Origin: Dethiosulfovibrio peptidovorans
GTDB taxonomy: Bacteria > Synergistota > Synergistia > Synergistales > Dethiosulfovibrionaceae
Direction: 5' to 3'
DNA length: 64,000 bases
NCBI GenBank assembly: GCA_002748665.1
Contig: PDTB01000016.1
Location: 1-64,000, forward strand
Shown here piece after piece: positions 1 to 64,000 of the stretch. Under the pieces are notes generated by a model. It worked only from the letters and a program-made list of their open reading frames with translations, had not been told where the DNA came from and did no database searches. Numbering within the stretch: position 1 is the first letter of the stretch; each line of letters starts with the position of its first letter. The translations under genes and the position numbers were made by a program.

Positions 1-1175
1 ATATCCGCGCTCACCGTGCCGGCATCTCTGGCGGGACTCCCCTCTCCTATCGCCATGGTCCATGTGGGGCCGCCGTTATCAGCCAGAGGGCTCAACAGGG
101 GATCTGATGAGATAACATGTATATCTGGAGATGAGATGTCCTCCACCACGGAGTAGGTCACTGCAGGTGTACTCGTACCCCCATTATAAAAATCTCCACT
201 CACGTTATCCCAGAAGATGCAATTGGTCACGATCGGGTCGCTGTTGCGGTTGCACATCCCGCCACCCCAAGTTGCCCCGTTCCCAGAGAAGGTGCAGTTC
301 GTCACTGTGGGGTTACTGCTGTCGTAGTTACGCATCCCACCGCCCTTTTGTACTGCTGTATTCCCCGAAAAGGTACAGTTGACCAGTGCAGGACAGCTGT
401 TGTCGTTGTTGAAGATCCCAGCACCAAACTCTGCCTCGTTCCCCGAGAAGGTACAGTTCGTCACTGTAGGACAACTCTCCCAGTTGCGCATCCCGCCGGC
501 CACATGTGCCTTATTCCCCGAGAAGGTACAGTTCGTCACTGTGGGACTACTTGCGTTATTGCACATCCCGCCTGCCTCATGTGCCTTATTCCCCGAGAAG
601 GTACAATTCCTCACGAGAGGGTTGCTGACAAAGTTGTGCATCCCAGCGCCATTAATGTCAGCAGAGCCTGCACAGATAGTAAACCCGTCCAGAATCGCCG
701 TGTTGTCACAACGATAGGATCTCACCACGCGGAGGCTGTTCGTTCCCACGATATTATCCGCCGACACAGTTACTCCGTTCACCTTATTGGCATCGTTATT
801 GTCGATGTCTCCCGTGAGGACCGTGACGTTAGCTGATACGTCCCGCTCTCCCAGGGTTGTCTCGCCTCCTGCGAACCCCCCGTAGAGCGCCACGTTGTTC
901 GACAACACGAAGGAGTCGGTGTTACTGCTCCCGGGACGGTAGACGCCCGCCTTCACCCAGAACTCCACCTCGCCACTCGCAGGGGTGACGGCTCTCAGAG
1001 CATCACGAAACTGAGGTTCGTCCAAAGCTGCAGCCCAGCTCGAACCATCACCGCCAACGCTTGTAGCGTCGACACGCAGGATCGTCGCCGCCCAGGCGCA
1101 GCTCGTCAGAAGCGTCATAAAGACGACCAGCGTCCCCGCTGCCGCCCATCTTCGTGCACATCTGTTCTCACACAT
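1..1175 (-). CDS. Secreted right-handed beta-helix repeat protein, C-terminus beyond window
   Basis: Reading the minus strand from the ATG at 1175 (GGAGAGG just upstream) gives an open frame of 391 codons running off the window. The first 30 residues form a signal peptide. LTSC within it fits a lipobox and AWA-A fits signal peptidase I, so the anchoring is unclear. From about residue 175 there are six repeats of about 25 residues, each starting NCTFSGN or NCIFWDN and containing GGGM-N, as in polymorphic outer-membrane and choice-of-anchor beta-helix proteins. The last residues seen are typical of the end of such a domain. It is probably an exported surface protein. Its substrate is unknown, and whether a barrel or sorting tail follows cannot be seen. 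Confidence 0.8.
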   Translation of the reverse strand, partial: MCENRCARRWAAAGTLVVFMTLLTSCAWAATILRVDATSVGGDGSSWAAALDEPQFRDALRAVTPASGEVEFWVKAGVYRPGSSNTDSFVLSNNVALYGGFAGGETTLGERDVSANVTVLTGDIDNNDANKVNGVTVSADNIVGTNSLRVVRSYRCDNTAILDGFTICAGSADINGAGMHNFVSNPLVRNCTFSGNKAHEAGGMCNNASSPTVTNCTFSGNKAHVAGGMRNWESCPTVTNCTFSGNEAEFGAGIFNNDNSCPALVNCTFSGNTAVQKGGGMRNYDSSNPTVTNCTFSGNGATWGGGMCNRNSDPIVTNCIFWDNVSGDFYNGGTSTPAVTYSVVEDISSPDIHVISSDPLLSPLADNGGPTWTMAIGEGSPARDAGTVSAD

Positions 1176-1559
1176 ATGGACCTCTCCTTTCGAGTTCTAC
1201 CCCAAAATATACAGTTGATACGACATACAACAAGCAATATATTTCAGTATAGCACCAATAATTTAGTATGACATCTTTTCTGTAGTCAAGCATCAAACAA
1301 GGAAGGACAGGAGGGGAGACACCGAGTAAGGCGATAAGGAGAGAGAGGCATGATGGAGATCAGGATGGCCATACGGAATAGAAGCACTCATGACCGACCT
1401 CCCGTTCTCGACGTTCGTATTGCCGGAACATGGGCCTCTCCGATCTTTCCAATGGAACCGCTAGGATGATGGTCTGTTCCCCGGAGAAAGAGAGCAATAA
1501 GATCCGAGGTCTACGTACAGAGTCAACTACGAGATGGGAATGAAAATAATCAAAAGGCA
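1176..1559. other. Intergenic stretch, no gene recognised
   Basis: This is AT-rich near 1200-1280, which would suit the promoter region of the beta-helix gene. Open frames here are short, lack ribosome binding sites and resemble no known protein. I see no RNA gene. Confidence 0.5.
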
Positions 1560-1581
1560 CCTGGGCACAAAACGACCCAGG
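1560..1581 (-). terminator. Hairpin after the selenoprotein gene
   Basis: On the minus strand CCTGGG and CCCAGG pair around a 10-base loop, 35 bases after the selenoprotein stop. The tail is only moderately U-rich (TGCCTTTTGATTATTTT), so it is a weak intrinsic terminator candidate. Confidence 0.4.
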
Positions 1582-1615
1582 AGCCTCTTTTAAAAAACCT
1601 ATAGAGAGAACGAAC

Positions 1616-1948
1616 TTAATGACAGGAAGTACACCCCTCACAGCCCGACTCTGCCGGAGCCAGCACGGCCGACGTGACAACCAGATTGACCATCCAGAGG
1701 AAGCCCTTGAGGTCGATGCTCACCGTCTTGTCGACAAAATCCATCGCATCTGGCACCCAAACAGTCACATCGCCGTCCTTCAGCTGTTGATAATTGTCCG
1801 TGGACGCAGGAGATCCGCTCTTCACGAGAACGGCCTGACGGGCTCCTCAGCCAATACCCAGAGTCCCCTCAAAAACGGTAACTTCAGGACCAATCTCGAC
1901 GATTCGCTCCTTTGCTCTCTCTGTAATATCGAGCCTTAATTCTTTCAT
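1616..1948 (-). CDS. Small selenoprotein with in-frame UGA (Sec34)
   Basis: The ATG at 1948 follows GGAGG by 10 bases. The frame reads 33 codons, meets TGA at 1849-1847, then continues 76 codons to TAA at 1616, giving 110 residues if UGA is decoded as selenocysteine (context GIG-U-GARQAV). The part after the UGA is clearly protein-like. A 7-bp hairpin with a CGUGA loop lies at the right distance for a bacterial SECIS. The N-terminus (LDITERAKERI) recalls IscA/HesB-like proteins and the tail has three cysteines (C103, C106, C109 in CEGCTSC), suggesting metal or redox chemistry. It resembles the small CC/Se-motif (seleno)proteins, but that assignment is from memory. Ordinary gene finders would miss the first 34 codons or call a pseudogene. 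Confidence 0.75.
1815..1833 (-). promoter_or_regulatory. Putative bacterial SECIS element
   Basis: CCGUUCU (1833-1827) pairs with AGAGCGG (1821-1815), seven pairs including one G-U, closing the five-base loop CGUGA. The loop GU lies about 22 bases after the UGA, inside the roughly 16-37 base range known for SelB-dependent elements in bacteria. Confidence 0.7.
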
Positions 1949-2027
1949 AAAAATCGCACCTCCAGGATCTCTTTTATAGAAGCATACCACATGAGGGTAT
2001 AACTCACAATCAGTCATTTTGCCTACA

Positions 2028-2172
2028 GGGGATCTCTAAAAATTCAGAAACTCGCCTCATGTCCTTTCGACGGAGCTCATTCGAGATTCGTATTTTTTTG
2101 ACCTGCCGTCATGAAGTATCGACTAGGGCGAGGCGGACGTCCTCCCAGGCCGGGAGGACACAGGAGGTGCCC
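2028..2172 (+). repeat. Dispersed intergenic repeat, copy 1 (left part)
   Basis: Starts GGGGATCTCTAAAAATTCAG and ends near CACAGGAGGTGCCC. It is clearly homologous to stretches at 25025, 34664, 38573 and 51045. It contains the left end and the core but not the right arm seen in copies 3 and 4. It lies just downstream of the pseudouridine synthase stop. Confidence 0.85.
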
Positions 2173-2193
2173 TGCATCATAAAAGCCCATTGT

Positions 2194-3084
2194 TTATGGA
2201 TGAAGCGGCAACAAGGCCTCCATGTCGTCAGGGATCGGGGCAAGTACCCTTATCCCCGACACCTCAGAAAGGTTTCCCACCAGCCCATAGGGGAATCGAA
2301 TTGATCGGGCATGAAGCATGGGACGATGAATTTTCCTCGTCCGATTGACCGGAGCTCCTCCGTATTTTCGATCCCCCAAAACAGGAAAGCCCAGATGCGC
2401 CATGTGAACCCGGATCTGATGAGGCCGTCCTGTGAGCAGACTGATCTGACACAGAGCCACCCCACCCCCCACTGCCAAGCAGCGGTAGAGGGTTACCGCT
2501 GGCTGGCCGTCGGGATGGACCGAGACGACGTTGGTTCTCTCGTCCTTACGGAGGGGGGCATCGATTCGTCCTTCCCTGGGCGGGGAGCCCTGAACGAGCA
2601 CCCAGTAGATCTTCTCTACGGTTCTCCGAGCCCAGAGATCGCTTAACTCCCGGAGAGCTCGTCCCGAGAGGGCCAGCACCATGACTCCGGACGTATTCCT
2701 GTCGAGACGATGGACAGCCTGAGGAGAAAAATCTCCTCCCTGTACCCAAGCCCGACTCACCACCGAGTCACCGCCCTTCCGATCCGGCTGGCTGAGCAAT
2801 CCCGCCGGCTTATTCACAACCCAGACCGAAGAGTCTCTATACAAGGTTTCCAGATCTCTCCGAACCCCACGAGACAATCGTTCCTGCGGAGCCTCCCAAG
2901 GGACGACGACCTCTTGCCCCTCTCTAATGCGTTGGTCGTATCGTCCTCGTCCGCCGTCCACCCGGATTTGTTTTTTTCGAAAACCTTTCATCATGGCCCC
3001 TAAGGGCAGTTCGGGCCACCGAGCCCTGATAACCTTGTCCAGACGTCGGCCATCGTCGTGGGGACCTACGATAAAACGATCCAT
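2194..3084 (-). CDS. RluA-family 23S rRNA pseudouridine synthase
   Basis: A 296-residue protein of the RluA/RluC/RluD type, which converts uridines in large-subunit rRNA to pseudouridine. An S4-like RNA-binding region occupies about residues 10-65 (GRRLDKVIRARW, then KKQIRVDGGR). The catalytic motif HRLDRNTSG, with the essential Asp, lies near residue 130, followed by GRPHQIRVHMAHLG. Length is normal for the family. It starts 7 bases after the upstream YhaM-like gene ends, so the two are probably co-transcribed. The exact target uridine cannot be told from sequence. Confidence 0.9.
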   Translation of the reverse strand: MDRFIVGPHDDGRRLDKVIRARWPELPLGAMMKGFRKKQIRVDGGRGRYDQRIREGQEVVVPWEAPQERLSRGVRRDLETLYRDSSVWVVNKPAGLLSQPDRKGGDSVVSRAWVQGGDFSPQAVHRLDRNTSGVMVLALSGRALRELSDLWARRTVEKIYWVLVQGSPPREGRIDAPLRKDERTNVVSVHPDGQPAVTLYRCLAVGGGVALCQISLLTGRPHQIRVHMAHLGFPVLGDRKYGGAPVNRTRKIHRPMLHARSIRFPYGLVGNLSEVSGIRVLAPIPDDMEALLPLHP

Positions 3085-3090
3085 AACGAC

Positions 3091-4143
3091 TCACTCCTCA
3101 GGATCAGGCCGCCACTTCCAGTACCGGCGCTGGGTTGGATAGTGAATATCCGAGATGGCGTCCTCAATCGCCTCGAAACCGCCTCTCAGCTGGGAGACAG
3201 CGTCCCCCCAGCAAAAGAGCTTAAAGTCCAGTTCGTCGGCTGCTGAGACAACCAGAGCTTCAGGCGTCCCCGGGAGCACGGGCGAACCGTATTCCTTATG
3301 TCCATGATGGCTTAAAATCACATGTCCTAAGGCTGTTCGCAGCACCTCATCAAGCCCAAAGGACTGGGCGAGGCTTTCAAACCGAACGTAGCCCAAGGCC
3401 ACGTGGTCGATGACCGTTCCCTGAACGGTCATGCCAGGGCCTGGGTTGAGGATATACGAGTCCAGCTTGCCTAAATCGTGAAGAAGTGCTCCAGCGATGA
3501 CCAGGGAGACATCGGGAGCCCTGAAGCCATGAATAGCCTGAGCCATGGACAAAGCCAGCTCGGTCACCGATATCGAGTGCTCCAGAAGACCGTGAACATA
3601 CGCATGATGGTGAGCTACCGCAGCGGGCATAACTCTGTATCGGTCCCATATTTCGCCATCCTTGGCAAAGACGAATCGGAGAAAATCCCCTACAGGTCCA
3701 GAGCATCGGTTCACTAGTGCGTCAAAGCGAACCTCCAGATCATCGACGGCCACCGGTGCCGTTTGGACGAAGGACTCAGGTCTGTATTCCTCCCTCTTCT
3801 GATCGACGAGGAACACCTGGTTAAAGTTATACTGGTTCTTCCCCCGAAACTCACTGACCTGACCGGTGACACCCACTGTCGTCCCCTTGAGGTTCGTCAC
3901 CAGGGACGAGGATGACGGATCGTCCAGCTGCGACCGGACACCCTCCCGATAGTCCCACCACTGAGAGTTTCCCCAGACCTTGGCGTCCATGGCCCCGCTA
4001 CGATCCATAAGAGACATGGTCCAGTAGCTTTTGCCGTTTTTGTCCTTCTTCTCCCGTATATCCAGAACGACTCCCACGACGGAGAACTTCTCCCCCACAG
4101 GCAGCACCTTGATCTCGTCCACGACCTTCCTGTTCTCGGCCAC
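3091..4143 (-). CDS. YhaM-like 3'-5' exoribonuclease (OB fold plus HD domain)
   Basis: A 350-residue protein with an N-terminal OB-fold (about residues 15-110, including the YWTMSLMDRSGAMDAKVWG stretch) and a C-terminal HD phosphohydrolase domain with AYVHGLLEHS and HDLGK as metal ligands. This arrangement is that of YhaM/CBF1 3'-5' exonucleases of Bacillus and relatives, acting on RNA or single-stranded DNA. The start is GTG at 4143 with GGGAGGGG upstream. It is followed 7 bases later by the pseudouridine synthase, giving a small RNA-metabolism operon. Enzyme specificity is inferred from architecture only. Confidence 0.85.
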   Translation of the reverse strand: MAENRKVVDEIKVLPVGEKFSVVGVVLDIREKKDKNGKSYWTMSLMDRSGAMDAKVWGNSQWWDYREGVRSQLDDPSSSSLVTNLKGTTVGVTGQVSEFRGKNQYNFNQVFLVDQKREEYRPESFVQTAPVAVDDLEVRFDALVNRCSGPVGDFLRFVFAKDGEIWDRYRVMPAAVAHHHAYVHGLLEHSISVTELALSMAQAIHGFRAPDVSLVIAGALLHDLGKLDSYILNPGPGMTVQGTVIDHVALGYVRFESLAQSFGLDEVLRTALGHVILSHHGHKEYGSPVLPGTPEALVVSAADELDFKLFCWGDAVSQLRGGFEAIEDAISDIHYPTQRRYWKWRPDPEE

Positions 4144-4272
4144 ACGATCCCCTCCCTTAGCCCCGATTCAACGCTTGAGTATAATCCATGGAAAGGAAAA
4201 ATGCTAATAGACGACTGTTTTTCTATGATACAATCTATACACTAAAGTTTATAAACGAAAGAGGGAGAGCAC

Positions 4273-6396
4273 ATGCTCGTCGTGACCGAGGGACATAAAG
4301 AGGATTTTGGGCGGGGCATAGTCAGGATGACCCAATGGGACATGGAGCATCTCGGATTTGACGACGGACAGATCGTCGAGATCAAAGGCAGCCGACGCAC
4401 CCCGGTCCGGCTCCTCCGTTCGATCAAGGATACCGACAGAAACGGATTTCTTGCCATGGATAGTATAACTCGTGGAAACGCCGGGGCCGTCCTGAAGGAG
4501 AGAATCTCGATCCACAAGGTGACGGTGGATTTTGCCGTAGAGCTTACAATTCGACCGATAACGTCCATCCACTGTTTGGAGAAGGACCTTGACCCCCGAA
4601 CTCTCGGCGATAAGCTCTGCGGATTGCCTCTGATCAAGGGTGACCGGGTTCGACTTCCCCTGAGTGGTAGTCGGGACCTGGATTTTCAGATTATCTCCAC
4701 GACTCCTGGCGGATCGGTGATGGTCTCTCCGGCCACAGAACTCTCGGTGGAAGAGCCAACAGTAAAAGGGCATGCCCAAAGGATCTCGTACAGAGATGTT
4801 GGCGGTCTCTCCCGTCAACTCCAGCGGATACGGGAGATGATCGAGCTTCCCCTCCGTTTTCCTCAGGCATTTCTCCGCCTGGGCGTGGAACCCCCCAAGG
4901 GCGTATTGCTCTACGGCCCTCCCGGTACGGGAAAGACCGTGATCGCAAAGGCCGTAGCCCATGAGACCGACGCATGGTTCACCCATATCTCCGGGCCGGA
5001 GATCATCGGAAAGTATTACGGAGAAAGCGAGCAACGGCTTAGAGACGTTTTTGACGAGGCCAAGGCCCACGCACCGGCTATCATCTTCATCGACGAGATC
5101 GACGCTATCGCCCCCAAACGGGAGGAAATGGGCAGCGAGAAGCAGGTTGAACGCCGGGTTGTGGCTCAGCTCTTGGCCCTGATGGACGGGCTCAGAGGCC
5201 GAGGTCAGATCGTTGTGATCGCCGCCACCAACCTGCCTAACACCCTGGATCCAGCCCTGAGACGGCCTGGACGGTTTGACCGGGAAATCGCCATCTCTAT
5301 CCCGGATCGGCAGGGCCGGGAGGAAATTCTCCAGATCCACACCAAGGGGATGCCCCTGGCCCGAGATGTCGACTTGTCCCGGATTGCCGAGGTAACACGT
5401 GGATTCGTCGGGGCCGATCTGGAGGCCCTTGCAAAGGAGGCCGCCATGGCGGCACTCCGGGGAATCATGTCGTCGATGGACTTCGAGGACGCTCAGGTAC
5501 CATCGGATCGTCTCCGAACCATGGAGATTGCCATGAAGGATTTTTCCACAGCTTTCCGAGAGGTGGAACCTTCGGCCATCCGAGAGGTTTTCATCGAGCG
5601 TCCGACGGTATCCTGGCAAGACGTAGGTGGTCTGTCCGAGATCATCGCAGAGTTAAAAGAGGCCGTCCAGTGGCCTATGGAACACGGCGATGTCTTTCGT
5701 CAATTTCGGGTGACGCCTCCCAAGGGAATCATTCTGCACGGCCATCCCGGATCGGGTAAGACCCTCCTGGTCAAGGCTCTCGCTCAGGAAAGCAGGGCAA
5801 ACTACATCGCCGTACAGACGCCCTCTCTTATGTCCCGGTACGTCGGTGAGAGTGAGCGAGCCATACGGAACGTCTTTCGAAAAGCCAAACAGGCAGCCCC
5901 AATTCTCCTGTGTTTCGATAAAATTGAAACCTTGTTGCCGCTTCGGGAACAGAACTCAGAGGTGGAAGCCCAATTCACGGAGCGAGTGCTTGCTCAGTTT
6001 CTCTCCGAGATGAGCGCCTTGAAGGATATGGATGGAATCGTGGTTTTTGGGGCCACAGATCGCATCGACCAGGTAGACCCAGCGCTCCTGAGCTCCGGCC
6101 GATTCGAACTGGTACTCGAACTCCCCTTACCAAGCCACGACGGCCGAAAGGCCATCATGGAGATCCATCTGAGGGAGAAACCCCTCTCTGAGGACGTCTC
6201 CATGGAAGAGCTGGCAAAGGAGACTGAAGGAGCCTCTGGAGGCGAACTCGCCACCTTGTGCCGCCTCGCCTCATACGAGGCCGTCCGGGAATACATCCGC
6301 CGGGGCAAGACCGGCGATCCCCTGGTGGAGCAACGCCATTTTGAAACGATCCTAAAGCGTCACAAAAAAACACACGAGAGCAGAAGCACAACATAA
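4273..6396 (+). CDS. CDC48/VCP-like AAA ATPase with two AAA domains
   Basis: A 707-residue protein. Residues 1-165 form a CDC48 N-terminal substrate/cofactor domain. AAA domain D1 has Walker A GPPGTGKT at about 215-222 and Walker B FIDEIDAI. Domain D2 has Walker A GHPGSGKT at 490-497 and a Walker B reading LLCFDKIETL, in which the catalytic glutamate is replaced by Lys550. Arginine-finger regions (RRPGRFDRE and SSGRFEL) are present in both. CDC48-like proteins unfold protein substrates as hexamers. Here D1 probably does the ATP hydrolysis while D2 may only bind nucleotide. CDC48 homologues are universal in archaea and patchy in bacteria, so an old lateral origin is possible. The gene stands alone between divergent and convergent neighbours. 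GAGGGAG precedes the ATG. Confidence 0.9.
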   Translation: MLVVTEGHKEDFGRGIVRMTQWDMEHLGFDDGQIVEIKGSRRTPVRLLRSIKDTDRNGFLAMDSITRGNAGAVLKERISIHKVTVDFAVELTIRPITSIHCLEKDLDPRTLGDKLCGLPLIKGDRVRLPLSGSRDLDFQIISTTPGGSVMVSPATELSVEEPTVKGHAQRISYRDVGGLSRQLQRIREMIELPLRFPQAFLRLGVEPPKGVLLYGPPGTGKTVIAKAVAHETDAWFTHISGPEIIGKYYGESEQRLRDVFDEAKAHAPAIIFIDEIDAIAPKREEMGSEKQVERRVVAQLLALMDGLRGRGQIVVIAATNLPNTLDPALRRPGRFDREIAISIPDRQGREEILQIHTKGMPLARDVDLSRIAEVTRGFVGADLEALAKEAAMAALRGIMSSMDFEDAQVPSDRLRTMEIAMKDFSTAFREVEPSAIREVFIERPTVSWQDVGGLSEIIAELKEAVQWPMEHGDVFRQFRVTPPKGIILHGHPGSGKTLLVKALAQESRANYIAVQTPSLMSRYVGESERAIRNVFRKAKQAAPILLCFDKIETLLPLREQNSEVEAQFTERVLAQFLSEMSALKDMDGIVVFGATDRIDQVDPALLSSGRFELVLELPLPSHDGRKAIMEIHLREKPLSEDVSMEELAKETEGASGGELATLCRLASYEAVREYIRRGKTGDPLVEQRHFETILKRHKKTHESRSTT

Positions 6397-6402
6397 AAAG
6401 GC

Positions 6403-7791
6403 CTACTCGGGCTGTCCCTTCAACTGGGTGATGATGTCCAGACCTCGCTGGATCTGGTGTCCCACCTGTTTGAACCCCGTTCCGCCCAGGGTCTCTCGTC
6501 GAAGCACCGCCGCTTGAACGTCGACCAAAGGCAGGAGGTCCTCCGTAGCATCACGGCCCAGAAAGGCCTGAAAATCTCCCAGGGACAGGTCAAAGAGACT
6601 CCGCCCCTCTCTGAGGCACCACCCCACCAGGGCACCGACCCTCTGATGGGCCTCTCGAAAGGGAACACCCTTGACCACCAGGTACTCGGCCACATCGGTA
6701 GCCAGAACAAAGCCGTCGGAAAAGCTCTCAACCGCCCGATCAGCGTCCACCTGGACGGCACGAATCAGGTCGGGCAACACGTCCAGGACCAGGAGGATGA
6801 CATCAAAGGCCGAGAACAGACCTCGCTTATCCTCCTGAAGATCCCGATTGTACGTCATGGGCAATCCTTTCAGGGTGACCAGAAAATCCACCAGATGACC
6901 GACCATCTGACCGGTCCGCCCCCGGACAAGCTCAAGAACATCGGGGTTTTTCTTCTGGGGCATCATGCTGGACCCCGTGCAGAAACAATCGGGGAGAAGC
7001 ACCCACCCGAACTCGGCACTGGCGTAGAGGATCAGGTCCTCGGCCAGTCGGCTGCAGTGAACCGAGAACATTGCGGCAAAGGCAAGAACATCGAAAATGT
7101 AGTCCCTCTGCCCCACAGCGTCCATGCTGTTCTGAGCCGGCGTCTTAAACCCCAGAGCCTGAGCCGTATAGTCCCGATCAAGGGGCAGGGTGGAGCCAGC
7201 CAGAGCCCCACAGCCCAGAGGACACTCGTCAGAGGCCTCCAAGGCGAACTCCAGCCGCCTCGCGTCCCGACTGAAGGCCTCAAAGTGAGCCATCCAGAAA
7301 TGTCCCATGCTCACCGGCTGGGCCTGCTGAAGATGTGTGTAGCCCGGAACGATGACTTCCTGATGAACCTCAGCGCGATCAACCAGGGCCTCCAGGAGAC
7401 GGATAAGACCAACCCGCACATGAGCCAGCATGTCCTTCACGTAGAGCCTCATCGTAGTCCCCACCTGGTCGTTCCGGCTCCGTCCGGTGTGGAGACGGGC
7501 ACCAGCAGCGCCGATTTTCTCGGTCAGCCGATGTTCAATATTCATGTGCACGTCCTCGAGCCCCTCATGCGGGACGAATTCTCCCCGGTCAAGCTCGTCC
7601 ATGATATCCTGAAAACCCCTTCGTATGGCTGAGAGGTCATCGTCGGAAATGAGGCCCTGTCGATTCAGCATCTCAGCATGGACCAGGCTTCCCCGTATAT
7701 CCCACGAAGCCAGACGCCAATCGAGATCCAAGGACTGGGAAAAACGCTGAACCTTTCCGTCGGTCTCCTGGGTAAAACGGCCTTTCCACAT
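6403..7791 (-). CDS. argH: Argininosuccinate lyase
   Basis: A 462-residue enzyme that splits argininosuccinate into arginine and fumarate, the last step of arginine synthesis (it also runs in citrulline/arginine interconversion). All key family motifs are intact: GRSRNDQV at 103-110, YTHLQQAQP at 151-159, and the flexible catalytic loop GSSMMPQKKNPD at 273-284. It follows argG by 85 bases on the same strand and shares its promoter. AGGAG precedes the ATG. A diverged copy lies at 16717-18111. The gene ends 6 bases from the convergent CDC48-like gene, with no obvious terminator between. Confidence 0.97.
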   Translation of the reverse strand: MWKGRFTQETDGKVQRFSQSLDLDWRLASWDIRGSLVHAEMLNRQGLISDDDLSAIRRGFQDIMDELDRGEFVPHEGLEDVHMNIEHRLTEKIGAAGARLHTGRSRNDQVGTTMRLYVKDMLAHVRVGLIRLLEALVDRAEVHQEVIVPGYTHLQQAQPVSMGHFWMAHFEAFSRDARRLEFALEASDECPLGCGALAGSTLPLDRDYTAQALGFKTPAQNSMDAVGQRDYIFDVLAFAAMFSVHCSRLAEDLILYASAEFGWVLLPDCFCTGSSMMPQKKNPDVLELVRGRTGQMVGHLVDFLVTLKGLPMTYNRDLQEDKRGLFSAFDVILLVLDVLPDLIRAVQVDADRAVESFSDGFVLATDVAEYLVVKGVPFREAHQRVGALVGWCLREGRSLFDLSLGDFQAFLGRDATEDLLPLVDVQAAVLRRETLGGTGFKQVGHQIQRGLDIITQLKGQPE

Positions 7792-7876
7792 AGCAGCTTT
7801 CTCCTCTCGTCATGAATAAACACCGGAAGGATCCCGGACTCCCCTTAGTGCGCAGATATCATCGGACGGGAGACTT

Positions 7877-9109
7877 TCAACAGGGAATTTTTATGGACGG
7901 TGAGTCGGCGTTTTTTTGAGCGTGGAGCTGCTGCCATGTTTTCAGGGGCAATCCCCAAACCTTGATGAACCCCACAGCCGACGAGTGGTCAAACCCATCG
8001 TCCTCCGAATAGGTGGCCAGATCGTGACTGTAAACCGACCAGTCGGACCTGAGCCCCTCCACCGTGGCCAGCCCCTTGAACAGTTTAACCCGAACGACTC
8101 CGCTCACGGTTTTCTGGGTCGTCTCGACAAAGGCATCGATAGCCTCTCTGAGGGGGGAGAACCAATAGCCAGTGTACACCAATTCGGAAAAAGTCGTCTC
8201 AAGCCATCTCTTGACAGCTAGGAGGTCTTTTGGCAACGTCATGGATTCCAGAGCCCGATGGGCCCTGATCAGGGTCACAGCTGCGGGGCACTCGTAGACC
8301 TCCCGGCTTTTAAAGCCAACCAGGCGGTCCTCTATCATGTCAATACGTCCCACTCCGTGAGCTCCGGCCATGGATCGAAGGGCCAGGATCAAGGAGGGCC
8401 CGTCCATGGGCACTCCATCAAGGGAGACGGGGATTCCCTTCTCAAAACATATCTCGACGACGGTAGGCTCATCGGGGGCATTCTCCTGAGAGACGGATAT
8501 CTGGAAGGCCTCTTCAGGACAGGTTGCCCAGGGATCCTCAAGAGCTCCACACTCGATGGCCCGCCCCCACAGGTTTTCGTCGATGCTGTAGGGAGACTGG
8601 ACCGATGCCCCGACGGGGATGTCATGCTCTTTGGCATACTCGATCTCAGCTTCCCGACTGAAATGCCAGTCTCGAACGGGAGCGATCACGTCCAACTCGG
8701 GATTCAGGGCCCCAATCGCCACCTCAAACCGGACCTGATCCTGCCCCTTGCCGGTACACCCGTGAGCCACAGCGACAGCCCCTTCGTTCCGCGCCACCCA
8801 CGCGAGTTGCTGGGCGATCAGAGGACGGGATAAGGCGGAGCTCAGGGGGTAGGTCCCCTGGTACATACCGTTGGCCTTTAAAGAGGGCCATACGAAGTCC
8901 TGAACAAACTGTTTTTTCAGGTCCATGACGTAGGCTGCGACGGCCCCTGTCTGTAAGGCCTTCGCCTTCTTTTCCCTCAGATCAACGGACTGACCCACGT
9001 CAGCCGTGAGGGTCACCACATCGTACCCACGCTCCATAAGCCAACACACCGCCACAGACGTGTCCAACCCTCCGCTATATGCCAAAACGACCTTTCCCTT
9101 TTTCTCCAT
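7877..9109 (-). CDS. argG: Argininosuccinate synthase
   Basis: A 410-residue enzyme joining citrulline and aspartate with ATP to form argininosuccinate. The N-terminal PP-loop reads VLAYSGGLDTSVAV (residues 8-21). SPYSIDENLWGR, a hallmark of ArgG, lies near residue 180. It is the first gene of the argGH pair. A TTGACA/TATACT promoter and an inverted repeat lie in its leader. TGGAGG precedes the ATG. No carbamoyltransferase gene is nearby, so citrulline may come from elsewhere or the pathway may serve citrulline use. Confidence 0.97.
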   Translation of the reverse strand: MEKKGKVVLAYSGGLDTSVAVCWLMERGYDVVTLTADVGQSVDLREKKAKALQTGAVAAYVMDLKKQFVQDFVWPSLKANGMYQGTYPLSSALSRPLIAQQLAWVARNEGAVAVAHGCTGKGQDQVRFEVAIGALNPELDVIAPVRDWHFSREAEIEYAKEHDIPVGASVQSPYSIDENLWGRAIECGALEDPWATCPEEAFQISVSQENAPDEPTVVEICFEKGIPVSLDGVPMDGPSLILALRSMAGAHGVGRIDMIEDRLVGFKSREVYECPAAVTLIRAHRALESMTLPKDLLAVKRWLETTFSELVYTGYWFSPLREAIDAFVETTQKTVSGVVRVKLFKGLATVEGLRSDWSVYSHDLATYSEDDGFDHSSAVGFIKVWGLPLKTWQQLHAQKNADSPSIKIPC

Positions 9110-9124
9110 AACTGGCCTCCAGAC

Positions 9125-9156
9125 ATGAACCTATTTTTTTCTTTTATCAGGTTCAT
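9125..9156 (-). promoter_or_regulatory. Inverted repeat in argG leader (possible operator or RNA hairpin)
   Basis: ATGAACCT and AGGTTCAT form a perfect 8-base inverted repeat separated by 16 AT-rich bases, between the argG promoter and start codon. It could bind an arginine-type repressor or fold in the leader RNA. It does not closely match the E. coli ARG box. Confidence 0.4.
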
Positions 9157-9172
9157 AAACTTTAGTTGCCTA

Positions 9173-9200
9173 AGTATAGTCCCTTCTCAAATTCTGTCAA
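9173..9200 (-). promoter_or_regulatory. Sigma-70 type promoter of argGH
   Basis: On the minus strand TTGACA (9200-9195), 16-base spacer, TATACT (9178-9173), about 60 bases before the argG start codon. Confidence 0.65.
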
Positions 9201-9434
9201 GCATGAAGCCAAGCCCTGTCGTTGCCCATTGATACCGTCCACATCGAGTATAACAGTGACAGAGAGGAAACGCCTCATACGGTGATTTCTGAGCCTGAGA
9301 CTCACCGACAGTCGTCCTTAACTCCCCCATATCACGGTCAAAGAGAGAGTGCGAACTACATGAAAGAACTACTGAACGACGAAATAGCAGCCAAGCATCA
9401 GAGCACGTTGTCAGAAGCACCAACCCCAGGGACT

Positions 9435-9622
9435 GCATCCACCGTCTCCTGGCCCGATCCAAGAGTTCGTCCATACGACCATAGGTTTCATAAGCTGCCC
9501 CGACGGAGAGGAAGATTCTATCATTTGTTTACTTTAAAAAAGCAACGATAACCTTTCTCTTCCACAGATAGTCTCCACTAAACACGCCGTCCACAGTTCG
9601 ATTTATCCTCTGCTCGAAAACA
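9435..9622 (-). pseudogene. Decayed fragment of a class I aldolase gene
   Basis: This otherwise gene-free stretch aligns with 12341-12526 inside the aldolase gene of this window, in the same orientation. Shared words include CTGGCCCGATCCA, GGTTTCATAAGCTG and CCACAGATAGT, but there are many substitutions and indels and no open frame. About 188 bases survive. It is either the remains of a second aldolase gene or an aborted duplication, next to another decaying gene. Confidence 0.65.
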
Positions 9623-9703
9623 TCGTTGACAAAAAGAAAAAATGGAGCAAGATATAATTATTATATGTAAATTTATTATTTTATCGAAGGAGAGCAGTCC
9701 CCT

Positions 9704-11746
9704 ATGTCAATACGGAAAAAACTCAGTCTGATAACAGTCATAGTGATCGTAATCATCGTAGTGATGACCAGATGACCACCACAACCCACCTTCGAACAAA
9801 CGCTATAACGTATTGTCTCCTCCGCGATGCGGGAACCGAGATCGCAGTGAAAACGGGAAAAGAAATAACAATGTACTTCAAAAACATCGCTGATATTACG
9901 TCTACGGCGGCAACAGCTTTCTCCTTTGGGCTCCAATCTTGCAATATGAACGAGGATGAGCTGGAAGAGATCGCTGTCGAACTTACCAAGTCAAACACAC
10001 AAAACGGGTTCGATAGCCTCTATTTTGCGTTTCAGTCAACTGGGCACCTGTCCGTTGGAAACAGATGGCAGGAACCCGATGACTACGACACTCGAAACCA
10101 CCCTTGGTATAAAAAAGCCGCCCAAAGCGACAGCAAACTCATGTTTTCTGAACCATACATAGACGCTCAATCGGGAGAACTCACCATCACGGCTGCCAAG
10201 GCCATTCATAACGAAAAAGGCAACCTTTTAGGCGTAACAGCCGGTTATGTTTTTATTTCAAAGCTCAATGAGATCGTACAAATATTAAAATATTTGGAGA
10301 AGATGTGGGTATTTTATTTAAAAAAGATGGAGTAGCCGCATCCTCTGGATAAAAAGAGGGCAAACATGAAGCTTAATCTCTTTACCAGTTCCAGATTTCC
10401 CAACAAACTCAAAATGGCTTTGCGAGAGTCCTTTGAAGGCCAAGCCAGATACAATGAGTTCCCAATCGATGGGGCAAAGCAAATGGTGTTTTTTTGTTCC
10501 CATTGGCGATGGATATTCTTTGGGTATTATCTTCCCGTTGTCTGTTATCGACAATTTAATTTGAAATCTTACAATATTTCTTCTGATCATCGCCTCAGTA
10601 GCTCTCATAATCTGTGGATTTTTAATATGGACCATCACCAGAGGGCTGCCCCGAAACATATCTGAAATGAAGGTTGTCAGCACAATGCTCGGACAAGGAG
10701 ATCTCACCGTCCGATTTGACGAATCGGGCAAAGATGAGTTATCCCATATCTCCAAGCACCTTAACAACATGATTGCCTCCGTAGCGAACGTGATTCGGAA
10801 AATTCGCCACGAGAGCGACACCACCAGTACTCAGGCCGAGGCTTTGAGTACTTTATCGACAGAAACTCTGACATCCATGGAGGATGTCAACAGCTCGATT
10901 TCAAAAGTAACAGAGGCAATCGCCAGTGCCTCGGTAACTGTAGAGGAGACCAACGCATCGGTTGAAGAATTTGCCGCCAACGCTCAGAGCACGGCCAAGA
11001 ATGCGGCAAACGGAGCCGAACAGGCATCGTATGTGTCCTCCATTTCTCAAGAAACAGTAACTGAGGTGGAGAGCACCCTGAAAAAAGTGAGAGAAGCCCA
11101 GGACACGGCGACCACCAGTATTCACAACATGCAGAAGCTGGGACAAGCAGTGAACGCAATCTCCTCCTTTATGGATACCATAACCTCCATCGCCGACCAG
11201 ACAAATTTACTGGCTCTGAATGCCGCCATTCAGGCAGCCCGTGCTGGCGATGCCGATCGAGGCTTCGCCGTCGTTGCCGAGGAGGTTCGAAAGCTTGCGG
11301 AAGAGTCAGCTCAGTCCGCACAAGAGGTATCCAAGCGCATGATCGATCTGAAAAGTCAGTCATCTCAGGCTGTCACAGCGACAGAAAACACAGAAAAACT
11401 ATTAGTTGAGACGGCAAACGCGACTCAAGACAAGTTCCAGCACACGATGGAGGCCATGTCTCTCCTCAACAAGGCGATCCAAAACATCGCAGCGCCCTCT
11501 CAGGAAGAGGCAATATCTTCGGAGGAGATCACCACAGCGATACAGAACATGACCAACGCCAACCACGAGGTGCTGATGTCCAACGAAGCTATTGAGGCAG
11601 CCTCTCAAGGAACATCTCATGTGGCAGAGTCCATAGCCCAGGAGGCTCAGACTGTCGCCACCAGTTCCGATGCTCTTCGGAGTCTCGTGAGAACCTTTAC
11701 TTTAGACAAAGAGTGGCTCGCAAAGACCGATCAGCTCACGCCCTAA
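9704..11746 (+). pseudogene. Methyl-accepting chemotaxis protein gene broken by several frameshifts
   Basis: An ATG at 9704 with GAAGGAG starts a membrane segment (LITVIVIVIIVVM) that hits TGA within 25 codons. A second frame from 9772 to 10335 carries a Cache-type sensor domain (HPWYKKAA, FSEPYID, GVTAGYVFISKL). Around 10300-10560 the protein continues only by changing frame several times, with one shift next to a T7 run near 10490 and a TGA just before the second membrane segment. From about 10560 the frame is clean: a membrane segment, a HAMP region, then the whole signalling domain including the highly conserved hairpin tip ([16 protein letters not shown]). The C-terminal 359 codons from 10667 could in principle be expressed as a soluble signalling fragment, but the sensor is dead. 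Confidence 0.8.
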
Positions 11747-11798
11747 ACAACGCCTTAACAAAGCTAAACTTCATAAAATGAACTTTCATCAACAACAT

Positions 11799-11830
11799 AA
11801 GGAGCCGCCCCAGAGGAGGGACGGCCCCTT
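11799..11830. terminator. Hairpin between chemoreceptor remnant and aldolase
   Basis: AAGGAGCCGCCCC pairs with GGGACGGCCCCTT (two mismatches) around AGAGGA, between convergent genes. It has no long U-run, so efficiency is uncertain. Confidence 0.5.
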
Positions 11831-11853
11831 ATGCAAAACTCCGAAAAAACGCT

Positions 11854-12741
11854 TCAGGCCACGGACGCCCTGTATATCTCATCGATGGACCGCGCGAGCA
11901 TCTCGTTGAACTCCTGATCGCTTTGAGATGCGAGGAGCCCCTCCGAGAGAGCCCGTGAGAAGCTGGCGATAAGCCCGGGATTTTCAGCCAATAAGCGATT
12001 GGCCTCCTCCCGACTGTAGCCTCCTGAAAGAGCCACCACCCGCATTACCCTGGGATGAGCGATGATATCCGAGTAGAACCCAGACACCGAGGGGATGGAC
12101 AACTTGAGCATAACCCAAACTCCCTCAGGGAGCCGATCCAGATGAGATGCGATCTCGGCCTTGAGGAGATCCTCGGAACGGGCTTTGTCGGAACTGTGAA
12201 TGTCGACCTCGGGTTCAATGATAGGCACCAAGCCACTACGAGCGATCCTGATACCGTACTCGAACTGCTGATCCACCACTGCCTTGATTCCCTGAGGCTG
12301 AGCCTCCTTGATGACGGAACGCATCTTGGTACCGAAAATCCGCCGTTCCCTGGCCCGATCCAGGAGTTCCTCCAGACCGGCTATGGGTTTCATAAGCTGG
12401 ACCCCGCCGGAGAGGGTATCTAATCCCTTGTCCACCTTGAGGAAAGGGACGATACCCTTTCTCTCCCACAGATAGTTCCCCGTGAGCAGGCCATCCACCG
12501 TTCGGTCCATCGTCTGTTCAAACAGGATAGCCCCCAAAATGCGCTCCGACGTAAAAGACGGGCTGGTGACGATCCGGGTGCGCATGGCATGGACCAGATC
12601 GAACATTTCCCGATCACCGTCGTACTCAGATTCCCGAATACCGTAGAGAGCGAGGGCCTTGGGGGTACTGCCTCCGCTTTGATCCAGAGCAGCGATAAAC
12701 CCCTTGCCACTAGACATACGTTCTGCCTGTCTCTCGTTCAT
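11854..12741 (-). CDS. Fructose-bisphosphate aldolase, class I
   Basis: A 295-residue Schiff-base aldolase that cleaves fructose 1,6-bisphosphate into two triose phosphates. Family motifs seen are [14 protein letters not shown] near the N-terminus, PIIEPEVDI in the middle, MLKLSIPSV with the expected Schiff-base lysine, and [15 protein letters not shown] chose the ATG at 12741, which lies eight bases after AGGGG. ATG at 12747 is the alternative, and the open frame extends upstream without a ribosome site. It ends a short minus-strand unit after the aminotransferase gene, about 120 bases downstream of that gene. A scrap of a related gene lies at 9435-9622. Confidence 0.9.
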
Positions 12742-12861
12742 GAACATCGCCCCTTTTCTTAAAATACAGGTCTGCGGCCGTCGGGATGACAGGCCACACA
12801 GGTCGAACGGTCCTTCATACAGACAGTATAACAGGAGCAAGGGCAGCCGACGAATCCCCGA

Positions 12862-14043
12862 TCAGAGACTTTGGCGAAGCAGGAGCCCCAGACGGCGTAT
12901 TCCCTCCCTCAGACGATCTTCAGGAACCGCCGAGAAGTTGAGCCTCATGAAGTTCTCGTGCCCCGATTCGGCGAAAAAGGCCCCACCCGGCACGAAGGCA
13001 ACCTTATGCCGGGTGACAGCCTCGGCAAAGATCTCCCGAGCGTTGACCCCTTCGGGAAGAGACACCCAGGCGAAGAGCCCTCCTAGCGGTGGACGGACCG
13101 ATGCTTCCTGGGGGAAATGCTCATCCACAGCTTCCAGTAAGGCGTTGAGTCGCTTCTTGTAGACGTCACAGAGACGACGAACATGGGCATCCAGGTCAAA
13201 CATCTCGTCGTAGGCCACAATTTGAGCTTGATGCAGTGTGGAGGAACAGAGGATATCGTTCTGTTTCATATCCATAAAGGCCATAAGGATATCGGGACAA
13301 GCCATCATCCAGGCCACCCTCATTCCGGGACAGAAAATCTTTGAGAAGGACCCCAGAGAGATCACCGTTCCCTTCTCGTCAAAACTCTTGATTGATGGCG
13401 GGCAGGCCCCCTCGAAGCGGAGCTCACCGTAGGGATTGTCCTCCACAGCCGGGACGTCGTACTCCCCGACAAGACGGGCAAAGGCCCTACGTCGTTCCAC
13501 AGACCAATCGATTCCTGTGGGGTTTTGAAAATCAGGGTTAACGTAGACCAGGCGAACTCCTTGAACGTCACGGAGCTTGCGCTCCAGATCCTCCATGACC
13601 ATGCCATCATCATCGGTCTCTACCTCGATGAAACGGGCTCCGTAAGTCCGAAAAGCCCCCAGAGCTCCCAGATATGTGGGGCTCTCACAAAGCACGACCG
13701 ATCCTTCGTCGAGGAAGACCTTTCCCGCTATGTCGAGCGCCTGTTGGGAACCGTTGGTAATCAGGATCTGATCCGGCTCCGCAGGGGTCCTGTATTTCTC
13801 AGCCATTCTCCTGGCAATCATAGACCGCAATCTGGGATCACCCTGAGACGACGAGTACTGCAGAGCACGCCCTCCTTCGCGATCTATAACCACCGTCGTC
13901 GCGGCCTTTACCTCCTCAACGGGAAACAATTCCGGCGCCGGAATTCCTCCGGCCAAGGAGAGAATCTCTGGATCTGACACAGCCTTCAGGATCGCCGCCA
14001 CATCAGACGAATCGCTCCATGCAACCCTCTGAGAAAACTCCAT
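12862..14043 (-). CDS. PLP-dependent class I aminotransferase (2-aminoadipate/aromatic type)
   Basis: A 393-residue fold-type I aminotransferase of the MocR/LysN-like group. Motifs are LSLAGGIPAPELFP near the N-terminus, NPDFQNPTG, EDNPYGELRF, and the PLP-lysine segment SLGSFSKIFCPGMRVAW. Such enzymes move amino groups between amino acids and 2-oxoglutarate; substrate cannot be assigned. A perfect-consensus promoter lies about 95 bases upstream. Two further members of the same group, more similar to each other, occur at 23720 and 25202. The next gene downstream is the aldolase. Confidence 0.85.
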   Translation of the reverse strand: MEFSQRVAWSDSSDVAAILKAVSDPEILSLAGGIPAPELFPVEEVKAATTVVIDREGGRALQYSSSQGDPRLRSMIARRMAEKYRTPAEPDQILITNGSQQALDIAGKVFLDEGSVVLCESPTYLGALGAFRTYGARFIEVETDDDGMVMEDLERKLRDVQGVRLVYVNPDFQNPTGIDWSVERRRAFARLVGEYDVPAVEDNPYGELRFEGACPPSIKSFDEKGTVISLGSFSKIFCPGMRVAWMMACPDILMAFMDMKQNDILCSSTLHQAQIVAYDEMFDLDAHVRRLCDVYKKRLNALLEAVDEHFPQEASVRPPLGGLFAWVSLPEGVNAREIFAEAVTRHKVAFVPGGAFFAESGHENFMRLNFSAVPEDRLREGIRRLGLLLRQSL

Positions 14044-14138
14044 ACACTATCGCCCCTTTCGAAGGACACTCTCGATCCGAGCCCTCCCATTCCAGAATGG
14101 AAGCACCGGTCCAAATCGATCGTGTAAAAATTTCAAAA

Positions 14139-14167
14139 ATTATACATGACGTCTTCTCCCCTGTCAA
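14139..14167 (-). promoter_or_regulatory. Consensus sigma-70 promoter for the aminotransferase gene
   Basis: On the minus strand TTGACA (14167-14162), exactly 17 bases, TATAAT (14144-14139). Both hexamers match consensus perfectly. The rest of the 358-base divergent gap (14044-14401) holds no gene; a small CCATTC/GAATGG hairpin lies in the leader near 14088-14101. Confidence 0.75.
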
Positions 14168-14401
14168 AATACTTAAGGCAGTACGAAACCTCACTGCTGC
14201 TCACCACATTCTGGAAGAGGCAAGCTGGCATATCCTGCCCTCCGTAGCCTCTTCTCATCGCTTCCCATACGACCCTGAAATCATTGATACGTTTCATGGT
14301 GTTTCCAGGGACTCGATCCTTGGTGTATATTTGTACCACATACCATGAATCATAGAGCCCCAGATGGCGCTCTTGGCGATACGAGGAAGGAGAAACGACA
14401 T

Positions 14402-15688
14402 ATGGCACAATCTGCGATGAAGCTGGGCAAGGAGAAGATCCAGGTCTCCGTGCCTGACGAAGGTCTTCTGGGAACATTGGAGAGCCGCCCCATACCGGGA
14501 GCCGGAAGTGAGGAGGAGGTGATCCGAAGGGCTCTGGAAAACCCGGTGAACAGCCCGAAGCTGAGGGACCTGGTTCGCTCTGGGGAGTCCGTCTGCATAG
14601 TGATCTGCGACATCACCCGGGTGTGGCAGCGACCCCACGTCTACCTTCCTCTCCTGTTAAAGGAACTCGAACGAGCAGGGGTGAAAGACGAGGACATCAC
14701 GTTTCTCAGTGGTACGGGAACGCACAGGGATCAGACATCTGAGGAACACCAGGCCCTTCTGGGGGACCTGTCCAGCCGGTTCTCCGTGGTGGACAATCAC
14801 TGCGAGGATCGTTCGTCCCTGGTCCATGTGGGTGTCACATCGCTGGGTACACCGGTCGAGATCAACAAAAGAGCCCTGGAATCTGATCACGTGGTGATCA
14901 CCGGAGCCGTGGTCTACCATTTCATGGCGGGCTGGGGGGGCGGTCGGAAGGCTATTCTGCCGGGTATCGCCGGGCGGGAGACCGTCATGAAAAACCACTC
15001 CTTGGCCCTTCTCCCCTCGCCGGGAACGGGACGGAACATGAACTGCCGAAGCGGTAATCTGGAGGGGAACCTGATCCACCAAGACATGATGGAGGCCGCC
15101 GCTATGGTAGCCCCATCCTTTGCCCTCAACGTGGTCATCGGATCGGGGACCGGCACCATCGACGCTGCCCTTGCGGGGGACTGGAAGGAGGCCCATCTGG
15201 AGGCCACCCAGATCGTGGATCAAGCCGACGGAGTTCCCATTACAGAGAAGGCCGATGTGGTCATCGCATCAGCAGGAGGCTACCCCAAGGACATTAACTT
15301 CTATCAGGTTTCCAAAACTATCATGAACGGCTACGAGGCAGTGAAACACGGAGGTGCCCTCATCATCCTGGGAGAGTGCTCCGAAGGCTACGGCAACGGA
15401 GAGGTCCAGTTCATGCTGCAGGACTTCCACACCCAGGAGGAACGAGAAGCCGAACTCCGTCGGGAGTTCACCATCGCAAAATACGTAGGATATTTTGTGG
15501 GACAGGTTGCCCGGGACACCGATTTTTACCTGGTTTCCCGGATGGATCCCAAGGAACTGGAGGGAACGGGGATCATCCCAATCCAGTCTTTAGAGCAGGC
15601 CATGGAGATGATCTCCGCCAAGGGACGGGGACCGACTATCTGGCTCATGCCCACCGGCGCCAGCGTACTGCCAAAAATTTCAGGATAG
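14402..15688 (+). CDS. larA: LarA-like nickel-dependent racemase
   Basis: A 428-residue member of the lactate racemase (LarA, DUF2088) family, which uses a nickel-pincer cofactor to racemise 2-hydroxyacids. Family signatures are FLSGTGTHR at about residue 103, VVYHFMAGWGGGRKAILPGIAG with the cofactor-binding Lys/His region, and ASAGGYPKDINFYQ. Start at ATG 14402 is supported by GAGGAAGGAGA; the open frame extends 19 codons further with no ribosome site. No larB, larC or larE is seen nearby, so the cofactor genes must be elsewhere if it works like LarA. The true substrate of this subfamily is uncertain. It is a monocistronic gene convergent with azlD. Confidence 0.8.
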   Translation: MAQSAMKLGKEKIQVSVPDEGLLGTLESRPIPGAGSEEEVIRRALENPVNSPKLRDLVRSGESVCIVICDITRVWQRPHVYLPLLLKELERAGVKDEDITFLSGTGTHRDQTSEEHQALLGDLSSRFSVVDNHCEDRSSLVHVGVTSLGTPVEINKRALESDHVVITGAVVYHFMAGWGGGRKAILPGIAGRETVMKNHSLALLPSPGTGRNMNCRSGNLEGNLIHQDMMEAAAMVAPSFALNVVIGSGTGTIDAALAGDWKEAHLEATQIVDQADGVPITEKADVVIASAGGYPKDINFYQVSKTIMNGYEAVKHGGALIILGECSEGYGNGEVQFMLQDFHTQEEREAELRREFTIAKYVGYFVGQVARDTDFYLVSRMDPKELEGTGIIPIQSLEQAMEMISAKGRGPTIWLMPTGASVLPKISG

Positions 15689-15696
15689 AGAGATCT

Positions 15697-16032
15697 CTAC
15701 CGAATCACCCGAAGCAGGACCATGTATATAACTGTCCCCACAAAAACGCTGAGAAACTGGTTTCGACAGACTCTATGAATCACGGCAACCGAGGCCAGGG
15801 CAATACACTCGGGAAGGCCGAAGGGAGAGGCATGAAACTGAACGTGCCTTAGGCAATAGAACACCAGAATGACCATGATAGCCCCAGGAAGAACCGTGCC
15901 CAAATACTCGACGACAGGGGGGAGCTTTGTTCTCCCCCCCAGGGTCACGTAAGGCAATCCTCGCGTGAGAGCCGTCACTGCGGCAACGACTACGAGGGTC
16001 GCCATGGGCCAGGAAGACTCAGGAGGAACCAC
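15697..16032 (-). CDS. azlD: AzlD-type branched-chain amino acid exporter, small subunit
   Basis: A 111-residue protein with four predicted membrane segments, matching AzlD in size and pattern (VAAVTALTRGLPYVTL at the start). It overlaps the end of azlC by 14 bases, the usual arrangement. Together they export branched-chain amino acids or related compounds. It ends 8 bases from the convergent larA-like gene. Confidence 0.85.
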   Translation of the reverse strand: MVPPESSWPMATLVVVAAVTALTRGLPYVTLGGRTKLPPVVEYLGTVLPGAIMVILVFYCLRHVQFHASPFGLPECIALASVAVIHRVCRNQFLSVFVGTVIYMVLLRVIR

Positions 16033-16696
16033 GACGAACCTCCAACTGGCGAGTGACGCTTCCTCTGACGAAGAAGAGGACCACTAAACTGATGGTCAGA
16101 GCCGGAAGCAAAAAATGCTCCCGCCCGAGGAGCAATATGCACCCCACAGCACTCCCTGCTCCTACGAAAGAAGGAAGCCAGGTTCCCAAGCGTCGCCCTT
16201 GATCCAGAACCGCCGTAGCAAAAAACGCAGTGGCAGAGAACTCGATTCCCGCGAGAGATCCAGGTATGGATCGCCCCAGCAGAGCACCCACGGCGCAACT
16301 GAAGACCCACAGGCAATGACAGAGGACGGCGATCAAAAACATTACCCTGTCTTGATCCAAGTCCTGGGGGCACTCCAAGGACGACAACAGAGAGTACGTT
16401 TCATCGGTGAGGGTCAGCGCCATGTACGGATACGCCCGCCCCATTCGCCGAAAGGTCTCCACGAAACCTATGCCATAAAAAACGTGACGCCCGTTGACGA
16501 ACAGGGTCATGATCGCAGTGGTCAGCAGAGAATCCCCCGACGCCAGGAGAGAGATCATGACGATCTGCATAGACCCAGCGTAGACCACCAATCCGACGCA
16601 TACCGCCCAACGAGCGGAGAAACCGGCCTTATGGGCCAGAACACCGAAGGCGACCCCAACGAACAGGTACGAGAAAAGGAGCGGGGCAATGGCCAC
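16019..16696 (-). CDS. azlC: AzlC-type amino acid exporter, large subunit
   Basis: A 225-residue protein with several membrane segments and the AzlC signature region (FSYLFVGVAFGVLAHKAG, YAGSMQIVMI, LFVNGRHVFYG, LTDETYSLL). The start is uncertain: GTG at 16696 lies about 15 bases after AAGGAG, and the frame is open through CTG/CTC codons up to the stop of the preceding argH paralogue. The 21-base gap suggests translational coupling. Co-transcription with an argH paralogue hints that the exported compound may relate to that enzyme's product, but this is inference. Confidence 0.85.
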   Translation of the reverse strand: MAIAPLLFSYLFVGVAFGVLAHKAGFSARWAVCVGLVVYAGSMQIVMISLLASGDSLLTTAIMTLFVNGRHVFYGIGFVETFRRMGRAYPYMALTLTDETYSLLSSLECPQDLDQDRVMFLIAVLCHCLWVFSCAVGALLGRSIPGSLAGIEFSATAFFATAVLDQGRRLGTWLPSFVGAGSAVGCILLLGREHFLLPALTISLVVLFFVRGSVTRQLEVRRGSS

Positions 16697-16716
16697 CAGG
16701 GCAAATCTGAGCTCCT

Positions 16717-18111
16717 TCAGGAGACCGTACCAGTTTCCCTCAATGAAAGAATCAGATCGACCCCACGCTGGATCTGTCTTCTCACCTGTTTGAACCCCGT
16801 TCCTCCCAAGGTTTCCCTCCGGGCCACGGCGGCCTCCAGGTCTACCAAGGACAAAAGGTCCTCCTGAGCATCCTCCGCCAGAAAAACCTGAAATTCATCC
16901 AGGTCCAGGTCGAAAAGACTTCGTCCCTCCCGGATGCACCATCCCACCAGTGCATCGACCCTTTGATGGGCCTCCCGGAAAGGAATTCCCTTCAGCACCA
17001 GGTATTCGACCACGTCGGTGGCCAGAGCCAAGCCGTCGGAGAAGCTTTCGGCGGCTCGATCGGCATCCAGCTCGACAGCGCTGATCAGCTCGGGCAAGAC
17101 ATCCAGGAGCGGAAGAAGGGCGTCAAAGGCGGAGAACAAGTTTCGTTTTTCCTCCTGAAGATCCCAATTATACGTCATCGGCAATCCCTTTAAGGTAACC
17201 AGAAAGTCTACCAGATGCCCCACCATCCGACCGGTGCGACCCCGGACGAGCTCAAGGGCATCGGTGTTTTTGTTCTGGGGCATCATTCTGGAACCTGCGG
17301 AGAAGCCACCGGGAAGGATCACCCACCCAAACTCGGCACTGGCGTAGAGGATCAAATCCTCAGCCAACCGACTGCAATGGACCGAGAAGATGGAGGCGAA
17401 TGACAGAACGTCGAAGACGTAGTCCCTCTGCCCCACAGCGTCCATGCTGTTCTGAGACGGCCTCTCAAATCCCAGTGCTTGTGTCATGTACTCCCGATCC
17501 AGGGGCATGGTAGACCCCGCCAAGGCCCCACAGCCCAAAGGACACTCGTCAGAGACCTCCAAAGCGAACTCCAGTCGCCCGATGTCCCGACTGAAGGCCT
17601 CGAAGTAGGCCATCCAAAAATGGCCCATACTCACCGGTTGAGACTGCTGAAGATGAGTGTAGCCCGGGACGATGGTCTTATGATGAATCTCAGCACGATC
17701 GAGCAAGGCCTCCAAAAGACGGATAAGACCGTCCCTCACCTGAGCCAGGACGTCCTTCACGTAGAGCCTCATCGCGGCCTCCTCATGATCGTTCCGGTTC
17801 AGTCTGCTGTGGAGATACGCACCAGCGACACCAATTTTCTCGGTTAGCCTGTGTTCCAGGTTCATGTGCACATCCGCTAAATCCTCACCCGGGACGAACT
17901 CCCCTCGGTCAAGTTCATCCAGAATATCCTGAAAACCCCTTCGTATGGCGGAAAGGTCGCTGTCGGTTATGAGGCCCTTTTGATTCAGCATCTCAGCATA
18001 AACTAAACGTCCCCGTATATCCCACAAAGCCAGACGCCAATCGAGATCCAAGGATTGGGAAAAACGCTGGATTTTTCCGTTCGTCTCCTGAGAACAACGG
18101 CTCTTCCACAT
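16717..18111 (-). CDS. Argininosuccinate lyase paralogue with altered catalytic loops
   Basis: A 464-residue close relative of the argH product at 6403-7791, aligning without gaps over most of its length, and the DNA is also visibly similar. Key positions have changed: GRSRNDQ has become SRLNRNDH at about 102-109 (Ser105 to Asn, Gln109 to His). The loop GSSMMPQKKNPD has become GSRMMPQNKNTD at 273-284 (Ser275 to Arg, Lys280 to Asn, Pro283 to Thr). The loop serine and lysine are used in catalysis and substrate binding throughout the family, so lyase activity on argininosuccinate is doubtful. YTHLQQSQP is kept, and the frame has stayed intact over 1.4 kb, which argues for a retained, changed function. 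It heads an operon with azlC and azlD. Confidence 0.85.
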   Translation of the reverse strand: MWKSRCSQETNGKIQRFSQSLDLDWRLALWDIRGRLVYAEMLNQKGLITDSDLSAIRRGFQDILDELDRGEFVPGEDLADVHMNLEHRLTEKIGVAGAYLHSRLNRNDHEEAAMRLYVKDVLAQVRDGLIRLLEALLDRAEIHHKTIVPGYTHLQQSQPVSMGHFWMAYFEAFSRDIGRLEFALEVSDECPLGCGALAGSTMPLDREYMTQALGFERPSQNSMDAVGQRDYVFDVLSFASIFSVHCSRLAEDLILYASAEFGWVILPGGFSAGSRMMPQNKNTDALELVRGRTGRMVGHLVDFLVTLKGLPMTYNWDLQEEKRNLFSAFDALLPLLDVLPELISAVELDADRAAESFSDGLALATDVVEYLVLKGIPFREAHQRVDALVGWCIREGRSLFDLDLDEFQVFLAEDAQEDLLSLVDLEAAVARRETLGGTGFKQVRRQIQRGVDLILSLRETGTVS

Positions 18112-18272
18112 AGCAGCATCCTCCTCTCGTCACACATAAGTTCCGGTCGGATCACAGATTTGCCAGAATGAGACAACGTTCAACGGGAAATCGAGAGGAC
18201 ATGCCTGCAGATCGATTGATTGGAGGAGAACTCTCATCTTGAAGGCATCCCAAACTCAAATAGCCCACTAAG

Positions 18273-18740
18273 TCAATTGACGACAAAATCATCCAGATTC
18301 CTGTAGATATCGTACTCCTTTAGTCCTTCCTCAGAAAGCAACTGCCCAAGGCCTTGCTCGTTCTCAACCTCGTAAACGACCGGTTCATCGCCAGTGTAAT
18401 CAGCAACAAGGAGATCCCCGCCCCGAGACGTCATGTCGATGAACAGGTGGAGCAGCTGTTCCAACTCGATAAGACGGATGAAGAAAAGATCATAGTCGTC
18501 ATCATCCTGTATGGTCATGCCCTCTTCCTGAAAATATCGATCCATCCGATCCCGAAGTATCTCATCTGAATCACTGTCCACATACACTCCCGTAGGCCCA
18601 CCGTCGGGATCTTCTTCAAAGGTCCCGATTTTGCTTCCGTCAAGATAGAGTTTCCCCTTAAAAAGCGGGTCTCCATCGACCTCTACAGGAATCATATCCC
18701 GAACCTGAACGCCCTTGATCTCGGCATGCTCAAGCACCAT
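18273..18740 (-). CDS. Hypothetical acidic protein in zinc-ribbon operon
   Basis: A 155-residue soluble, strongly acidic protein that I do not recognise. It has a run DDDDYD near residue 80 and no signal peptide or membrane segment. It starts 6 bases after the zinc-ribbon protein gene ends, so the two are surely co-transcribed and probably work together. It is the last gene of a three-gene minus-strand unit. Confidence 0.7.
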   Translation of the reverse strand: MVLEHAEIKGVQVRDMIPVEVDGDPLFKGKLYLDGSKIGTFEEDPDGGPTGVYVDSDSDEILRDRMDRYFQEEGMTIQDDDDYDLFFIRLIELEQLLHLFIDMTSRGGDLLVADYTGDEPVVYEVENEQGLGQLLSEEGLKEYDIYRNLDDFVVN

Positions 18741-18746
18741 ATCGGA

Positions 18747-19103
18747 TCACTCCTCGAATTCCTCAAGATGATGGAGCTGATACTCCGTGGTGATCTGCTG
18801 TACCACGACACGTCCGGTACCACCGCAATCGTCACAGGGGCGGCTGTCCTCGGGACCGTAGATAAAGGCCCCCAGGCCAGCACAGCTCTTGCACACTCGT
18901 ACCTTCATCGTCTCCCGATCAAAACTCAGATTCTCGTTTAACTCGTTCAACCCAAACTCATCTTTCAGAATCTTGGCTACGATCCGCCCAGAGCCCGAGC
19001 ACTCGGGACACCCAAACTTATCCCCGGTCTTACCCAGGGCGAAACCCAGACCTTTGCATTTCTTACACAGTTTTACCTTCATGATTTCAGGATCGTATCT
19101 CAA
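18747..19103 (-). CDS. Twin DnaJ-type zinc-ribbon protein
   Basis: A 118-residue protein made of two tandem copies of one module. Each copy begins RYDPE-IMKVKLC or SFDRE-TMKVRVC, followed by two CxxC(x)G knuckles: CKKCKGLG with CPECSGSG, then CKSCAGLG with CDDCGGTG. The knuckles match the CxxCxGxG zinc sites of DnaJ, but no J domain is present. I chose the TTG at 19103 because GGAGG lies seven bases upstream and because it makes the first module complete; ATG at 19082 is the alternative. It probably binds zinc and a protein or RNA partner. It lies between two unknown genes in one operon. Confidence 0.75.
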   Translation of the reverse strand: MRYDPEIMKVKLCKKCKGLGFALGKTGDKFGCPECSGSGRIVAKILKDEFGLNELNENLSFDRETMKVRVCKSCAGLGAFIYGPEDSRPCDDCGGTGRVVVQQITTEYQLHHLEEFEE

Positions 19104-19123
19104 AGGGGAGCCTCCTCTCCACG

Positions 19124-20602
19124 TCACCGACGACGATACAAAATCCAGGTTGATCGGTCCAGGTCCTCGTACCGAAGCACAAGCCGATCCCACGAGGACA
19201 GTTTTTCTTGCAACGTATTCATCTTCAGATCGCCCACGGGAAGCCCTGCCAGACCGGCCATTTTTTCGTACACATCGAGGGCACGGGACAGCTCCTGAAT
19301 ATCGACAGCCAGTGCAAAGGGGCCTTCCTGGACTACAGCCTTCTCAATCGATGAAGGTATCTGTGGCGATCGGTTAAGTCCATCGGGGTTGAGGATCCCC
19401 ATCAACAATCCCGAGGGCCCATAGGCCATGACAGCGGTGACCGGTAGCCGTAAGGATAAGCCGCCGTCCCAACCGTCCACATCGAGATGAGCGACACCGA
19501 AGGGCAGAGAAAGCGTCTGCACCACACCTGTCAGCCGTCTTCCCAGATCCGAAGAAACCCCCTCCCACAGAATATATCCTCCGGGGAAATTACCAAGCAG
19601 TCCTCCGGCCTCAGTACCGAGAACGACCGATGTTCGCCGATTGAAGATGTGCATCAGGTCGTCCCATGTCATGTCAACGGAATTCATAAGCTGACGGACT
19701 GTCTCCAAAGCAAAGAGCTTTTCCGAAGAAGTCGCAGCCAGGACCTCCTCCCAGGAAGGATAGGTCCGATTCTCGATTCCAGTCCAGGCCAGGAGGCCAA
19801 CCAAGGAACCACCACCGTAGAGGGAAACTGGGGACATCGATGCAAGGGATTGCCTCTCTTTGGGAGACAGAAAGAGGGACGCCCCGTTACTCCAGGACGA
19901 GAGAGCCACCTTATCATCATTCGTCTGGAGCCCCAACTCGAGCTTCACAGACTGATCTCCCGAGAGAGCAACGCAACTGGTCTTTTTGAGATAGGCCGCA
20001 GAAATAGTAGAGCGAAGCCAGTCAGGCCCCTGGGTCTCCCTCTTTACGGGGCGCTCCTTCTCCACGATCATGCCCGCCAAATCCTTCACAGAGGGAGCAC
20101 CCACAATCACAGCTCGGCCTTGCGTCCGGTATAAGGCCGCACATAGATCGCCACTCCTCTCCTGCAGGCGAAACAGGGGACTCATCCCCTCAGGCAGGTC
20201 TCCCTCAAGAGGTACCATGTCGAGAGCTCCTTCACCAAGGAGCTCCGCCAAGAGGCTGGCGACCTCCAACGCTTGCTCGGGATCGGAGATCTCAGCAACA
20301 CACCATAAATCGTAATGGGAGTCGTCTTCAGCCAGATTCACTAACCAAGCACTCTGACCAAGAGCCGGGGCGATCTTTTTCAGCGAGGCCTCCTTGCTCG
20401 TCAATCCCAGATGCTGCGCAAGAGAGGCGAGAGCTTCTACGACTTGAGTGGTGTGTTCGAGATGGATTTCAACGGCGGTCTCCTTCGGAGCAGGAAGAAA
20501 GAGCGCCGGATTGGGAGCCTGACCGGACAGAAACGCTAAAAATCCGGCGAGGACACCCCCCGCCACGACGACGACTCCGATGATTGTCTTTCTCACTATC
20601 AA
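19124..20602 (-). CDS. Membrane-anchored hypothetical protein
   Basis: A 492-residue protein with one N-terminal membrane segment (IIGVVVVAGGVLAGFLAFLSG) and a large domain predicted to lie outside the cytoplasm. No motif I know is present. It has the look of DUF3352-like lineage-specific proteins, but that is a weak impression. It is the first gene of the unit with the twin zinc-ribbon protein (start 20 bases downstream) and the acidic protein. The upstream region is shared with a divergent CobT-like gene. Confidence 0.65.
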   Translation of the reverse strand: MIVRKTIIGVVVVAGGVLAGFLAFLSGQAPNPALFLPAPKETAVEIHLEHTTQVVEALASLAQHLGLTSKEASLKKIAPALGQSAWLVNLAEDDSHYDLWCVAEISDPEQALEVASLLAELLGEGALDMVPLEGDLPEGMSPLFRLQERSGDLCAALYRTQGRAVIVGAPSVKDLAGMIVEKERPVKRETQGPDWLRSTISAAYLKKTSCVALSGDQSVKLELGLQTNDDKVALSSWSNGASLFLSPKERQSLASMSPVSLYGGGSLVGLLAWTGIENRTYPSWEEVLAATSSEKLFALETVRQLMNSVDMTWDDLMHIFNRRTSVVLGTEAGGLLGNFPGGYILWEGVSSDLGRRLTGVVQTLSLPFGVAHLDVDGWDGGLSLRLPVTAVMAYGPSGLLMGILNPDGLNRSPQIPSSIEKAVVQEGPFALAVDIQELSRALDVYEKMAGLAGLPVGDLKMNTLQEKLSSWDRLVLRYEDLDRSTWILYRRR

Positions 20603-20731
20603 TCAACTCCTTCATAGTCTCCAATGTGACACGAGCAAAAAACACCTGCCAGTAGGTGAATATGATACCATCTTCAGGGCTTGGCTTTCGAGCTACAAAC
20701 TCGTTTTTCCCTGGGGAAAGGAATGGTATAC

Positions 20732-21754
20732 ATGTTCGTCCTTATCGTAGGCTCCACAGAGCTCAGTACCATCCCAGGGCTCTCGGCCGCAGGGGCCGAT
20801 CTGGAAACCCTACCCTACACAGCTCCCACTGACGCTGACCTGCTCTGGTGGGGCAAACCTCGAGTTATCGGTCATATCCCGCTGGATCCTCAAGGACACC
20901 CAACCCCAGCGATCATCACTCGAGCCGCCTATCTGGAGGCTCATTTTCCCCTGTCTATACTTCGAGCAGGAACCATCATACCCCCCCAAGCTCCGTATAT
21001 CGACACAGGAGCTTTCCCCGGAAAGGACCCCACTCGGGAACCAGCGGTCCCTCAAGCTCACGAGCTGTTCATCCGAGGACAAGAACTTGCTGAGGATCTC
21101 TCGTCAGACCAAGAACCTCTCGTCATCGCTGAATCGGTTCCGGGGGGGACCACAACAGCGGCGTTGGTTCTGGAGGCCTTGGGATATTCCGGGGCCGTAT
21201 CGTCCTCCGGGCCAGATAACCCCAAAGAAATCAAGCAACGTATTACAGCCCAGGCATTCGATCGTCTGGGATGGAGTACCGGGATCATGGCCGGCCGGGG
21301 TCTGGAGAGCGTCTCCCAGCTTGGTGATCCTATGCAGCCGCTGGCGGCAGGGCTGGCCGCCGGAGCCCCCAAGGGTATTCAGGTCGTCTTGGCCGGAGGA
21401 ACCCAGATGCTCGCCGTCGCAGCGATCCTTCGACATGAAGGCTGCGACAGGCCCCTGACCGTAGCGACGACCTGCTACGTACACAGAGACGTCAGCGCTG
21501 ATTTCGACGGAATCGCTCGGGACGTTGACGTTCATCCCTGGTCGGCACCTCTGGATTTTCGCCAATCAGCATGGCCAGGACTTCGAGGCTATGAACAGGG
21601 CTACGTGAAGGAGGGCGTTGGAGCTGGAGGAGCCGTCTGGTACGCTCAGCACCTGGGGGTCTCCGTATACGCCGTAATCCGCCGAACCGAGCTCATCTAT
21701 TCCGCCATGGCGGAGACATATCTCAAAGGCACACCGACATCACGCACGATATAA
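20732..21754 (+). CDS. CobT-like phosphoribosyltransferase family protein (TIGR00303/UPF0284 type)
   Basis: A 340-residue protein related to nicotinate-nucleotide-dimethylbenzimidazole phosphoribosyltransferases, which activate the lower ligand of cobalamin. Seen motifs are FVLIVGSTELSTIPGLSAAG at the N-terminus, ESVPGGTTTAA, and LAGGTQMLAVAAI. I chose ATG 20732 because AAAGGA lies nine bases before it; ATG 20723 and an upstream frame are alternatives. The FAD dehydrogenase gene follows after 27 bases. No cobalamin riboswitch is visible upstream, and no other cob gene is near. Confidence 0.75.
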   Translation: MFVLIVGSTELSTIPGLSAAGADLETLPYTAPTDADLLWWGKPRVIGHIPLDPQGHPTPAIITRAAYLEAHFPLSILRAGTIIPPQAPYIDTGAFPGKDPTREPAVPQAHELFIRGQELAEDLSSDQEPLVIAESVPGGTTTAALVLEALGYSGAVSSSGPDNPKEIKQRITAQAFDRLGWSTGIMAGRGLESVSQLGDPMQPLAAGLAAGAPKGIQVVLAGGTQMLAVAAILRHEGCDRPLTVATTCYVHRDVSADFDGIARDVDVHPWSAPLDFRQSAWPGLRGYEQGYVKEGVGAGGAVWYAQHLGVSVYAVIRRTELIYSAMAETYLKGTPTSRTI

Positions 21755-21781
21755 TACCCTTGAGAGAAGGGGGAGTATATC

Positions 21782-23176
21782 ATGATATACGACGTCATCA
21801 TCGTCGGATCGGGGCCAGCCGGCATATTTGCCGCGCTGGAACTCACCGAGGCCAGCCGAAAAGTATTGATCATCGACAAGGGGAAACTCATCAAACAACG
21901 CGAATGCCCCATCATCGCTCAGAAAGTAACCAGCTGCATCAGCTGCCCATCGTGCAGCATAGTCTCAGGATGGGGAGGCGCCGGAGCTGCTTCCGACGGT
22001 AAACTCACTCTCACCACCGGGTTCGGTGGCAACCTGGAGGAATACATCGGGCGCTCAGCCCTGGTAGAGCTCATCAACTCGGTGGATGCCGCTTTCGTGC
22101 GCCACGGTGCAGATCCCAACTATTACGAGCCCTCTGGGCCCGTGGTTAAGGACACCATCCGACGAGCGGCATCGGTCGGACTCAAGATTCTCCCTGCCAG
22201 GATTCGCCATATCGGAACCGATGCCTCTCGAGAGGTTTTGGACAATATGTACAAAACCCTGAAAGATCGATGTGATATTCTTCTGGACACCGTCGTCGAG
22301 GATATCGTTGTGGAGAACGGGCAGGCCAAGGGCGTCATCCTCTCAGATGGAACGAGATACGACGCTTCGGTGGTCATCGCTACCCCAGGCAGGGACGGAG
22401 CGTCCTGGCTTGAGGCCATCGTGCGTCGTTTAGAGCTCCCCATCGCCTCCATGCCTGTGGATATCGGCGTTCGGGTTGAGGTCCCCGATAGCGTCTGCCA
22501 GGACCTGACCGAGCACTTCTACGAGGTCAAGTGTCTCTATAACACCCCGACCTTCGATGATCGATGTCGAACCTTCTGCATGAACCCCTCGGGATTCGTG
22601 GTCTCGGAATACAACAAGGGACACAATCTGGTGACGGTCAACGGCCACAGCCTGAAAAACACCAAATCGGACAACACCAATTTTTCTATCCTGGTCACAA
22701 AGAACTTCACCCACCCTTTTCAGGACCCTATAGGCTACGCCACCCATATCGCCCGCCTGGCTAACATGCTGGCTGGTGGTGGCATCCTGGTCCAGCGCCT
22801 GGGAGACCTCCGGGATGGGCGGCGATCTACAGCCTCTCGAATCCAACGGGGCATGATCGAACAGACAGGTTCGGCTGAACCTGGAGACCTGAGCCTCGTC
22901 CTGCCCCATCGACACATGATCGCTATCGTCGAGTTCCTGGATGCTCTGAACACAATCATGCCTGGGGTCAACCAAAACGACACCCTTCTCTACGGAGTGG
23001 AGATAAAACTCTACTCCCTTCGGGTACAGCTTGAGGAATCCCTGGGAACTCCCTTAGTGCACAACCTATTCATGGCCGGTGACGGTGCCGGAATCAGCCG
23101 CGGCATCATTCAAGCCGCTGCCAGCGGTGTCGTCGCCGCTCGCTCTGCTCTAAGGCGTCTAACAGAGTTAGATTAA
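21782..23176 (+). CDS. FAD-dependent dehydrogenase (COG2509 type)
   Basis: A 464-residue flavoprotein. The N-terminal dinucleotide motif VIIVGSGPAGIFAALEL binds FAD, and a C-terminal LFMAGDGAGISRG segment completes the site. It has a cysteine cluster CPSC and CISC near residue 55. The family is widespread in anaerobes and poorly characterised; a redox role is clear, the substrate is not. GAAGGGGG precedes the ATG. It follows the CobT-like gene by 27 bases and precedes a ferredoxin gene that has its own promoter. Confidence 0.8.
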   Translation: MIYDVIIVGSGPAGIFAALELTEASRKVLIIDKGKLIKQRECPIIAQKVTSCISCPSCSIVSGWGGAGAASDGKLTLTTGFGGNLEEYIGRSALVELINSVDAAFVRHGADPNYYEPSGPVVKDTIRRAASVGLKILPARIRHIGTDASREVLDNMYKTLKDRCDILLDTVVEDIVVENGQAKGVILSDGTRYDASVVIATPGRDGASWLEAIVRRLELPIASMPVDIGVRVEVPDSVCQDLTEHFYEVKCLYNTPTFDDRCRTFCMNPSGFVVSEYNKGHNLVTVNGHSLKNTKSDNTNFSILVTKNFTHPFQDPIGYATHIARLANMLAGGGILVQRLGDLRDGRRSTASRIQRGMIEQTGSAEPGDLSLVLPHRHMIAIVEFLDALNTIMPGVNQNDTLLYGVEIKLYSLRVQLEESLGTPLVHNLFMAGDGAGISRGIIQAAASGVVAARSALRRLTELD

Positions 23177-23224
23177 ATATACTTAGTTTTATGTTTTTTA
23201 CGCTAAGTTACACTTCTAAAACAG

Positions 23225-23253
23225 TTGCATTTTCTTCCCGTTCAGTGTATAGT
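23225..23253 (+). promoter_or_regulatory. Promoter of the ferredoxin gene
   Basis: TTGCAT (23225-23230), 17-base spacer, TATAGT (23248-23253), 46 bases before the ATG. Confidence 0.7.
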
Positions 23254-23299
23254 GATCCATATCAGCAGTATGAAAAACATTATTGAGGGGGAAGACAAT

Positions 23300-23470
23300 A
23301 TGTCTGCGAAAGTAAACAAAGATACTTGCGTTGGTTGTGAGAGCTGCGTCAGTGCCTGTCCGGTGGAGGCAATAGCCATGTCTGAGGGCAAGGCTACCGT
23401 GGATGAGGCTACGTGCGTCGAGTGCGGCGCCTGCGTCTCTACCTGCCCGGTGGAGGCAATCTCACTGTAA
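23300..23470 (+). CDS. 2[4Fe-4S] ferredoxin
   Basis: A 56-residue clostridial-type ferredoxin with two CxxCxxCxxxCP motifs (CVGCESCVSACP and CVECGACVSTCP), each holding a [4Fe-4S] cluster, carrying low-potential electrons. GAGGGGG lies just before the ATG at 23300. It has its own promoter and a strong terminator, so it is a single-gene unit, probably highly expressed. It is likely a carrier for oxidoreductases of amino-acid fermentation. Confidence 0.95.
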   Translation: MSAKVNKDTCVGCESCVSACPVEAIAMSEGKATVDEATCVECGACVSTCPVEAISL

Positions 23471-23502
23471 AACCGTCTTGACAAGTACAAGGGGAGAGAA
23501 AA

Positions 23503-23535
23503 CGCCCGACCTCAAACAGTGGAGGTCGGGCGTTT
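23503..23535 (+). terminator. Strong intrinsic terminator after ferredoxin
   Basis: CGCCCGACCTC and GAGGTCGGGCG pair perfectly over 11 bases around an 8-base loop, followed by TTTCTC. Confidence 0.85.
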
Positions 23536-23654
23536 CTCGTCCTCACGAAGTCTAAATTTAAAGTCATATCTTCCTTTTAAAGAAAGAGGTATAATACGGG
23601 AGAAAAGAGAAGGTTTTTCAAAGTTAAAACAAGCGCATTGAAAGGGGAGGATAC

Positions 23655-23720
23655 GTGCCTGTGCCTGAGGCACCCTCCCAAAGGTGGTCAAAGACATTGG
23701 AAAGGGAGGCGACCTTCTGA
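23655..23720 (+). CDS. Possible 21-codon leader peptide
   Basis: GTG at 23655 is preceded by GGGGAGGA at good spacing and reads 21 codons to a TGA at 23718-23720 that overlaps the ATG of the aminotransferase (TGATG). A small hairpin (GTGCC-TGA-GGCAC) lies just after its start. It could set translation of the next gene by coupling. There is no run of one amino acid as in classic attenuators. It could equally be chance. Confidence 0.35.
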   Translation: MPVPEAPSQRWSKTLEREATF

Positions 23721-24931
23721 TGAGTACTCTTTGGGATTCCAACTTCAGTTACACGGCGAAGCACGTTCGACCATCCCCGGTTCGAGAGATGCTCTCGGTC
23801 ATCAAACAACCGGGCATGATTTCCTTTGCCGGCGGCATGCCGGCCCCGGAGGTCTTCCCCGTCGACAAGTTCTACGAGGGAGCCCACGTTCTTAAGGACC
23901 ACGGCAAAAATCTGCTCCAGTACGGGACCACCGAGGGATACCCCCCTCTTAAGGAGTTTCTGGCATCCTTCACAGCCGAGCGCATGGGACGTACTGTGGC
24001 CCTGGATGAGATGCTGCTCACCACCGGCTCTCAGCAGGCCCTAGAGCTTTTTGCCTCCTCTATGATCGATAAAGGCGACGTTGTCATCACCGAGAACCCC
24101 TCGTACCTTGCCGCCCTCACGACCTTCTACAACCACGGGGCTCAGTTCGTGGGAATCCCTACCGACGAGAGCGGAATGAACGTGGATCTCATTCCCGAAG
24201 CTATCGAAAAAGCCCGGAGCGAGGGTAAACACGTTAAGTTCATCTACACCATCGTCAACTTCCACAACCCTGGCGGGGCCACTATGAGCCTGGCACGTCG
24301 CAAGAAATTAGTGGAGATCTCCCACAAACTCAACGTTCCCATCTTTGAGGACGATCCCTACGGATACGTTCGCTACGAGGGAGAGCACCTTCCGTCTATT
24401 TTCTCATTCGACGATCAGGGCGGCACCGTGTATGCTGGTTCTTTCTCCAAGATCCTAGCACCCGGTGCCCGGATCGGCTGGGTTACCGGAGACCGGAAAA
24501 TTATCAGGAAACTGGTGATCTTCAAGCAGGCCGCTGACCTGTGCTCCAGTCCCATCTGTCAGTCTCTTGTCTACGAGTACTGTAAAAAGGGGTATCTGTC
24601 CGAGCATCTGCCAAATATCATCGCTAACTACCGTCCCAAGAGAGACACCATGGAGGCATGCCTCAAGAAATACCTGGCTCCCCACGGTATCACCTGGGTT
24701 AAGCCCGAGGGTGGGTTTTTCTTCTGGCTTGACATGCCGGGCATCGATTGCCATGACCTGTTCAAACGGGCTGTAGACAAGAAAGTGGCCTTTGTGGTGG
24801 GAACACCCTTTTGCGTGGAAGAAGGTGCTGGAGTCAACAAAGCTCGGCTCAACTTCACGTTTGTCCAACCCGATGTCATCGACGAGGGCGTCCGTCGCCT
24901 CGGTGAGGCCATTGAAGAGATGAAGGGATAA
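23720..24931 (+). CDS. PLP-dependent class I aminotransferase (2-aminoadipate type)
   Basis: A 403-residue fold-type I aminotransferase. Motifs are ISFAGGMPAPEVFP, IVNFHNPGG, EDDPYGYVRYEG and the PLP-lysine stretch AGSFSKILAPGARIGW. I chose ATG 23720 because GGGAGG lies at the right distance; the open frame reaches to 23684. It is closely similar to the next aminotransferase gene (25202) and more distantly to the one at 12862. It probably deaminates amino acids with 2-oxoglutarate in fermentation; substrate unknown. It ends with its own terminator. Confidence 0.85.
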   Translation: MSTLWDSNFSYTAKHVRPSPVREMLSVIKQPGMISFAGGMPAPEVFPVDKFYEGAHVLKDHGKNLLQYGTTEGYPPLKEFLASFTAERMGRTVALDEMLLTTGSQQALELFASSMIDKGDVVITENPSYLAALTTFYNHGAQFVGIPTDESGMNVDLIPEAIEKARSEGKHVKFIYTIVNFHNPGGATMSLARRKKLVEISHKLNVPIFEDDPYGYVRYEGEHLPSIFSFDDQGGTVYAGSFSKILAPGARIGWVTGDRKIIRKLVIFKQAADLCSSPICQSLVYEYCKKGYLSEHLPNIIANYRPKRDTMEACLKKYLAPHGITWVKPEGGFFFWLDMPGIDCHDLFKRAVDKKVAFVVGTPFCVEEGAGVNKARLNFTFVQPDVIDEGVRRLGEAIEEMKG

Positions 24932-24981
24932 AAACCTGGCGAACTTCGACCGAACGCGCTACAATTGACTGCAAAATTGAG

Positions 24982-25009
24982 GGTCTGCCTGTTTCAGGCA
25001 GACCTTTTC
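24982..25009 (+). terminator. Intrinsic terminator after aminotransferase
   Basis: GGTCTGCCTG and CAGGCAGACC pair perfectly around TTT, followed by TTTTCG. Confidence 0.85.
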
Positions 25010-25024
25010 GATATGACAGCATCA

Positions 25025-25162
25025 GGGAACCCCTAAAAATTCAGAAACTCGCCTCAGGTCGTTTCGACGGAGCCCATTCGAGGTTCGTGACCTGCCATCG
25101 TGAAGTATCGACTGGAGCGAGGCGGACGTCGTCCCAAGTCGAGAGGGCACAGGAGGTGTCCA
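25025..25162 (+). repeat. Dispersed intergenic repeat, copy 2 (left part)
   Basis: Starts GGGAACCCCTAAAAATTCAG and ends at CACAGGAGGTGTCC. Compared with copies 1, 3 and 4 it lacks the TTCGTATTTTT segment, having a short deletion before GACCTGCC. It lies between the aminotransferase terminator and the next aminotransferase gene. Confidence 0.85.
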
Positions 25163-25201
25163 TCAGCAACAACGAACACGTCATCAAGGAGGGAGTACAC
25201 C

Positions 25202-26419
25202 ATGTCCGACATCGTCCAATCTTTGTTTAATCAATCAACCCTAGGGATCAAGCCATCGCCGATCCGCGAGGTCTTCCATCTGGTCCGCAAGCCCGGGATG
25301 ATCTCCTTCGCTGGGGGGATGCCAGACCCTGACATCTTCCCCATCAAGCAATTTCATCAGGGAACAGACATCCTTCTGGCAGAGGGCAGGGAGATCCTTC
25401 AGTACGGCGTCACCGAGGGATACGAACCTCTTCGGGACTTCCTGATCAGATGGAGTGCCCCAAAGATGGGACGAGAGCCGAATCAAGAGGAGCTCCTGAT
25501 CACGTCGGGTTCCCTTCAGGCAGCCGATCTGCTCACCCGCACCCTCGTCGATCGAGGCGACTGGATCGTCTGCGAAGAGGCCTCTTTCCCGGGGAATACC
25601 ATCAGCATGTACAACCAGGGCGCCAACTTCATCACCGTCCCGTGCGACCAGGACGGCATGGTAGTGGAGGCTCTCCCTGAGCTGTTGGACCAGGCCAAGG
25701 CCGACGGGAAACGGGTCAAGTACATCTACACCATTCCGAACTTCCACAACCCTCTGGGATGTACCTTATCTCTGGAGCGCCGAAAGCTGCTGGTGGATAT
25801 CGCCAAGAGGTATGGACTCCTGATCCTGGAGGACGATCCGTACGGCTGCGTCAGATTTGAGGGGGACAATCTGCCCACCCTCTATTCCCTGGATAGAGTG
25901 GGGTTGGTCCTCTACGCTGGATCCTTTTCCAAGATCCTGGCTCCGGGAACCCGGGTAGGTTGGGCCGTTGGTCCCCAAAAGCTCATCCGGGCCATGACCG
26001 TCCACAAACAGGGAGTAGATACCTGCACCAGCGTGGTCGCCCAGGCCCTCGTCTATAGCTACTGTCAGTCGGGAAAACTGGATGCTTTTTTGCCGAAGAT
26101 CGTGGACCACTACCGGATCAAGCGCGATATCATGGAAGAGGCATTTAAGAAGCATCTCCCCCTGGACGAGACACGATACGTCACACCTCAGGGAGGCTTT
26201 TTTTACTGGGTGACCACTCCCAACATCTCGGCCCAGGAGCTTTTCCGGAGAGCTATGACGAAAAACGTGGCCTTCGTCTGTGGAGACGCCTTCTTCCCCA
26301 ACGGTGGCGGCAAGAACAGTTTTCGTATGTGTTTCACCTTCGCCTCCGCAGAAGAGACCGACCGAGGAACTCACCTCCTGGGAGAGGCCATGAGAGAGCT
26401 TCTCGCCGAAAGGGTATAG
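25202..26419 (+). CDS. PLP-dependent class I aminotransferase, paralogue of the preceding gene
   Basis: A 405-residue enzyme with the same motifs as its neighbour: ISFAGGMPDPDIFP, IPNFHNPLG, EDDPYGCVRFEG and AGSFSKILAPGTRVGW. I chose ATG 25202 after AAGGAGGGAG; the longer open frame upstream is made of repeat copy 2 and is not coding. The pair at 23720 and 25202 look like an old tandem duplication now separated by a terminator and a repeat. mnmE begins 63 bases downstream. Confidence 0.85.
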   Translation: MSDIVQSLFNQSTLGIKPSPIREVFHLVRKPGMISFAGGMPDPDIFPIKQFHQGTDILLAEGREILQYGVTEGYEPLRDFLIRWSAPKMGREPNQEELLITSGSLQAADLLTRTLVDRGDWIVCEEASFPGNTISMYNQGANFITVPCDQDGMVVEALPELLDQAKADGKRVKYIYTIPNFHNPLGCTLSLERRKLLVDIAKRYGLLILEDDPYGCVRFEGDNLPTLYSLDRVGLVLYAGSFSKILAPGTRVGWAVGPQKLIRAMTVHKQGVDTCTSVVAQALVYSYCQSGKLDAFLPKIVDHYRIKRDIMEEAFKKHLPLDETRYVTPQGGFFYWVTTPNISAQELFRRAMTKNVAFVCGDAFFPNGGGKNSFRMCFTFASAEETDRGTHLLGEAMRELLAERV

Positions 26420-26482
26420 CTTTTGGAGCCTCCTCTGGGCTACAATAAGGGCGATCCCATCCACCACGAGGAGGCCCAAACC

Positions 26483-27853
26483 ATGTTTGGAGACACCATT
26501 GCCGCCATCTCAACAGCCTGGGGAGACGCTGGCATCTCAATCATCCGTATCTCGGGACCGGACTGTCAGGATATAGCACGGGCTACGGTACGAACGGTGA
26601 CTCCCTTCGACCAACTGCGCCCTCGGTTCATGAACAACGGGATTTTACTGGACGAGTCGGGAACTCCAATCGATGAGGTCCTGCTCGTCCTCTTCGTCTC
26701 GCCCAAAAGCTTCACCGGTGAGGACCTGGTGGAAATCCACTGCCACGGAGGAAGTCTCGTTGCCCAACGATGTCTGGAGCGATGTATTCAAGGCGGGTGT
26801 CGCCACGCTGCTCCAGGTGAATTCACCCGACGGGCCTACGAGAACGGTCGTCTGGATCTGGCTCAGGCTGAGGCAGTCAACGGGATTATCCAGGCCAGAA
26901 GCAACGAGGCCCTTCGAGCCGCCAGCCGGACTCTTCAAGGCGAGCTGTCCCAACGAATCAGGGAACTCTACGACGAGCTGCTTCTCCTCTCGGCCGAACT
27001 AGAGGTAGGCATAGACTTCCCCGAGGAGGACATACCCTATATCGCCGAGGAGGACGCAGCAAGCCGAATAGAGACACTGATCCAGGATTTGAGGGACCTC
27101 CTGGACCGATGCACCACCGGATGTCTTCTCCGAGAGGGAATCAAGGTCGCTCTTATCGGTCGTCCTAACGTGGGCAAATCCTCCCTTCTCAACGCCCTTC
27201 TCCAAGAAAGCAGAGCCATCGTTACGTCAGTCCCGGGAACAACCCGGGACGTCATTGAAGAAGTGATCACCCACCGGGGTATCCCCCTGCGGCTTATGGA
27301 CACCGCCGGACTTCGGGAATCCCCTTCCGACGAGGTGGAAGCTATAGGCATCCAACGGACGTCAAAAGCCATCGAGAAATCGGACGTAGTTCTGTGGATC
27401 CTGGACGGCAGCAAACCCCTCGAGGGGATCGACCGTTCCATGATTGCCAGCCTCTCGGATCGCCCGCACCTCGTGGCGATTAACAAATCGGATCTGCCCA
27501 ACAGCTTGGACGAAACGGCTCTGACGGCTCTGGCTCCCGACTCCTGGGTTTTTCGGATCTCCGCTCAGGAACGACATGGACTGGATGAGATCAAGGAGGC
27601 TATAGTAGACTTGGCGGCCAAGATCGGAACGCTGGACGCCAGCCTCAACGTCACATCACGACAGGTCGGCGAAATTCGAGCAGCTATTCAAGCCTTGGCC
27701 GAGGGGCGAGATGTCATATCCACCATGGGAGACCAATCCTTAGCGGCCCAGGCTCTCACTGAGGCTCGAAGCTGCCTCGAACGAATTTTAGGCTTGCAGG
27801 ACGACGAGGCCCTGTTGGATGTCGTTTTCTCGCAATTTTGCGTCGGGAAATAA
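26483..27853 (+). CDS. mnmE: tRNA uridine-5-carboxymethylaminomethyl modification GTPase
   Basis: A 456-residue GTPase that works with MnmG to modify U34 of certain tRNAs. The N-terminal domain binds formyl-tetrahydrofolate. The G domain shows GRPNVGKSSLLN (about residue 225), the switch region VPGTTRDV, DTAGLR and NKSD. The C-terminus ends FCVGK, the conserved catalytic CxGK. GAGGAGG precedes the ATG at 26483. The gene is complete. mnmG is not in this window. Confidence 0.95.
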   Translation: MFGDTIAAISTAWGDAGISIIRISGPDCQDIARATVRTVTPFDQLRPRFMNNGILLDESGTPIDEVLLVLFVSPKSFTGEDLVEIHCHGGSLVAQRCLERCIQGGCRHAAPGEFTRRAYENGRLDLAQAEAVNGIIQARSNEALRAASRTLQGELSQRIRELYDELLLLSAELEVGIDFPEEDIPYIAEEDAASRIETLIQDLRDLLDRCTTGCLLREGIKVALIGRPNVGKSSLLNALLQESRAIVTSVPGTTRDVIEEVITHRGIPLRLMDTAGLRESPSDEVEAIGIQRTSKAIEKSDVVLWILDGSKPLEGIDRSMIASLSDRPHLVAINKSDLPNSLDETALTALAPDSWVFRISAQERHGLDEIKEAIVDLAAKIGTLDASLNVTSRQVGEIRAAIQALAEGRDVISTMGDQSLAAQALTEARSCLERILGLQDDEALLDVVFSQFCVGK

Positions 27854-27868
27854 ACGAGATCATATAAT

Positions 27869-27897
27869 TTGACCCCCACTTCCTTTGACGCTATGAT
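27869..27897 (+). promoter_or_regulatory. Promoter of the nitroreductase gene
   Basis: TTGACC (27869-27874), 17-base spacer, TATGAT (27892-27897), 26 bases before the GTG start. Confidence 0.6.
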
Positions 27898-27923
27898 ATT
27901 TCTGTGGAGGAGGAGGGTGTGCT

Positions 27924-28517
27924 GTGGAAAAAAAAGCTCGAACGAATTACCCCATAAACGACGTCCTGGTCAGACGATGGAGCCCAAGAGCCTTTTCTCC
28001 CCGAGTTCCGGGAAAAGAGATCGTCCTGTCCCTCTTTGAAGCTGCGCGTTGGGCCCCGTCGTGTTTTAACGAACAGCCATGGAGCTTCATCTACGCCATA
28101 AAGGATGATCCCGACGAGTTTAAGAACCTTCTGAGCTGTCTGCTTCCGGGCAATATCCGGTGGGCAAAAGAAGCTCCGGTTCTCATCCTCGCTGTCGTCA
28201 CGGAGTTTTCCAGTAGCGGACGGCCCAACCCATGGGCGTGGCAAGATGTGGGCATGGCTGTGGGGAATCTCATTCTGGAGGCCACATCCAAGGGATTGTT
28301 CGCCCATCCCATGGCGGGTTTCGACAGCGAAAGGATCGTGGAGCTTTACTCCATCCCTAAAGGCCATCGCCCGTCGACGGCTATTGCCCTGGGATATCCT
28401 GGGGATCTTGCTTCTCTTGATGCGGATCTCCAGGAAGTTGAGATAGCCCCAAGAGAGAGAAAAGCGGTTTATGAGTTTACCTACCGCCGGACATGGGGAG
28501 ATAACCGAGGTGTTTGA
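27924..28517 (+). CDS. Nitroreductase-family FMN protein
   Basis: A 197-residue member of the nitroreductase fold. The N-terminal VRRWSPRAFSP segment and RWAPSCFNEQPW are the usual FMN-phosphate contacts. Such enzymes use NAD(P)H to reduce nitro compounds, quinones or flavins; the natural substrate is unknown. Start GTG 27924 follows GGAGGAGG. A second, different nitroreductase lies at 35857. It has its own promoter and shares a two-way terminator with the convergent epimerase gene. Confidence 0.85.
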   Translation: MEKKARTNYPINDVLVRRWSPRAFSPRVPGKEIVLSLFEAARWAPSCFNEQPWSFIYAIKDDPDEFKNLLSCLLPGNIRWAKEAPVLILAVVTEFSSSGRPNPWAWQDVGMAVGNLILEATSKGLFAHPMAGFDSERIVELYSIPKGHRPSTAIALGYPGDLASLDADLQEVEIAPRERKAVYEFTYRRTWGDNRGV

Positions 28518-28528
28518 CCAAAAAACAA

Positions 28529-28562
28529 AAGCCGGACACACCCCAACAGTGTATCCGGCTTT
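28529..28562. terminator. Bidirectional intrinsic terminator
   Basis: AAGCCGGACACAC pairs with GTGTATCCGGCTT (one mismatch) around a 7-base loop, with A-rich and T-rich flanks, between convergent genes. Confidence 0.75.
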
Positions 28563-28577
28563 CGTGTATCGTTTGGG

Positions 28578-28982
28578 TCAGTCCCTCTCGCAAAGCTCCA
28601 ACAGAATACCGCCGCTCGACTTGGGGTGGACAAAGGCAATTTTCGCCCCCCCAGCCCCAATTCTGGGCTTCTCATCGATAAGACGTACCCCTTTTTCCTT
28701 AAGCTCGGCCAAGGAGGCCTCCAGGTTCTCCACCCTGAGAGCCAGATGGTGGATGCCCTCTCCTTTTTTTGCGATGAACTTGGCCACGGGACTCTCATCG
28801 GAGGTCCCCTCCAGAAGTTCAATCTCCGTGTCCTTGATGGGCAAGAAAGCGGTCTTGACCTTCTGCTCGGCCACCTCCTCGACACCGTGACACTGGACAC
28901 CCAAGGTCCCCTCCCAGAATTTCAGTGATTCTTCGATACTCTGTACAGCGATACCGATATGATCCACAACCTGTAGGTTCAT
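28578..28982 (-). CDS. mce: Methylmalonyl-CoA epimerase
   Basis: A 134-residue vicinal-oxygen-chelate protein of the methylmalonyl-CoA epimerase type, interconverting (R)- and (S)-methylmalonyl-CoA between propionyl-CoA and succinyl-CoA. [19 protein letters not shown] at the start carries the metal-binding His, [11 protein letters not shown] the second, and the C-terminal ILLELCE the glutamate ligand. The mutase and decarboxylase genes are not in this window. It is a single-gene unit. Confidence 0.9.
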
Positions 28983-29169
28983 CTCTATAAGTCCCCCTTC
29001 CCGAATATAAGAGAATTGTATCAGATCAGAAACAGAGCAGGGACTTCAAAAGGTCAACGTCAACGGGAATGCGCATAAAGCCTGTACAACTCCATCTCCT
29101 CCGGCTATCATTGCAAAATCGGGATATACGTACACTATATTCCTCAATCTCTCAATCGAGAAAGGGTGC

Positions 29170-29952
29170 TTGTTCGTGAACTTCTCCGTGACACTCGTAT
29201 GCCTAGGTTTTCTCTTCGGTGCTGTGGCGGGATCGTTTTTCAACGTTATCGCTCTTCGTACCGTGCTCGAACGTCCCTGGTGGGGTAAAGAACGGTCGTG
29301 TTGCCGAAGCTGCGGACGAACCCTCTCCACTATCGATCTGATTCCCATCCTGTCGTGGGTGATCCTTCGGGGCCGATGCCGTACCTGCAAAGCTCCGATC
29401 CCCCTTCGCTACCCCTTGGTCGAACTCGTCTACGGCCTGTGGGCAGCAGCAGCTCTCTGGCGTTGGGGACTGAGCATATCCGGAGGGATCGCCATCCTGG
29501 GAGGTTGGCTTATGATGCTCAACGCTTTGACGGACCTCGAATCGGGATACATCTATGATTCCCTGGCCGCGTCGGTGGGAGGAGTCGGCCTGCTCGTTCG
29601 TCTCGTTGGAGGATGGGGTGCCCTGGTGGACGGGGGTTTGGGAGCTCTGGCTGCCGCATCCGTGATCGCTGTCATCATAGTCCTCAGCAGAGGCGGCATG
29701 GGGTGGGGAGACGCCACTCTGATGGCCGGAGCCGGAGCACTGCTGGGGTGGAAAATGGGACTTTTAGCGACCTATCTGGGGTTCATGATCGGCGGAGTCT
29801 CAGCCGTGGGGCTCCTGATCACAAAAAAAGCAGCCAGAAAGGACGCCGTCGTTCTTGCGCCTTTTCTGGCCGCAGGGGTTCTGTGTACCCTTCTATGGGG
29901 ACCCAATATCCTCGACTACTGGGGACAAGCTCCCGGATGGCCCTGGAGCTGA
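29170..29952 (+). CDS. Prepilin peptidase (type IV leader peptidase)
   Basis: A 260-residue polytopic membrane aspartyl protease that trims and N-methylates type IV pilin-like proteins. The cytoplasmic CxxC pairs CRSC and CRTC, spaced as in PilD/GspO, are present. The two catalytic aspartates are in LTDLESGYIYD (about residue 120) and GMGWGDATLM (about residue 178). Start TTG 29170 or GTG 29176; neither has a strong ribosome site. No pilin genes are near. Its 3' end overlaps the convergent hydrolase gene by 37 bases. Confidence 0.9.
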   Translation: MFVNFSVTLVCLGFLFGAVAGSFFNVIALRTVLERPWWGKERSCCRSCGRTLSTIDLIPILSWVILRGRCRTCKAPIPLRYPLVELVYGLWAAAALWRWGLSISGGIAILGGWLMMLNALTDLESGYIYDSLAASVGGVGLLVRLVGGWGALVDGGLGALAAASVIAVIIVLSRGGMGWGDATLMAGAGALLGWKMGLLATYLGFMIGGVSAVGLLITKKAARKDAVVLAPFLAAGVLCTLLWGPNILDYWGQAPGWPWS

Positions 29953-30743
29953 GGCTGCAGATTCCGAACCATGTATTCCAGGGGCCTGATCGACGGCATA
30001 CCGCCTAGCCTTCTAAAGGCGTGATCCACATCGGGAAGGACCGTAAAAGCTCGATCGTCCACGGGAATGAGGTCAAAAAGCCGCCGGCACGATGCCTCAT
30101 CGAAGGTCTCGTCCAGGGAACCATAAAAGAACCGGAGCCACTGAGCCGATATACCCCGGCATGCATCATACAGAATATTCACTGAACACATTGAGTCCAA
30201 AATAGGCAGGGAATGTTGGCCCAAATCAGCCCCGGAGCGCAATGAGTCGCCGCTTCCCGATACGACAATCCCACAGATACGATCTTGGGAGACCTCAGCA
30301 ATCGGTGAAAACTCTCCGCCTATGACGTCGGCACTCCGTCTTCCCGCCACCATGAGAGCGTTCAGTCCCCCCAAGGAAAACCCCCAGAGACAGAGTTTTT
30401 TTGGGGGGAAGAGGGCGGAGACTTGGGCGATACCCGAGACTGAGTCGAACAATTCCTGGGCGTAGGTCTTGCCCTCAAAAGCACTCCAGGCCCACCGATC
30501 CCGATCGGTAAAGACCTCCCGATCCCGCCGGAGCCTGCTGGTCTCGACAACACAGACCGACACGCCAAGCCGAACTAAAAGTCGGGCCAGCACGCCGTAT
30601 TTATTGCCCTGCTCCAGAGACGCCACCCCGTGAACTCCGTGAAGGAGACAAACCACCAACGAGGACCCCGGAACGTCAAGAACGGACAGAGGAACCGTTC
30701 GATCTCCGAAACACCCAATAGCGGAGGTTATCGTGACGTTCAT
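29916..30743 (-). CDS. Alpha/beta-hydrolase-like protein
   Basis: A 275-residue protein with a nucleophile elbow GFSLGGLNAL near residue 130, a likely acid in the C-terminal half and DVDHAF near the end for the histidine. This is the Ser-Asp-His layout of alpha/beta hydrolases. VCLLHGVHGVASLEQGNK near residue 35 fits the oxyanion loop. The ATG at 30743 lies 6 bases after the pssA stop; the open frame reaching 30887 is a shadow. Coupling to pssA and psd suggests a lipid or ester substrate, which is only inference. Confidence 0.7.
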   Translation of the reverse strand: MNVTITSAIGCFGDRTVPLSVLDVPGSSLVVCLLHGVHGVASLEQGNKYGVLARLLVRLGVSVCVVETSRLRRDREVFTDRDRWAWSAFEGKTYAQELFDSVSGIAQVSALFPPKKLCLWGFSLGGLNALMVAGRRSADVIGGEFSPIAEVSQDRICGIVVSGSGDSLRSGADLGQHSLPILDSMCSVNILYDACRGISAQWLRFFYGSLDETFDEASCRRLFDLIPVDDRAFTVLPDVDHAFRRLGGMPSIRPLEYMVRNLQPQLQGHPGACPQ

Positions 30744-30747
30744 GGGG

Positions 30748-31488
30748 TTATTTTCCGTCGACCTCCGCCGCTTCATCCTCGGCCAGCGAGAGCCAATGCT
30801 CCCAGTCAAACCGAAGAAGCCCACTGACCATGTAAATTGATATGAGAGCCAAAAGGGCTCGTTCCCGCAGGATGACCACGGCTGCAAGGACCAGGATTTT
30901 GAGGCTCAGAAGTCGGAGCCGGTTCACCGATCCCTTCTTGATCCCTTTCAGGTTTCCGTAAGGCACCGAGGAGATCATGAGCCCACCGGTCAGGACAGCA
31001 AGAGCAGCCATAACCAGAGGAGGCAATGTGATCCCTGCTATAATCCAGGAGACCAGAAAAAGCCCCCCTGCGGGAATAGGTACCCCCTGGAATGGACCGG
31101 GAACATGGATCACGTTAAACCGGGCTAACCGCAAAGCACCGCATAGGGCGAAGAACACCGCGACCAGAGCTCCAGCCACGCCAGGCATAGCTGAGAGACT
31201 TGACCTATAGATCAGGAGAGCCGGAGCCACACCAAAACTGACCACGTCGCCCAAACTGTCGAACTCAACACCGAAAGCGCTGCTCACGCCCAGCATCCGG
31301 GCCACCTTCCCGTCCATAAAGTCGAAAAACACGGCAAAGGCGATCAACCAGGCTGATGGAATTACCTGCCCCTTCATCGTGAGGATGAGGGACAACATAC
31401 CGCACAGCAAATTACCGCTGGTGATCATGTTGGGGATGTATGACCGCCAATGAAACTCACGCCTCTTCAATCGAATTCGTCTTTTCAT
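30748..31488 (-). CDS. pssA: CDP-diacylglycerol-serine O-phosphatidyltransferase
   Basis: A 246-residue integral membrane enzyme making phosphatidylserine from CDP-diacylglycerol and serine. The CDP-alcohol phosphotransferase motif is complete: DGKVARMLGVSSAFGVEFDSLGD near residue 57 (D-G-x2-A-R-x8-G-x3-D-x3-D). Several membrane segments follow. The gene overlaps psd by 32 bases, and the two steps follow each other in phosphatidylethanolamine synthesis. Confidence 0.95.
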   Translation of the reverse strand: MKRRIRLKRREFHWRSYIPNMITSGNLLCGMLSLILTMKGQVIPSAWLIAFAVFFDFMDGKVARMLGVSSAFGVEFDSLGDVVSFGVAPALLIYRSSLSAMPGVAGALVAVFFALCGALRLARFNVIHVPGPFQGVPIPAGGLFLVSWIIAGITLPPLVMAALAVLTGGLMISSVPYGNLKGIKKGSVNRLRLLSLKILVLAAVVILRERALLALISIYMVSGLLRFDWEHWLSLAEDEAAEVDGK

Positions 31489-32104
31489 GACAACTCACTC
31501 CTATACAGGTTCGACCAGCATACACCCTTTGACCAAGGGTCACTCGCAACTGCACACCCCGAGGAAGATAGACATCGACTTTGGAGCCCAGCTTGATCAT
31601 GCCAAAGCGCTCTCCTGTGGCGTACGGCTGCCCTTTTCTGCTCCGGCACACAATTCGCCGGGCCAGCAGACCAGCTATCTGAACGACCAGTGTCCGCCCA
31701 AAATCGGTGGAGAGCCCCAGATAGAACCGCTCGTTCACCTTGGATGCCTTGGGAGCACAGGCCATCCATTTTTTCCCGGGAACGTACTCCAGATACTCGA
31801 CCACCCCGCCCCGAGGCACCCGGTTCACGTGGACACTCAATGGATTCATAAAAATCCCCACCTTCACCGCTGGCCCTGTATATGGATGGTCCAGTGGGAC
31901 GATCTCCACGACCTTTCCGTCAGCGGGGGCCACCCAACCGTCGGGACCACACAGAGGATGGCGATCGGGATCCCGGTAAAACCACAGAACCAAGAGAACC
32001 AGGGGGACCAAAATCAGAGTCGACGAGGGGCAAAAGGCCCACCCAAAGGAGGCCAACGCCCCAGTAAAGATAATGGACGGCCAGCCTTCAGCGGAGATGT
32101 TCAT
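31457..32104 (-). CDS. psd: Phosphatidylserine decarboxylase proenzyme
   Basis: A 215-residue short-type decarboxylase that makes phosphatidylethanolamine. An N-terminal membrane hairpin is followed by the catalytic region with [13 protein letters not shown]. The self-cleavage site is in [13 protein letters not shown] near residue 173, where the serine becomes the pyruvoyl group. Length fits the short (PSD-A) group. It overlaps gyrA by 4 bases upstream and pssA downstream. Confidence 0.93.
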
Positions 32105-34545
32105 TCCTCAGACTCCCGGTCTATCTGGACGACGCTCAGCTCGACAACTGAGTCTCCGGGATCCAGCCGGACAACTATAGCCCCAGCGGCCGTCCGACTC
32201 AAAATACGAATCTCCCGGGCAGCCACCCGGACCATCCGCCCCCTAGCGGTCATGATCACGACCTCGTCATCCTCGGTTACAGACGTGGCCGAGGCCAGCA
32301 ACCCCGTTCGCGAGTTGATCGTCATGACTCTCATACCACCACCACCCCGATGATGGGGCGTGAACTCGTCGAACTGGGTACGTTTACCGATACCCGTCTC
32401 ACTTACCAACAAGGGACATCTACCCTTCATCAGCACTTCACAACTGATGATCCGATCGCCGCTCTTAAGCCTCATGGCTTTGACGCCTCGAGCAGTACGG
32501 CCCATGGCCCGGAATTCGTCCTCGGCAACCCTGAGAGCCTGTCCCATAGCCGAGACCAACAGGAGCTCGTCCTGTCCAGAGGTAGTTCGAATCTGGGCGA
32601 TCTCGTCACCCTCATCAACACTGACAACCCGACGTCCGGCTCTGGTCAGATTCTCAAGCTCAGACGAGGGAAGACGCTTGGCAATGCCCCGTCTGGTTAC
32701 AAAGAAAAGGAAGCTCGTCTCGGCGTCCAGATGGGCCTTCATGTTCACTACAGTCTCGTTGGCTTCGAGCGAGATATACTTCCCAATAAGCTTTCCCTTA
32801 CCGGAACGGCTCTCGGAGATGACATGCCCCTTAATGGCGAACACCCGTCCCTTGCTGGTGAACAAGTAGATATCGTCGTGGGTAGATCCCACGTCCATGA
32901 GGGAGACCTGGTCTTCCTCCCGAAGCCGAGCCCCTCGACGTCCCTTGCCGCCTCGTCCCTGAAGGGAATAGGCCTCCAGAGGAACCCGTCTGATATAGCC
33001 ATCCTGGGAGAGCATGACAACTATATCCTCTCTGGGGATCAGGTCCTCGTCTGAACAATCGCCTCCGACAGAGTCCAGAATTTTGGTCCGACGATCATCG
33101 CCGTACTTCCCCCTGAGGGCCGTGAGCTCATCCACAATCACCTGATCCAGAACAGTCGGATTGTCCAGTATGGAGCGGAATCGTTCGATATCGGCCAGGA
33201 GACCCGCCAGTTCCTCGTCCAGCTTCTGACGTTCCAGGCCGGTGAGCCTTTGAAGTCTCATGTCTAAGATCGCCTGAGCCTGAAGTTCGGAGAACGCCAG
33301 CTCGGTCACAAGCCGCTCTTTGGCAATGGCCGCCGTCTGGGACCCTCGAACGACAGCGATAACCTGGTCGATCACGTCCAGAGCTTTAACCAGCCCTTCC
33401 ACGATATGGGCCCGAGCCTCGGCCTTGGCAAGCCGGAAGGACGTCCGCCGCCGAACCACCAGTCGACGATGATCCAGAAACACCGAGAGCATCTGAACCA
33501 GCCCCATCTCCACTGGCCGGTTGTCCACCAACGCCAGATTGATCACCCCAAAGGTGCTCTGGAGCTGGCTTCGACGGTAGAGCTGACGAATGACCAACTC
33601 GGCGTCCACGTCACGGGAGACTTCCAAAACCACCCGAAGGCCACGACGGTCAGACTCGTCTCTGATGTCAGTGACCCCATCGATGGTCTTGTTCTGGACC
33701 CCCGCAGCGATGGTTTCAATGAGTGTGGTTTTATTCACCATGTAGGGGATCTCGGTGATCACCACGTGACTCTTGCCTCGTTTCCCCTCCTCAACATGAA
33801 CCTGTCCCTGAACAACCAGCCGTCCCCGCCCAGTTCGGTAGGCGTCGATGATGCCATCTCGGCCGAGGATCTTGCCTCCCGTCGGGAAATCGGGGCCGGG
33901 AAGCCGAGCCAGAAGTTCGCCAAATTCAGCGTCCTCCCCTGTCTCCACCAAGTAGCACAGGGCGTCCACTACTTCCCGAAGGTTATGGGGAGGCATATTG
34001 GTGGCCATACCGACGGCGATCCCCGTGCTGCCGTTGATAAGCAGATTGGGCACTTGAGCCGGGAGGACCAGAGGCTCCTGGAGAGACTCATCGAAATTCG
34101 GTCCCCAATCCACGGTATCCTCGTCGATATCACGAAGCATAAACTCGCCCAACTCCTGGAGCCGGGCCTCGGTATACCGCATGGCAGCGGCACTGTCGCC
34201 ATCGATGGAACCGTAGTTCCCTTGACCATCGACCAAGGTATAGCGCATGCTGAAATCCTGAGCCATACGAACCATGGTCTCGTAGATCGCCGAATCCCCG
34301 TGAGGGTGGTATTTACCCATGGTCTCGCCGACGACACGAGCCGATTTCTTATAAGACTGGTTATGTCGAAGCCCGAGATCCTGCATAGCATACAAAATCC
34401 GTCGCTGGACAGGCTTCAGGCCGTCACGGGCGTCAGGCAGAGCCCGTCCTACTATGACACTCATGGCGTAGTCCAGATAGCTGTGCTTGATTTCCTCCAC
34501 AAGAGGATGATGAATGATCTTCCCAAAAAGGGTTTGTTCTTCCAT
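32101..34545 (-). CDS. gyrA: DNA gyrase subunit A
   Basis: An 814-residue type II topoisomerase A subunit. Motifs are [19 protein letters not shown], the quinolone region [19 protein letters not shown] with serine at the E. coli Ser83 position and glutamate at the Asp87 position, and the active tyrosine in [10 protein letters not shown]. The C-terminal beta-pinwheel holds [10 protein letters not shown], the GyrA box, so it is gyrase rather than topoisomerase IV. I chose ATG 34545 after GGAGG. It heads a coupled unit with psd, pssA and the hydrolase. gyrB is not adjacent. Confidence 0.95.
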
Positions 34546-34663
34546 GTATGAGACCTCCGAGAGGGACCGAGAAAGCCCCTGGCGTCGGCGGCGTAGGCTC
34601 TGCCGCACCGGTTTATTGTACCACGCCAAGGTCGGAAGGGACGCTTCAGCCAAAAGCATATAT

Positions 34664-34912
34664 GGGGACCTCTAAAAACTCAGAAACTCGCCTCAGGTCG
34701 TTTCGACAGAGCCCATTCGAGGTTCGTATTTTTGACCTGCCGTCGTGAAGTATCAACTGGGACGAGGCGGACGTCGTCCCAGGCCGAGAGGGCACAGGAG
34801 GTACCCTTCGAGGCTACGGTAGGAGCAGGCAGGTCAAAAATACGTTGGGACGAGACAGGGTTCTGGCGAAGCGATTTGAGGCTGGGAGGCTCGGATGCAG
34901 ACTTTTATATTA
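34664..34912 (+). repeat. Dispersed intergenic repeat, copy 3 (full length)
   Basis: About 249 bases. The left end is GGGGACCTCTAAAAACTCAG. An inner segment CGTATTTTTGACCTGCC returns inverted as GGCAGGTCAAAAATACG near 34830, and the outer arms are imperfect inverted repeats. The whole would fold into one long hairpin. It lies between gyrA and the formate/nitrite channel gene. Confidence 0.85.
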
Positions 34913-34933
34913 ACCGCCCGATAACATTGCATA

Positions 34934-34969
34934 TACAAACAGGAGCAACCTCAAATGGGAGGCTGCTCC
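34934..34969 (-). terminator. Intrinsic terminator after formate/nitrite transporter gene
   Basis: On the minus strand GGAGCAGCCTC pairs with GAGGTTGCTCC (one G-T) around CCATTT, followed by TGTTTGTATATG. Confidence 0.7.
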
Positions 34970-35025
34970 CTCGCTTGAACCGTGTCCATCTTTCCCCCTG
35001 TGGGGAGAGGTTACTCTATTTCTCC

Positions 35026-35835
35026 TTATTGGTCGATAAGGCTATCCTTGAAGACCCCAAAATAGAGAACGGCCACAAAAAGCACACCACCCAGGACATT
35101 CCCCAGGGTAACCGGGATGAGGTTATTGACAAATCCCCAGATACTCACGACCCCAAGCCCTCCGTCGGGCAACGCCGCCAGGGCCACGACCTCTGAATGC
35201 CCTTTAAGAAGAAGTCCCATCGTCATGAAATACATGTTGGCGATAGAGTGTTCAAACCCCGAGGCAACAAAGACCATAATGGGGAAATAAATAGCCCATA
35301 TCTTGCCTACCACGTTCTCCGCTGACATTGAAAGCCACACGGCCAAAACGACGAGCCAGTTACATAAAATACCCCTGAAAAAAGCCTGGAACCACCCCAG
35401 CCCCATTTTTTTCGAGGCAATCGTAAGCGCTTTAGCACCGATAGCCCCGTGCCAAAGCCCCGAGTTATACAAAAGAAGGGCTACGACCACCGTACCGATA
35501 AGATTCGCCAGGTAGACCCAGCACCAGTTCCGTAACACGTCCTTCATTGAAATGCGCCCTGCCATGACGGCCAACGGCATGACACAGTTACCCGTGAAAA
35601 GCTCGCCCCCGGCCAAGACCACCAGGAGAAGTCCGATGGCAAAAACCGTTCCTCCGAGGAGTTTCGCCACGCCTACGATAGGCACGTCAAAGGTGACAAC
35701 CGTCATTGCCCAGCCGCCAAAAGCTATATAGGCTCCGGCCAGCCCACCCAGGATAAGCATCTGAGGAACAGTCCAGGCAATCTTGGCCTCGGCCGAGGTG
35801 CAGCTCAAACGGGCGATCTCTCTCGGTCTTCTCAT
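35026..35835 (-). CDS. Formate/nitrite transporter family channel
   Basis: A 269-residue, six-helix member of the FNT family (FocA, NirC, HSC), pentameric channels for small monovalent acids. Motifs are GGLAGAYIAFGG, LFTGNCVMPLAV and the GFEHSIANMY segment near residue 195 with the central histidine. Formate, nitrite or hydrosulfide are all possible. No formate or nitrite enzymes are adjacent. It is followed by a good terminator; the nitroreductase gene upstream ends 21 bases away on the same strand. Confidence 0.92.
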   Translation of the reverse strand: MRRPREIARLSCTSAEAKIAWTVPQMLILGGLAGAYIAFGGWAMTVVTFDVPIVGVAKLLGGTVFAIGLLLVVLAGGELFTGNCVMPLAVMAGRISMKDVLRNWCWVYLANLIGTVVVALLLYNSGLWHGAIGAKALTIASKKMGLGWFQAFFRGILCNWLVVLAVWLSMSAENVVGKIWAIYFPIMVFVASGFEHSIANMYFMTMGLLLKGHSEVVALAALPDGGLGVVSIWGFVNNLIPVTLGNVLGGVLFVAVLYFGVFKDSLIDQ

Positions 35836-35856
35836 GGCATTTGGCCCCTCACGATT

Positions 35857-36378
35857 TTACCATCGATTCCGGTGCAGCCGTTCCCTCGGGACGTCGTTAT
35901 GGGGATCCTTCACCTCGTCAGGATACCCTATCGCCGCCAAGCCCATAACAGGGACATCCTCAGGAACGTGAAGAAGTTCTTTGATCGTCGTCCCCCGGTC
36001 GGGCATATGACATACCCCAAGCCACACAGCTCCCAGGCCCAGGCCCTGAGCGGCGATCAGTAGATTCTCCATGGCAGCGGCACAATCCTGCTCCCAATAG
36101 GGTTTGGCCAGCGCGATCTCGGGCTCAACGGCACAGATCGCAAAAGCGAGAGGAGCCTTGGCCAACATCTTGCCGTAGGGATGAGCCTCCGCCAACCGAT
36201 CCAGAAGCCCCCGATCTGTGATCACCACAAAGTGGGCAGGACGGCCATTGGCCGCACTGGGCGCTGCCGCTGCGCACCGTACCAAGAGATCAATCTTATC
36301 GTCCTCCACCGGTTTGTCCACATACCGACGAATACTCCTGCGCCCTAGAAGGACCCGAATCACCTCGTTACCGCCCAT
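35857..36378 (-). CDS. Nitroreductase-family FMN protein
   Basis: A 173-residue short nitroreductase. GRRSIRRYVDKPV and RCAAAAPSAANGRPAHFVV near the N-terminus are the FMN-binding segments, and GLGAVWLGVC lies in the C-terminal half. I chose ATG 36378 because AGAAGGAGGA precedes it; the open frame extends another 101 codons that do not look like protein. It is probably co-transcribed with the formate/nitrite channel. Different in sequence from the nitroreductase at 27924. Confidence 0.87.
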   Translation of the reverse strand: MGGNEVIRVLLGRRSIRRYVDKPVEDDKIDLLVRCAAAAPSAANGRPAHFVVITDRGLLDRLAEAHPYGKMLAKAPLAFAICAVEPEIALAKPYWEQDCAAAMENLLIAAQGLGLGAVWLGVCHMPDRGTTIKELLHVPEDVPVMGLAAIGYPDEVKDPHNDVPRERLHRNRW

Positions 36379-36537
36379 CCTACATTCCTCCTTCTTTTCT
36401 GGTATATCCCCCGCATCTGGCCCAAATTGCCAAAGCGGAGAAGACCATTTATCATTTACTGGGTTGTTGTATTTCATTATACCCTCAACAGTACAGACCC
36501 CCGGGAACACTGACCCAATCGTACAGGAGGCGCACTC

Positions 36538-37536
36538 ATGAGAGAGACCGACCATTCCCTCGCCCACCCGAACCTCGACGAGGCACCCGTTTCTATTGAC
36601 AGAGACAACAACCAGCCCCCTCTCGGCCAACATCGACAGGGAGAGACCGCTGTACGGATCGGGGTCGACCTGGGAGGCCACAAGATTAACGTCGGAGCAG
36701 TCGTCGATGGGACTGTCACGTCGTCAGCTCAAGAACCAACGCCATCATCTCGAACACCCGATACGGTGATCCGGGCCATCGTCAGGCTCGTCCGCTCTCT
36801 GAACATCGACGAGCTCCTATCCGTGGGGATCGGATTGCCGGGGATGCTGTCTCTGGACCGACGGTCAGTCGTCCGACTGACGAACCTCCCCCGCTGGGAT
36901 AACCTTCCCCTGGCTCACCTTCTGGAAGATCGCCTGAAAGTGCCCGTGGTGCTCGACAACGACGCCAAATGCGCAGCCCTGGGGGAACTCGTGGCCGGCG
37001 AAGGCCAGGGAATGACCGATTTCGTCATGATAACCCTGGGCACGGGCATCGGTGGAGCTGTGGTCTCCGGTGGCTCGGTCCTACGGGGTAGGCGAGGCCT
37101 GGCAGGAGAGTTGGGACACCTGGGACTCCTCCATCAAGAACCTTGCAACTGCGGCGGCATGGGACACAGCGAGACACTCTTCTCCGCCGACAGATTCGAT
37201 CGACGATGCGTCGAGACCGGGGTACAATCGGTGCCAGCTCTCTGGAAGAAACGAAAAGAACCGAGGCACCGCCTCTTTTGGGACCGATCTTTGGAGGCTC
37301 TGGCATGCACGGTGATCTCAGCGGTGCATCTCCTGGACCCCCAGGCCATCGTGTTCTCCGGCGGCCTGGCCAGACTCCCCAACCTGATGGATGAACTGGC
37401 TCCTCTGGTGGAGGTTCGTCTGGCAACCGCCTTTCGCCCAGGCCCTCCGCTGCTGCTTTCCCAGCTGGGTGGCGACGGCCCTGTTATAGGTGCAGCCTCT
37501 CTGCTCCCCATTCGCGAAGAAACCGGGAGAGGATGA
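36538..37536 (+). CDS. ROK-family sugar kinase
   Basis: A 332-residue ROK protein, probably a glucokinase or related hexose kinase. IGVDLGGHKINVGAV is the phosphate-binding motif, VVLDNDAKCAALGE carries the catalytic Asp, and GTGIGGAVVSGG follows. The usual zinc motif CxCGxxGC reads CNCGGMGH, with the last cysteine replaced by histidine, which could still bind zinc. ATG 36538 has AGGAGG at good spacing and gives about 38 extra residues before the usual start. Convergent with the asparaginase gene, overlapping it by 53 bases. No DNA-binding domain, so it is an enzyme, not a NagC-type repressor. Confidence 0.85.
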   Translation: MRETDHSLAHPNLDEAPVSIDRDNNQPPLGQHRQGETAVRIGVDLGGHKINVGAVVDGTVTSSAQEPTPSSRTPDTVIRAIVRLVRSLNIDELLSVGIGLPGMLSLDRRSVVRLTNLPRWDNLPLAHLLEDRLKVPVVLDNDAKCAALGELVAGEGQGMTDFVMITLGTGIGGAVVSGGSVLRGRRGLAGELGHLGLLHQEPCNCGGMGHSETLFSADRFDRRCVETGVQSVPALWKKRKEPRHRLFWDRSLEALACTVISAVHLLDPQAIVFSGGLARLPNLMDELAPLVEVRLATAFRPGPPLLLSQLGGDGPVIGAASLLPIREETGRG

Positions 37537-38539
37537 ATCCCGGTGCTTCGGGAGAGGCCAGCAGAGCGTAGCACCCCAAGGCGTGGATGAACTCCAGAGG
37601 ATAGTTCATCTGCCCCCACACAGGAAAACCCGACGCCGCCAGAGACGCCAACCCCACATCGGCATAGCCACCAGGGTTTTTCATCCCCCCTTCGGCTTGG
37701 CTGCAGGCAACGACGTGGGGCTTGGGGGCATTGGCAAACACCGTACGGAGCTCCTGAAGAACCCCGCTGTGACAGTTCCCCAAACCATAGCCAACAACTG
37801 CAAGGATCCGTTCATCCCCTCGAAGCGACGGGACGACGCCTGGCGCACAAAAGACCCACCCCACCCCCCGAACGATCTCCTGAACCTTTTGGAGATCGGT
37901 GTTTATCGCTCGTTTTGAGAAATGAGACAACTCCATAGACCCAGGCTTTCTGATCGAAAGCCCCTGCCCTCTTCGTCCCCACTCAGGGTTAAAATACAGC
38001 GGCTGGCCGTTGACCGCCGTGTACGCATCGGGATACTGGGAGTGGGCCTTGTGAGCCCGATCTCCTGGAATGAGCTTCCAGTTGCAGTAGATCCAAACGC
38101 CGGGGACATCTGCACAGACCACCTGAGCAGCGCCCCGGAGATTCACCGTCACGTCCTCGGGCATGAAATCTAAAGTGAGCTGACTCCCCGTGAGAACAAC
38201 CGGGACATTCAGCTGAGGGAAACACAGGCTGAGCCACGCCGAGGTGTAGGCCATGGTGTCCGTTCCGTGAAGAATCAGGACACCCGTCGCTCCTTCACGA
38301 AGCTCAAAGGCAACCGTCCTGGCAAGCTCCACCCAGTGAACCGGCGTGAGTTCAGAACTATCGAGCCCCGGAACGCCCCAGGGTTCCCGAGAAACGACGA
38401 CCACATCCTGATCCTGGAAAATCCCCTCCACAAGCTCGTGAACCTCCTGGGAGGCGCGCTGATCGGGACCGGTCCGTCCCTCAGCACCCAAGGCACTGAC
38501 GATGGTTCCTCCTGTAAAGATAACCGCCAGTCGCTGCAT
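37484..38539 (-). CDS. L-asparaginase family protein
   Basis: A 351-residue asparaginase/glutaminase-like amidohydrolase. VIFTGGTIVSA at the N-terminus holds the first catalytic threonine and LILHGTDTMAYTSAWL the Thr-Asp pair. The C-terminal half is normal. It has no signal peptide, so it is probably cytoplasmic (type I-like). I chose ATG 38539; a weak GGCGGG precedes it, and ATG 38563 is an alternative. It turns asparagine to aspartate and ammonia, fitting amino-acid fermentation. Confidence 0.85.
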   Translation of the reverse strand: MQRLAVIFTGGTIVSALGAEGRTGPDQRASQEVHELVEGIFQDQDVVVVSREPWGVPGLDSSELTPVHWVELARTVAFELREGATGVLILHGTDTMAYTSAWLSLCFPQLNVPVVLTGSQLTLDFMPEDVTVNLRGAAQVVCADVPGVWIYCNWKLIPGDRAHKAHSQYPDAYTAVNGQPLYFNPEWGRRGQGLSIRKPGSMELSHFSKRAINTDLQKVQEIVRGVGWVFCAPGVVPSLRGDERILAVVGYGLGNCHSGVLQELRTVFANAPKPHVVACSQAEGGMKNPGGYADVGLASLAASGFPVWGQMNYPLEFIHALGCYALLASPEAPGFILSRFLREWGAERLHL

Positions 38540-38572
38540 GCAATCCCGCCTTTCATCGTACATCTCTCCTAA

Positions 38573-38828
38573 GGGAACCTCTAAAAACTCATAAACTCGC
38601 CTCAGGTCGTTTCGACAGAGCTCATCCGAGGTTCGTATTTTTGACCTGCCGTTGTGAAGTATCGACTGGTACGGACAGGACATCGTCCCAAGCCGGGAGG
38701 GCACAGGAGGTCCCCTTCGAGGCGACGGTACGGAGCATGCAGATCGAAAATACGTTTGGGTGAGACAGGGCTCTGACGGAACAACCTGAGGCTGGGAGAC
38801 TCGGATGTGGGTTTTTAAAGGTGCCCCC
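38573..38828 (+). repeat. Dispersed intergenic repeat, copy 4 (full length)
   Basis: About 256 bases, from GGGAACCTCTAAAAACTCAT to GGTTTTTAAAGGTGCCCCC. The ends are imperfect inverted repeats of each other. The right arm is the same sequence, inverted, as the left part of copy 5 at 51045. Confidence 0.88.
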
Positions 38829-38867
38829 AAAGAATCCAGAGCCAATGGGACGTGTAGAGGACGAATG

Positions 38868-38897
38868 ACGAGCCCTGACCGATAGGTCCAGGCTCGT
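38868..38897 (-). terminator. Hairpin after rubrerythrin gene
   Basis: ACGAGCC and GGCTCGT, with an inner GACC/GGTC stem, pair around GATA; no U-run follows on the minus strand. Confidence 0.4.
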
Positions 38898-38917
38898 TAG
38901 CAACTGTCAATCCGGCC

Positions 38918-39412
38918 CTACGCCACCAACTGATACACCCTGGAGGGGGCGCCGCACACCGGACATCTCTCCGGGGCGTTTCCCTCCTCGATGTGGCCAC
39001 AGACAGTGCAAAGGTAGTAGTCAACCGAACGCTTTTCCGACAGATGCTCCAGAGCCCTCTTATACAGATCGGCGTGGACCTTCTCGACCTGATTGGCCAG
39101 GTTGAACCCCGTCAAGGCCCGTTTTTCCCCTTCAGCCTTAGCGTTGGCGATAAATTCGGGGTACATCTCGGTGAACTCGTAGGTTTCCCCTTGGATAGCG
39201 TCTTTCAGGTTTGCCTCCGTCGAGCCGATTTTCCCCATGTTCCGATAGTGCATCTTGGCATGGATGGTTTCGGCTGCGGCGGCAGCGCGAAACAACCTGG
39301 CAACCGACTGGAACCCCTCTTTGTCGGCCACCTCGGCATAGAAAAGGTATTTCCTGTTCGCCTGAGATTCACCGGCAAAAGCCTCACTCAGATCAGCCAT
39401 GGTCTTGCTCAT
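38918..39412 (-). CDS. Rubrerythrin
   Basis: A 164-residue non-haem iron protein of oxidative-stress defence in anaerobes, reducing hydrogen peroxide. The N-terminal four-helix domain has EAFAGESQANRKYLFYA and the second ferritin-like ExxH (ETIHAKMH). The C-terminal rubredoxin-like domain has CTVCG and CPVCG binding one iron. I chose ATG 39412, six bases after GGGGGA. Single-gene unit; length normal. Confidence 0.93.
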   Translation of the reverse strand: MSKTMADLSEAFAGESQANRKYLFYAEVADKEGFQSVARLFRAAAAAETIHAKMHYRNMGKIGSTEANLKDAIQGETYEFTEMYPEFIANAKAEGEKRALTGFNLANQVEKVHADLYKRALEHLSEKRSVDYYLCTVCGHIEEGNAPERCPVCGAPSRVYQLVA

Positions 39413-39660
39413 GCCCATTCCCCCTTCCAGAATATATGGCGTATCCCTCTCTCTTGTAATTATACCACTGTGATACGGTAACTTCGAGGAAGATGGCGAG
39501 AGGAACGTATCAACCAAGGTGACCTGTAGGAGTCACTCGCCCTTGGTGGTGGCGTACGGCATGGTCACATCCATGATTGTAGCTATACCCCTTGCTCTCG
39601 GTTGAACTTGGGGCGTCGTCCTGGCAGCCATTTTCAGGAGCCCTCCCCGAACCGAACGTC

Positions 39661-40590
39661 TCAATCTCCATCAGCAAGACACCGACGCCAGAGAAAAGGA
39701 TTCTCGTCGATGGGAACGTCCCAGCTACGGGCGATGTCCCGAACACAGAGCAGATGAATCACCGGCACACCCCGATCGAGATATCGGCAAAACAATCCCT
39801 CTCGGGGCATGGAATCGAAAGGAGCCTTAGTGATTCCGCCGGGAAAGGCCGCAGATTCCTCCCCACTGCCAAAAGTCACATCCGCCCCGCCAATGCCGAC
39901 AAAACACCGGACACCACTCTCTCCGGCTGCTTCTTCGTACAGCCTCAGACGATACTCAACGCTCTCCTTCAACCCCGGTTCCAGGATAAACCCCGCTCCC
40001 AGACGCCGAGCTTCCTCAAGAACCCGCTCCCGCCACTGGGGAAAGAGGGGGGCCTCATCCCGATCATTGCGACCTCCCAAGGAGAAACCCAAAAGCACGG
40101 GAGCCACCAAACCTCTTTTCGTAAGATCTCGAACGAGATCCACCACCGTAGCTCCTAACCGGTTGGCTCCGTACATGGATGAACCCAGGGAACAGATCAG
40201 CAGAGGGCGAAGCCCCACGGCCTCACAAGCCGACAAAACGGCAACGAGAAGGCCCGGAAAAGAGGCACTGGCCCCGACAGCCACGACATCACCCCGATCC
40301 AGTCCCAGGTTATGAAAAAGACGCACCATACCGGAAGCCATCAGAGGATGGGTAGATGTTCGTTTGTCCTTCAGGTGTCCCAAGGTCGTCGTCAGGGGGC
40401 TGAACTCCACACCGATAAGCCCCGTGCCATAGGGGTCAAGATCGGCAGAGACCACGATATCCCGCCGAAAACACCGATACAGCGCCTCGTTCAGACAATC
40501 CTCCATGATCTCCGCCGCACGCATCTCCTGCGACGATACTGCCAACACCTCGGTACTCCCGAGAAAGACCACGAAGCCCAGTGCGACCAT
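39661..40590 (-). CDS. Second PgsW-like poly-gamma-glutamate system protein
   Basis: A 309-residue protein homologous to the protein at 45766-46830; shared motifs are LIGVEFSPLTTTLG, TSTHPLMASG against the paralogue's TACHPSWALA, GASASFPG, SLGSSMYGAN and VPVIHLL near the C-terminus. I chose ATG 40590, which gives a clean signal peptide (MVALGFVVFLGSTEVLAVS); the longer frame runs through a terminator hairpin. PgsW-type proteins are known only from their company with pgsB and pgsC; their activity is unknown. It is the last gene of the locus and sits just past a terminator, so it may be expressed at a lower level. Confidence 0.75.
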   Translation of the reverse strand: MVALGFVVFLGSTEVLAVSSQEMRAAEIMEDCLNEALYRCFRRDIVVSADLDPYGTGLIGVEFSPLTTTLGHLKDKRTSTHPLMASGMVRLFHNLGLDRGDVVAVGASASFPGLLVAVLSACEAVGLRPLLICSLGSSMYGANRLGATVVDLVRDLTKRGLVAPVLLGFSLGGRNDRDEAPLFPQWRERVLEEARRLGAGFILEPGLKESVEYRLRLYEEAAGESGVRCFVGIGGADVTFGSGEESAAFPGGITKAPFDSMPREGLFCRYLDRGVPVIHLLCVRDIARSWDVPIDENPFLWRRCLADGD

Positions 40591-40593
40591 ACG

Positions 40594-40618
40594 GAAAAAG
40601 CCCCCCATAAGGGGGGCT
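40594..40618 (-). terminator. Intrinsic terminator inside the pgs locus
   Basis: On the minus strand AGCCCCCC-TTAT-GGGGGGCT is followed by TTTTCCG, 18 bases after the dipeptidase stop and directly before the start of the last gene. It should limit read-through. Confidence 0.8.
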
Positions 40619-40635
40619 CGTGATATCGTCACGAA

Positions 40636-42207
40636 CTAACGCTTCAGCGGACCATAGCCGATGAAGTCGTTCCACTCCTGAGGATAGCCCGTTATCTTGA
40701 AGTTCTGGTATCCCAGAGCGTAGTTACCCAAGAGGTGATCGCCCAGCTTGAGCCACGTACGGTTCCAGTCAACAGCCCGGTCGTACGCAAAAGTGGAAAC
40801 CAAATCCACAGCGGCAGCCTTCTTGCCGTGGTTCCAAAGCTCAGCAGCATCCTTCTGGACAGCGTACGTCTCGGAGAACTGAAGCTTCATCTTGGGATCC
40901 CGAAGAGCATAGATCTCCTTGATAGCCTCGCAGTAGCGAAGAGTAGCCATCTGCTGGACATAGGAGTTCACCCACCAGCCGGAATCACGACGGAAGTCCT
41001 CGTAGCGGGAACCAACCTCGTAGAATTTGGGAAGCTCCTTCATGACAGGCCACAGAGGCGTGAGGTAGGTGGTATCCGGTGCGCCATAGCCAAACCAGCT
41101 GATACCCTTGAAAGGGCCGCTGATCTTGGGGTTGACCTCGCCGATGTGAACGTAGCAGGTGCGATGCATGTTGATGGAGCGCTCCCAGGAGCCTTTACCC
41201 TTGTTGGCATATCGAAGAGGATTCCCCCAGGGACCAGCAGCCGGCCCCTTGGTCAGGTCGTAGGCCGTACCCTGATAGTAGTCGCCTTTGATCTTGAAGA
41301 CATCCCACACAGAGAGCTTCTTATCGGGCTTGACGAAGAGAGGATAGTTGTATTCGCTGGGACCCTGCTTAAGAGAAGGAGCCACGAGCTCCTGAGCCCT
41401 CCAGACCCGCCGGGTGGCATACAGTTTATCGTTGGGAGCGTACACATCAGCAGGGCTGAACTTCGTGGCATCAACATCAAGGCGACGGATCCAGCCCTTT
41501 TTCACGCCGTAGGAGATGAGGTTAGGTGAGTGCATGACGTTCTCTTTGTCAGTGAGGTCGATGTCGCGCAGCCTGGCGCGGTTGGCCGAGACGAAAAACA
41601 TATCGTCGGGCATACGGACGGCGCACCACAGATCTCGGCCGTAGAACTCGGCGATCCAGACCTCGTTGCCGTCGGTGATATCCATGGTCTCTCCGCTACC
41701 GGCCCAACCATATTCCTCCACCAGATCGCCCATGATGCGCACGGCCTCCCGAGCCGTAGCAGCCCGCTCCAGAGCGATATCCTGGGCCAGCCAGCAATCG
41801 ATGATGCCGTCGCTGTCGGTCACAAGATCCTTTTTGATCTCGGCATCCTGAGTGCCAAAGGTGGACTCGCCCATGGCAAGGCCCATCTCGTTCATGAAGG
41901 AATAGCGGCTCTTAAAGTAGCGATAGGTATGCTTCACCTGAGAAGTTTCACCCATCACCTCTCCGGGCTTATATCCATGGTCGTTCATGATAAGCTCCCG
42001 AACGGATCCGGCGGGCCAGTCCTTCTCAGGGATAATCCAGAGCTTGAAGTTGGCACTCGTTGAGTCGTCGTTATGGGTGATAATCGAGGTTCCGTTCACC
42101 GTAGCTTTTTTCCCCACAGCAACGATGGTACACGCCGAAGCGGCCATGGCAAAAACAGCCACAAAACACAGTGTGACAACCAGAGATATCAGTTTTTTGT
42201 TCTTCAT
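40636..42207 (-). CDS. Secreted C69-family dipeptidase
   Basis: A 523-residue protein. A signal peptide (about residues 1-25) ends ASA just before Cys26, in CTIVAVGKKATVNG. In C69 (PepD) enzymes this cysteine becomes the N-terminal nucleophile after cleavage. ITHNDD and NEMGLAMGESTFG are further family motifs. It would act outside the membrane on short peptides. In this locus the likely substrates are gamma-glutamyl or other glutamate-rich oligopeptides freed from the polymer, which is inference. A terminator follows. Confidence 0.88.
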   Translation of the reverse strand: MKNKKLISLVVTLCFVAVFAMAASACTIVAVGKKATVNGTSIITHNDDSTSANFKLWIIPEKDWPAGSVRELIMNDHGYKPGEVMGETSQVKHTYRYFKSRYSFMNEMGLAMGESTFGTQDAEIKKDLVTDSDGIIDCWLAQDIALERAATAREAVRIMGDLVEEYGWAGSGETMDITDGNEVWIAEFYGRDLWCAVRMPDDMFFVSANRARLRDIDLTDKENVMHSPNLISYGVKKGWIRRLDVDATKFSPADVYAPNDKLYATRRVWRAQELVAPSLKQGPSEYNYPLFVKPDKKLSVWDVFKIKGDYYQGTAYDLTKGPAAGPWGNPLRYANKGKGSWERSINMHRTCYVHIGEVNPKISGPFKGISWFGYGAPDTTYLTPLWPVMKELPKFYEVGSRYEDFRRDSGWWVNSYVQQMATLRYCEAIKEIYALRDPKMKLQFSETYAVQKDAAELWNHGKKAAAVDLVSTFAYDRAVDWNRTWLKLGDHLLGNYALGYQNFKITGYPQEWNDFIGYGPLKR

Positions 42208-42328
42208 CGCTCACACTCCTTGTTCTTTGTTTGGTCCCACAATTTCCCGGGACACCGCTCGTTCTTCTGACGCGGGGCTGTTCTGCCGTCGCACCACTCC
42301 CCTCCTGAACTTCTTTTTCCTGCTACGA

Positions 42329-43534
42329 TCAATTCCAGAAGATCTTGGTACTGTGAGCCTTCGACGGATCGTGAAGGTAGGCACCGATACCGTTAGCCAT
42401 GACATCGTCAAACTCAGGCCAGCTCGCTTGAAGCTCCTTCTCTGGAAAGAAATCGTTCATCTGACGAACCAACTCGGCCACGGACGACAGATGCCGCCCG
42501 ACCCGGTATTTCATGGGCGCACCAAATTCTATGTTATATTCGGGAACACAATACAGCAAACCATGCTCCGAAGCCGTCTGGAGGAACTCGTCCTTCCCCT
42601 CCATCATGAGAGACTCGTTGATCTTGCCAGCCACTCGGTCGATAAAGGGTTCCATCGTCTCCATCAACACAGCGAAGACACCATCATACCCCTCTTCGGG
42701 AAGGGCCGTATAGTCCCCCACCTCCCGGTGAGAGAGGCCTCGAAGACTCTTAGGGCTGGCCTCGCACTTCATGGGGAAGGTCGTTGCGCTCAGCTCCATA
42801 GCGGCCATCATGGCGATGTCCAAGGCTTTATCGTGAGCCACATATGTGCTGACCACGGGGTACATAAGGGACGCCTCGTGGGTATCGCAGTAGAGATCGG
42901 CCTTTTCCTTGCGGATAAGCTCCATGAGAGCGAAGGCCAACTGCTCGGTCAGGTTCCCATCAGGCCGTCCGGGATACGTTCGGTTCAAATTCCGGGCATC
43001 CGTATATGCAAGGTTCTGCTTGGATGGATAATGAACGTACGTGAAGGGGTCTGGCCACTGATCCAGAGGATCGCTGGCCCTGTCACCTATCCTGTAGGCC
43101 TTGGGACCGAAGGACGTCTGGACGTGAAGAAACTTGGGATAGGCATTCCCCAGCATCCCCACTCTGGAGGCGCTCATATTGGCATGAGGAATGACGAACA
43201 CCCTGCCCTTAGTCACGGAGATGTTTTCCATAACCACATAGGCCGCCAACATAGTGGCAGGCTCGTAGGGATGAGTCCCTCCCAGAAAGATCAGCGTCCC
43301 CCCAGGGACCCCCGAGTCGTACAGATACACCGGAGTGTCCACGCCGGTGCCCTTGATACCCTCAAAATAATCGCTGAGCATGATCTTTTTTGTAAAAGCG
43401 TCTGAAACAACCACGGACTCCTTGTAGTTCTGGAGCTCCATAAATTCCCGACCGCCCAGAAAAGCCACCACGGCCACCAAAGCCAGAACAATCAGTTTTC
43501 GGGGAGTAATCCCGGTCTTCTTATCGGTCATCAT
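42329..43534 (-). CDS. Membrane-anchored M14-type metallohydrolase (succinylglutamate desuccinylase/aspartoacylase-like)
   Basis: A 401-residue protein with one N-terminal membrane segment (LIVLALVAVVAFLGG) and a zinc hydrolase domain outside. GGTHPYEPA near residue 87 gives the HxxE zinc ligands, ADLYCDTHEAS near residue 213 the third, and PEYNIEFG near the end is a likely catalytic glutamate. This fold cleaves acyl-amino-acid or carboxy-terminal peptide bonds. Placed in a poly-gamma-glutamate locus, it is a good candidate for cutting gamma-glutamyl chains. It lies between the dipeptidase and small membrane protein genes. Confidence 0.8.
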   Translation of the reverse strand: MMTDKKTGITPRKLIVLALVAVVAFLGGREFMELQNYKESVVVSDAFTKKIMLSDYFEGIKGTGVDTPVYLYDSGVPGGTLIFLGGTHPYEPATMLAAYVVMENISVTKGRVFVIPHANMSASRVGMLGNAYPKFLHVQTSFGPKAYRIGDRASDPLDQWPDPFTYVHYPSKQNLAYTDARNLNRTYPGRPDGNLTEQLAFALMELIRKEKADLYCDTHEASLMYPVVSTYVAHDKALDIAMMAAMELSATTFPMKCEASPKSLRGLSHREVGDYTALPEEGYDGVFAVLMETMEPFIDRVAGKINESLMMEGKDEFLQTASEHGLLYCVPEYNIEFGAPMKYRVGRHLSSVAELVRQMNDFFPEKELQASWPEFDDVMANGIGAYLHDPSKAHSTKIFWN

Positions 43535-43542
43535 GGCCTCTC

Positions 43543-43725
43543 CTACTTAATGTGAAGAACCCGAAGGACAAAGGGGATCAAGGTGTAAGCGTAGACGATA
43601 TCGTAGATCAGCCCAGTCCTGGTCTTCCTGAAAAAGAGGTTTCTAAGGAGCAGAAACCCAAAAAAGGCCGCAATAACGTAGTATAGCTGGTGGATGATCT
43701 GGTTCAGAAATGGAATCACCGGCAT
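43543..43725 (-). CDS. 60-residue membrane protein of the pgs locus
   Basis: A 60-residue protein with one or two hydrophobic segments (VIAAFFGFLLLRNLFF, then YAYTLIPFVLRVL). GAGGAGGGG directly before the ATG overlaps the stop of the permease gene, and the hydrolase gene follows 8 bases later, so its translation is coupled into the operon. Position next to a large permease suggests an accessory subunit. I know no family for it. Confidence 0.7.
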   Translation of the reverse strand: MPVIPFLNQIIHQLYYVIAAFFGFLLLRNLFFRKTRTGLIYDIVYAYTLIPFVLRVLHIK

Positions 43726-43732
43726 CCCCTCC

Positions 43733-45028
43733 TCATCGAATCACAAGAAACTTGAAGAAATTAGCGTTCATCAACATGACAAGAGCCACCAATCCCATAA
43801 ACAGAGCCGGCACGAAAACGCCTCTCAGGAAGGACATATAGCTGCCCTCATACCCCGAAACCTCAATAGCCACTCGGCCAGAGATACGGGACGGGGGCAG
43901 GCAGTCGCCCAGAGGAAACATGAGGCTCAGGGCCGCCGCCACCACCGTGACGTTAAACCCCACGGAATTAAACAGGAAGATAAGAGGAGTCCCCAGGATT
44001 ATGGCACTACCGTAGCTCAGAGAGCCCTGAGCCATGGGAAGGACGAACAGAGCCGTCACGTAGATAAAGAAGGTCGGCAGGGTGACAAACGTAATGGCGA
44101 TCAATCCACGAACACCCGTAGCCGTCATGATATTCACCAGCACACCAACACTGATAACAGTCGCCAGCAGGGGGAACACCTGCTCCAAGGTATCCAGTAT
44201 AGTGCCATACCATTCCCGCAGGGAGCGACGCACCGGCGAACACAGAACCGCCACACCACCGGAGATAAGGAAGTTCAGAGGCAAACCAATAGTAGGCATG
44301 CTGAACGCCATATACTTGGAGAGCACCACGATGACCAGGAACGTCACCATAGGAGCCAGTATCCGAAACCAGTTCATCCCGGCAGGAGGCTCGGGAAGCT
44401 CGGACATAATCTTCTCCTTGGCCTGAGGCTCGCCACCTCTCAGAAGGTACACAACGGTAAAGATCGTTATCACCACAATGGGCACGACAAGAGGAACGGT
44501 GAATCCCACATAGGGCATATTGGCCTGAGCCGCCATAAGCATCGCCCAAAGATTGATCGGCGGCGCCACAGCCGACAGCATCGACGTCACGTAGATAAAG
44601 GCCGTAGTTCGAACGGAGGAGATCCCCATATACCGAAGGACCGTAGCGATCATGCCGCCGACGACGAACATGGACACACTACCGGCACCGGTCAGAGCGC
44701 CGGGGATAAGCATGATCACGGCCAGGATGGAGAAAAGAACCCACTTACGACTGTAGAATTGATCCACCATCTTTCGGACCAAAGCGTTCATGGCCCCAGT
44801 GGCGGAATAGACGTTGATGAACACCGATGCCGTGATGAAGATCAATCCAACGTCAAAGTAAGTGAACGTCCCTTCAACCAGAAGCCGTACAGGGAACCAG
44901 AGCCTTCCGGCAAGAGCACCGGCAATGGCAGTGATCACCATGGATATCTCCGGCGACTTGAGCTTCCAGCTGCACAGAGCAAAGACTACGGCCATCACCG
45001 CCAGAACCAAAGAGGTCTCGACGTACAT
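43733..45028 (-). CDS. Large permease of the ion-transporter (IT) superfamily, TRAP DctM-like
   Basis: A polytopic protein of about 431 residues with 10-12 hydrophobic segments, in the general style of DctM/DcuC/CitM permeases. Glycine-rich re-entrant stretches such as IPGALTGAGSVSMFVVGGMI and AQGSLSYGSAIILGTP are typical. There is no classic TRAP small subunit or substrate-binding protein with it, unless the 60-residue and DUF6305-like neighbours take those places. Probable substrate: glutamate, a glutamyl oligopeptide or a dicarboxylate. Start: ATG 45028, or TTG at 45034, which has better spacing to GGAGGG. Confidence 0.75.
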   Translation of the reverse strand: MYVETSLVLAVMAVVFALCSWKLKSPEISMVITAIAGALAGRLWFPVRLLVEGTFTYFDVGLIFITASVFINVYSATGAMNALVRKMVDQFYSRKWVLFSILAVIMLIPGALTGAGSVSMFVVGGMIATVLRYMGISSVRTTAFIYVTSMLSAVAPPINLWAMLMAAQANMPYVGFTVPLVVPIVVITIFTVVYLLRGGEPQAKEKIMSELPEPPAGMNWFRILAPMVTFLVIVVLSKYMAFSMPTIGLPLNFLISGGVAVLCSPVRRSLREWYGTILDTLEQVFPLLATVISVGVLVNIMTATGVRGLIAITFVTLPTFFIYVTALFVLPMAQGSLSYGSAIILGTPLIFLFNSVGFNVTVVAAALSLMFPLGDCLPPSRISGRVAIEVSGYEGSYMSFLRGVFVPALFMGLVALVMLMNANFFKFLVIR

Positions 45029-45057
45029 AGACAAGAGCAAAGCCCTCCTTTTAAGAA

Positions 45058-45651
45058 CTACTTAGAGTACATATCTTTGATGACAGGCATTAAATCTCTG
45101 GTATCATCAATGACGGTCAGGGGAGCGTTGTTCTTCTTTGCCAACTCGGTGAACCGACCATCGGTATTGCTGTCGGCCTTCACTATGAAAGCCTGAGCAT
45201 ACGGGGCGATGGCGTCGATTGATCTCTCGTCAGCACTGCCGGGCTTTCCCCTGCGGGCAGCTCCCTCAATGTGGGCAGCGATCACCTGGATACCCTCTTT
45301 CTTGCAGGTTTCCATTATAGCGTTCAGACGGGCAATCTCGTCGTCGATCGTGACGCCCGATGCGCCCAATCCCTTGGCGGAGGAGCCGATAACGACCAGA
45401 ACCGTCTTATAGCCACCGGAGACGATCTCCTCGGGCGTAGGTTCGGCGTTGTATGTTATGTCCTTCACGGCCTTGGATCGACTCACCAGAAGCCGTCCCA
45501 TCTTACCTCCCGGTCCCTGGCCAGCGTTGGTGATGAGCAAAGGCTCCTGCCCCTTCAAGGGCGCATCTCCTGTAACGGCAGCCAGAGCCGCGAGGGGAAG
45601 CAGGGACAGAACCATGACAAAAAGAGCCAAAGAGCACAACGTTTTTCGCAT
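45058..45651 (-). CDS. Secreted DUF6305-like protein
   Basis: A 197-residue protein with a signal peptide (about 25 residues, ending LAALAA) and a Rossmann-like domain of alternating strands and helices (LLITNAGQGPGGKMG, TVLVVIGSSAKGLGASG, IQVIAAHIEGAARRG). It matches my memory of DUF6305, a family of unknown function. Exported and encoded directly before the permease, it may act as a binding protein. I chose ATG 45651 because GAGGAGG precedes it. A promoter candidate lies upstream. Confidence 0.7.
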   Translation of the reverse strand: MRKTLCSLALFVMVLSLLPLAALAAVTGDAPLKGQEPLLITNAGQGPGGKMGRLLVSRSKAVKDITYNAEPTPEEIVSGGYKTVLVVIGSSAKGLGASGVTIDDEIARLNAIMETCKKEGIQVIAAHIEGAARRGKPGSADERSIDAIAPYAQAFIVKADSNTDGRFTELAKKNNAPLTVIDDTRDLMPVIKDMYSK

Positions 45652-45695
45652 AACACACAACCTCCTCAAAATAGTGAACTGAAGCATTCCTCTTT

Positions 45696-45725
45696 AGGAT
45701 ATCCTGTAGACACCTTTTCGGTCAA
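45696..45725 (-). promoter_or_regulatory. Possible internal promoter in the pgs locus
   Basis: On the minus strand TTGACC (45725-45720), 18-base spacer, TATCCT (45701-45696), 45 bases before the DUF6305-like start. It would let the transport and hydrolysis genes be expressed apart from pgsBCW. Confidence 0.4.
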
Positions 45726-45765
45726 CGCCCTCGCCGTCGAGCGTCCAATTTGAACCGTTTTGTTC

Positions 45766-46830
45766 TCAATCGTTTTCGATATCGTGACAGAATCGGATCC
45801 GACCCAACCCATACAGAGCTGCTCCATACAGGAAAAGACCAAGAAGAGCCCCGCCGGTAGAGCGACGTCCCCCACCCCACATAACCGGTTTTCGATCGAA
45901 AGGGATCCCCTCACGGTCCGCCAGTTCCCGTAGGTTCAAAAGATGGATCACAGGATACCCCGACTTCAGGGCACGACCAATCACGCCGTCGCCACCTTCA
46001 GTCTCCCCTGGACGATGGATTCCCGGGGATAACGTCAGAATCGCCGGATCGTCGCCCATGTTAGCGCTGGAACCACCGATGGAGATAACCGCCTTAGGGT
46101 CGAGAGAGCGAATCCAGCTCATCTTCCAGCGGATGACCTCGCTTTTGGACCCACAGCGTCGAAGAGGAACGCCCACCTCCGAAGCTGTCCGTTCCATGAC
46201 AGCCCAAGCCTCGGGAGAGAGCCCACCGCCGGTTTCTCCTTCCCCGCCCGGTGTGTACACCTGAGCTCGAACGTGGAGAAATCCCAGACGTCGAAGAGCC
46301 TGAGCCATCAAAGGCCAGGGGGCCTTGGGATCGTTGCAGCCCCAGGTGGACGACCCAAGGGAAACAAGCAAAGACACGTCCAGCCCTCGATACTCGGCTG
46401 CCATCAAGACGTTGAGAAGCATTCCAGGAAAGGACGCCGACGACAAAACGGCCACAGAATCGCCAGGAGAGAGCTCCAAGCGATCAAACCATCTCAGAGC
46501 CGCCAGAGCCCAAGATGGATGACATGCCGTTCGTTTGGACGGCAAACTGCCTAACGTCGTGGACAAAGGGCTCCATTCGAGCCCGATCAGCCCCAGATCC
46601 CAGGGATCGGATTCATGAGACGCCTGAGAGCCACGACGCAGACGCCATTCTCCCACCGCTCTCTCCGCATCACGAACGGTGGTCCAGAGGCGGGCCTCTT
46701 CCAAGCTCAGATTCGAACCAGACCAGATCCACAGCCCCCACAAAGTCGAGGCCAGGCAGAGAAGGCACGCACTTCGAAGGAGACGAATCCGCCGGGTTCG
46801 ACGGCGATACCCCGTGAGATCCAGCGTCAC
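45766..46830 (-). CDS. PgsW-like poly-gamma-glutamate system protein
   Basis: A 354-residue protein with an N-terminal membrane segment (LLRSACLLCLASTLWGLWIW), an outside domain and a second hydrophobic segment near the C-terminus (GALLGLFLYGAALYGLG). LIGLEWSPLSTTLGSLPSKR, VLSSASFPGMLLN and VSLGSSTWGCNDP are shared with the paralogue at 39661. It overlaps the end of pgsC by 4 bases. The family is known by its link with pgsB and pgsC, where it stands in place of PgsA/CapA. Molecular role unknown. Confidence 0.8.
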   Translation of the reverse strand: MTLDLTGYRRRTRRIRLLRSACLLCLASTLWGLWIWSGSNLSLEEARLWTTVRDAERAVGEWRLRRGSQASHESDPWDLGLIGLEWSPLSTTLGSLPSKRTACHPSWALAALRWFDRLELSPGDSVAVLSSASFPGMLLNVLMAAEYRGLDVSLLVSLGSSTWGCNDPKAPWPLMAQALRRLGFLHVRAQVYTPGGEGETGGGLSPEAWAVMERTASEVGVPLRRCGSKSEVIRWKMSWIRSLDPKAVISIGGSSANMGDDPAILTLSPGIHRPGETEGGDGVIGRALKSGYPVIHLLNLRELADREGIPFDRKPVMWGGGRRSTGGALLGLFLYGAALYGLGRIRFCHDIEND

Positions 46831-47267
46831 AGAACGGCCTCCTTCAACGCCACGAAAAGGGAAAAAGCCATGGCGGTTGCCGCTGCCGTCGACACAGAGG
46901 CCGCAACCGTCACCAGCGGCCCCTGACGCTGAAAATCAGCGGCGACGAGACCGGGGACCGCCCACCCCAGCCACACCCCCATGGGATCGCCCAAACCGCC
47001 AATAATCAGACGAAACAGGACGGCCAGCCCCATCGAAACAGCCATCCGTTGACGGCCGTAGAGAACCGTCACCCGACTCAGCCCCTCCAGAACAAGCCAG
47101 ATCGCCCCAGCGGCGGTGAACGTCCACACGATCTCCATGGGAACCGTGAGGGAGACGGCCAACACCCCCGGAGTGATGATGCCCCCGCAGGAAAGACCGG
47201 TCTGTCGATACAAGAGCATCCCGAGCCCAATACCCAGCAGAAGACGCCACAGAGAGCTTTCAATCAC
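46827..47267 (-). CDS. pgsC: Poly-gamma-glutamate biosynthesis membrane protein PgsC/CapC
   Basis: A 146-residue protein made of about four or five membrane segments, matching PgsC/CapC in size, with the N-terminal GIGLGMLLYRQTGLSCGGIITPG stretch typical of the family. With PgsB it forms the membrane synthase that joins glutamate through its gamma-carboxyl and passes the chain out. It lies 22 bases after pgsB and overlaps pgsW. The start is a GTG. Confidence 0.88.
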   Translation of the reverse strand: MIESSLWRLLLGIGLGMLLYRQTGLSCGGIITPGVLAVSLTVPMEIVWTFTAAGAIWLVLEGLSRVTVLYGRQRMAVSMGLAVLFRLIIGGLGDPMGVWLGWAVPGLVAADFQRQGPLVTVAASVSTAAATAMAFSLFVALKEAVL

Positions 47268-47289
47268 ACGACATCATCTCCCAAAAGAT

Positions 47290-48264
47290 TTAAAGACAAG
47301 AAAGTCTGAGAAGCAAGGGAAACCCATGCACGACGTTTCCACACCCAAACACCCGTCCACTTCGAGAGATCAGATCGGCCAAATCCCACTCAGACCGAAG
47401 AGGGCGATAGGACGGCGCCCCTACGACAAAGGGGCGATCCCCCACGACCAGCCTCTCCTTCCAGCGCTCGTCACCGATCCATGGAAGAAACTCTCGAAGC
47501 CGCTGAGGCCTGTCGCCCCTATGGTTGAACAAAACCGTAACGTCCTCCCGGGGCCAGGACAGAGACTCAAAAAGCTCCTGAGTCGTCATCACATCGTTGG
47601 CCGAAAAGCCAAAAGCCAACTGCCCGTCTCCCACCCTCAAAACCGAAAAATCAGCCACATCGGGCGGAAGAGAGCGTAAAGCAGGGAGAACCGAGACATC
47701 GTCAAGCCCAGACAGACGGCAGACCTCCAAAGCCAGACCAGCGTTGACGGCCAGATGGGACGCCATTCCCTCGACAGGCCGGGCAATCGTCAGATCACAC
47801 TGCCTGTCCTGAAGAAACACCCGAAGCGGAAGGCACCGAGCGGCCTCCTCGGCCCAAACGACCGTTCCGCCAAAGGGGATCCCCCGGCACAGGGCATCGG
47901 CAGCACCGGAACGCCCCGGACCCCACACATCCTGATGATCAGGCCGAACGTTCGTCAAAACAGTCACAGTTGGCCTGAGCCATCGAGCGGCAAGGGGTTG
48001 CAGCTCCCCCGAGACGGCGCTGTTCTCCATCACCACCGCCTGAGCGTCTGAGGGAAGCTCGTCGAGCCACCATGCCATCTCCTGAACATGAGCCCGTCGA
48101 CCGCGAAGAATCGGCCGCTCCCCGCCGGGCGTCAACGTCCTGGGGACGACCCCGGTTATTCGACCATACGCCCGAAAACCGCACGCGACGAGAGCCCGAT
48201 GGATAAGACGGGTCACAGTGCTCTTACCCCTACTCCCCGTGACGAGAACCCGCAACGGAATCAC
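47290..48264 (-). CDS. pgsB: Poly-gamma-glutamate synthase subunit PgsB/CapB
   Basis: A 324-residue amide ligase related to Mur ligases. VLVTGSRGKSTVTRLI near the N-terminus is the ATP-binding loop. VVMENSAVSGEL near residue 87 and TNVRPDHQDVWG near 122 are the family's metal and substrate motifs. It activates the carboxyl of the growing chain and adds glutamate. I chose GTG 48264 after GGAGGGGAGGAGGG; the open frame extends 9 codons through this ribosome site. It is the first gene of the locus and is somewhat shorter than Bacillus PgsB. Confidence 0.9.
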   Translation of the reverse strand: MIPLRVLVTGSRGKSTVTRLIHRALVACGFRAYGRITGVVPRTLTPGGERPILRGRRAHVQEMAWWLDELPSDAQAVVMENSAVSGELQPLAARWLRPTVTVLTNVRPDHQDVWGPGRSGAADALCRGIPFGGTVVWAEEAARCLPLRVFLQDRQCDLTIARPVEGMASHLAVNAGLALEVCRLSGLDDVSVLPALRSLPPDVADFSVLRVGDGQLAFGFSANDVMTTQELFESLSWPREDVTVLFNHRGDRPQRLREFLPWIGDERWKERLVVGDRPFVVGAPSYRPLRSEWDLADLISRSGRVFGCGNVVHGFPLLLRLSCL

Positions 48265-48464
48265 GCCCTCCTCCCCTCCTTTCTCACACACTGTTATATG
48301 AGAAAACCCACCTACTGTCCAGCCATATCAAAAATCCTCTGGCAAGCCGATAAAAGGGCACCAATGCTATGATTAAATTACTAACTTTATCATGTTTAAG
48401 CAGCGAAAAGGACGAGTCTTTAGTGTGGTCAAAAAGAGCCTTCAGCTAAAATCTTTTATAGGCC

Positions 48465-48946
48465 TTGGGGATATACGTCAAATACCTCTTTGGCAAGCAG
48501 GAACACCACGAGATCCTTCTGGACTTTATCAACGACGCCGTCTTCGACGAAGACGACAGACGCTTCACCAAACTCATGCAGATAAATACCGAACTGACCC
48601 CGGAAGGACAGAACCAGAAACTCTGCCGTCTCGACAGGGTAGCTGAACTGGACAACGGAGTCACTGTCGACATAGAGATCCAGATCGTAAACGAACACGA
48701 CTTCAACAAAAGACTCCCCTACTACTGGGCCATGAGTCACGGCAGCAAAACGTCTACGGCATAGCCAACGTGGAAGGCAGGGTGGAAGGCATCTTCACAG
48801 GCAAGAGAGAGGAAAACCTTGTAATAACGTACAATCTGCTGGATGATGGCATCCCTGACTCGGGTATCTGTACGTACACGGGGCTCTCGCCGGAAGATGT
48901 CGCTGAACTTCGAAAACAAAAGCCTCTCAATCATGAGAGCCCCTGA
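48465..48946 (+). pseudogene. Truncated Rpn/PD-(D/E)XK transposase-like gene
   Basis: From 48465 the frame reads KYLFGKQEHHEILLDFIND and continues to the nuclease core (GVTVDIEIQIVNEHDF), matching residues 25-115 of the intact gene at 51239. Then about 100 codons are missing, and in a shifted frame VYGIAN joins VEGRVEG and the C-terminal TGLSPEDVAELR. One internal deletion with a frameshift has killed it. The 5' end is also degraded. It is inverted relative to the intact copy. Confidence 0.8.
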
Positions 48947-49081
48947 TCAGTACACCCAACATCGAGAGAGAGCACCATGGCCGTAGTCACTTATAGAAAA
49001 ACACTTCTCTGAGAGATCTTGACCAGTACGGCCAATACGGGACAACGGACATGACTCACAACATTCCCCAGGCCTTTTACA

Positions 49082-49123
49082 AAAAGCGAGGGCTCCGCAC
49101 GATCATGCGGAGCCCTCGCTTTT
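49082..49123. terminator. Strong bidirectional terminator after the SLH porin gene
   Basis: AAAAGCGAGGGCTCCGCA and its perfect 18-base complement surround CGATCA, ending in T4. It serves the porin gene (minus) and the transposase remnant (plus). Confidence 0.92.
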
Positions 49124-49167
49124 AAGAGACAGGGCTTACGCCCTGCCTCTTTTCAAGCACTTTTAAC

Positions 49168-50619
49168 TTAGAAATTGACCTGAGTACGGAACCGGATCAA
49201 GCTGTCGTCACCGACATTGTTATCGTAATCAATATCGTCATAGACAAGCTCGAAGGAGAGAGCAGGAGTGTAGTAGTACTTGGCACCCAAGCTCCAGTTC
49301 GTCACGTCATTGTTGTTGATCCCCTGATCCACACCAACATAGCGAAGAAGGGTCGACCATTTGTCGCTCCACTTCTGCTCGGCCTTGGCATAGAGAACAG
49401 AGATATCATCGACGCCATTACCCAAAGCAGGAGTGACACCCGGCCCAGTCGTCGGATAGTTATCGTAGGGATTGGAACCAGGGATAGCCTGATAGGTAGC
49501 GTCGAAGTTAGCGTACTCGAGCCACAGACTGGTAAACTTCAAGGCCTCCTGCTTCACGTCCAAGATAGCCTTAAAAGCACTGGGACTATCATCCCAAGCA
49601 CCCACAGGTGCAACAACGTCCTGATCCTGCATGTAATAAGCACCCTTAAAGGCAATAGCAGGGGTGAAGTTAAGAGTAAAGTTAGCCCAATAGGTACTGA
49701 TACCCTCAATGGTGCCGGCAGGGTACACAGCATTCGCGGTGTCATCAGCATCCTGAACGAAGGCGTTCAGCGCCATGCTGAACTTCTCGTTGAAGTTGAA
49801 CTTGGCGCGCAGACCGTAGAACTGGGTATCATAAGTAGGCGTCCCCGGTAACGCGGAGATCCAAGGGAAGCTTCCGTAATCATTGCCGCCCTCGTCCCGA
49901 GCCAGATATACAGCCACCTCACCGAGCCCAAAGGACTTTGTGAACAGGAAACCCTGAGTGGTGACGTCCATCACGAAGGCATCGTTATCGGTATACAGAC
50001 CGTCCTCATCCTCCCAATCAACGTTAAACAGACCAGCCCGCATGGAGATGTCCCAAGGAAGATCCACGTCGATGTAGTAGCGCTCGAACACGGCATTCCG
50101 ACTACCCAGACGAGCAGTGAAGGTCACCTTGTCGTCGACTTTCTTCTGCATCCAGATACGGTAACGAGCCACGGTCCAGTCACTCTCGTCAATCCGGTTG
50201 TCGTAGTAGCGGACATCAAAACGGAAACTACCCCAGAACTTCCAGCCACCGATGTTCTCCTCGAGAACGGCGACACGGCTGTCAATCTTATCTACCTGAA
50301 CACCCAGAGCATCAAGCTCGTCTTTGAACTCGACGACGAGGCGCTTAAGCATCTCGACATCCTGCTTGCTGGCCTTCTCCATGTCGACGACGGCGAGAGC
50401 ACGAGCGACGACAGAGGCCATCTCGTAACGGGTCATGGGCTGGTTACCCTTGAAGGTACCATCGGGGAAGCCGGAGATCACACCACGGGCAGCAAGCTGA
50501 CCGACGGCATCATAAGCCCAGCAGTTCATAGGAACGTCCATAAACGGATTTGCGGCAAAGGCGGGAGCGGCAAAGGCCACAAGAGCCACTACAGCCAAAA
50601 GTGCACAAAGCTTTTTCAT
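49168..50619 (-). CDS. SLH-domain outer-membrane porin (OmpM type)
   Basis: A 483-residue protein. Residues 1-22 are a signal peptide. About 23-80 is one SLH domain (FMDVPMNCWAYDAVGQLAARG, then FPDGTFKGNQPMTRYEMASV), which in Synergistota and Negativicutes anchors the protein to cell-wall polymer. About 85-120 is a coiled coil (DALGVQVDKIDSRVAVLEENI). The rest is a beta-barrel of alternating hydrophobic strands ending RFRTQVNF with a terminal phenylalanine, the signal for outer-membrane assembly. It probably tethers and perforates the outer membrane. A good promoter, a long leader and a very strong terminator suggest high expression. Confidence 0.93.
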   Translation of the reverse strand: MKKLCALLAVVALVAFAAPAFAANPFMDVPMNCWAYDAVGQLAARGVISGFPDGTFKGNQPMTRYEMASVVARALAVVDMEKASKQDVEMLKRLVVEFKDELDALGVQVDKIDSRVAVLEENIGGWKFWGSFRFDVRYYDNRIDESDWTVARYRIWMQKKVDDKVTFTARLGSRNAVFERYYIDVDLPWDISMRAGLFNVDWEDEDGLYTDNDAFVMDVTTQGFLFTKSFGLGEVAVYLARDEGGNDYGSFPWISALPGTPTYDTQFYGLRAKFNFNEKFSMALNAFVQDADDTANAVYPAGTIEGISTYWANFTLNFTPAIAFKGAYYMQDQDVVAPVGAWDDSPSAFKAILDVKQEALKFTSLWLEYANFDATYQAIPGSNPYDNYPTTGPGVTPALGNGVDDISVLYAKAEQKWSDKWSTLLRYVGVDQGINNNDVTNWSLGAKYYYTPALSFELVYDDIDYDNNVGDDSLIRFRTQVNF

Positions 50620-50865
50620 AGTATATAACCCCCTAAGTTAGGTTGTATATACGCTCGTCCCTGCTGAGATCGAAACAACCCGGGGTCGAAAAGTTTCCAC
50701 GTTTCCTTTTCGGTTCCTCGGCTGCTCCCCTCATGCTCGGGATCGATGCGCTTTCTCAAGCCGCTCCTTCCGTATTGGCTGGGGGTCGTACACCTCCTTT
50801 CCTGCCATCGGGATATCGTCACGACTATCGAAACATTATTACCGGGCACAAAGCCCTCAGAAGAG
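50620..50865 (-). promoter_or_regulatory. Long 5' leader of the SLH porin gene
   Basis: About 245 bases separate the promoter from the porin ATG and hold no gene. A strong ribosome-site-like AAAGGAGGTG lies in its middle (near 50795-50805) without a convincing open frame after it. It may fold into a structure affecting mRNA life or translation. I recognise no riboswitch class. Confidence 0.35.
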
Positions 50866-50893
50866 ATTATAACACGCAAATTCCAGGACGCAA
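50866..50893 (-). promoter_or_regulatory. Promoter of the SLH porin gene
   Basis: On the minus strand TTGCGT (50893-50888), 16-base spacer, TATAAT (50871-50866). Confidence 0.65.
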
Positions 50894-51044
50894 GTTTTTT
50901 CTAGATGGATCGCAGTAAACGGCAAACGGCATACGTCTTTACGTTCTTACAGCGGGGAAAACCCCTTTCTCTCAAAGCTGATTCTCCCCGCTGGAGGCCC
51001 GTATACGTGCAGATAAAGCAAGGCCGGAAGGACTTCTTACTTAT

Positions 51045-51202
51045 GGGGCACCCCTAAAAACCTACATCCGGGTCTCCCAGCCTTAGATCCTTCCGCCAGA
51101 GCCCTCTCTCGCCTAAACGTATTTTTTGAACTGCCGTCGTGAAGTATCGACTGGAGCGAGGCGGACGTCGTCCAAAGCTGAGAGGGCACAGGAGGTCCCC
51201 CT
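51045..51202 (+). repeat. Dispersed intergenic repeat, copy 5 (rearranged)
   Basis: The first about 80 bases (GGGGCACCCCTAAAAACCTA onward) are the right arm of copy 4 in inverted orientation, and then the common core follows (CTGCCGTCGTGAAGTATCGA to CACAGGAGGTCCCC). So this copy carries right-arm sequence where the others carry the left arm, which supports a palindromic element able to swap arms. Confidence 0.85.
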
Positions 51203-51238
51203 ACGCCTATCGCGCACCGTCACCTCGATCATAGCATC

Positions 51239-52240
51239 TCAACCCTGAGAGCTTTTTCGTGCTCGAAGGTGAGCGATGTCATCTGGGGAGAGGTTCGTTA
51301 TGTCACAGACCTCCGCCTCCGACATACCACGACCCAATAGATTCCACGCTATCGAAAGCGCTCGTTTTCTGTCGCCTTCCTCAAGGCCCTCTGCTCTACC
51401 TTCTGCTCGACCTTCTACTCTACCTTCTGCCCGGCCCTCTACTCTACCCTCTACTCTACCCTCTCCCCTAGCCTCTTCAATCCGCTCTTCGTAGTCCGAT
51501 TCGTTCATCAAGGACTCTATGAGCACTTTTTGTTCTGGAACGTAGTTGAGCATCTGGTCTCTGTCTGCCCAGAAATTCCTCTCAAAAAGCAACGCCTGAG
51601 CGATCTCTTTGTCTACTTCCGCTATCTCTCTCATCTTTTCTCCCTCCACATTGCTCAGGTAGGTGAGCCAACGCTGAAGCCCCGTCTGCCTCGGCAGAGG
51701 GTCTTCTTTCTGGAATTTGTCCAGCTCAAGGTAGATGATCTGCATGTCGTCACACAGGGGCTTACCGCTTTTCAGGTTGGCGATCCCGTAGACGTTTCGG
51801 TACGGTTTCTCTTCCCTCAGCAAGGTAAAGGCCAAAACACAGATGACGATCGTCTTCGTGATTTTCGAGTATGGAACACCGCTCTCAAGCTTGCTCGAAT
51901 GACGCATCGCCCAATAAAACGGAGCCCTTTTTTTGAAGTCTCGCCTGTTCAGAAGCTGTACCTCTATGTCCACTGTCACTCCGTCGTCGAGCTCGACAGA
52001 AAGGTCGAGTTGAGAGAGCTTCAGATGCTGTACGGCCGGAGGCATTTCCGTGTTGGTCTTGATGAGTTTGGTGAAGTGCCGCTCTCCCTCGGGAAAGACG
52101 ATGTCATTGATGAAGTCCAGAAGTATAGCGCAGTGTTCCTTCCTGCCAAAAAGAGATTTAAAGAACCGGTCGTGTATTCGGTTGATCCGATTCTCTCCCA
52201 CGTCTATAAAAAACTGCGGACGAGCCTTCGCATCGCTCAT
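51239..52240 (-). CDS. Rpn-family recombination-promoting nuclease / PD-(D/E)XK transposase-like protein
   Basis: A 333-residue protein. HDRFFKSLFGRKEHCAILLDFIND at the N-terminus and LDDGVTVDIEVQLLNRRDFKKR near residue 85 carry the D-(x)-ExQ nuclease core of the Rpn/PDDEXK_2 family. A basic and acidic repeat tract EGRVEGRAEGR lies near residues 255-290, and a C-terminal helix-turn-helix-like region ends TNLSPDDIAHLRA. Rpn proteins of E. coli are DNA endonucleases that promote recA-independent recombination. AAGGAGG precedes the ATG. A dead inverted copy lies 2.3 kb away across the porin gene. Confidence 0.85.
   Translation of the reverse strand: MSDAKARPQFFIDVGENRINRIHDRFFKSLFGRKEHCAILLDFINDIVFPEGERHFTKLIKTNTEMPPAVQHLKLSQLDLSVELDDGVTVDIEVQLLNRRDFKKRAPFYWAMRHSSKLESGVPYSKITKTIVICVLAFTLLREEKPYRNVYGIANLKSGKPLCDDMQIIYLELDKFQKEDPLPRQTGLQRWLTYLSNVEGEKMREIAEVDKEIAQALLFERNFWADRDQMLNYVPEQKVLIESLMNESDYEERIEEARGEGRVEGRVEGRAEGRVEGRAEGRAEGLEEGDRKRALSIAWNLLGRGMSEAEVCDITNLSPDDIAHLRARKSSQG
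51383..51478. repeat. Short tandem repeat inside the Rpn-like gene
   Basis: About eight 12-base units of the type CTCTACTCTACC (plus strand), read on the minus strand as repeats of EGRV or EGRA. Unit number could change by slippage without breaking the frame. Confidence 0.7.
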
Positions 52241-52428
52241 AACGACACCACCGCCTCCTTACTGGGAAGATGTACTATCTTGATTATAACATCGTTGATA
52301 ACCGTGATCGATGACGCGGAGTGAGCTTTAGTGCTGCCTCGTACCACGTGAAAAGAAGATCGACAAAGAAAGAGGAGTATACATCTCCAAGCTCTCGCCA
52401 AAGTCTCTCCACACTGTTCGCTCATCCA

Positions 52429-53259
52429 CTATTTTTTAGCCTCTTCGTCCTTGCTCAGTTTCGGTACCGCAAGGAGGCTGGTCAGCCCCAAGTAGTCGTG
52501 TCGCCCCAACTGAGTGTGTTCGTAATATTTGGAGAACTTAAGAAACCGCATGTACCCCACGTTTACCGCATGGATAAAGCCCCAGAACCCGTAAAGAAAA
52601 TACCGATCAAGAAGAAAAACCTTTATAAAATTACCCAACATACAACCGACCATCCGCCAGGGGCTATACTTTTTTCCTTCAAGGAGAGCCCTTCTGACCT
52701 GGTCGTCGGTCGCTTTGTTCCGTTTGTCCACGGTGCGCCGTTGACTCAAAAAAGAATAGTGGTGGACAAAGGAGTCCAGAAGCCGTATCGATGGATTTTC
52801 CACGATAAAGTCCACATCGTCATAGCCAAAGCGTCCCCCCATACACATTTTTTTTCTATCGTATAGCCGAACAAGCTGATAGTGCCTGGCCCAACGCTTT
52901 GGTCTGGAGACCCCAGGAAAGACATCCCCTATGCGAAGTTTATAGCCATCACAGTCAGGCCCCTGTTCCTTGATGAGTCGGATTTCCTCCCGAAGGTCGT
53001 CAGAGAGCACTTCGTCGGCGGCCAGGAGCAAGACCCAGTCGTGTGAACAGCACCGTTCGGCATACGCCACTTGATGGCCGATGGATACCCAGTCGTTGTG
53101 GATGAAGCGGGCTCCGTACGACTCAGCGATTTTTTGGGTTTTGTCTCTGCTTCCCGAGTCGACGACGACGATTTCATTCGCCAAAGGGGCGGCCGCCTGT
53201 AACATAGCAGGAAGACGGCGCTCCTCGTCTTGGGTAATTGTGTACAAAGAGAGCTTCAC
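52429..53259 (-). CDS. Family 2 glycosyltransferase (WaaE/KdtX-like)
   Basis: A 276-residue GT-A glycosyltransferase. LYTITQDEERRLPAMLQAA, IVVVDSGSRDKT and LLLAADEVLSDDLREEI are the usual nucleotide-sugar segments, and the sequence resembles WaaE-type beta-1,4-glucosyltransferases of lipopolysaccharide core synthesis. I chose GTG 53259, whose GTGA overlaps the stop of the epimerase gene; the frame extends 10 codons upstream. Sugar donor unknown. Confidence 0.82.
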   Translation of the reverse strand: MKLSLYTITQDEERRLPAMLQAAAPLANEIVVVDSGSRDKTQKIAESYGARFIHNDWVSIGHQVAYAERCCSHDWVLLLAADEVLSDDLREEIRLIKEQGPDCDGYKLRIGDVFPGVSRPKRWARHYQLVRLYDRKKMCMGGRFGYDDVDFIVENPSIRLLDSFVHHYSFLSQRRTVDKRNKATDDQVRRALLEGKKYSPWRMVGCMLGNFIKVFLLDRYFLYGFWGFIHAVNVGYMRFLKFSKYYEHTQLGRHDYLGLTSLLAVPKLSKDEEAKK

Positions 53260-54215
53260 GAACGCCCCCCGAGGTAAGACTTGAGCCAATCGAGAGTGGC
53301 TGCTAACCCCGTATCGAAATCGACACCAAAGGTAAAGCCAAGTTCTCGAAGTTTGCGATTTGAAACATTGAATTCCTTGATATCGCCGGGGGTCCAGTCT
53401 TCGTATCGTATCTCCAGATCGGGTTTTCCAAAATAGCTCTTCACTTTTTCAGCCAGTTCGCCGACGGTCACTGAAATACCGGAGGCACAGTTATATATCT
53501 GTCCCCTCGTCTCCGGTCTGTCGGCTACCAAGAGGTTGATGTCGACCAGGTCCTGAACGTAGGTGAAGGAGCGTTGTTGTGTCCCATCGCCGAAAATCAC
53601 GATGGGATTCCCCTCAATAGCCTTTCGGCCAAAGATAGAGACGACGCCCCCCACGTCCGAGTTTTCCTGTCTGGGACCATACACATGAAAGTATCGGAGT
53701 ACCGTGACGTCCATATCGTACAGGTGAGCAAACGCCAGGGCGTACTTCTCTCCCGCCAGCTTGCTGACGCCGTAATACGATGTGGGGTTCAGAGGATGTC
53801 TCTCGTCCTGGGGAACATATTGGGCTTCGCCGTACACCGACCCGGTAGACGCATGGACGACTTTTTTCACACCGTAATCCCTGGCAATTTCCAAGACATT
53901 GAAGGTTCCCTTGCCGTTGATCTCAAGGTCTCGTCTCGGATCGTTGAGACAGATAGTCTTTTTCGAGGCTGCCTCGTGAAAGACGATATCCACCCCGTCA
54001 AACAGGCTCTTCAGAGATTCGTAGTCGGTGACGTCGCATCGAACTTCTCTGAACCCAGGATATTTATGAAGGTGAGCAAGGTTTTCCTCCTTGCCGGCAA
54101 AGTAGTTATCTACGCTGACGACATCAAGCCCCAGGGACAAGAGCCGCTCCACGATATGACTGCCGATAAAACCGGCTCCCCCTGTGACCAACGCCTTGCG
54201 GTATCCGTTTAACAT
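53256..54215 (-). CDS. NAD-dependent nucleotide-sugar epimerase/dehydratase
   Basis: A 319-residue extended short-chain dehydrogenase. VTGGAGFIGSHIVE binds NAD, STGSVYGEAQ gives the Ser/Thr, and YYGVSKLAGEKYA the catalytic Tyr-x3-Lys. Most like UDP-glucose or UDP-N-acetylglucosamine 4-epimerases and UDP-glucuronate decarboxylases; substrate not determinable. Translationally coupled to the family 2 transferase downstream. The 237 bases upstream to the divergent transferase hold no gene. Confidence 0.87.
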   Translation of the reverse strand: MLNGYRKALVTGGAGFIGSHIVERLLSLGLDVVSVDNYFAGKEENLAHLHKYPGFREVRCDVTDYESLKSLFDGVDIVFHEAASKKTICLNDPRRDLEINGKGTFNVLEIARDYGVKKVVHASTGSVYGEAQYVPQDERHPLNPTSYYGVSKLAGEKYALAFAHLYDMDVTVLRYFHVYGPRQENSDVGGVVSIFGRKAIEGNPIVIFGDGTQQRSFTYVQDLVDINLLVADRPETRGQIYNCASGISVTVGELAEKVKSYFGKPDLEIRYEDWTPGDIKEFNVSNRKLRELGFTFGVDFDTGLAATLDWLKSYLGGRS

Positions 54216-54452
54216 CTCTCACCAACTCCGTTTCTCCGATCTTGACTCATCATATCAATTATCGCTCAGGCACCCCAATGATACCGTAGAAGCGATACGT
54301 TGTGTAAATGTGTAAAGGGCACAGCGTATTCCCAAGCCGAGAGAGAATATCTTTTCTTCCTGTTCTAAGGTAAGATTGTGAGGTTGATGATAGGGAGCAT
54401 TGTCTCTGTCGGGGTCTTTTTTAATTTCGTAGACGATAGGGCGTGATTTTTC

Positions 54453-55391
54453 ATGATTTCGGTCGTGATAGTGACGAAAAACAGACACGAGGCATTGAGA
54501 GAGATCTCTCTGCCCTCCCTGCTTGCCCAGGACTATACAAATTTTGAGGTTATCATATGGGATGCCAGCGACGACGACTTATCTGCCTTGGTCGTTTATT
54601 CTTTTGTCAAAAAATTTAACGCCAGGAGCATACCCCTCTCTTTCTTTAAAGCCCCACGAGTCGGAAGTGCCTCTCAGAGAAACGACGGGCTCAAGAAAGC
54701 CAAAGGGGATCTGATATTCTTCATCGACGACGATTCCGAGGTCTCCACGGACGGGCTCAGCGCTGTTGCGGAATGTTTTGAGAAAAACCCCAAATGCGTG
54801 GGCGCAAGTCCGATGCTTCGGGATATTCCCCTTGGGTTTGAAGCTCAGGCATCACGTCGGGGTTGGAAAGAAACGTTTTATTCCCTGGTGGGCTACAGAA
54901 AAAAGAGGACGGTCTCTCTCTCCGGCTCCGCCAAGGGGATGTCCGCCCCCCCTGGCGAGGCTCAGTGGCTTAGTGGTTGCTCAATGGCCTTTCGAAGGGA
55001 GGTCTTTGACGACATGGACTTCAACGAGAAGCTCGAGACCTTCGCTCCCTACGCTATGTGTGAGGATATAGAGTTTTCCTACAGGGTTTTTAAGAGGTTC
55101 AAAACCCCCTTGCTCGTTTCGAAGAGAGGCGGGGTCATCCACCGGTCCAATCGGAAAGAGCGCATCTATGGCACCTGGCAAAAGGCAGCCACCTTTTATT
55201 ACAACAGATATCTTCTCATGAAAGTCACGTCTGAAGATCACCCTTTTCTGGGAAGGCTCCTTTTCTTCTGGACGTTTTTAAGGCTGACCAAAAAGAACCT
55301 AAAAAACTGCGGGGGGCAGTCGACCTGGAAGGGGTTTAGAATGGCACTGAGAGAAATTGCCCGCGATGCTGGGAGGGGCAACCACTCCTAA
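54453..55391 (+). CDS. Family 2 glycosyltransferase
   Basis: A 312-residue GT-A glycosyltransferase: MISVVIVTKNRHEALREISL, RVGSASQRNDGLKKAKGD and the metal-binding FIDDDSEV near residue 93. WLSGCSMAFRREVFD and EDIEFSYR are typical of the acceptor side. It is the only plus-strand gene in the cluster and no good ribosome site precedes the ATG, so its start is less certain. AT-richer than the genes around 20-45 kb. Confidence 0.85.
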   Translation: MISVVIVTKNRHEALREISLPSLLAQDYTNFEVIIWDASDDDLSALVVYSFVKKFNARSIPLSFFKAPRVGSASQRNDGLKKAKGDLIFFIDDDSEVSTDGLSAVAECFEKNPKCVGASPMLRDIPLGFEAQASRRGWKETFYSLVGYRKKRTVSLSGSAKGMSAPPGEAQWLSGCSMAFRREVFDDMDFNEKLETFAPYAMCEDIEFSYRVFKRFKTPLLVSKRGGVIHRSNRKERIYGTWQKAATFYYNRYLLMKVTSEDHPFLGRLLFFWTFLRLTKKNLKNCGGQSTWKGFRMALREIARDAGRGNHS

Positions 55392-55446
55392 AACATTTCG
55401 CGTGGTCACACCTCTTGTAGACGAAGGAGCGCCCCTCATGATGCCA

Positions 55447-56329
55447 CTAGATCCTGAGCCATTTTTCGGGCACGATGTGGTCAGAACTCATACGCTGAAA
55501 CCATTTCAGCGGAGCGATTGTTCTTCCTGAGGTATCGCGACCAAGCCAGGCTCCCCACCAGCTAAAGGAGCTATTCGCTACGATGTGATGACGACACAGA
55601 GACATCAAGACAAGTTCCTCACAGTCTCGAAGGTCGTGACCGGAGACGTGAACAACGTCCCCAAGAAGACACAGGTTATCCTTGACCCATTGAGAGTCAT
55701 CGGTAAAAACATAAAAAACGAGGGTTCTATTGTTCGCCAACAGTGTCTCTGCCGCCTTTTGATAATACTCAACGGGCATCACACCATGAACTCTATTGGC
55801 GGAGCTGTCGCTCACGTAGTCACCCCTACGAACGTGGACGCTCACAGAAAAGTCCGTATTCCTTAAAAGACTTTCTTTCCATTCTAAAAAAAAAAGAGCT
55901 TTCATCTTTTAGCGTAAAATCTCTTTTGATCCTGTCCGCATGATGAACAAAGTACCCTTCAGACTGCCAATACCCCCCCACAAAGACGTCCTTTTCTGGA
56001 CGTATTTTAAAATCACAGGCAGGGACAAAATAGGCAGGAAAGGGCTCAAGGAGAATATCAGAAAAACAGCAATCAAAAGCCTTGATGTTTCGCTTGTTCA
56101 TTTTCTGCGCCAGCTTCATCTTCAACCTTGGGAGAAACGGACTCCTCCCACAAAAAGAGGCATCCTCGGAAAGATGAAAGGCATTTACCGCCAGAGGTCT
56201 TCCTCCTCGTTCGAATCCCGATATGTCCAGTTTGAGATCGGTGCCGATATCCAGGGCTAACGCTCGACCAAAAGCGTATTGAAACATCTGGTTGCCCAGC
56301 CCACCACAACATTGAACGATAACAGACAT
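55447..56329 (-). CDS. GT11 (alpha-1,2-fucosyltransferase-like) gene, frameshifted at a T10 tract
   Basis: The first part (56329-55826) starts VIVQCCGGLGNQMFQYAFGRAL, the GT11 N-terminus. The second (55905-55447, other frame) holds SVHVRRGDYV, the GDP-fucose-binding motif, and ANSSFSWWGAWL. The two frames meet exactly at a run of ten T (55895-55886). With nine or twelve T the frame would be continuous, giving about 293 residues, normal for GT11. As written the protein stops about 28 codons past the tract. It is therefore switched off here, by phase variation, slippage or a read error. Confidence 0.85.
55886..55895. repeat. Homopolymer tract A10/T10 (slippage site)
   Basis: Ten A on the plus strand at the frame junction of the GT11 gene, a classic site for slipped-strand mispairing. 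Confidence 0.9.
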
Positions 56330-56353
56330 GTAAACCTCCCACCTCTGGGCTCT

Positions 56354-57397
56354 TCAGTCCATTTTCCCTTCGCCCATGAGGCCCCCTGTTACTACATCAG
56401 CAAAGTACTCCGCTCTAAATCGATCAGCAGAATCACTTTCAAGAAAATCCATGATATGGGACATATAGGCATTGTACTCCTCTCCAGTAAAATGCGTAAG
56501 GCGCTGAACTAAAGACTCCATCGATTGAAAATCGCGCCGATTTATAAAACACGCCTCGGGAATATATTTTGATACGCCACCCCACCCCCAATAGATGGGG
56601 ATCACTCCAGCAGCAAAACAATCCAATATTTTTTCAGTGATGTATCCCGGAATATCCCTGGCGTTCTCATAACAAAAACAAAATTTATACTTGGACAGAG
56701 CCTGTATTTTGGAGTTGATAGCGCCCCTGTACACAGGAGAAACGTCGACTGGCAACGGAAACTCACCCCTAAGATAACGCGGTATGTTTCTTATATGTTT
56801 TTTCAGTCGAACCATTGCGCCATAATCCCATCCCCACCCATACAGGTCGAAGTTCTCAGGGCTATTTTTTATGAACCAATCTATGGTATGGAGCCTCTCC
56901 GTGTAGAGTTCGAGGGGATGCTTTTTTCTCTTATCTGAAACAACCATCACAAAGTCTTTCTTACGAGACGTAAACGGCTGAGTCTGTACAGAATACGGCA
57001 ATGAATGCGGCCAAAAAAAGTGTACAAATTTCTCCCTGGGGTGCAGTTGAATATCCTCGTCCCATGTCAAGATCACGTCAAATTTTGAATAAGTGACGGG
57101 AGACCAATTTTCCGGCATCACGACCTCGGACTCAAAAACCATCAAAAATTTTTTTGCACTCGGATCCCTTTTATGTACCTTGCGATAGACGGCCCCATCA
57201 TAATTCATAAAAAGATACCCATAGGGTTTCGTGCTCTCTCGTATATTTTTGTAATAGACAGGGCTGATGCCGCATGAAGAGATCCTCTCCAGCAAAAATT
57301 TCCACGGTCCCAGAGAGTTATCTGGATCAACTTTAGAATATAGAAGCCTCTTATCGCACAGATCTTCAGAGCCGACAAGCCCGAGCACCTTCCCCAT
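56354..57397 (-). CDS. GT10 (alpha-1,3/4-fucosyltransferase-like) glycosyltransferase
   Basis: A 347-residue member of family 10. The signature FCYENARDIPGYITEKILDC, followed by FAAGVIPIYWGWGG, is near residue 245. It would transfer fucose (or a related GDP-deoxysugar) to a surface glycan. 24 bases upstream of the GT11 start and 14 after the second GT10 gene. AT-rich (many TTT and AAA codons), suggesting acquisition with the cluster. Confidence 0.88.
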   Translation of the reverse strand: MGKVLGLVGSEDLCDKRLLYSKVDPDNSLGPWKFLLERISSCGISPVYYKNIRESTKPYGYLFMNYDGAVYRKVHKRDPSAKKFLMVFESEVVMPENWSPVTYSKFDVILTWDEDIQLHPREKFVHFFWPHSLPYSVQTQPFTSRKKDFVMVVSDKRKKHPLELYTERLHTIDWFIKNSPENFDLYGWGWDYGAMVRLKKHIRNIPRYLRGEFPLPVDVSPVYRGAINSKIQALSKYKFCFCYENARDIPGYITEKILDCFAAGVIPIYWGWGGVSKYIPEACFINRRDFQSMESLVQRLTHFTGEEYNAYMSHIMDFLESDSADRFRAEYFADVVTGGLMGEGKMD

Positions 57398-57411
57398 AAT
57401 AAAGCCACACC

Positions 57412-58458
57412 CTAACTTATCAGAATATTTTTAATTAAACTATTCATAAAAGCATCACCGCTAAATAAGGCCGACTTTTGGCTAGCCAGAAAAGAAACAG
57501 CTGCATCAAGGTACTCTTTATGGCGCGTCTCATCCATCGAGGAAATAAAGCTGTACAGATCCCCGACAGAGTCAAAGCGACTGGCGTCTATAAAGGTCTC
57601 CTCGGGAATCAGAGACGATACCTCGTCCCAACCCCAATATATTGGGACGATACCACCGGAGAAAGAGTCAAATATTTTTTCAGTGATATAACCGGGGACA
57701 TCCTTCATGTTTTCGTAGCAAAAATTGAATTTATACTCACAAAGAGCCTCCTCTTTGGAGGAGAGTAACCCTTTATAAATCGAATAGTCCTTGATTCTGA
57801 CTGGATATTGATCCCTGATCCTCCTGATTCTATTTTTAAAGAGCTCTTTTACCTTCTTCCGTACACTCAAATTCCATCCAGTACCATAAAGGTCGAGATC
57901 GGCAGAACGGTTGGCCTCAAACCAATCCAAGACCCTCCTCCTCTCTGAGTAGAGCTCCTTCCTGGACTTATTTTTCTTATTCCCGGCAACCATAATACAC
58001 ATTTTCTTGTCTTGAAAAGAGAGTCCTGAAGGCCTCGGCAAAGTGAGTTTGTTCGGCCAATAGTATCGTACGAACCTGTCTCCCTTAAGCTCTGGGTTCC
58101 AGGTAAAAATTTTTTCAAAAAAGCTGTAGTTCGATTCTTTCCCATTATCAGGGACAATTTGAGGGCATTCTGTCAAAACCAGATATTTCTGATGGGGACC
58201 GTTCAGGATCTCCTTAAAGCAGGGCCTCTTTTTATCTGGCATGTCGAAGAAGAGTATCTTTTGAAAGCCCAACAGAGAATCCGTTTCAGGATCAGGAGCG
58301 GATAAAGACCATCCATGTCTTGCCATTCTCTCTTTAAGTTCACAAAAATAAAAACCCCAGCTATTGCCTAAAGGAAAGTTTTTCATCCAGTCATAGTCAA
58401 ATATTTTTTCATTGCCATAATACACGTTTCCATATGCAAAAAGAGCAATCTTTTTCAT
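57412..58458 (-). CDS. GT10 glycosyltransferase, second copy
   Basis: A 348-residue family 10 enzyme with FCYENMKDVPGYITEKIFDS and GIVPIYWGWDEV. ATG 58458 overlaps the manC stop (ATGA); the 116 codons of open frame upstream are out of frame with manC and not real. It is clearly diverged from the neighbour GT10, so the two probably make different linkages. Confidence 0.88.
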   Translation of the reverse strand: MKKIALFAYGNVYYGNEKIFDYDWMKNFPLGNSWGFYFCELKERMARHGWSLSAPDPETDSLLGFQKILFFDMPDKKRPCFKEILNGPHQKYLVLTECPQIVPDNGKESNYSFFEKIFTWNPELKGDRFVRYYWPNKLTLPRPSGLSFQDKKMCIMVAGNKKNKSRKELYSERRRVLDWFEANRSADLDLYGTGWNLSVRKKVKELFKNRIRRIRDQYPVRIKDYSIYKGLLSSKEEALCEYKFNFCYENMKDVPGYITEKIFDSFSGGIVPIYWGWDEVSSLIPEETFIDASRFDSVGDLYSFISSMDETRHKEYLDAAVSFLASQKSALFSGDAFMNSLIKNILIS

Positions 58459-59843
58459 TGTACGTTGTCCCCATGTACGTCTATACGCACAATATCGTCC
58501 TCCCCAAGGTATGCGCCGTTTTGGACCTCTATGACCTCCAGGGGGATCCGGCCAGGGTTGCTCAGTCTGTGGAGTTGTTTTTTTTCTATGAACGTGCTTT
58601 CCCCTTCGCGGAGATAGAGGGTTTCTTCCCCTCGCGTGACCTGGGCAATTCCCCGAACGACGACCCAATGCTCCGTCCTGTGATAGTGATACTGGAGACT
58701 CAGGGATTTTCCCGGAAAGACGGTCAACCTTTTGACCTTGACCCCATCTCCCTCGTGGAGTATGCGATATTCTCCCCACCTTCGAGCGGCTTCCGGGGTC
58801 TGCCACAGTTCCCGACGCTCATCCTTTTTCAGTCTAGCGACGATTTCCCGAACATCCTGAGATCGTCCTCTGGGCGATATGTACAGGGCATCGGCTGTGT
58901 CCACCACCGAGAGGTCGTGGGTCCCCACAAGGGTCACCAGTCTCCGATCACCACGTACAAGACATCCCGAGCTGTCCTGAAGGAGGACGTCTCCCATGAC
59001 AGCGTTGCCCTCGGCGTCCTTGGGGCTCCGATCATACACGGCGTCCCAGCTCCCCAGATCCGACCATCCAGCGTCCAATGGCACCACGGCCACGTTAGTC
59101 GCTTTCTCCATGACGCCATAGTCCAGAGACAGAGAGGGAAAATCACGGAAGGCATCTGAAACGGCCTTGCTTCCTCCCTCCATAGCAGCGAAGATGGAGG
59201 GCAGAAATTCTCTGAAGGCCTCTATCATGTCACCCAAACGGAAGAGGAAGATCCCAGCGTTCCACAGATAGGTTCCCTGTCTCAGGTACACCTCTGCCGT
59301 CTTCCGGTCCGGCTTTTCGACAAACCGTCGTACATCTCGCCAACCGTCGTGCTCATCGCCGCTTTGGATATAGCCGTATCCGGTCTCGGGGCTATCGGGA
59401 ACCACACCGAAGGTGACCAGTTTCCCTCGATGCAGAGCTTTAAGACCAATCTGAACGGCTCTGTAAAAAGCGGCCTCGTCATCCATGACGTGGTCGCTGG
59501 GGCAAAGCACTATCGGGGTGTGATCGTCAGCGCCCTTTTCAACCAGACGAGCCAGTCCAAGGGCAACGGCAGGAGCTGTATTTCGCCCCACCGGTTCGAC
59601 AATCAGGATGTCTCCAATTAAACCGACTTCGCTGGCCTGGTAGTTAATCTGGCTATCCCACCGCTCTCCACTGACCACGATGATTTGGTCTCCGCAGAGG
59701 GGAAAAAGCCGCCTTACAGTAATCTGGAACAAGGTGAGTTCTCCAGTAAGCCGCAAAAACTGCTTCGGCACCTCATCCCGGGAGAGAGGCCAGAGCCGGG
59801 TTCCTCCTCCTCCGGCAAGAACGAGCCCCTGAAGTGACGTCAC
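58455..59843 (-). CDS. manC: Mannose-1-phosphate guanylyltransferase / mannose-6-phosphate isomerase
   Basis: A 462-residue bifunctional enzyme. The N-terminal nucleotidyltransferase has GGGGTRLWPLSRDEVPKQF and the C-terminal cupin domain LQYHYHRTEHWVVVRG. It makes GDP-mannose, the source of GDP-fucose and GDP-colitose. It overlaps the ColD-like gene by 4 bases and the GT10 gene by 4, so the operon is tightly coupled. Confidence 0.95.
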   Translation of the reverse strand: MTSLQGLVLAGGGGTRLWPLSRDEVPKQFLRLTGELTLFQITVRRLFPLCGDQIIVVSGERWDSQINYQASEVGLIGDILIVEPVGRNTAPAVALGLARLVEKGADDHTPIVLCPSDHVMDDEAAFYRAVQIGLKALHRGKLVTFGVVPDSPETGYGYIQSGDEHDGWRDVRRFVEKPDRKTAEVYLRQGTYLWNAGIFLFRLGDMIEAFREFLPSIFAAMEGGSKAVSDAFRDFPSLSLDYGVMEKATNVAVVPLDAGWSDLGSWDAVYDRSPKDAEGNAVMGDVLLQDSSGCLVRGDRRLVTLVGTHDLSVVDTADALYISPRGRSQDVREIVARLKKDERRELWQTPEAARRWGEYRILHEGDGVKVKRLTVFPGKSLSLQYHYHRTEHWVVVRGIAQVTRGEETLYLREGESTFIEKKQLHRLSNPGRIPLEVIEVQNGAYLGEDDIVRIDVHGDNVQ

Positions 59844-61024
59844 GCCTGGCCTCCCAGACAGCCTTCCAGAAAGGTCAGCTCTTCGTCGTCATAGTCTGGA
59901 TGGTTGCCGCAGTAGAGGCCGCAATCGTGGATAAAGTCGGCCTCCGGGAGGTCCCGAAGGACCGAGGCATATCGACGATAGAAGGGCTGTCTTTGGATGT
60001 TCCCGGCAATAAGAGGACGAATTTCGACACCGGCGGCAGACAGCTTATCGGCGTAGGTCCGTCGAAGATCGGGAGTTCGACAGAGGATGGGGACAGCGAA
60101 ATTGGAGATCCGGCTCAGATGATCTCGCCTCACCGTCAGGAGGTCGGAGTTTTGGGCCATGGCCTCCTCCATTCGAAGATACGCCCGTTCTCTCCGAACA
60201 ATGGACAACGGCAGGTAGGAGAGTTGACGACGCCCTAAAAAACCTGTGATCTCCGTTGGACGAAGATTATACCCCAGGTCGTAGAAGGTGTATTTAGCGT
60301 CCAACTCGGAGTCGACGCCGTATTGCCCTCGGAGGGTTTGTTTTTCGTCGTCCGTGAGGTTCCGATCCCAGCCGTTGGCTCGGACGAGTTTGAGCATGGC
60401 AGCCAGGTCGGGATCGTCGGTGCAGACCATTCCCCCCTCCACCGTGGACATGTGATGGGAGACAAAGAAGGAAAAAGAGCTTCCCAGCCCGAAATTGCCC
60501 AGTTTGGTGCCTTTCAGCTCCGATCCCAGGGATTCACAGTTATCCTCGAGGAGGAGAAGCCTCCTGTCCTCGCAGATGTCCCGGATCCGATCCAGATCAC
60601 CGGCAAAACCCAGAGCGTTAGTTATGAAGAGAGCCTTCAGATCCAGTTTGTCCATACATCTCTCAACATCCCGAGAGTCCACGTTCAGGGTATCCCTGGA
60701 GCAGTCAAGAGCCACAGGCACCATGCCAAGCTGAACGATGGGCATGATGTTGGTGGACCAGGTGACAGCCGAGAAGCCGATCCGATCCCCATTTTTCAGC
60801 TTCCTCTCGTTTTTCAGGGCCTGGAGAAGAGCCAGGTTGGCACTCCCACCACTGTTGAAGAGAACAGCGTGGCTCCGCCCCTGGTACCGGGCAAAATCGC
60901 TCTCGAAGGCTCGACATTGGGTTCCCATACTGAAGATGTCGGCCTGTTCCACAAAGCGGGCCAGAGCGTTTTTCGTCTCTTGTTCGTGCAAAAAGGTGTT
61001 TTTCACCAAGGGGATTCGATACAC
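59840..61024 (-). CDS. ColD-like PLP enzyme (GDP-4-keto-6-deoxymannose 3-dehydratase type)
   Basis: A 394-residue DegT/DnrJ/EryC1/StrS-fold protein. In ordinary members the PLP-binding lysine would follow SFxxx; here the segment reads SFFVSHHMSTVEGG, with His190 at that place. This lysine-to-histidine change marks the 3-dehydratases ColD and RfbH, which remove the C3 hydroxyl instead of aminating. With gmd and fcl beside it, the expected product is GDP-4-keto-3,6-dideoxymannose on the way to GDP-colitose. Activity is inferred from motif and context. It starts one base before fcl ends. Confidence 0.8.
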   Translation of the reverse strand: MYRIPLVKNTFLHEQETKNALARFVEQADIFSMGTQCRAFESDFARYQGRSHAVLFNSGGSANLALLQALKNERKLKNGDRIGFSAVTWSTNIMPIVQLGMVPVALDCSRDTLNVDSRDVERCMDKLDLKALFITNALGFAGDLDRIRDICEDRRLLLLEDNCESLGSELKGTKLGNFGLGSSFSFFVSHHMSTVEGGMVCTDDPDLAAMLKLVRANGWDRNLTDDEKQTLRGQYGVDSELDAKYTFYDLGYNLRPTEITGFLGRRQLSYLPLSIVRRERAYLRMEEAMAQNSDLLTVRRDHLSRISNFAVPILCRTPDLRRTYADKLSAAGVEIRPLIAGNIQRQPFYRRYASVLRDLPEADFIHDCGLYCGNHPDYDDEELTFLEGCLGGQA

Positions 61025-61951
61025 CTATTGTCTCTCCTCTCTCTGACAGTACAGGCTCACCATCTCGACAACACCCCGAGCCAGGTCATATTTGGGACTG
61101 AAGCCGAGTTTCCGCAAGATGGAGACGTCCAAACATTTTCTGGGCATGCCGTCGGGCATGGAGGAATCCCAGAGGATATCCCCATGATACCCTGCCGCCT
61201 TTCGGACGGTCTCCGCCAGCTGGGCAATGGTGACGTCCTCTCCACTGCCCACGTTCACGATACCCGGTCCCTCCCACCGGTCCATGAGAAGCATGACCGC
61301 CTCTGCCATGTCGTCCACATGGAGAAATTCCCGTCGAGCTTGTCCTGTTCCCCACAGGGTTACGGTCGGGGCGCCTTTTTTCTTTGCCTCGACGAAGCGT
61401 CTGACCAGGGCGGCGATGACGTGCGCGTTTTCCGGGTCAAAGCTATCCCCCGGACCATACAGATTACAGGGCATAACACATAGCCCACTGATTCCATACT
61501 GTTGTACAAGATATTGAACCAATCGGAGACCAGCGATCTTCGCCAGTGCGTAGCCTTCGTTGGTGGGCTCCAGAGATCCCGTAAGTAAAAAATCCTCTTT
61601 CATCGGCTGAGGGCATTCTCTGGGGTATATGCATGAACTCCCCAAGAAGACCAGTTTTTTCACGCCGTTTTTGGCCGCTCCGTTGATGACGTTGTTCTGG
61701 ATTTGGAGGTTTTCATATAAAAACCCATACGGATCGGCAACGTTGGCCCCAATGCCTCCCACTCTGGCCGCTGCAAGGACAACCACCTCGGGCCGGTTTT
61801 CGATAAAAAAATTTTCCGTCGCTTTCTGATCCAGCAAATCCAGTTCACGACGGGTTCTCGTCAGTATATCCCTGATTCCCCGATCTTTCAGGGCACGAAC
61901 GATGGCACTTCCTGCCATACCCCTGTGACCGGCTACGTAGATTTTTTTCAT
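61025..61951 (-). CDS. fcl: GDP-L-fucose synthase (or ColC-like epimerase/reductase)
   Basis: A 308-residue short-chain dehydrogenase. VAGHRGMAGSAIVRAL binds NADP, FLGSSCIYP gives the catalytic Ser and Cys, and GYALAKIAG the Tyr-x3-Lys. REFLHVDDMAEA is typical of Fcl. It does C3/C5 epimerisation and C4 reduction of GDP-4-keto-6-deoxymannose to GDP-fucose; ColC is a relative that acts after ColD. Start ATG 61951, nine bases beyond the stop of the nuclease-like gene, with GGAAG before it. Confidence 0.9.
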   Translation of the reverse strand: MKKIYVAGHRGMAGSAIVRALKDRGIRDILTRTRRELDLLDQKATENFFIENRPEVVVLAAARVGGIGANVADPYGFLYENLQIQNNVINGAAKNGVKKLVFLGSSCIYPRECPQPMKEDFLLTGSLEPTNEGYALAKIAGLRLVQYLVQQYGISGLCVMPCNLYGPGDSFDPENAHVIAALVRRFVEAKKKGAPTVTLWGTGQARREFLHVDDMAEAVMLLMDRWEGPGIVNVGSGEDVTIAQLAETVRKAAGYHGDILWDSSMPDGMPRKCLDVSILRKLGFSPKYDLARGVVEMVSLYCQREERQ

Positions 61952-61959
61952 GAGTTGGA

Positions 61960-62466
61960 TCACTTCCAAAATTTTGGTTCAGCATCGGGATCTTTATTGC
62001 TCTGTATTTTAGGATGAGGATCGATGGACCTCAGGCTTTTTTTAAGAACCTGATAAAAACGAGCTCCATCAATTACAGGAGGGAAAAGACGACTTGGATT
62101 TTGAGGTTGTTCCAGATGAAAAATAACCCGTATTTTTTTAGCGCCTAAACACTTCTTTGCCATCTTTTTTTCCTCGAAATTATTCGCATTCAAAGAGGCA
62201 GGAAGAAGGGCCGACAGGGTTCCCAGAACCTTATTTATGATGACATCCTGAATTGGCACATCGTCTTTCCTGCGATGAAATCGGTAGTCCTTGACCTCGA
62301 TCAAATAGAGCGTTCTGCCCGGACTCAACGCGATCAGATCCAGAGCTTTGATACCATTCTTCATCTTTGAAAAATGTTTCCTGTAAAATTTCCAGTCGTC
62401 GAATTTTGAGACCTTCCAGTCATCAGGAAATTCAAAGCTCAGAGAGTCCACCTGATATCGTGTCAT
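61960..62466 (-). CDS. Probable PD-(D/E)XK nuclease, partner of the ATPase
   Basis: A 168-residue soluble protein. ALDLIALSPGRTLYLIEVKD (about residues 42-61) has the D-(x)n-ExK core of PD-(D/E)XK nucleases; the rest has no known motif. ATG 62466 overlaps the stop of the ATPase gene (ATGA), so the two proteins are made together and likely interact. It sits between gmd and fcl, without any sugar role I can see. An ATPase plus small nuclease pair is typical of phage-defence modules, but I match no named system. Confidence 0.6.
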   Translation of the reverse strand: MTRYQVDSLSFEFPDDWKVSKFDDWKFYRKHFSKMKNGIKALDLIALSPGRTLYLIEVKDYRFHRRKDDVPIQDVIINKVLGTLSALLPASLNANNFEEKKMAKKCLGAKKIRVIFHLEQPQNPSRLFPPVIDGARFYQVLKKSLRSIDPHPKIQSNKDPDAEPKFWK

Positions 62467-63515
62467 GACTCTTCCTGCCAATCCTCTGAAAGATAACGAT
62501 TCGACTGGTCAACATTCTCATCAAGGGAGACCAGATGTTCTATATCGTCGATTGAATCTCCCTGTTCTACAACCACACCACTCTCTTCTCCGTGCAAGCC
62601 TATAAACCTGACAGGGAGTTTTTTATAAGCATTTTTTTGCAACGCCAATTCTCTGAGCAGAAAAAGGTCGTGAGTTGCCATGAAAACCTGCACACCATAC
62701 TTACATAGATTCAGGGTTGTCTTAACGATCAACTTTACCAACCTGGGATTGAGGTTCGCTTCCGGCTCGTCCCAAAAAAGGCAGCTATTTTTCCTGAGGC
62801 CACCGGATGCCACCAGATGAGCGACCATTGCAAGTTTTCTGTGCCCTTCCGCAACAAGATGGATCTCCATCTTGCCGTCTTTTTTTTGAATGTAGAAGCG
62901 TCCGTCCGAAACGATGAGTTTTCCCGACATCCCTTTCTCCAGGGGATCCAGAATTCCCCGCATGAACGCATTCCTGGGACCCTTCATGAGAGGAGTACCC
63001 AACAACAGACACGTATCCCTCCAGGTCTCTTCAAATTCCAGGTAATGCCTTTCGTACGTTGACACGAAATTGGGGTACAGGGACATCAGTTCTCTTGTAG
63101 GGAAAAAGAGTGGCTCCGTATCGCTCCACGATAAAGGAGCCTTCTCGACCGAGACTTCTGTTTTACTGTTTGATGCAAAGCCACACGAGAGATCGCAAGA
63201 AGAATTCGTGAACCGAAGCGAGATATCGCATCTGGCTCTGCCCTGACGACGTCGGGTCAACCTTCCCAAATTTTCGGGTCGAAAAACACCCACCAATTTT
63301 TCAGCAATAGCCATCTGGAGGTATTTTTTAGACGGGGCTTCTCCCTTGAACTTACGTCTTCCCTCGGCCAGTACAGCCGAAAGGCTATAAGCGACCTTAA
63401 GAAGGTGGCTTTTACCAGTCCCGTTCATACCAACGACAACGTTCAATTTAGGGGAAAAATCAATCTGTGCTTCGGAGAAAACGGTGAGATTTTTTATGGT
63501 AAGTCCTTTAAGCAC
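62463..63515 (-). CDS. OLD/SMC-like AAA ATPase, partner of the nuclease
   Basis: A 350-residue ABC-type ATPase. LNVVVGMNGTGKSHLLK (about residues 25-41) is the Walker A. CLFWDEPEANLNPRLV near residue 250 is the Walker B with D-loop, and FMATHDLFLLREL the His switch. No TOPRIM domain is present, unlike full OLD nucleases; the nuclease function seems to be in the next gene. GTG 63515 follows AAGGAGGGAG. AT-richer than gmd and fcl, which flank the pair. Functional guess: defence or DNA damage response. Confidence 0.7.
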   Translation of the reverse strand: MLKGLTIKNLTVFSEAQIDFSPKLNVVVGMNGTGKSHLLKVAYSLSAVLAEGRRKFKGEAPSKKYLQMAIAEKLVGVFRPENLGRLTRRRQGRARCDISLRFTNSSCDLSCGFASNSKTEVSVEKAPLSWSDTEPLFFPTRELMSLYPNFVSTYERHYLEFEETWRDTCLLLGTPLMKGPRNAFMRGILDPLEKGMSGKLIVSDGRFYIQKKDGKMEIHLVAEGHRKLAMVAHLVASGGLRKNSCLFWDEPEANLNPRLVKLIVKTTLNLCKYGVQVFMATHDLFLLRELALQKNAYKKLPVRFIGLHGEESGVVVEQGDSIDDIEHLVSLDENVDQSNRYLSEDWQEES

Positions 63516-63539
63516 AACAACTCCCTCCTTCAGGCTACA

Positions 63540-64000
63540 TCATGTGAGCTCTTCTATAGCAGGACAGATCGTATAGCCGGCATCTCGACAGAGTATGTCT
63601 TTCTGAAAGAGGTCCAGATCATGAGAGACCATTTCCGCCACGAGGTCCTCGAAGGAAACTTTTCTCTTCCAGCCCAATTTTTCTCTGGCTTTGCTTGGAT
63701 CCCCCAGAAGGAGCTCGACCTCGGTAGGCCGAAAGTACCGGGGATCGACCTCGACCAAGGTCTCCCCTGTCTCGGAGTTCAGTCCTTTTTCGTCGACACC
63801 GGTACCACTCCAGGTCAGGTGTATTCCGGTCTTTTCGAAGGCAAGGTTCACAAATTCCCGAACTGAGTGAGTTTCCCCCGTGGCGATGACGAAGTCATCC
63901 GGTTCATCCTGTTGCAGCATAAACCACATAGCCTCGACGTAGTCTCGGGCATGTCCCCAGTCCCGCTTAGCATCCAGGTTACCCAGGTACAGTTTACTCT
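63540..64000 (-). CDS. gmd: GDP-mannose 4,6-dehydratase, C-terminal part
   Basis: The frame is open to the window edge; 153 codons are visible. [19 protein letters not shown] and [14 protein letters not shown], then [24 protein letters not shown], are diagnostic of GMD. It converts GDP-mannose to GDP-4-keto-6-deoxymannose, the branch point for fucose and colitose. The 5' end lies beyond the window. The C-terminus has about 20 residues beyond the usual end. Confidence 0.92.

What the first reader, a model, noticed from the sequence alone, without database searches (positions are those of the whole stretch)
39661..48264. Nine-gene poly-gamma-glutamate locus joining synthase, hydrolases and a permease
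Order on the minus strand: pgsB, pgsC, PgsW-like, DUF6305-like secreted protein, IT-superfamily permease, 60-residue membrane protein, membrane M14-type hydrolase, secreted C69 dipeptidase, second PgsW-like. There is no PgsA/CapA and no PgsE. Synthesis, outside cleavage and re-uptake genes are packed with overlaps. Known: pgsBC define the synthase. Inference: the locus handles a gamma-glutamyl polymer as a store or a stress-protective coat that is made and re-used, or gamma-links a different amino acid. This is my leading candidate for a poorly described system.
Basis: partly seen in the sequence, partly recalled or inferred. Interest (0 to 1): 0.8.

Follow-up and report, generated by a model that had tools for sequence, protein, structure and literature searches.

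The report
Gamma-glutamyl polymer make-and-reuse gene cluster
A nine-gene bacterial cluster appears to make a chain of amino acids outside the cell, cut it up there and take the pieces back in; the cutting-and-uptake half is a four-gene set that goes with the synthesis genes in many bacterial groups, and we found no description of it in print.

Summary
All nine genes are real and in the stated order. They are two modules: pgsB-pgsC-pgsW, and a four-gene cassette, "DPsM" (secreted DUF6305, TRAP/DcuC-like permease, 2-TM small protein, membrane-anchored AspA/M14-type zinc hydrolase), plus a secreted C69 peptidase and a second PgsW. DPsM is a unit: of 125 distinct M genes with enough upstream sequence, 118 have the permease next door, 109 the small protein, 121 DUF6305 nearby. 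It goes with the polyglutamate synthase genes: 42 of 48 genomes reached through M carry PgsW (40 over cut-off). In Thermotogota, outside genomes picked by M, 10 of 10 PgsW genomes have M against 1 of 85 without. A Fusobacteriota plasmid shows it colinear with pgsBCW and a gamma-glutamyltransferase. Against: nine PgsC-bearing Spirochaetota genomes lack M. Best reading: a make, cut and re-import cycle for a gamma-glutamyl polymer; no activity is shown. Synergistota PgsB is divergent, so the monomer is not proven. The genome has no CapA. My searches found no paper on DPsM.

The parts
47290..48264 (-). pgsB: Mur-ligase-type amide ligase, Synergistota short form (324 aa, start GTG 48264)
   Evidence: TIGR04012 132.9 bits (under cut-off), PF08245 34.6 bits; near-invariant G19, R21, G22, K23, E89, D118, H119, R258, D260, R261, counted from GTG 48291
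46827..47267 (-). pgsC: membrane partner of PgsB
   Evidence: PF14102 84.9 bits; TIGR04011 62.5 bits, under its cut-off
45766..46830 (-). pgsW (first copy): TM-anchored alpha/beta protein, native Synergistota clade
   Evidence: TIGR04332 306.8 bits; tree; model pLDDT 88.8
45058..45651 (-). D: secreted DUF6305 single alpha/beta domain (likely start ATG 45651)
   Evidence: PF19823 151.9 bits; signal peptide by reading; model pLDDT 95.4
43733..45040 (-). P: multi-TM permease (11 segments here by hydropathy, 12-13 in 46 of 60 relatives), IT superfamily, nearest TRAP DctM / DcuC
   Evidence: the Cetobacterium relative is annotated 'TRAP transporter large permease subunit'
43543..43725 (-). s: 60-aa membrane protein, 2 TM by hydropathy, last residue Lys
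   Evidence: alignment of 32, invariant Y15, F52, R55, K60
42329..43534 (-). M: membrane-anchored AspA/AstE/M14-type zinc hydrolase
   Evidence: invariant H88, E91, N182, N184, R185, D217, H219, E220, E292 in 25 of 25; PDB hits to DoeB/AspA-type enzymes
40636..42207 (-). X: secreted C69 Ntn-type peptidase, Cys26 directly after the signal peptide (by reading)
   Evidence: PF03577 229.3 bits; PDB 5iau dipeptidase 9.8e-25
40601..40615 (-). terminator-like hairpin with T-rich tail between X and W2
   Evidence: 18 such sites found in the region against a mean of 10.1 in shuffles: weak on its own
39661..40590 (-). pgsW second copy (W2), of a different clade from the first
   Evidence: TIGR04332 269 bits; tree; start ATG 40590 by reading

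Best explanation
The locus encodes a make-cut-reimport cycle for a gamma-glutamyl polymer. PgsB-PgsC, with PgsW in the place that PgsA/CapA has in Bacillus, polymerise glutamate (or a close analogue) at the membrane and export the chain. Outside the membrane, a secreted Ntn-type hydrolase (C69 here, gamma-glutamyltransferase in the sister kind of cassette) and the membrane-anchored zinc hydrolase M shorten or hydrolyse the chain. The TRAP/DcuC-like permease P, with its 60-residue partner s and the secreted DUF6305 protein D as ligand-handling partner, brings the products back in. Shown by computation: gene identities, conserved catalytic-type residues in M, the unit D-P-s-M, its co-occurrence and proximity with pgsBCW in several phyla, and its matching to one hydrolase class. 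Inferred: the substrate, the direction of transport, D as binding protein, the storage or coat role.
For: Cassette integrity: of 125 distinct M genes with at least 2.5 kb upstream, P within 400 bp in 118, s in 109, D within 6 kb in 121; a C69 or GGT gene within 3 kb in 72 of 91 with both flanks. Co-occurrence: 42 of 48 M-selected genomes have PgsW at E 0.001 or better, 40 over the cut-off, 0 of 14 controls. PgsC-positive non-anchor genomes with M: Halanaerobiia 7 of 8, Acidobacteriota 14 of 16; PgsC-negative: 1 of 15 (a 62-residue fragment) and 0 of 16. Thermotogota without the 8 M-selected genomes: PgsW+ 10 of 10 with M (two of them partial matches), PgsW- 1 of 85. Synergistota: PgsW in 71 and DUF6305 in 69 of 185 genomes, both in 62. 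B within 9 kb of M in 77 loci, in all four relative orientations. Cetobacterium plasmid: HK-RR-ggt-DUF6305-TRAP permease-small protein-M-pgsB-pgsC-pgsW colinear. M phylogeny splits by partner: C69 (78 rows) against GGT (29 rows) needs 2 changes, shuffled mean about 25.5, 0 of 500 as low. The Thr that I take for the GGT nucleophile (recalled) is in 42 of 42 aligned GGT-type proteins. M keeps a zinc-site pattern and matches DoeB/AspA enzymes; a Cetobacterium M also matches, below cut-off, Peptidase_M99, a cell-shape carboxypeptidase family that cuts a gamma-D-Glu bond (recalled). P matches DctM in 10 of 30 members.
Against: No experiment. Nine PgsC-bearing Spirochaetota genomes have no M, so the synthase can do without the cassette. 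6 of 48 M-selected genomes show no PgsW, and two of 103 Thermotogota have M only; some are MAGs. Nine Synergistota genomes have PgsW without DUF6305 and seven the reverse. Many genomes carry more cassettes than synthases (up to 7 DUF6305 matches; up to 6 M matches), so not every copy need serve the same polymer. Relative orientation is largely lineage-specific: 20 of the 21 convergent loci come from the non-Synergistota sets, almost all Aminicenantes/Acidobacteriota, and 4 of the 5 divergent ones are Bacillota; a few loci were fetched twice. In the C-selected set 0 of 6 M loci with both flanks had C69/GGT within 3 kb. D is one alpha/beta domain, not a two-lobed receptor. PgsB of Synergistota lies below the PgsB equivalog cut-off.
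Confidence: 0.55

Rival explanations
1. The cassette is part of making or maturing the polymer rather than re-using it: the hydrolases trim, release or anchor chains (as CapD, a GGT, does in the cap operon of Bacillus; recalled), and the permease exchanges a counter-solute or supplies substrate.
For: GGT next to pgsBC recalls capD; PMC5542703 (passages) counts CapD among the five Cap proteins. Cassette and synthase lie with a two-component system between or beside them in some loci.
Against: More cassettes than synthases in many genomes; cassettes standing apart from BC (L037, L055, L058, L060; L091, L092 and others); the permease is of a superfamily known mainly for uptake of small anions (recalled); nine Spirochaetota genomes with PgsC and no M.
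Confidence: 0.2
2. The cassette is a general scavenging system for environmental glutamyl peptides (including gamma-PGA of other bacteria) that merely tends to sit in genomes and loci that also make the polymer.
For: Several paralogous cassettes per genome; C69 and GGT act on many peptides (recalled); PMC4497714 (passages) proposes scavenging for other gamma-PGA hydrolases.
Against: In the groups sampled M is nearly absent from genomes without the synthase marker: 1 of 47 without PgsC, 1 of 85 Thermotogota without PgsW, 1 of 290 non-anchor Clostridia, a fragment with a stop. A free scavenger should be common without the synthase.
Confidence: 0.17
3. The polymer is not polyglutamate: the Synergistota-type short PgsB links another amino acid, or adds gamma-linked residues to a non-polymer acceptor.
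For: Synergistota PgsB scores below the equivalog cut-off in the two tested, is shorter before the P-loop (median 17 against 39 residues; starts are the first possible codon) and has Ser in 98% of 50 where all 67 others have Met.
Against: Same partners C and W and the same cassette as canonical-type PgsB in other phyla; core ATP-site residues are near-invariant across both groups.
Confidence: 0.25
4. Chance neighbours: unrelated operons happen to abut.
For: Gaps of about 114 and 121 nt and a terminator-like hairpin inside the locus.
Against: All counts above.
Confidence: 0.02

Closest known systems
pgsBCA(E) / capBCADE of Bacillus (gamma-PGA synthesis and capsule)
   Same: PgsB-type ligase with PgsC; a GGT (CapD, recalled) belongs to it, as in the GGT kind of cassette
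   Different: No CapA anywhere in this genome; PgsW instead; an added permease, zinc hydrolase, DUF6305 and small membrane protein
Fusobacterium nucleatum polyglutamate (Candela et al. 2009, seen only as cited in PMC3815933 and PMC4497714)
   Same: Gram-negative producer; another Fusobacteriota member, Cetobacterium somerae, has the whole colinear locus
   Different: I did not see the F. nucleatum locus; the window is Synergistota with a divergent PgsB and the C69 kind of cassette
TRAP transporters (DctPQM) and DcuC/IT carriers
   Same: P is DctM/DcuC-like by sequence; a secreted protein and a small membrane protein accompany it
   Different: D is DUF6305, a single alpha/beta domain; s has about 60 residues with 2 TM (DctQ has 4, recalled)
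AspA/AstE/DoeB and M14/M99 zinc hydrolases
   Same: HxxE, NLNR, DLHEA-type and a later Glu are conserved in M
   Different: M has an N-terminal TM anchor, is taken to face outwards, and occurs within the DPsM cassette
PghP-type gamma-PGA hydrolases (phage and Bacillus; PMC4497714, passages)
   Same: Zinc enzymes related to carboxypeptidase acting on gamma-PGA
   Different: The Pfam scan of M listed no such family, only AstE/AspA; PDB hits are DoeB/AspA-type

Membership tests
Poly-gamma-glutamate synthase PgsBC | PgsB at equivalog level (TIGR04012) | tested here: not met
   132.9 bits against a cut-off of 222.7; Cetobacterium PgsB with 381.9 passes. Core residues are kept, so it works like a PgsB but is not filed as the equivalog
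Poly-gamma-glutamate synthase PgsBC | PgsC/CapC membrane protein beside it | tested here: met
   PF14102 84.9 bits, cut-off 27; TIGR04011 62.5 is under its cut-off of 96.45
Poly-gamma-glutamate synthase PgsBC | makes a gamma-linked glutamate chain | not testable with these tools
   needs chemistry
Canonical pgsBCA / capBCA operon | CapA/PgsA (PF09587) | tested here: not met
   0 matches in the whole genome, controls 7 of 14
PgsW (TIGR04332) | score over the curated cut-off of 100 bits | tested here: met
   306.8 and 269 bits
DUF6305 (PF19823) | score over the gathering score | tested here: met
   151.9 bits against 25
TRAP transporter | DctM large permease | tested here: inconclusive
   DctM matched by 10 of 30 P proteins at E 0.01, not by the window's own, which matches DcuC; TRAP_fused 3 of 30
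TRAP transporter | DctP-type two-lobed receptor and 4-TM DctQ | tested here: inconclusive
   D model is one alpha/beta domain with only generic fold matches; s has 2 predicted TM in 39 of 60 and, in the window, no Pfam family over cut-off
AspA/AstE/M14 zinc hydrolase | zinc ligands and NxR substrate motif | tested here: met
   H88, E91, H219, N184, R185, E292 invariant in 25 of 25; which of them bind zinc is recalled from the family
AspA/AstE/M14 zinc hydrolase | Pfam score over the gathering score (PF24827) | tested here: inconclusive
   window 24.7 against 25; Cetobacterium 30.5
Peptidase C69 | PF03577 and N-terminal Cys | tested here: met
   229.3 bits; Cys26 follows the signal peptide by reading; the stricter NF033678 is not reached (199.3 against 250)

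The most novel reading that the evidence does not exclude
DPsM is an undescribed class of uptake system: an outward-facing zinc hydrolase coupled to a three-part, TRAP-like carrier with a new kind of secreted subunit (DUF6305) and a 60-residue membrane subunit. With pgsBCW and a C69 or GGT hydrolase it lets anaerobes of many phyla bank amino acids outside the cell as a gamma-linked polymer and take them back, an extracellular counterpart of cyanophycin; Synergistota use a divergent ligase and perhaps a different monomer.
Probability: 0.35. Interest if true: 0.88.

Novelty: new variant of a known kind. Interest (0 to 1): 0.72.

Why it matters
PGA capsule genes are reported as particularly abundant in Synergistetes and Fusobacteria, among others (PMC5542703, passages), but why such bacteria would make the polymer is open. 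A hydrolase-permease cassette that, in the groups sampled, is nearly absent without the synthase suggests that the polymer is meant to be taken back, and makes that directly testable. It would give a function to four unannotated or vaguely named families (DUF6305, PgsW, a 60-aa hypothetical protein, a 'succinylglutamate desuccinylase') in about a dozen phyla by record title, and points to a new type of carrier with a secreted partner.

Tried and rejected
Recent duplication as the origin of the second PgsW: rejected. W1 lies in a 49-row Synergistota clade (support 100) and W2 in a 28-row clade with Bacillota, Halanaerobiia, Thermotogota, Spirochaetota and one Acidobacteriota member (support 100; quick tree). 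The second copies of some other Synergistota (L037, L058, L060) fall in a third place, so 'W2' is not one lineage.

PDB sequence searches gave nothing credible for D, W or P. No viral relatives of M: 19 pattern hits, none confirmed. Plasmid searches with M, W and D found one record only, Cetobacterium. Base composition does not mark the cassette as foreign: D to X 46-56% GC against 54% for the window, while BCW is richer (59-62%). Literature: no held paper has 'DUF6305'; the searches listed no paper on PgsW or on the cassette that I recognised (titles and abstract starts, plus passages of six papers); the library is open-access only.

Weak spots: gene calls in fetched loci are my own ORF layout, in which some pgsC and s are hidden or missed; thresholds are. 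Loci L001-L030 (short) were not used in layouts. The Synergistota set covers 60 stretches from 52 of the 70 other PgsW-bearing genomes. In one search the L124 row was read in a wrong frame (my coordinates) and is ignored. The M tree was printed in part only, and its long branches (for example L106, L107, L109) are unsafe. The Fisher values treat genomes as independent and overstate; the co-occurrence tallies (62/9/7/107 genomes and 33/2/1/26 genera) were counted by me from the tables.
Full report
OBSERVATION. Only pgsC and pgsW overlap (4 nt); P, s and M are 7-8 nt apart. A terminator-like hairpin sits after X, so W2 probably starts at the ATG at 40590. The genome has no CapA.

TWO MODULES. 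I fetched 60 stretches around PgsW matches from 52 of the 70 other PgsW-bearing genomes of the phylum and labelled them with profiles grown from the window proteins. B-C-W is one recurrent block. D-P-s-M is another, mostly with either C69 (X) or a protein of about 560-600 aa beside it; two such proteins that I scanned are gamma-glutamyltransferases (GGT; PF01019; one other, L049, on the opposite strand, matched nothing). Of the six other genomes of the genus I fetched five: four (L031, L032, L033, L035) repeat the window's order, with pgsC labelled in L031 and L035 and, for the genome of L032, in L093; the fifth (L034) has B-C-W with an M and an untested 563-aa gene further upstream. D-P-s-M-X-W2 also stands apart from BC (L037, L055, L058, L060; s not labelled in L060). 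Of twenty further DUF6305 copies fetched, 17 show D-P-M in that order, 15 of them with s labelled; the exceptions are a lone D (L108) and two rearranged loci (L106, L107), all three in one genome.

A WIDESPREAD CASSETTE. Across all sets there are 147 distinct M genes, the window's included. Of the 125 with at least 2.5 kb upstream, P is within 400 bp in 118, s in 109, D within 6 kb in 121 (within 2.2 kb in 102). Of 91 with both flanks, 72 have C69 or GGT within 3 kb; the misses include all 6 of the C-selected set. Of 27 M-selected loci with 8 kb on each side, W is within 9 kb in 22, B in 21, C in 19. In 77 loci B lies within 9 kb of M: cassette then BCW colinear 28, BCW then cassette colinear 23, convergent 21, divergent 5. 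The orientations are largely lineage-bound (convergent mostly in Aminicenantes/Acidobacteriota, divergent mostly in Bacillota), and a few loci are counted twice, so this is a handful of independent arrangements, not 77; even so it is not one frozen operon. A Cetobacterium somerae plasmid shows, colinear and annotated by others, histidine kinase, response regulator, ggt, DUF6305, TRAP large permease, hypothetical protein, 'succinylglutamate desuccinylase', pgsB, pgsC, pgsW.

CO-OCCURRENCE. Genomes reached through 50 of the 80 M loci: 42 of 48 have PgsW (40 over the cut-off), 0 of 14 controls. PgsC surveys without selection on M, apart from one anchor genome each: Halanaerobiia 9 of 59, Clostridia 2 of 291, Spirochaetota 11 of 218, Acidobacteriota 17 of 217. 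M in 80 of those genomes (anchors left out): PgsC-positive Halanaerobiia 7 of 8, Acidobacteriota 14 of 16, Spirochaetota 0 of 9; PgsC-negative 1 of 15 (a 62-residue fragment), 0 of 16 and 0 of 16, in the order Halanaerobiia, Spirochaetota, Acidobacteriota. The weak-hit Spirochaetota genome G791 was not tested. Thermotogota, 103 genomes: M in 19, PgsW in 17, every PgsW genome also with M; without the 8 genomes already chosen by M, 10 of 10 against 1 of 85 (two of the ten M matches are partial). Clostridia: PgsC only in the anchor plus one weak hit; M only in the anchor plus one fragment with a stop. Synergistota: PgsW 71 of 185, DUF6305 69 of 185 (68 over the cut-off), both 62, PgsW only 9, DUF6305 only 7; by genus 33 of 62 both, 2 PgsW only, 1 DUF6305 only (Fisher values, which ignore kinship). 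So in the groups sampled the cassette is nearly absent without the synthase, while the synthase can exist without it. The nine Spirochaetota genomes are the clear counter-case; other Spirochaetota records do have both side by side (L124, L130, L131). Of five upstream neighbours that I scanned in the cassette-free Spirochaetota loci, four are acyl-CoA-synthetase-like and one N-formylglutamate-amidohydrolase-like.

PARTNER MATCHING. On a tree of 145 M proteins, the label 'C69 neighbour' (78) or 'GGT neighbour' (29) needs only two changes, against a mean of about 25.5 when shuffled (0 of 500 as low). Near-copies cluster any label; the C69 kind spans many phyla, the GGT kind in my sample is mostly Synergistota, with Cetobacterium besides. 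The window's M is in a clade of 33 (32 with C69; support 99) that holds Thermotogota, Atribacterota, Bacillota and Acidobacteriota members; it is 52-63% identical to the best 25 or so of the 80 loci, Fretibacterium apart (71%), but only 35-46% to 21 of the 24 other Synergistota M in the alignment (75-85% to the remaining three, its closest kin). W2 likewise groups with non-Synergistota PgsW, W1 with Synergistota PgsW. The cassette with W2 therefore has a different history from the BCW beside it. That it sits next to the native synthase supports a working link.

MECHANISM. By hydropathy M has one N-terminal segment in 56 of 60, D and X one (48 and 57 of 60), s two in 39 of 60, P 12 or 13 in 46 of 60. 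M keeps HxxE, NxNR, H-E-A and a late Glu in 25 of 25 and its nearest solved relatives are DoeB/AspA-type deacylases. GGT-type proteins keep the presumed catalytic Thr in 42 of 42 (not all of them sit beside a cassette). P matches TRAP DctM in 10 of 30 or DcuC in 3 of 30. s ends in Lys in 32 of 32. D is a confident single alpha/beta domain (pLDDT 95.4) with conserved charged residues (K68, E80, D139 invariant; R108, R109 in 90% or more) and no specific fold relative; W is a confident TM-flanked alpha/beta protein (pLDDT 88.8), also without one. The simplest reading is synthesis and export by BCW, outside hydrolysis by X or GGT and M, and re-import by P-s with D. Direction of transport, role of D and substrate are inferred.

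THE MONOMER. PgsB of Synergistota is a subclass: below the equivalog cut-off in the two tested, shorter before the P-loop (median 17 against 39 residues), and Ser in 98% of 50 where all 67 other PgsB have Met, two residues after the near-invariant Glu. I would not call the product polyglutamate until it is analysed.

KNOWN OR NEW. [quoted passage not shown] nucleatum (Candela 2009, seen only as cited in PMC3815933 and PMC4497714). I found no paper on DUF6305, on PgsW under that name (the hits are unrelated, apart from one gene annotation 'poly-gamma-glutamate system protein' in PMC5362203), or on the cassette. The library holds open-access papers only.

Noticed in passing
37484-38845 (-): Asparaginase-family ORF (PF00710, 133 bits) about 0.8 kb downstream of W2, with a rubrerythrin/nigerythrin-like gene (38918-39415) between; possibly amino-acid amide catabolism, link to the locus not tested.
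   Followed up: no
48465-48946 (+) and 51239-52240 (-): Rpn-family recombination nuclease/transposase ORF at 51239 (125 bits) and, by reading, short broken-looking relatives just upstream of pgsB; in a sister species (L093) a GGT-type DPsM cassette lies on that side, which this genome appears to lack (only two DUF6305 matches).
   Followed up: partly
49168-50619 (-): SLH-type porin-like protein (por_somb 70 bits, under the cut-off of 100).
   Followed up: no
L091 (G000 contig 15, 131500-151400): A second X-D-P-s-M cassette in the window's own genome, with no pgs gene labelled in the 20-kb stretch.
   Followed up: partly
L191-L193, L210 (same place as L140): Halanaerobiia loci carry an extra DUF6305 between pgsW and a histidine kinase / response regulator pair, before D-P-s-M; suggests DUF6305 may also serve sensing.
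   Followed up: no
L145, L146, L168, L174, L177, L178, L071: LarA-like (lactate racemase family) gene beside or near D or the pgs locus, mostly in Aminicenantes; could act on a hydroxy-acid or amino-acid analogue.
   Followed up: no
L147, L160, L171, L211, L216: In Aminicenantes/Acidobacteriota loci a gene of about 200 aa precedes P (no family over cut-off in the copies tested), and a gene of about 700 aa on the opposite strand stands between it and D; the copy tested (L147) is an M28-type peptidase.
   Followed up: partly
L199-L208: Spirochaetota pgsBCW loci without the cassette, four of five scanned next to an acyl-CoA-synthetase-like gene: a different context for the synthase.
   Followed up: partly
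L111, L136: Records titled Methanoculleus and Thorarchaeota (MAGs) hold cassettes; the M of L111 sits beside a Kosmotogaceae M in the tree: probably mis-binned contigs.
   Followed up: no
L038, L040, L041, L043, L083: A divergent PgsW group with neither BC nor a cassette labelled nearby, in the sister genus g3; role unknown.
   Followed up: no
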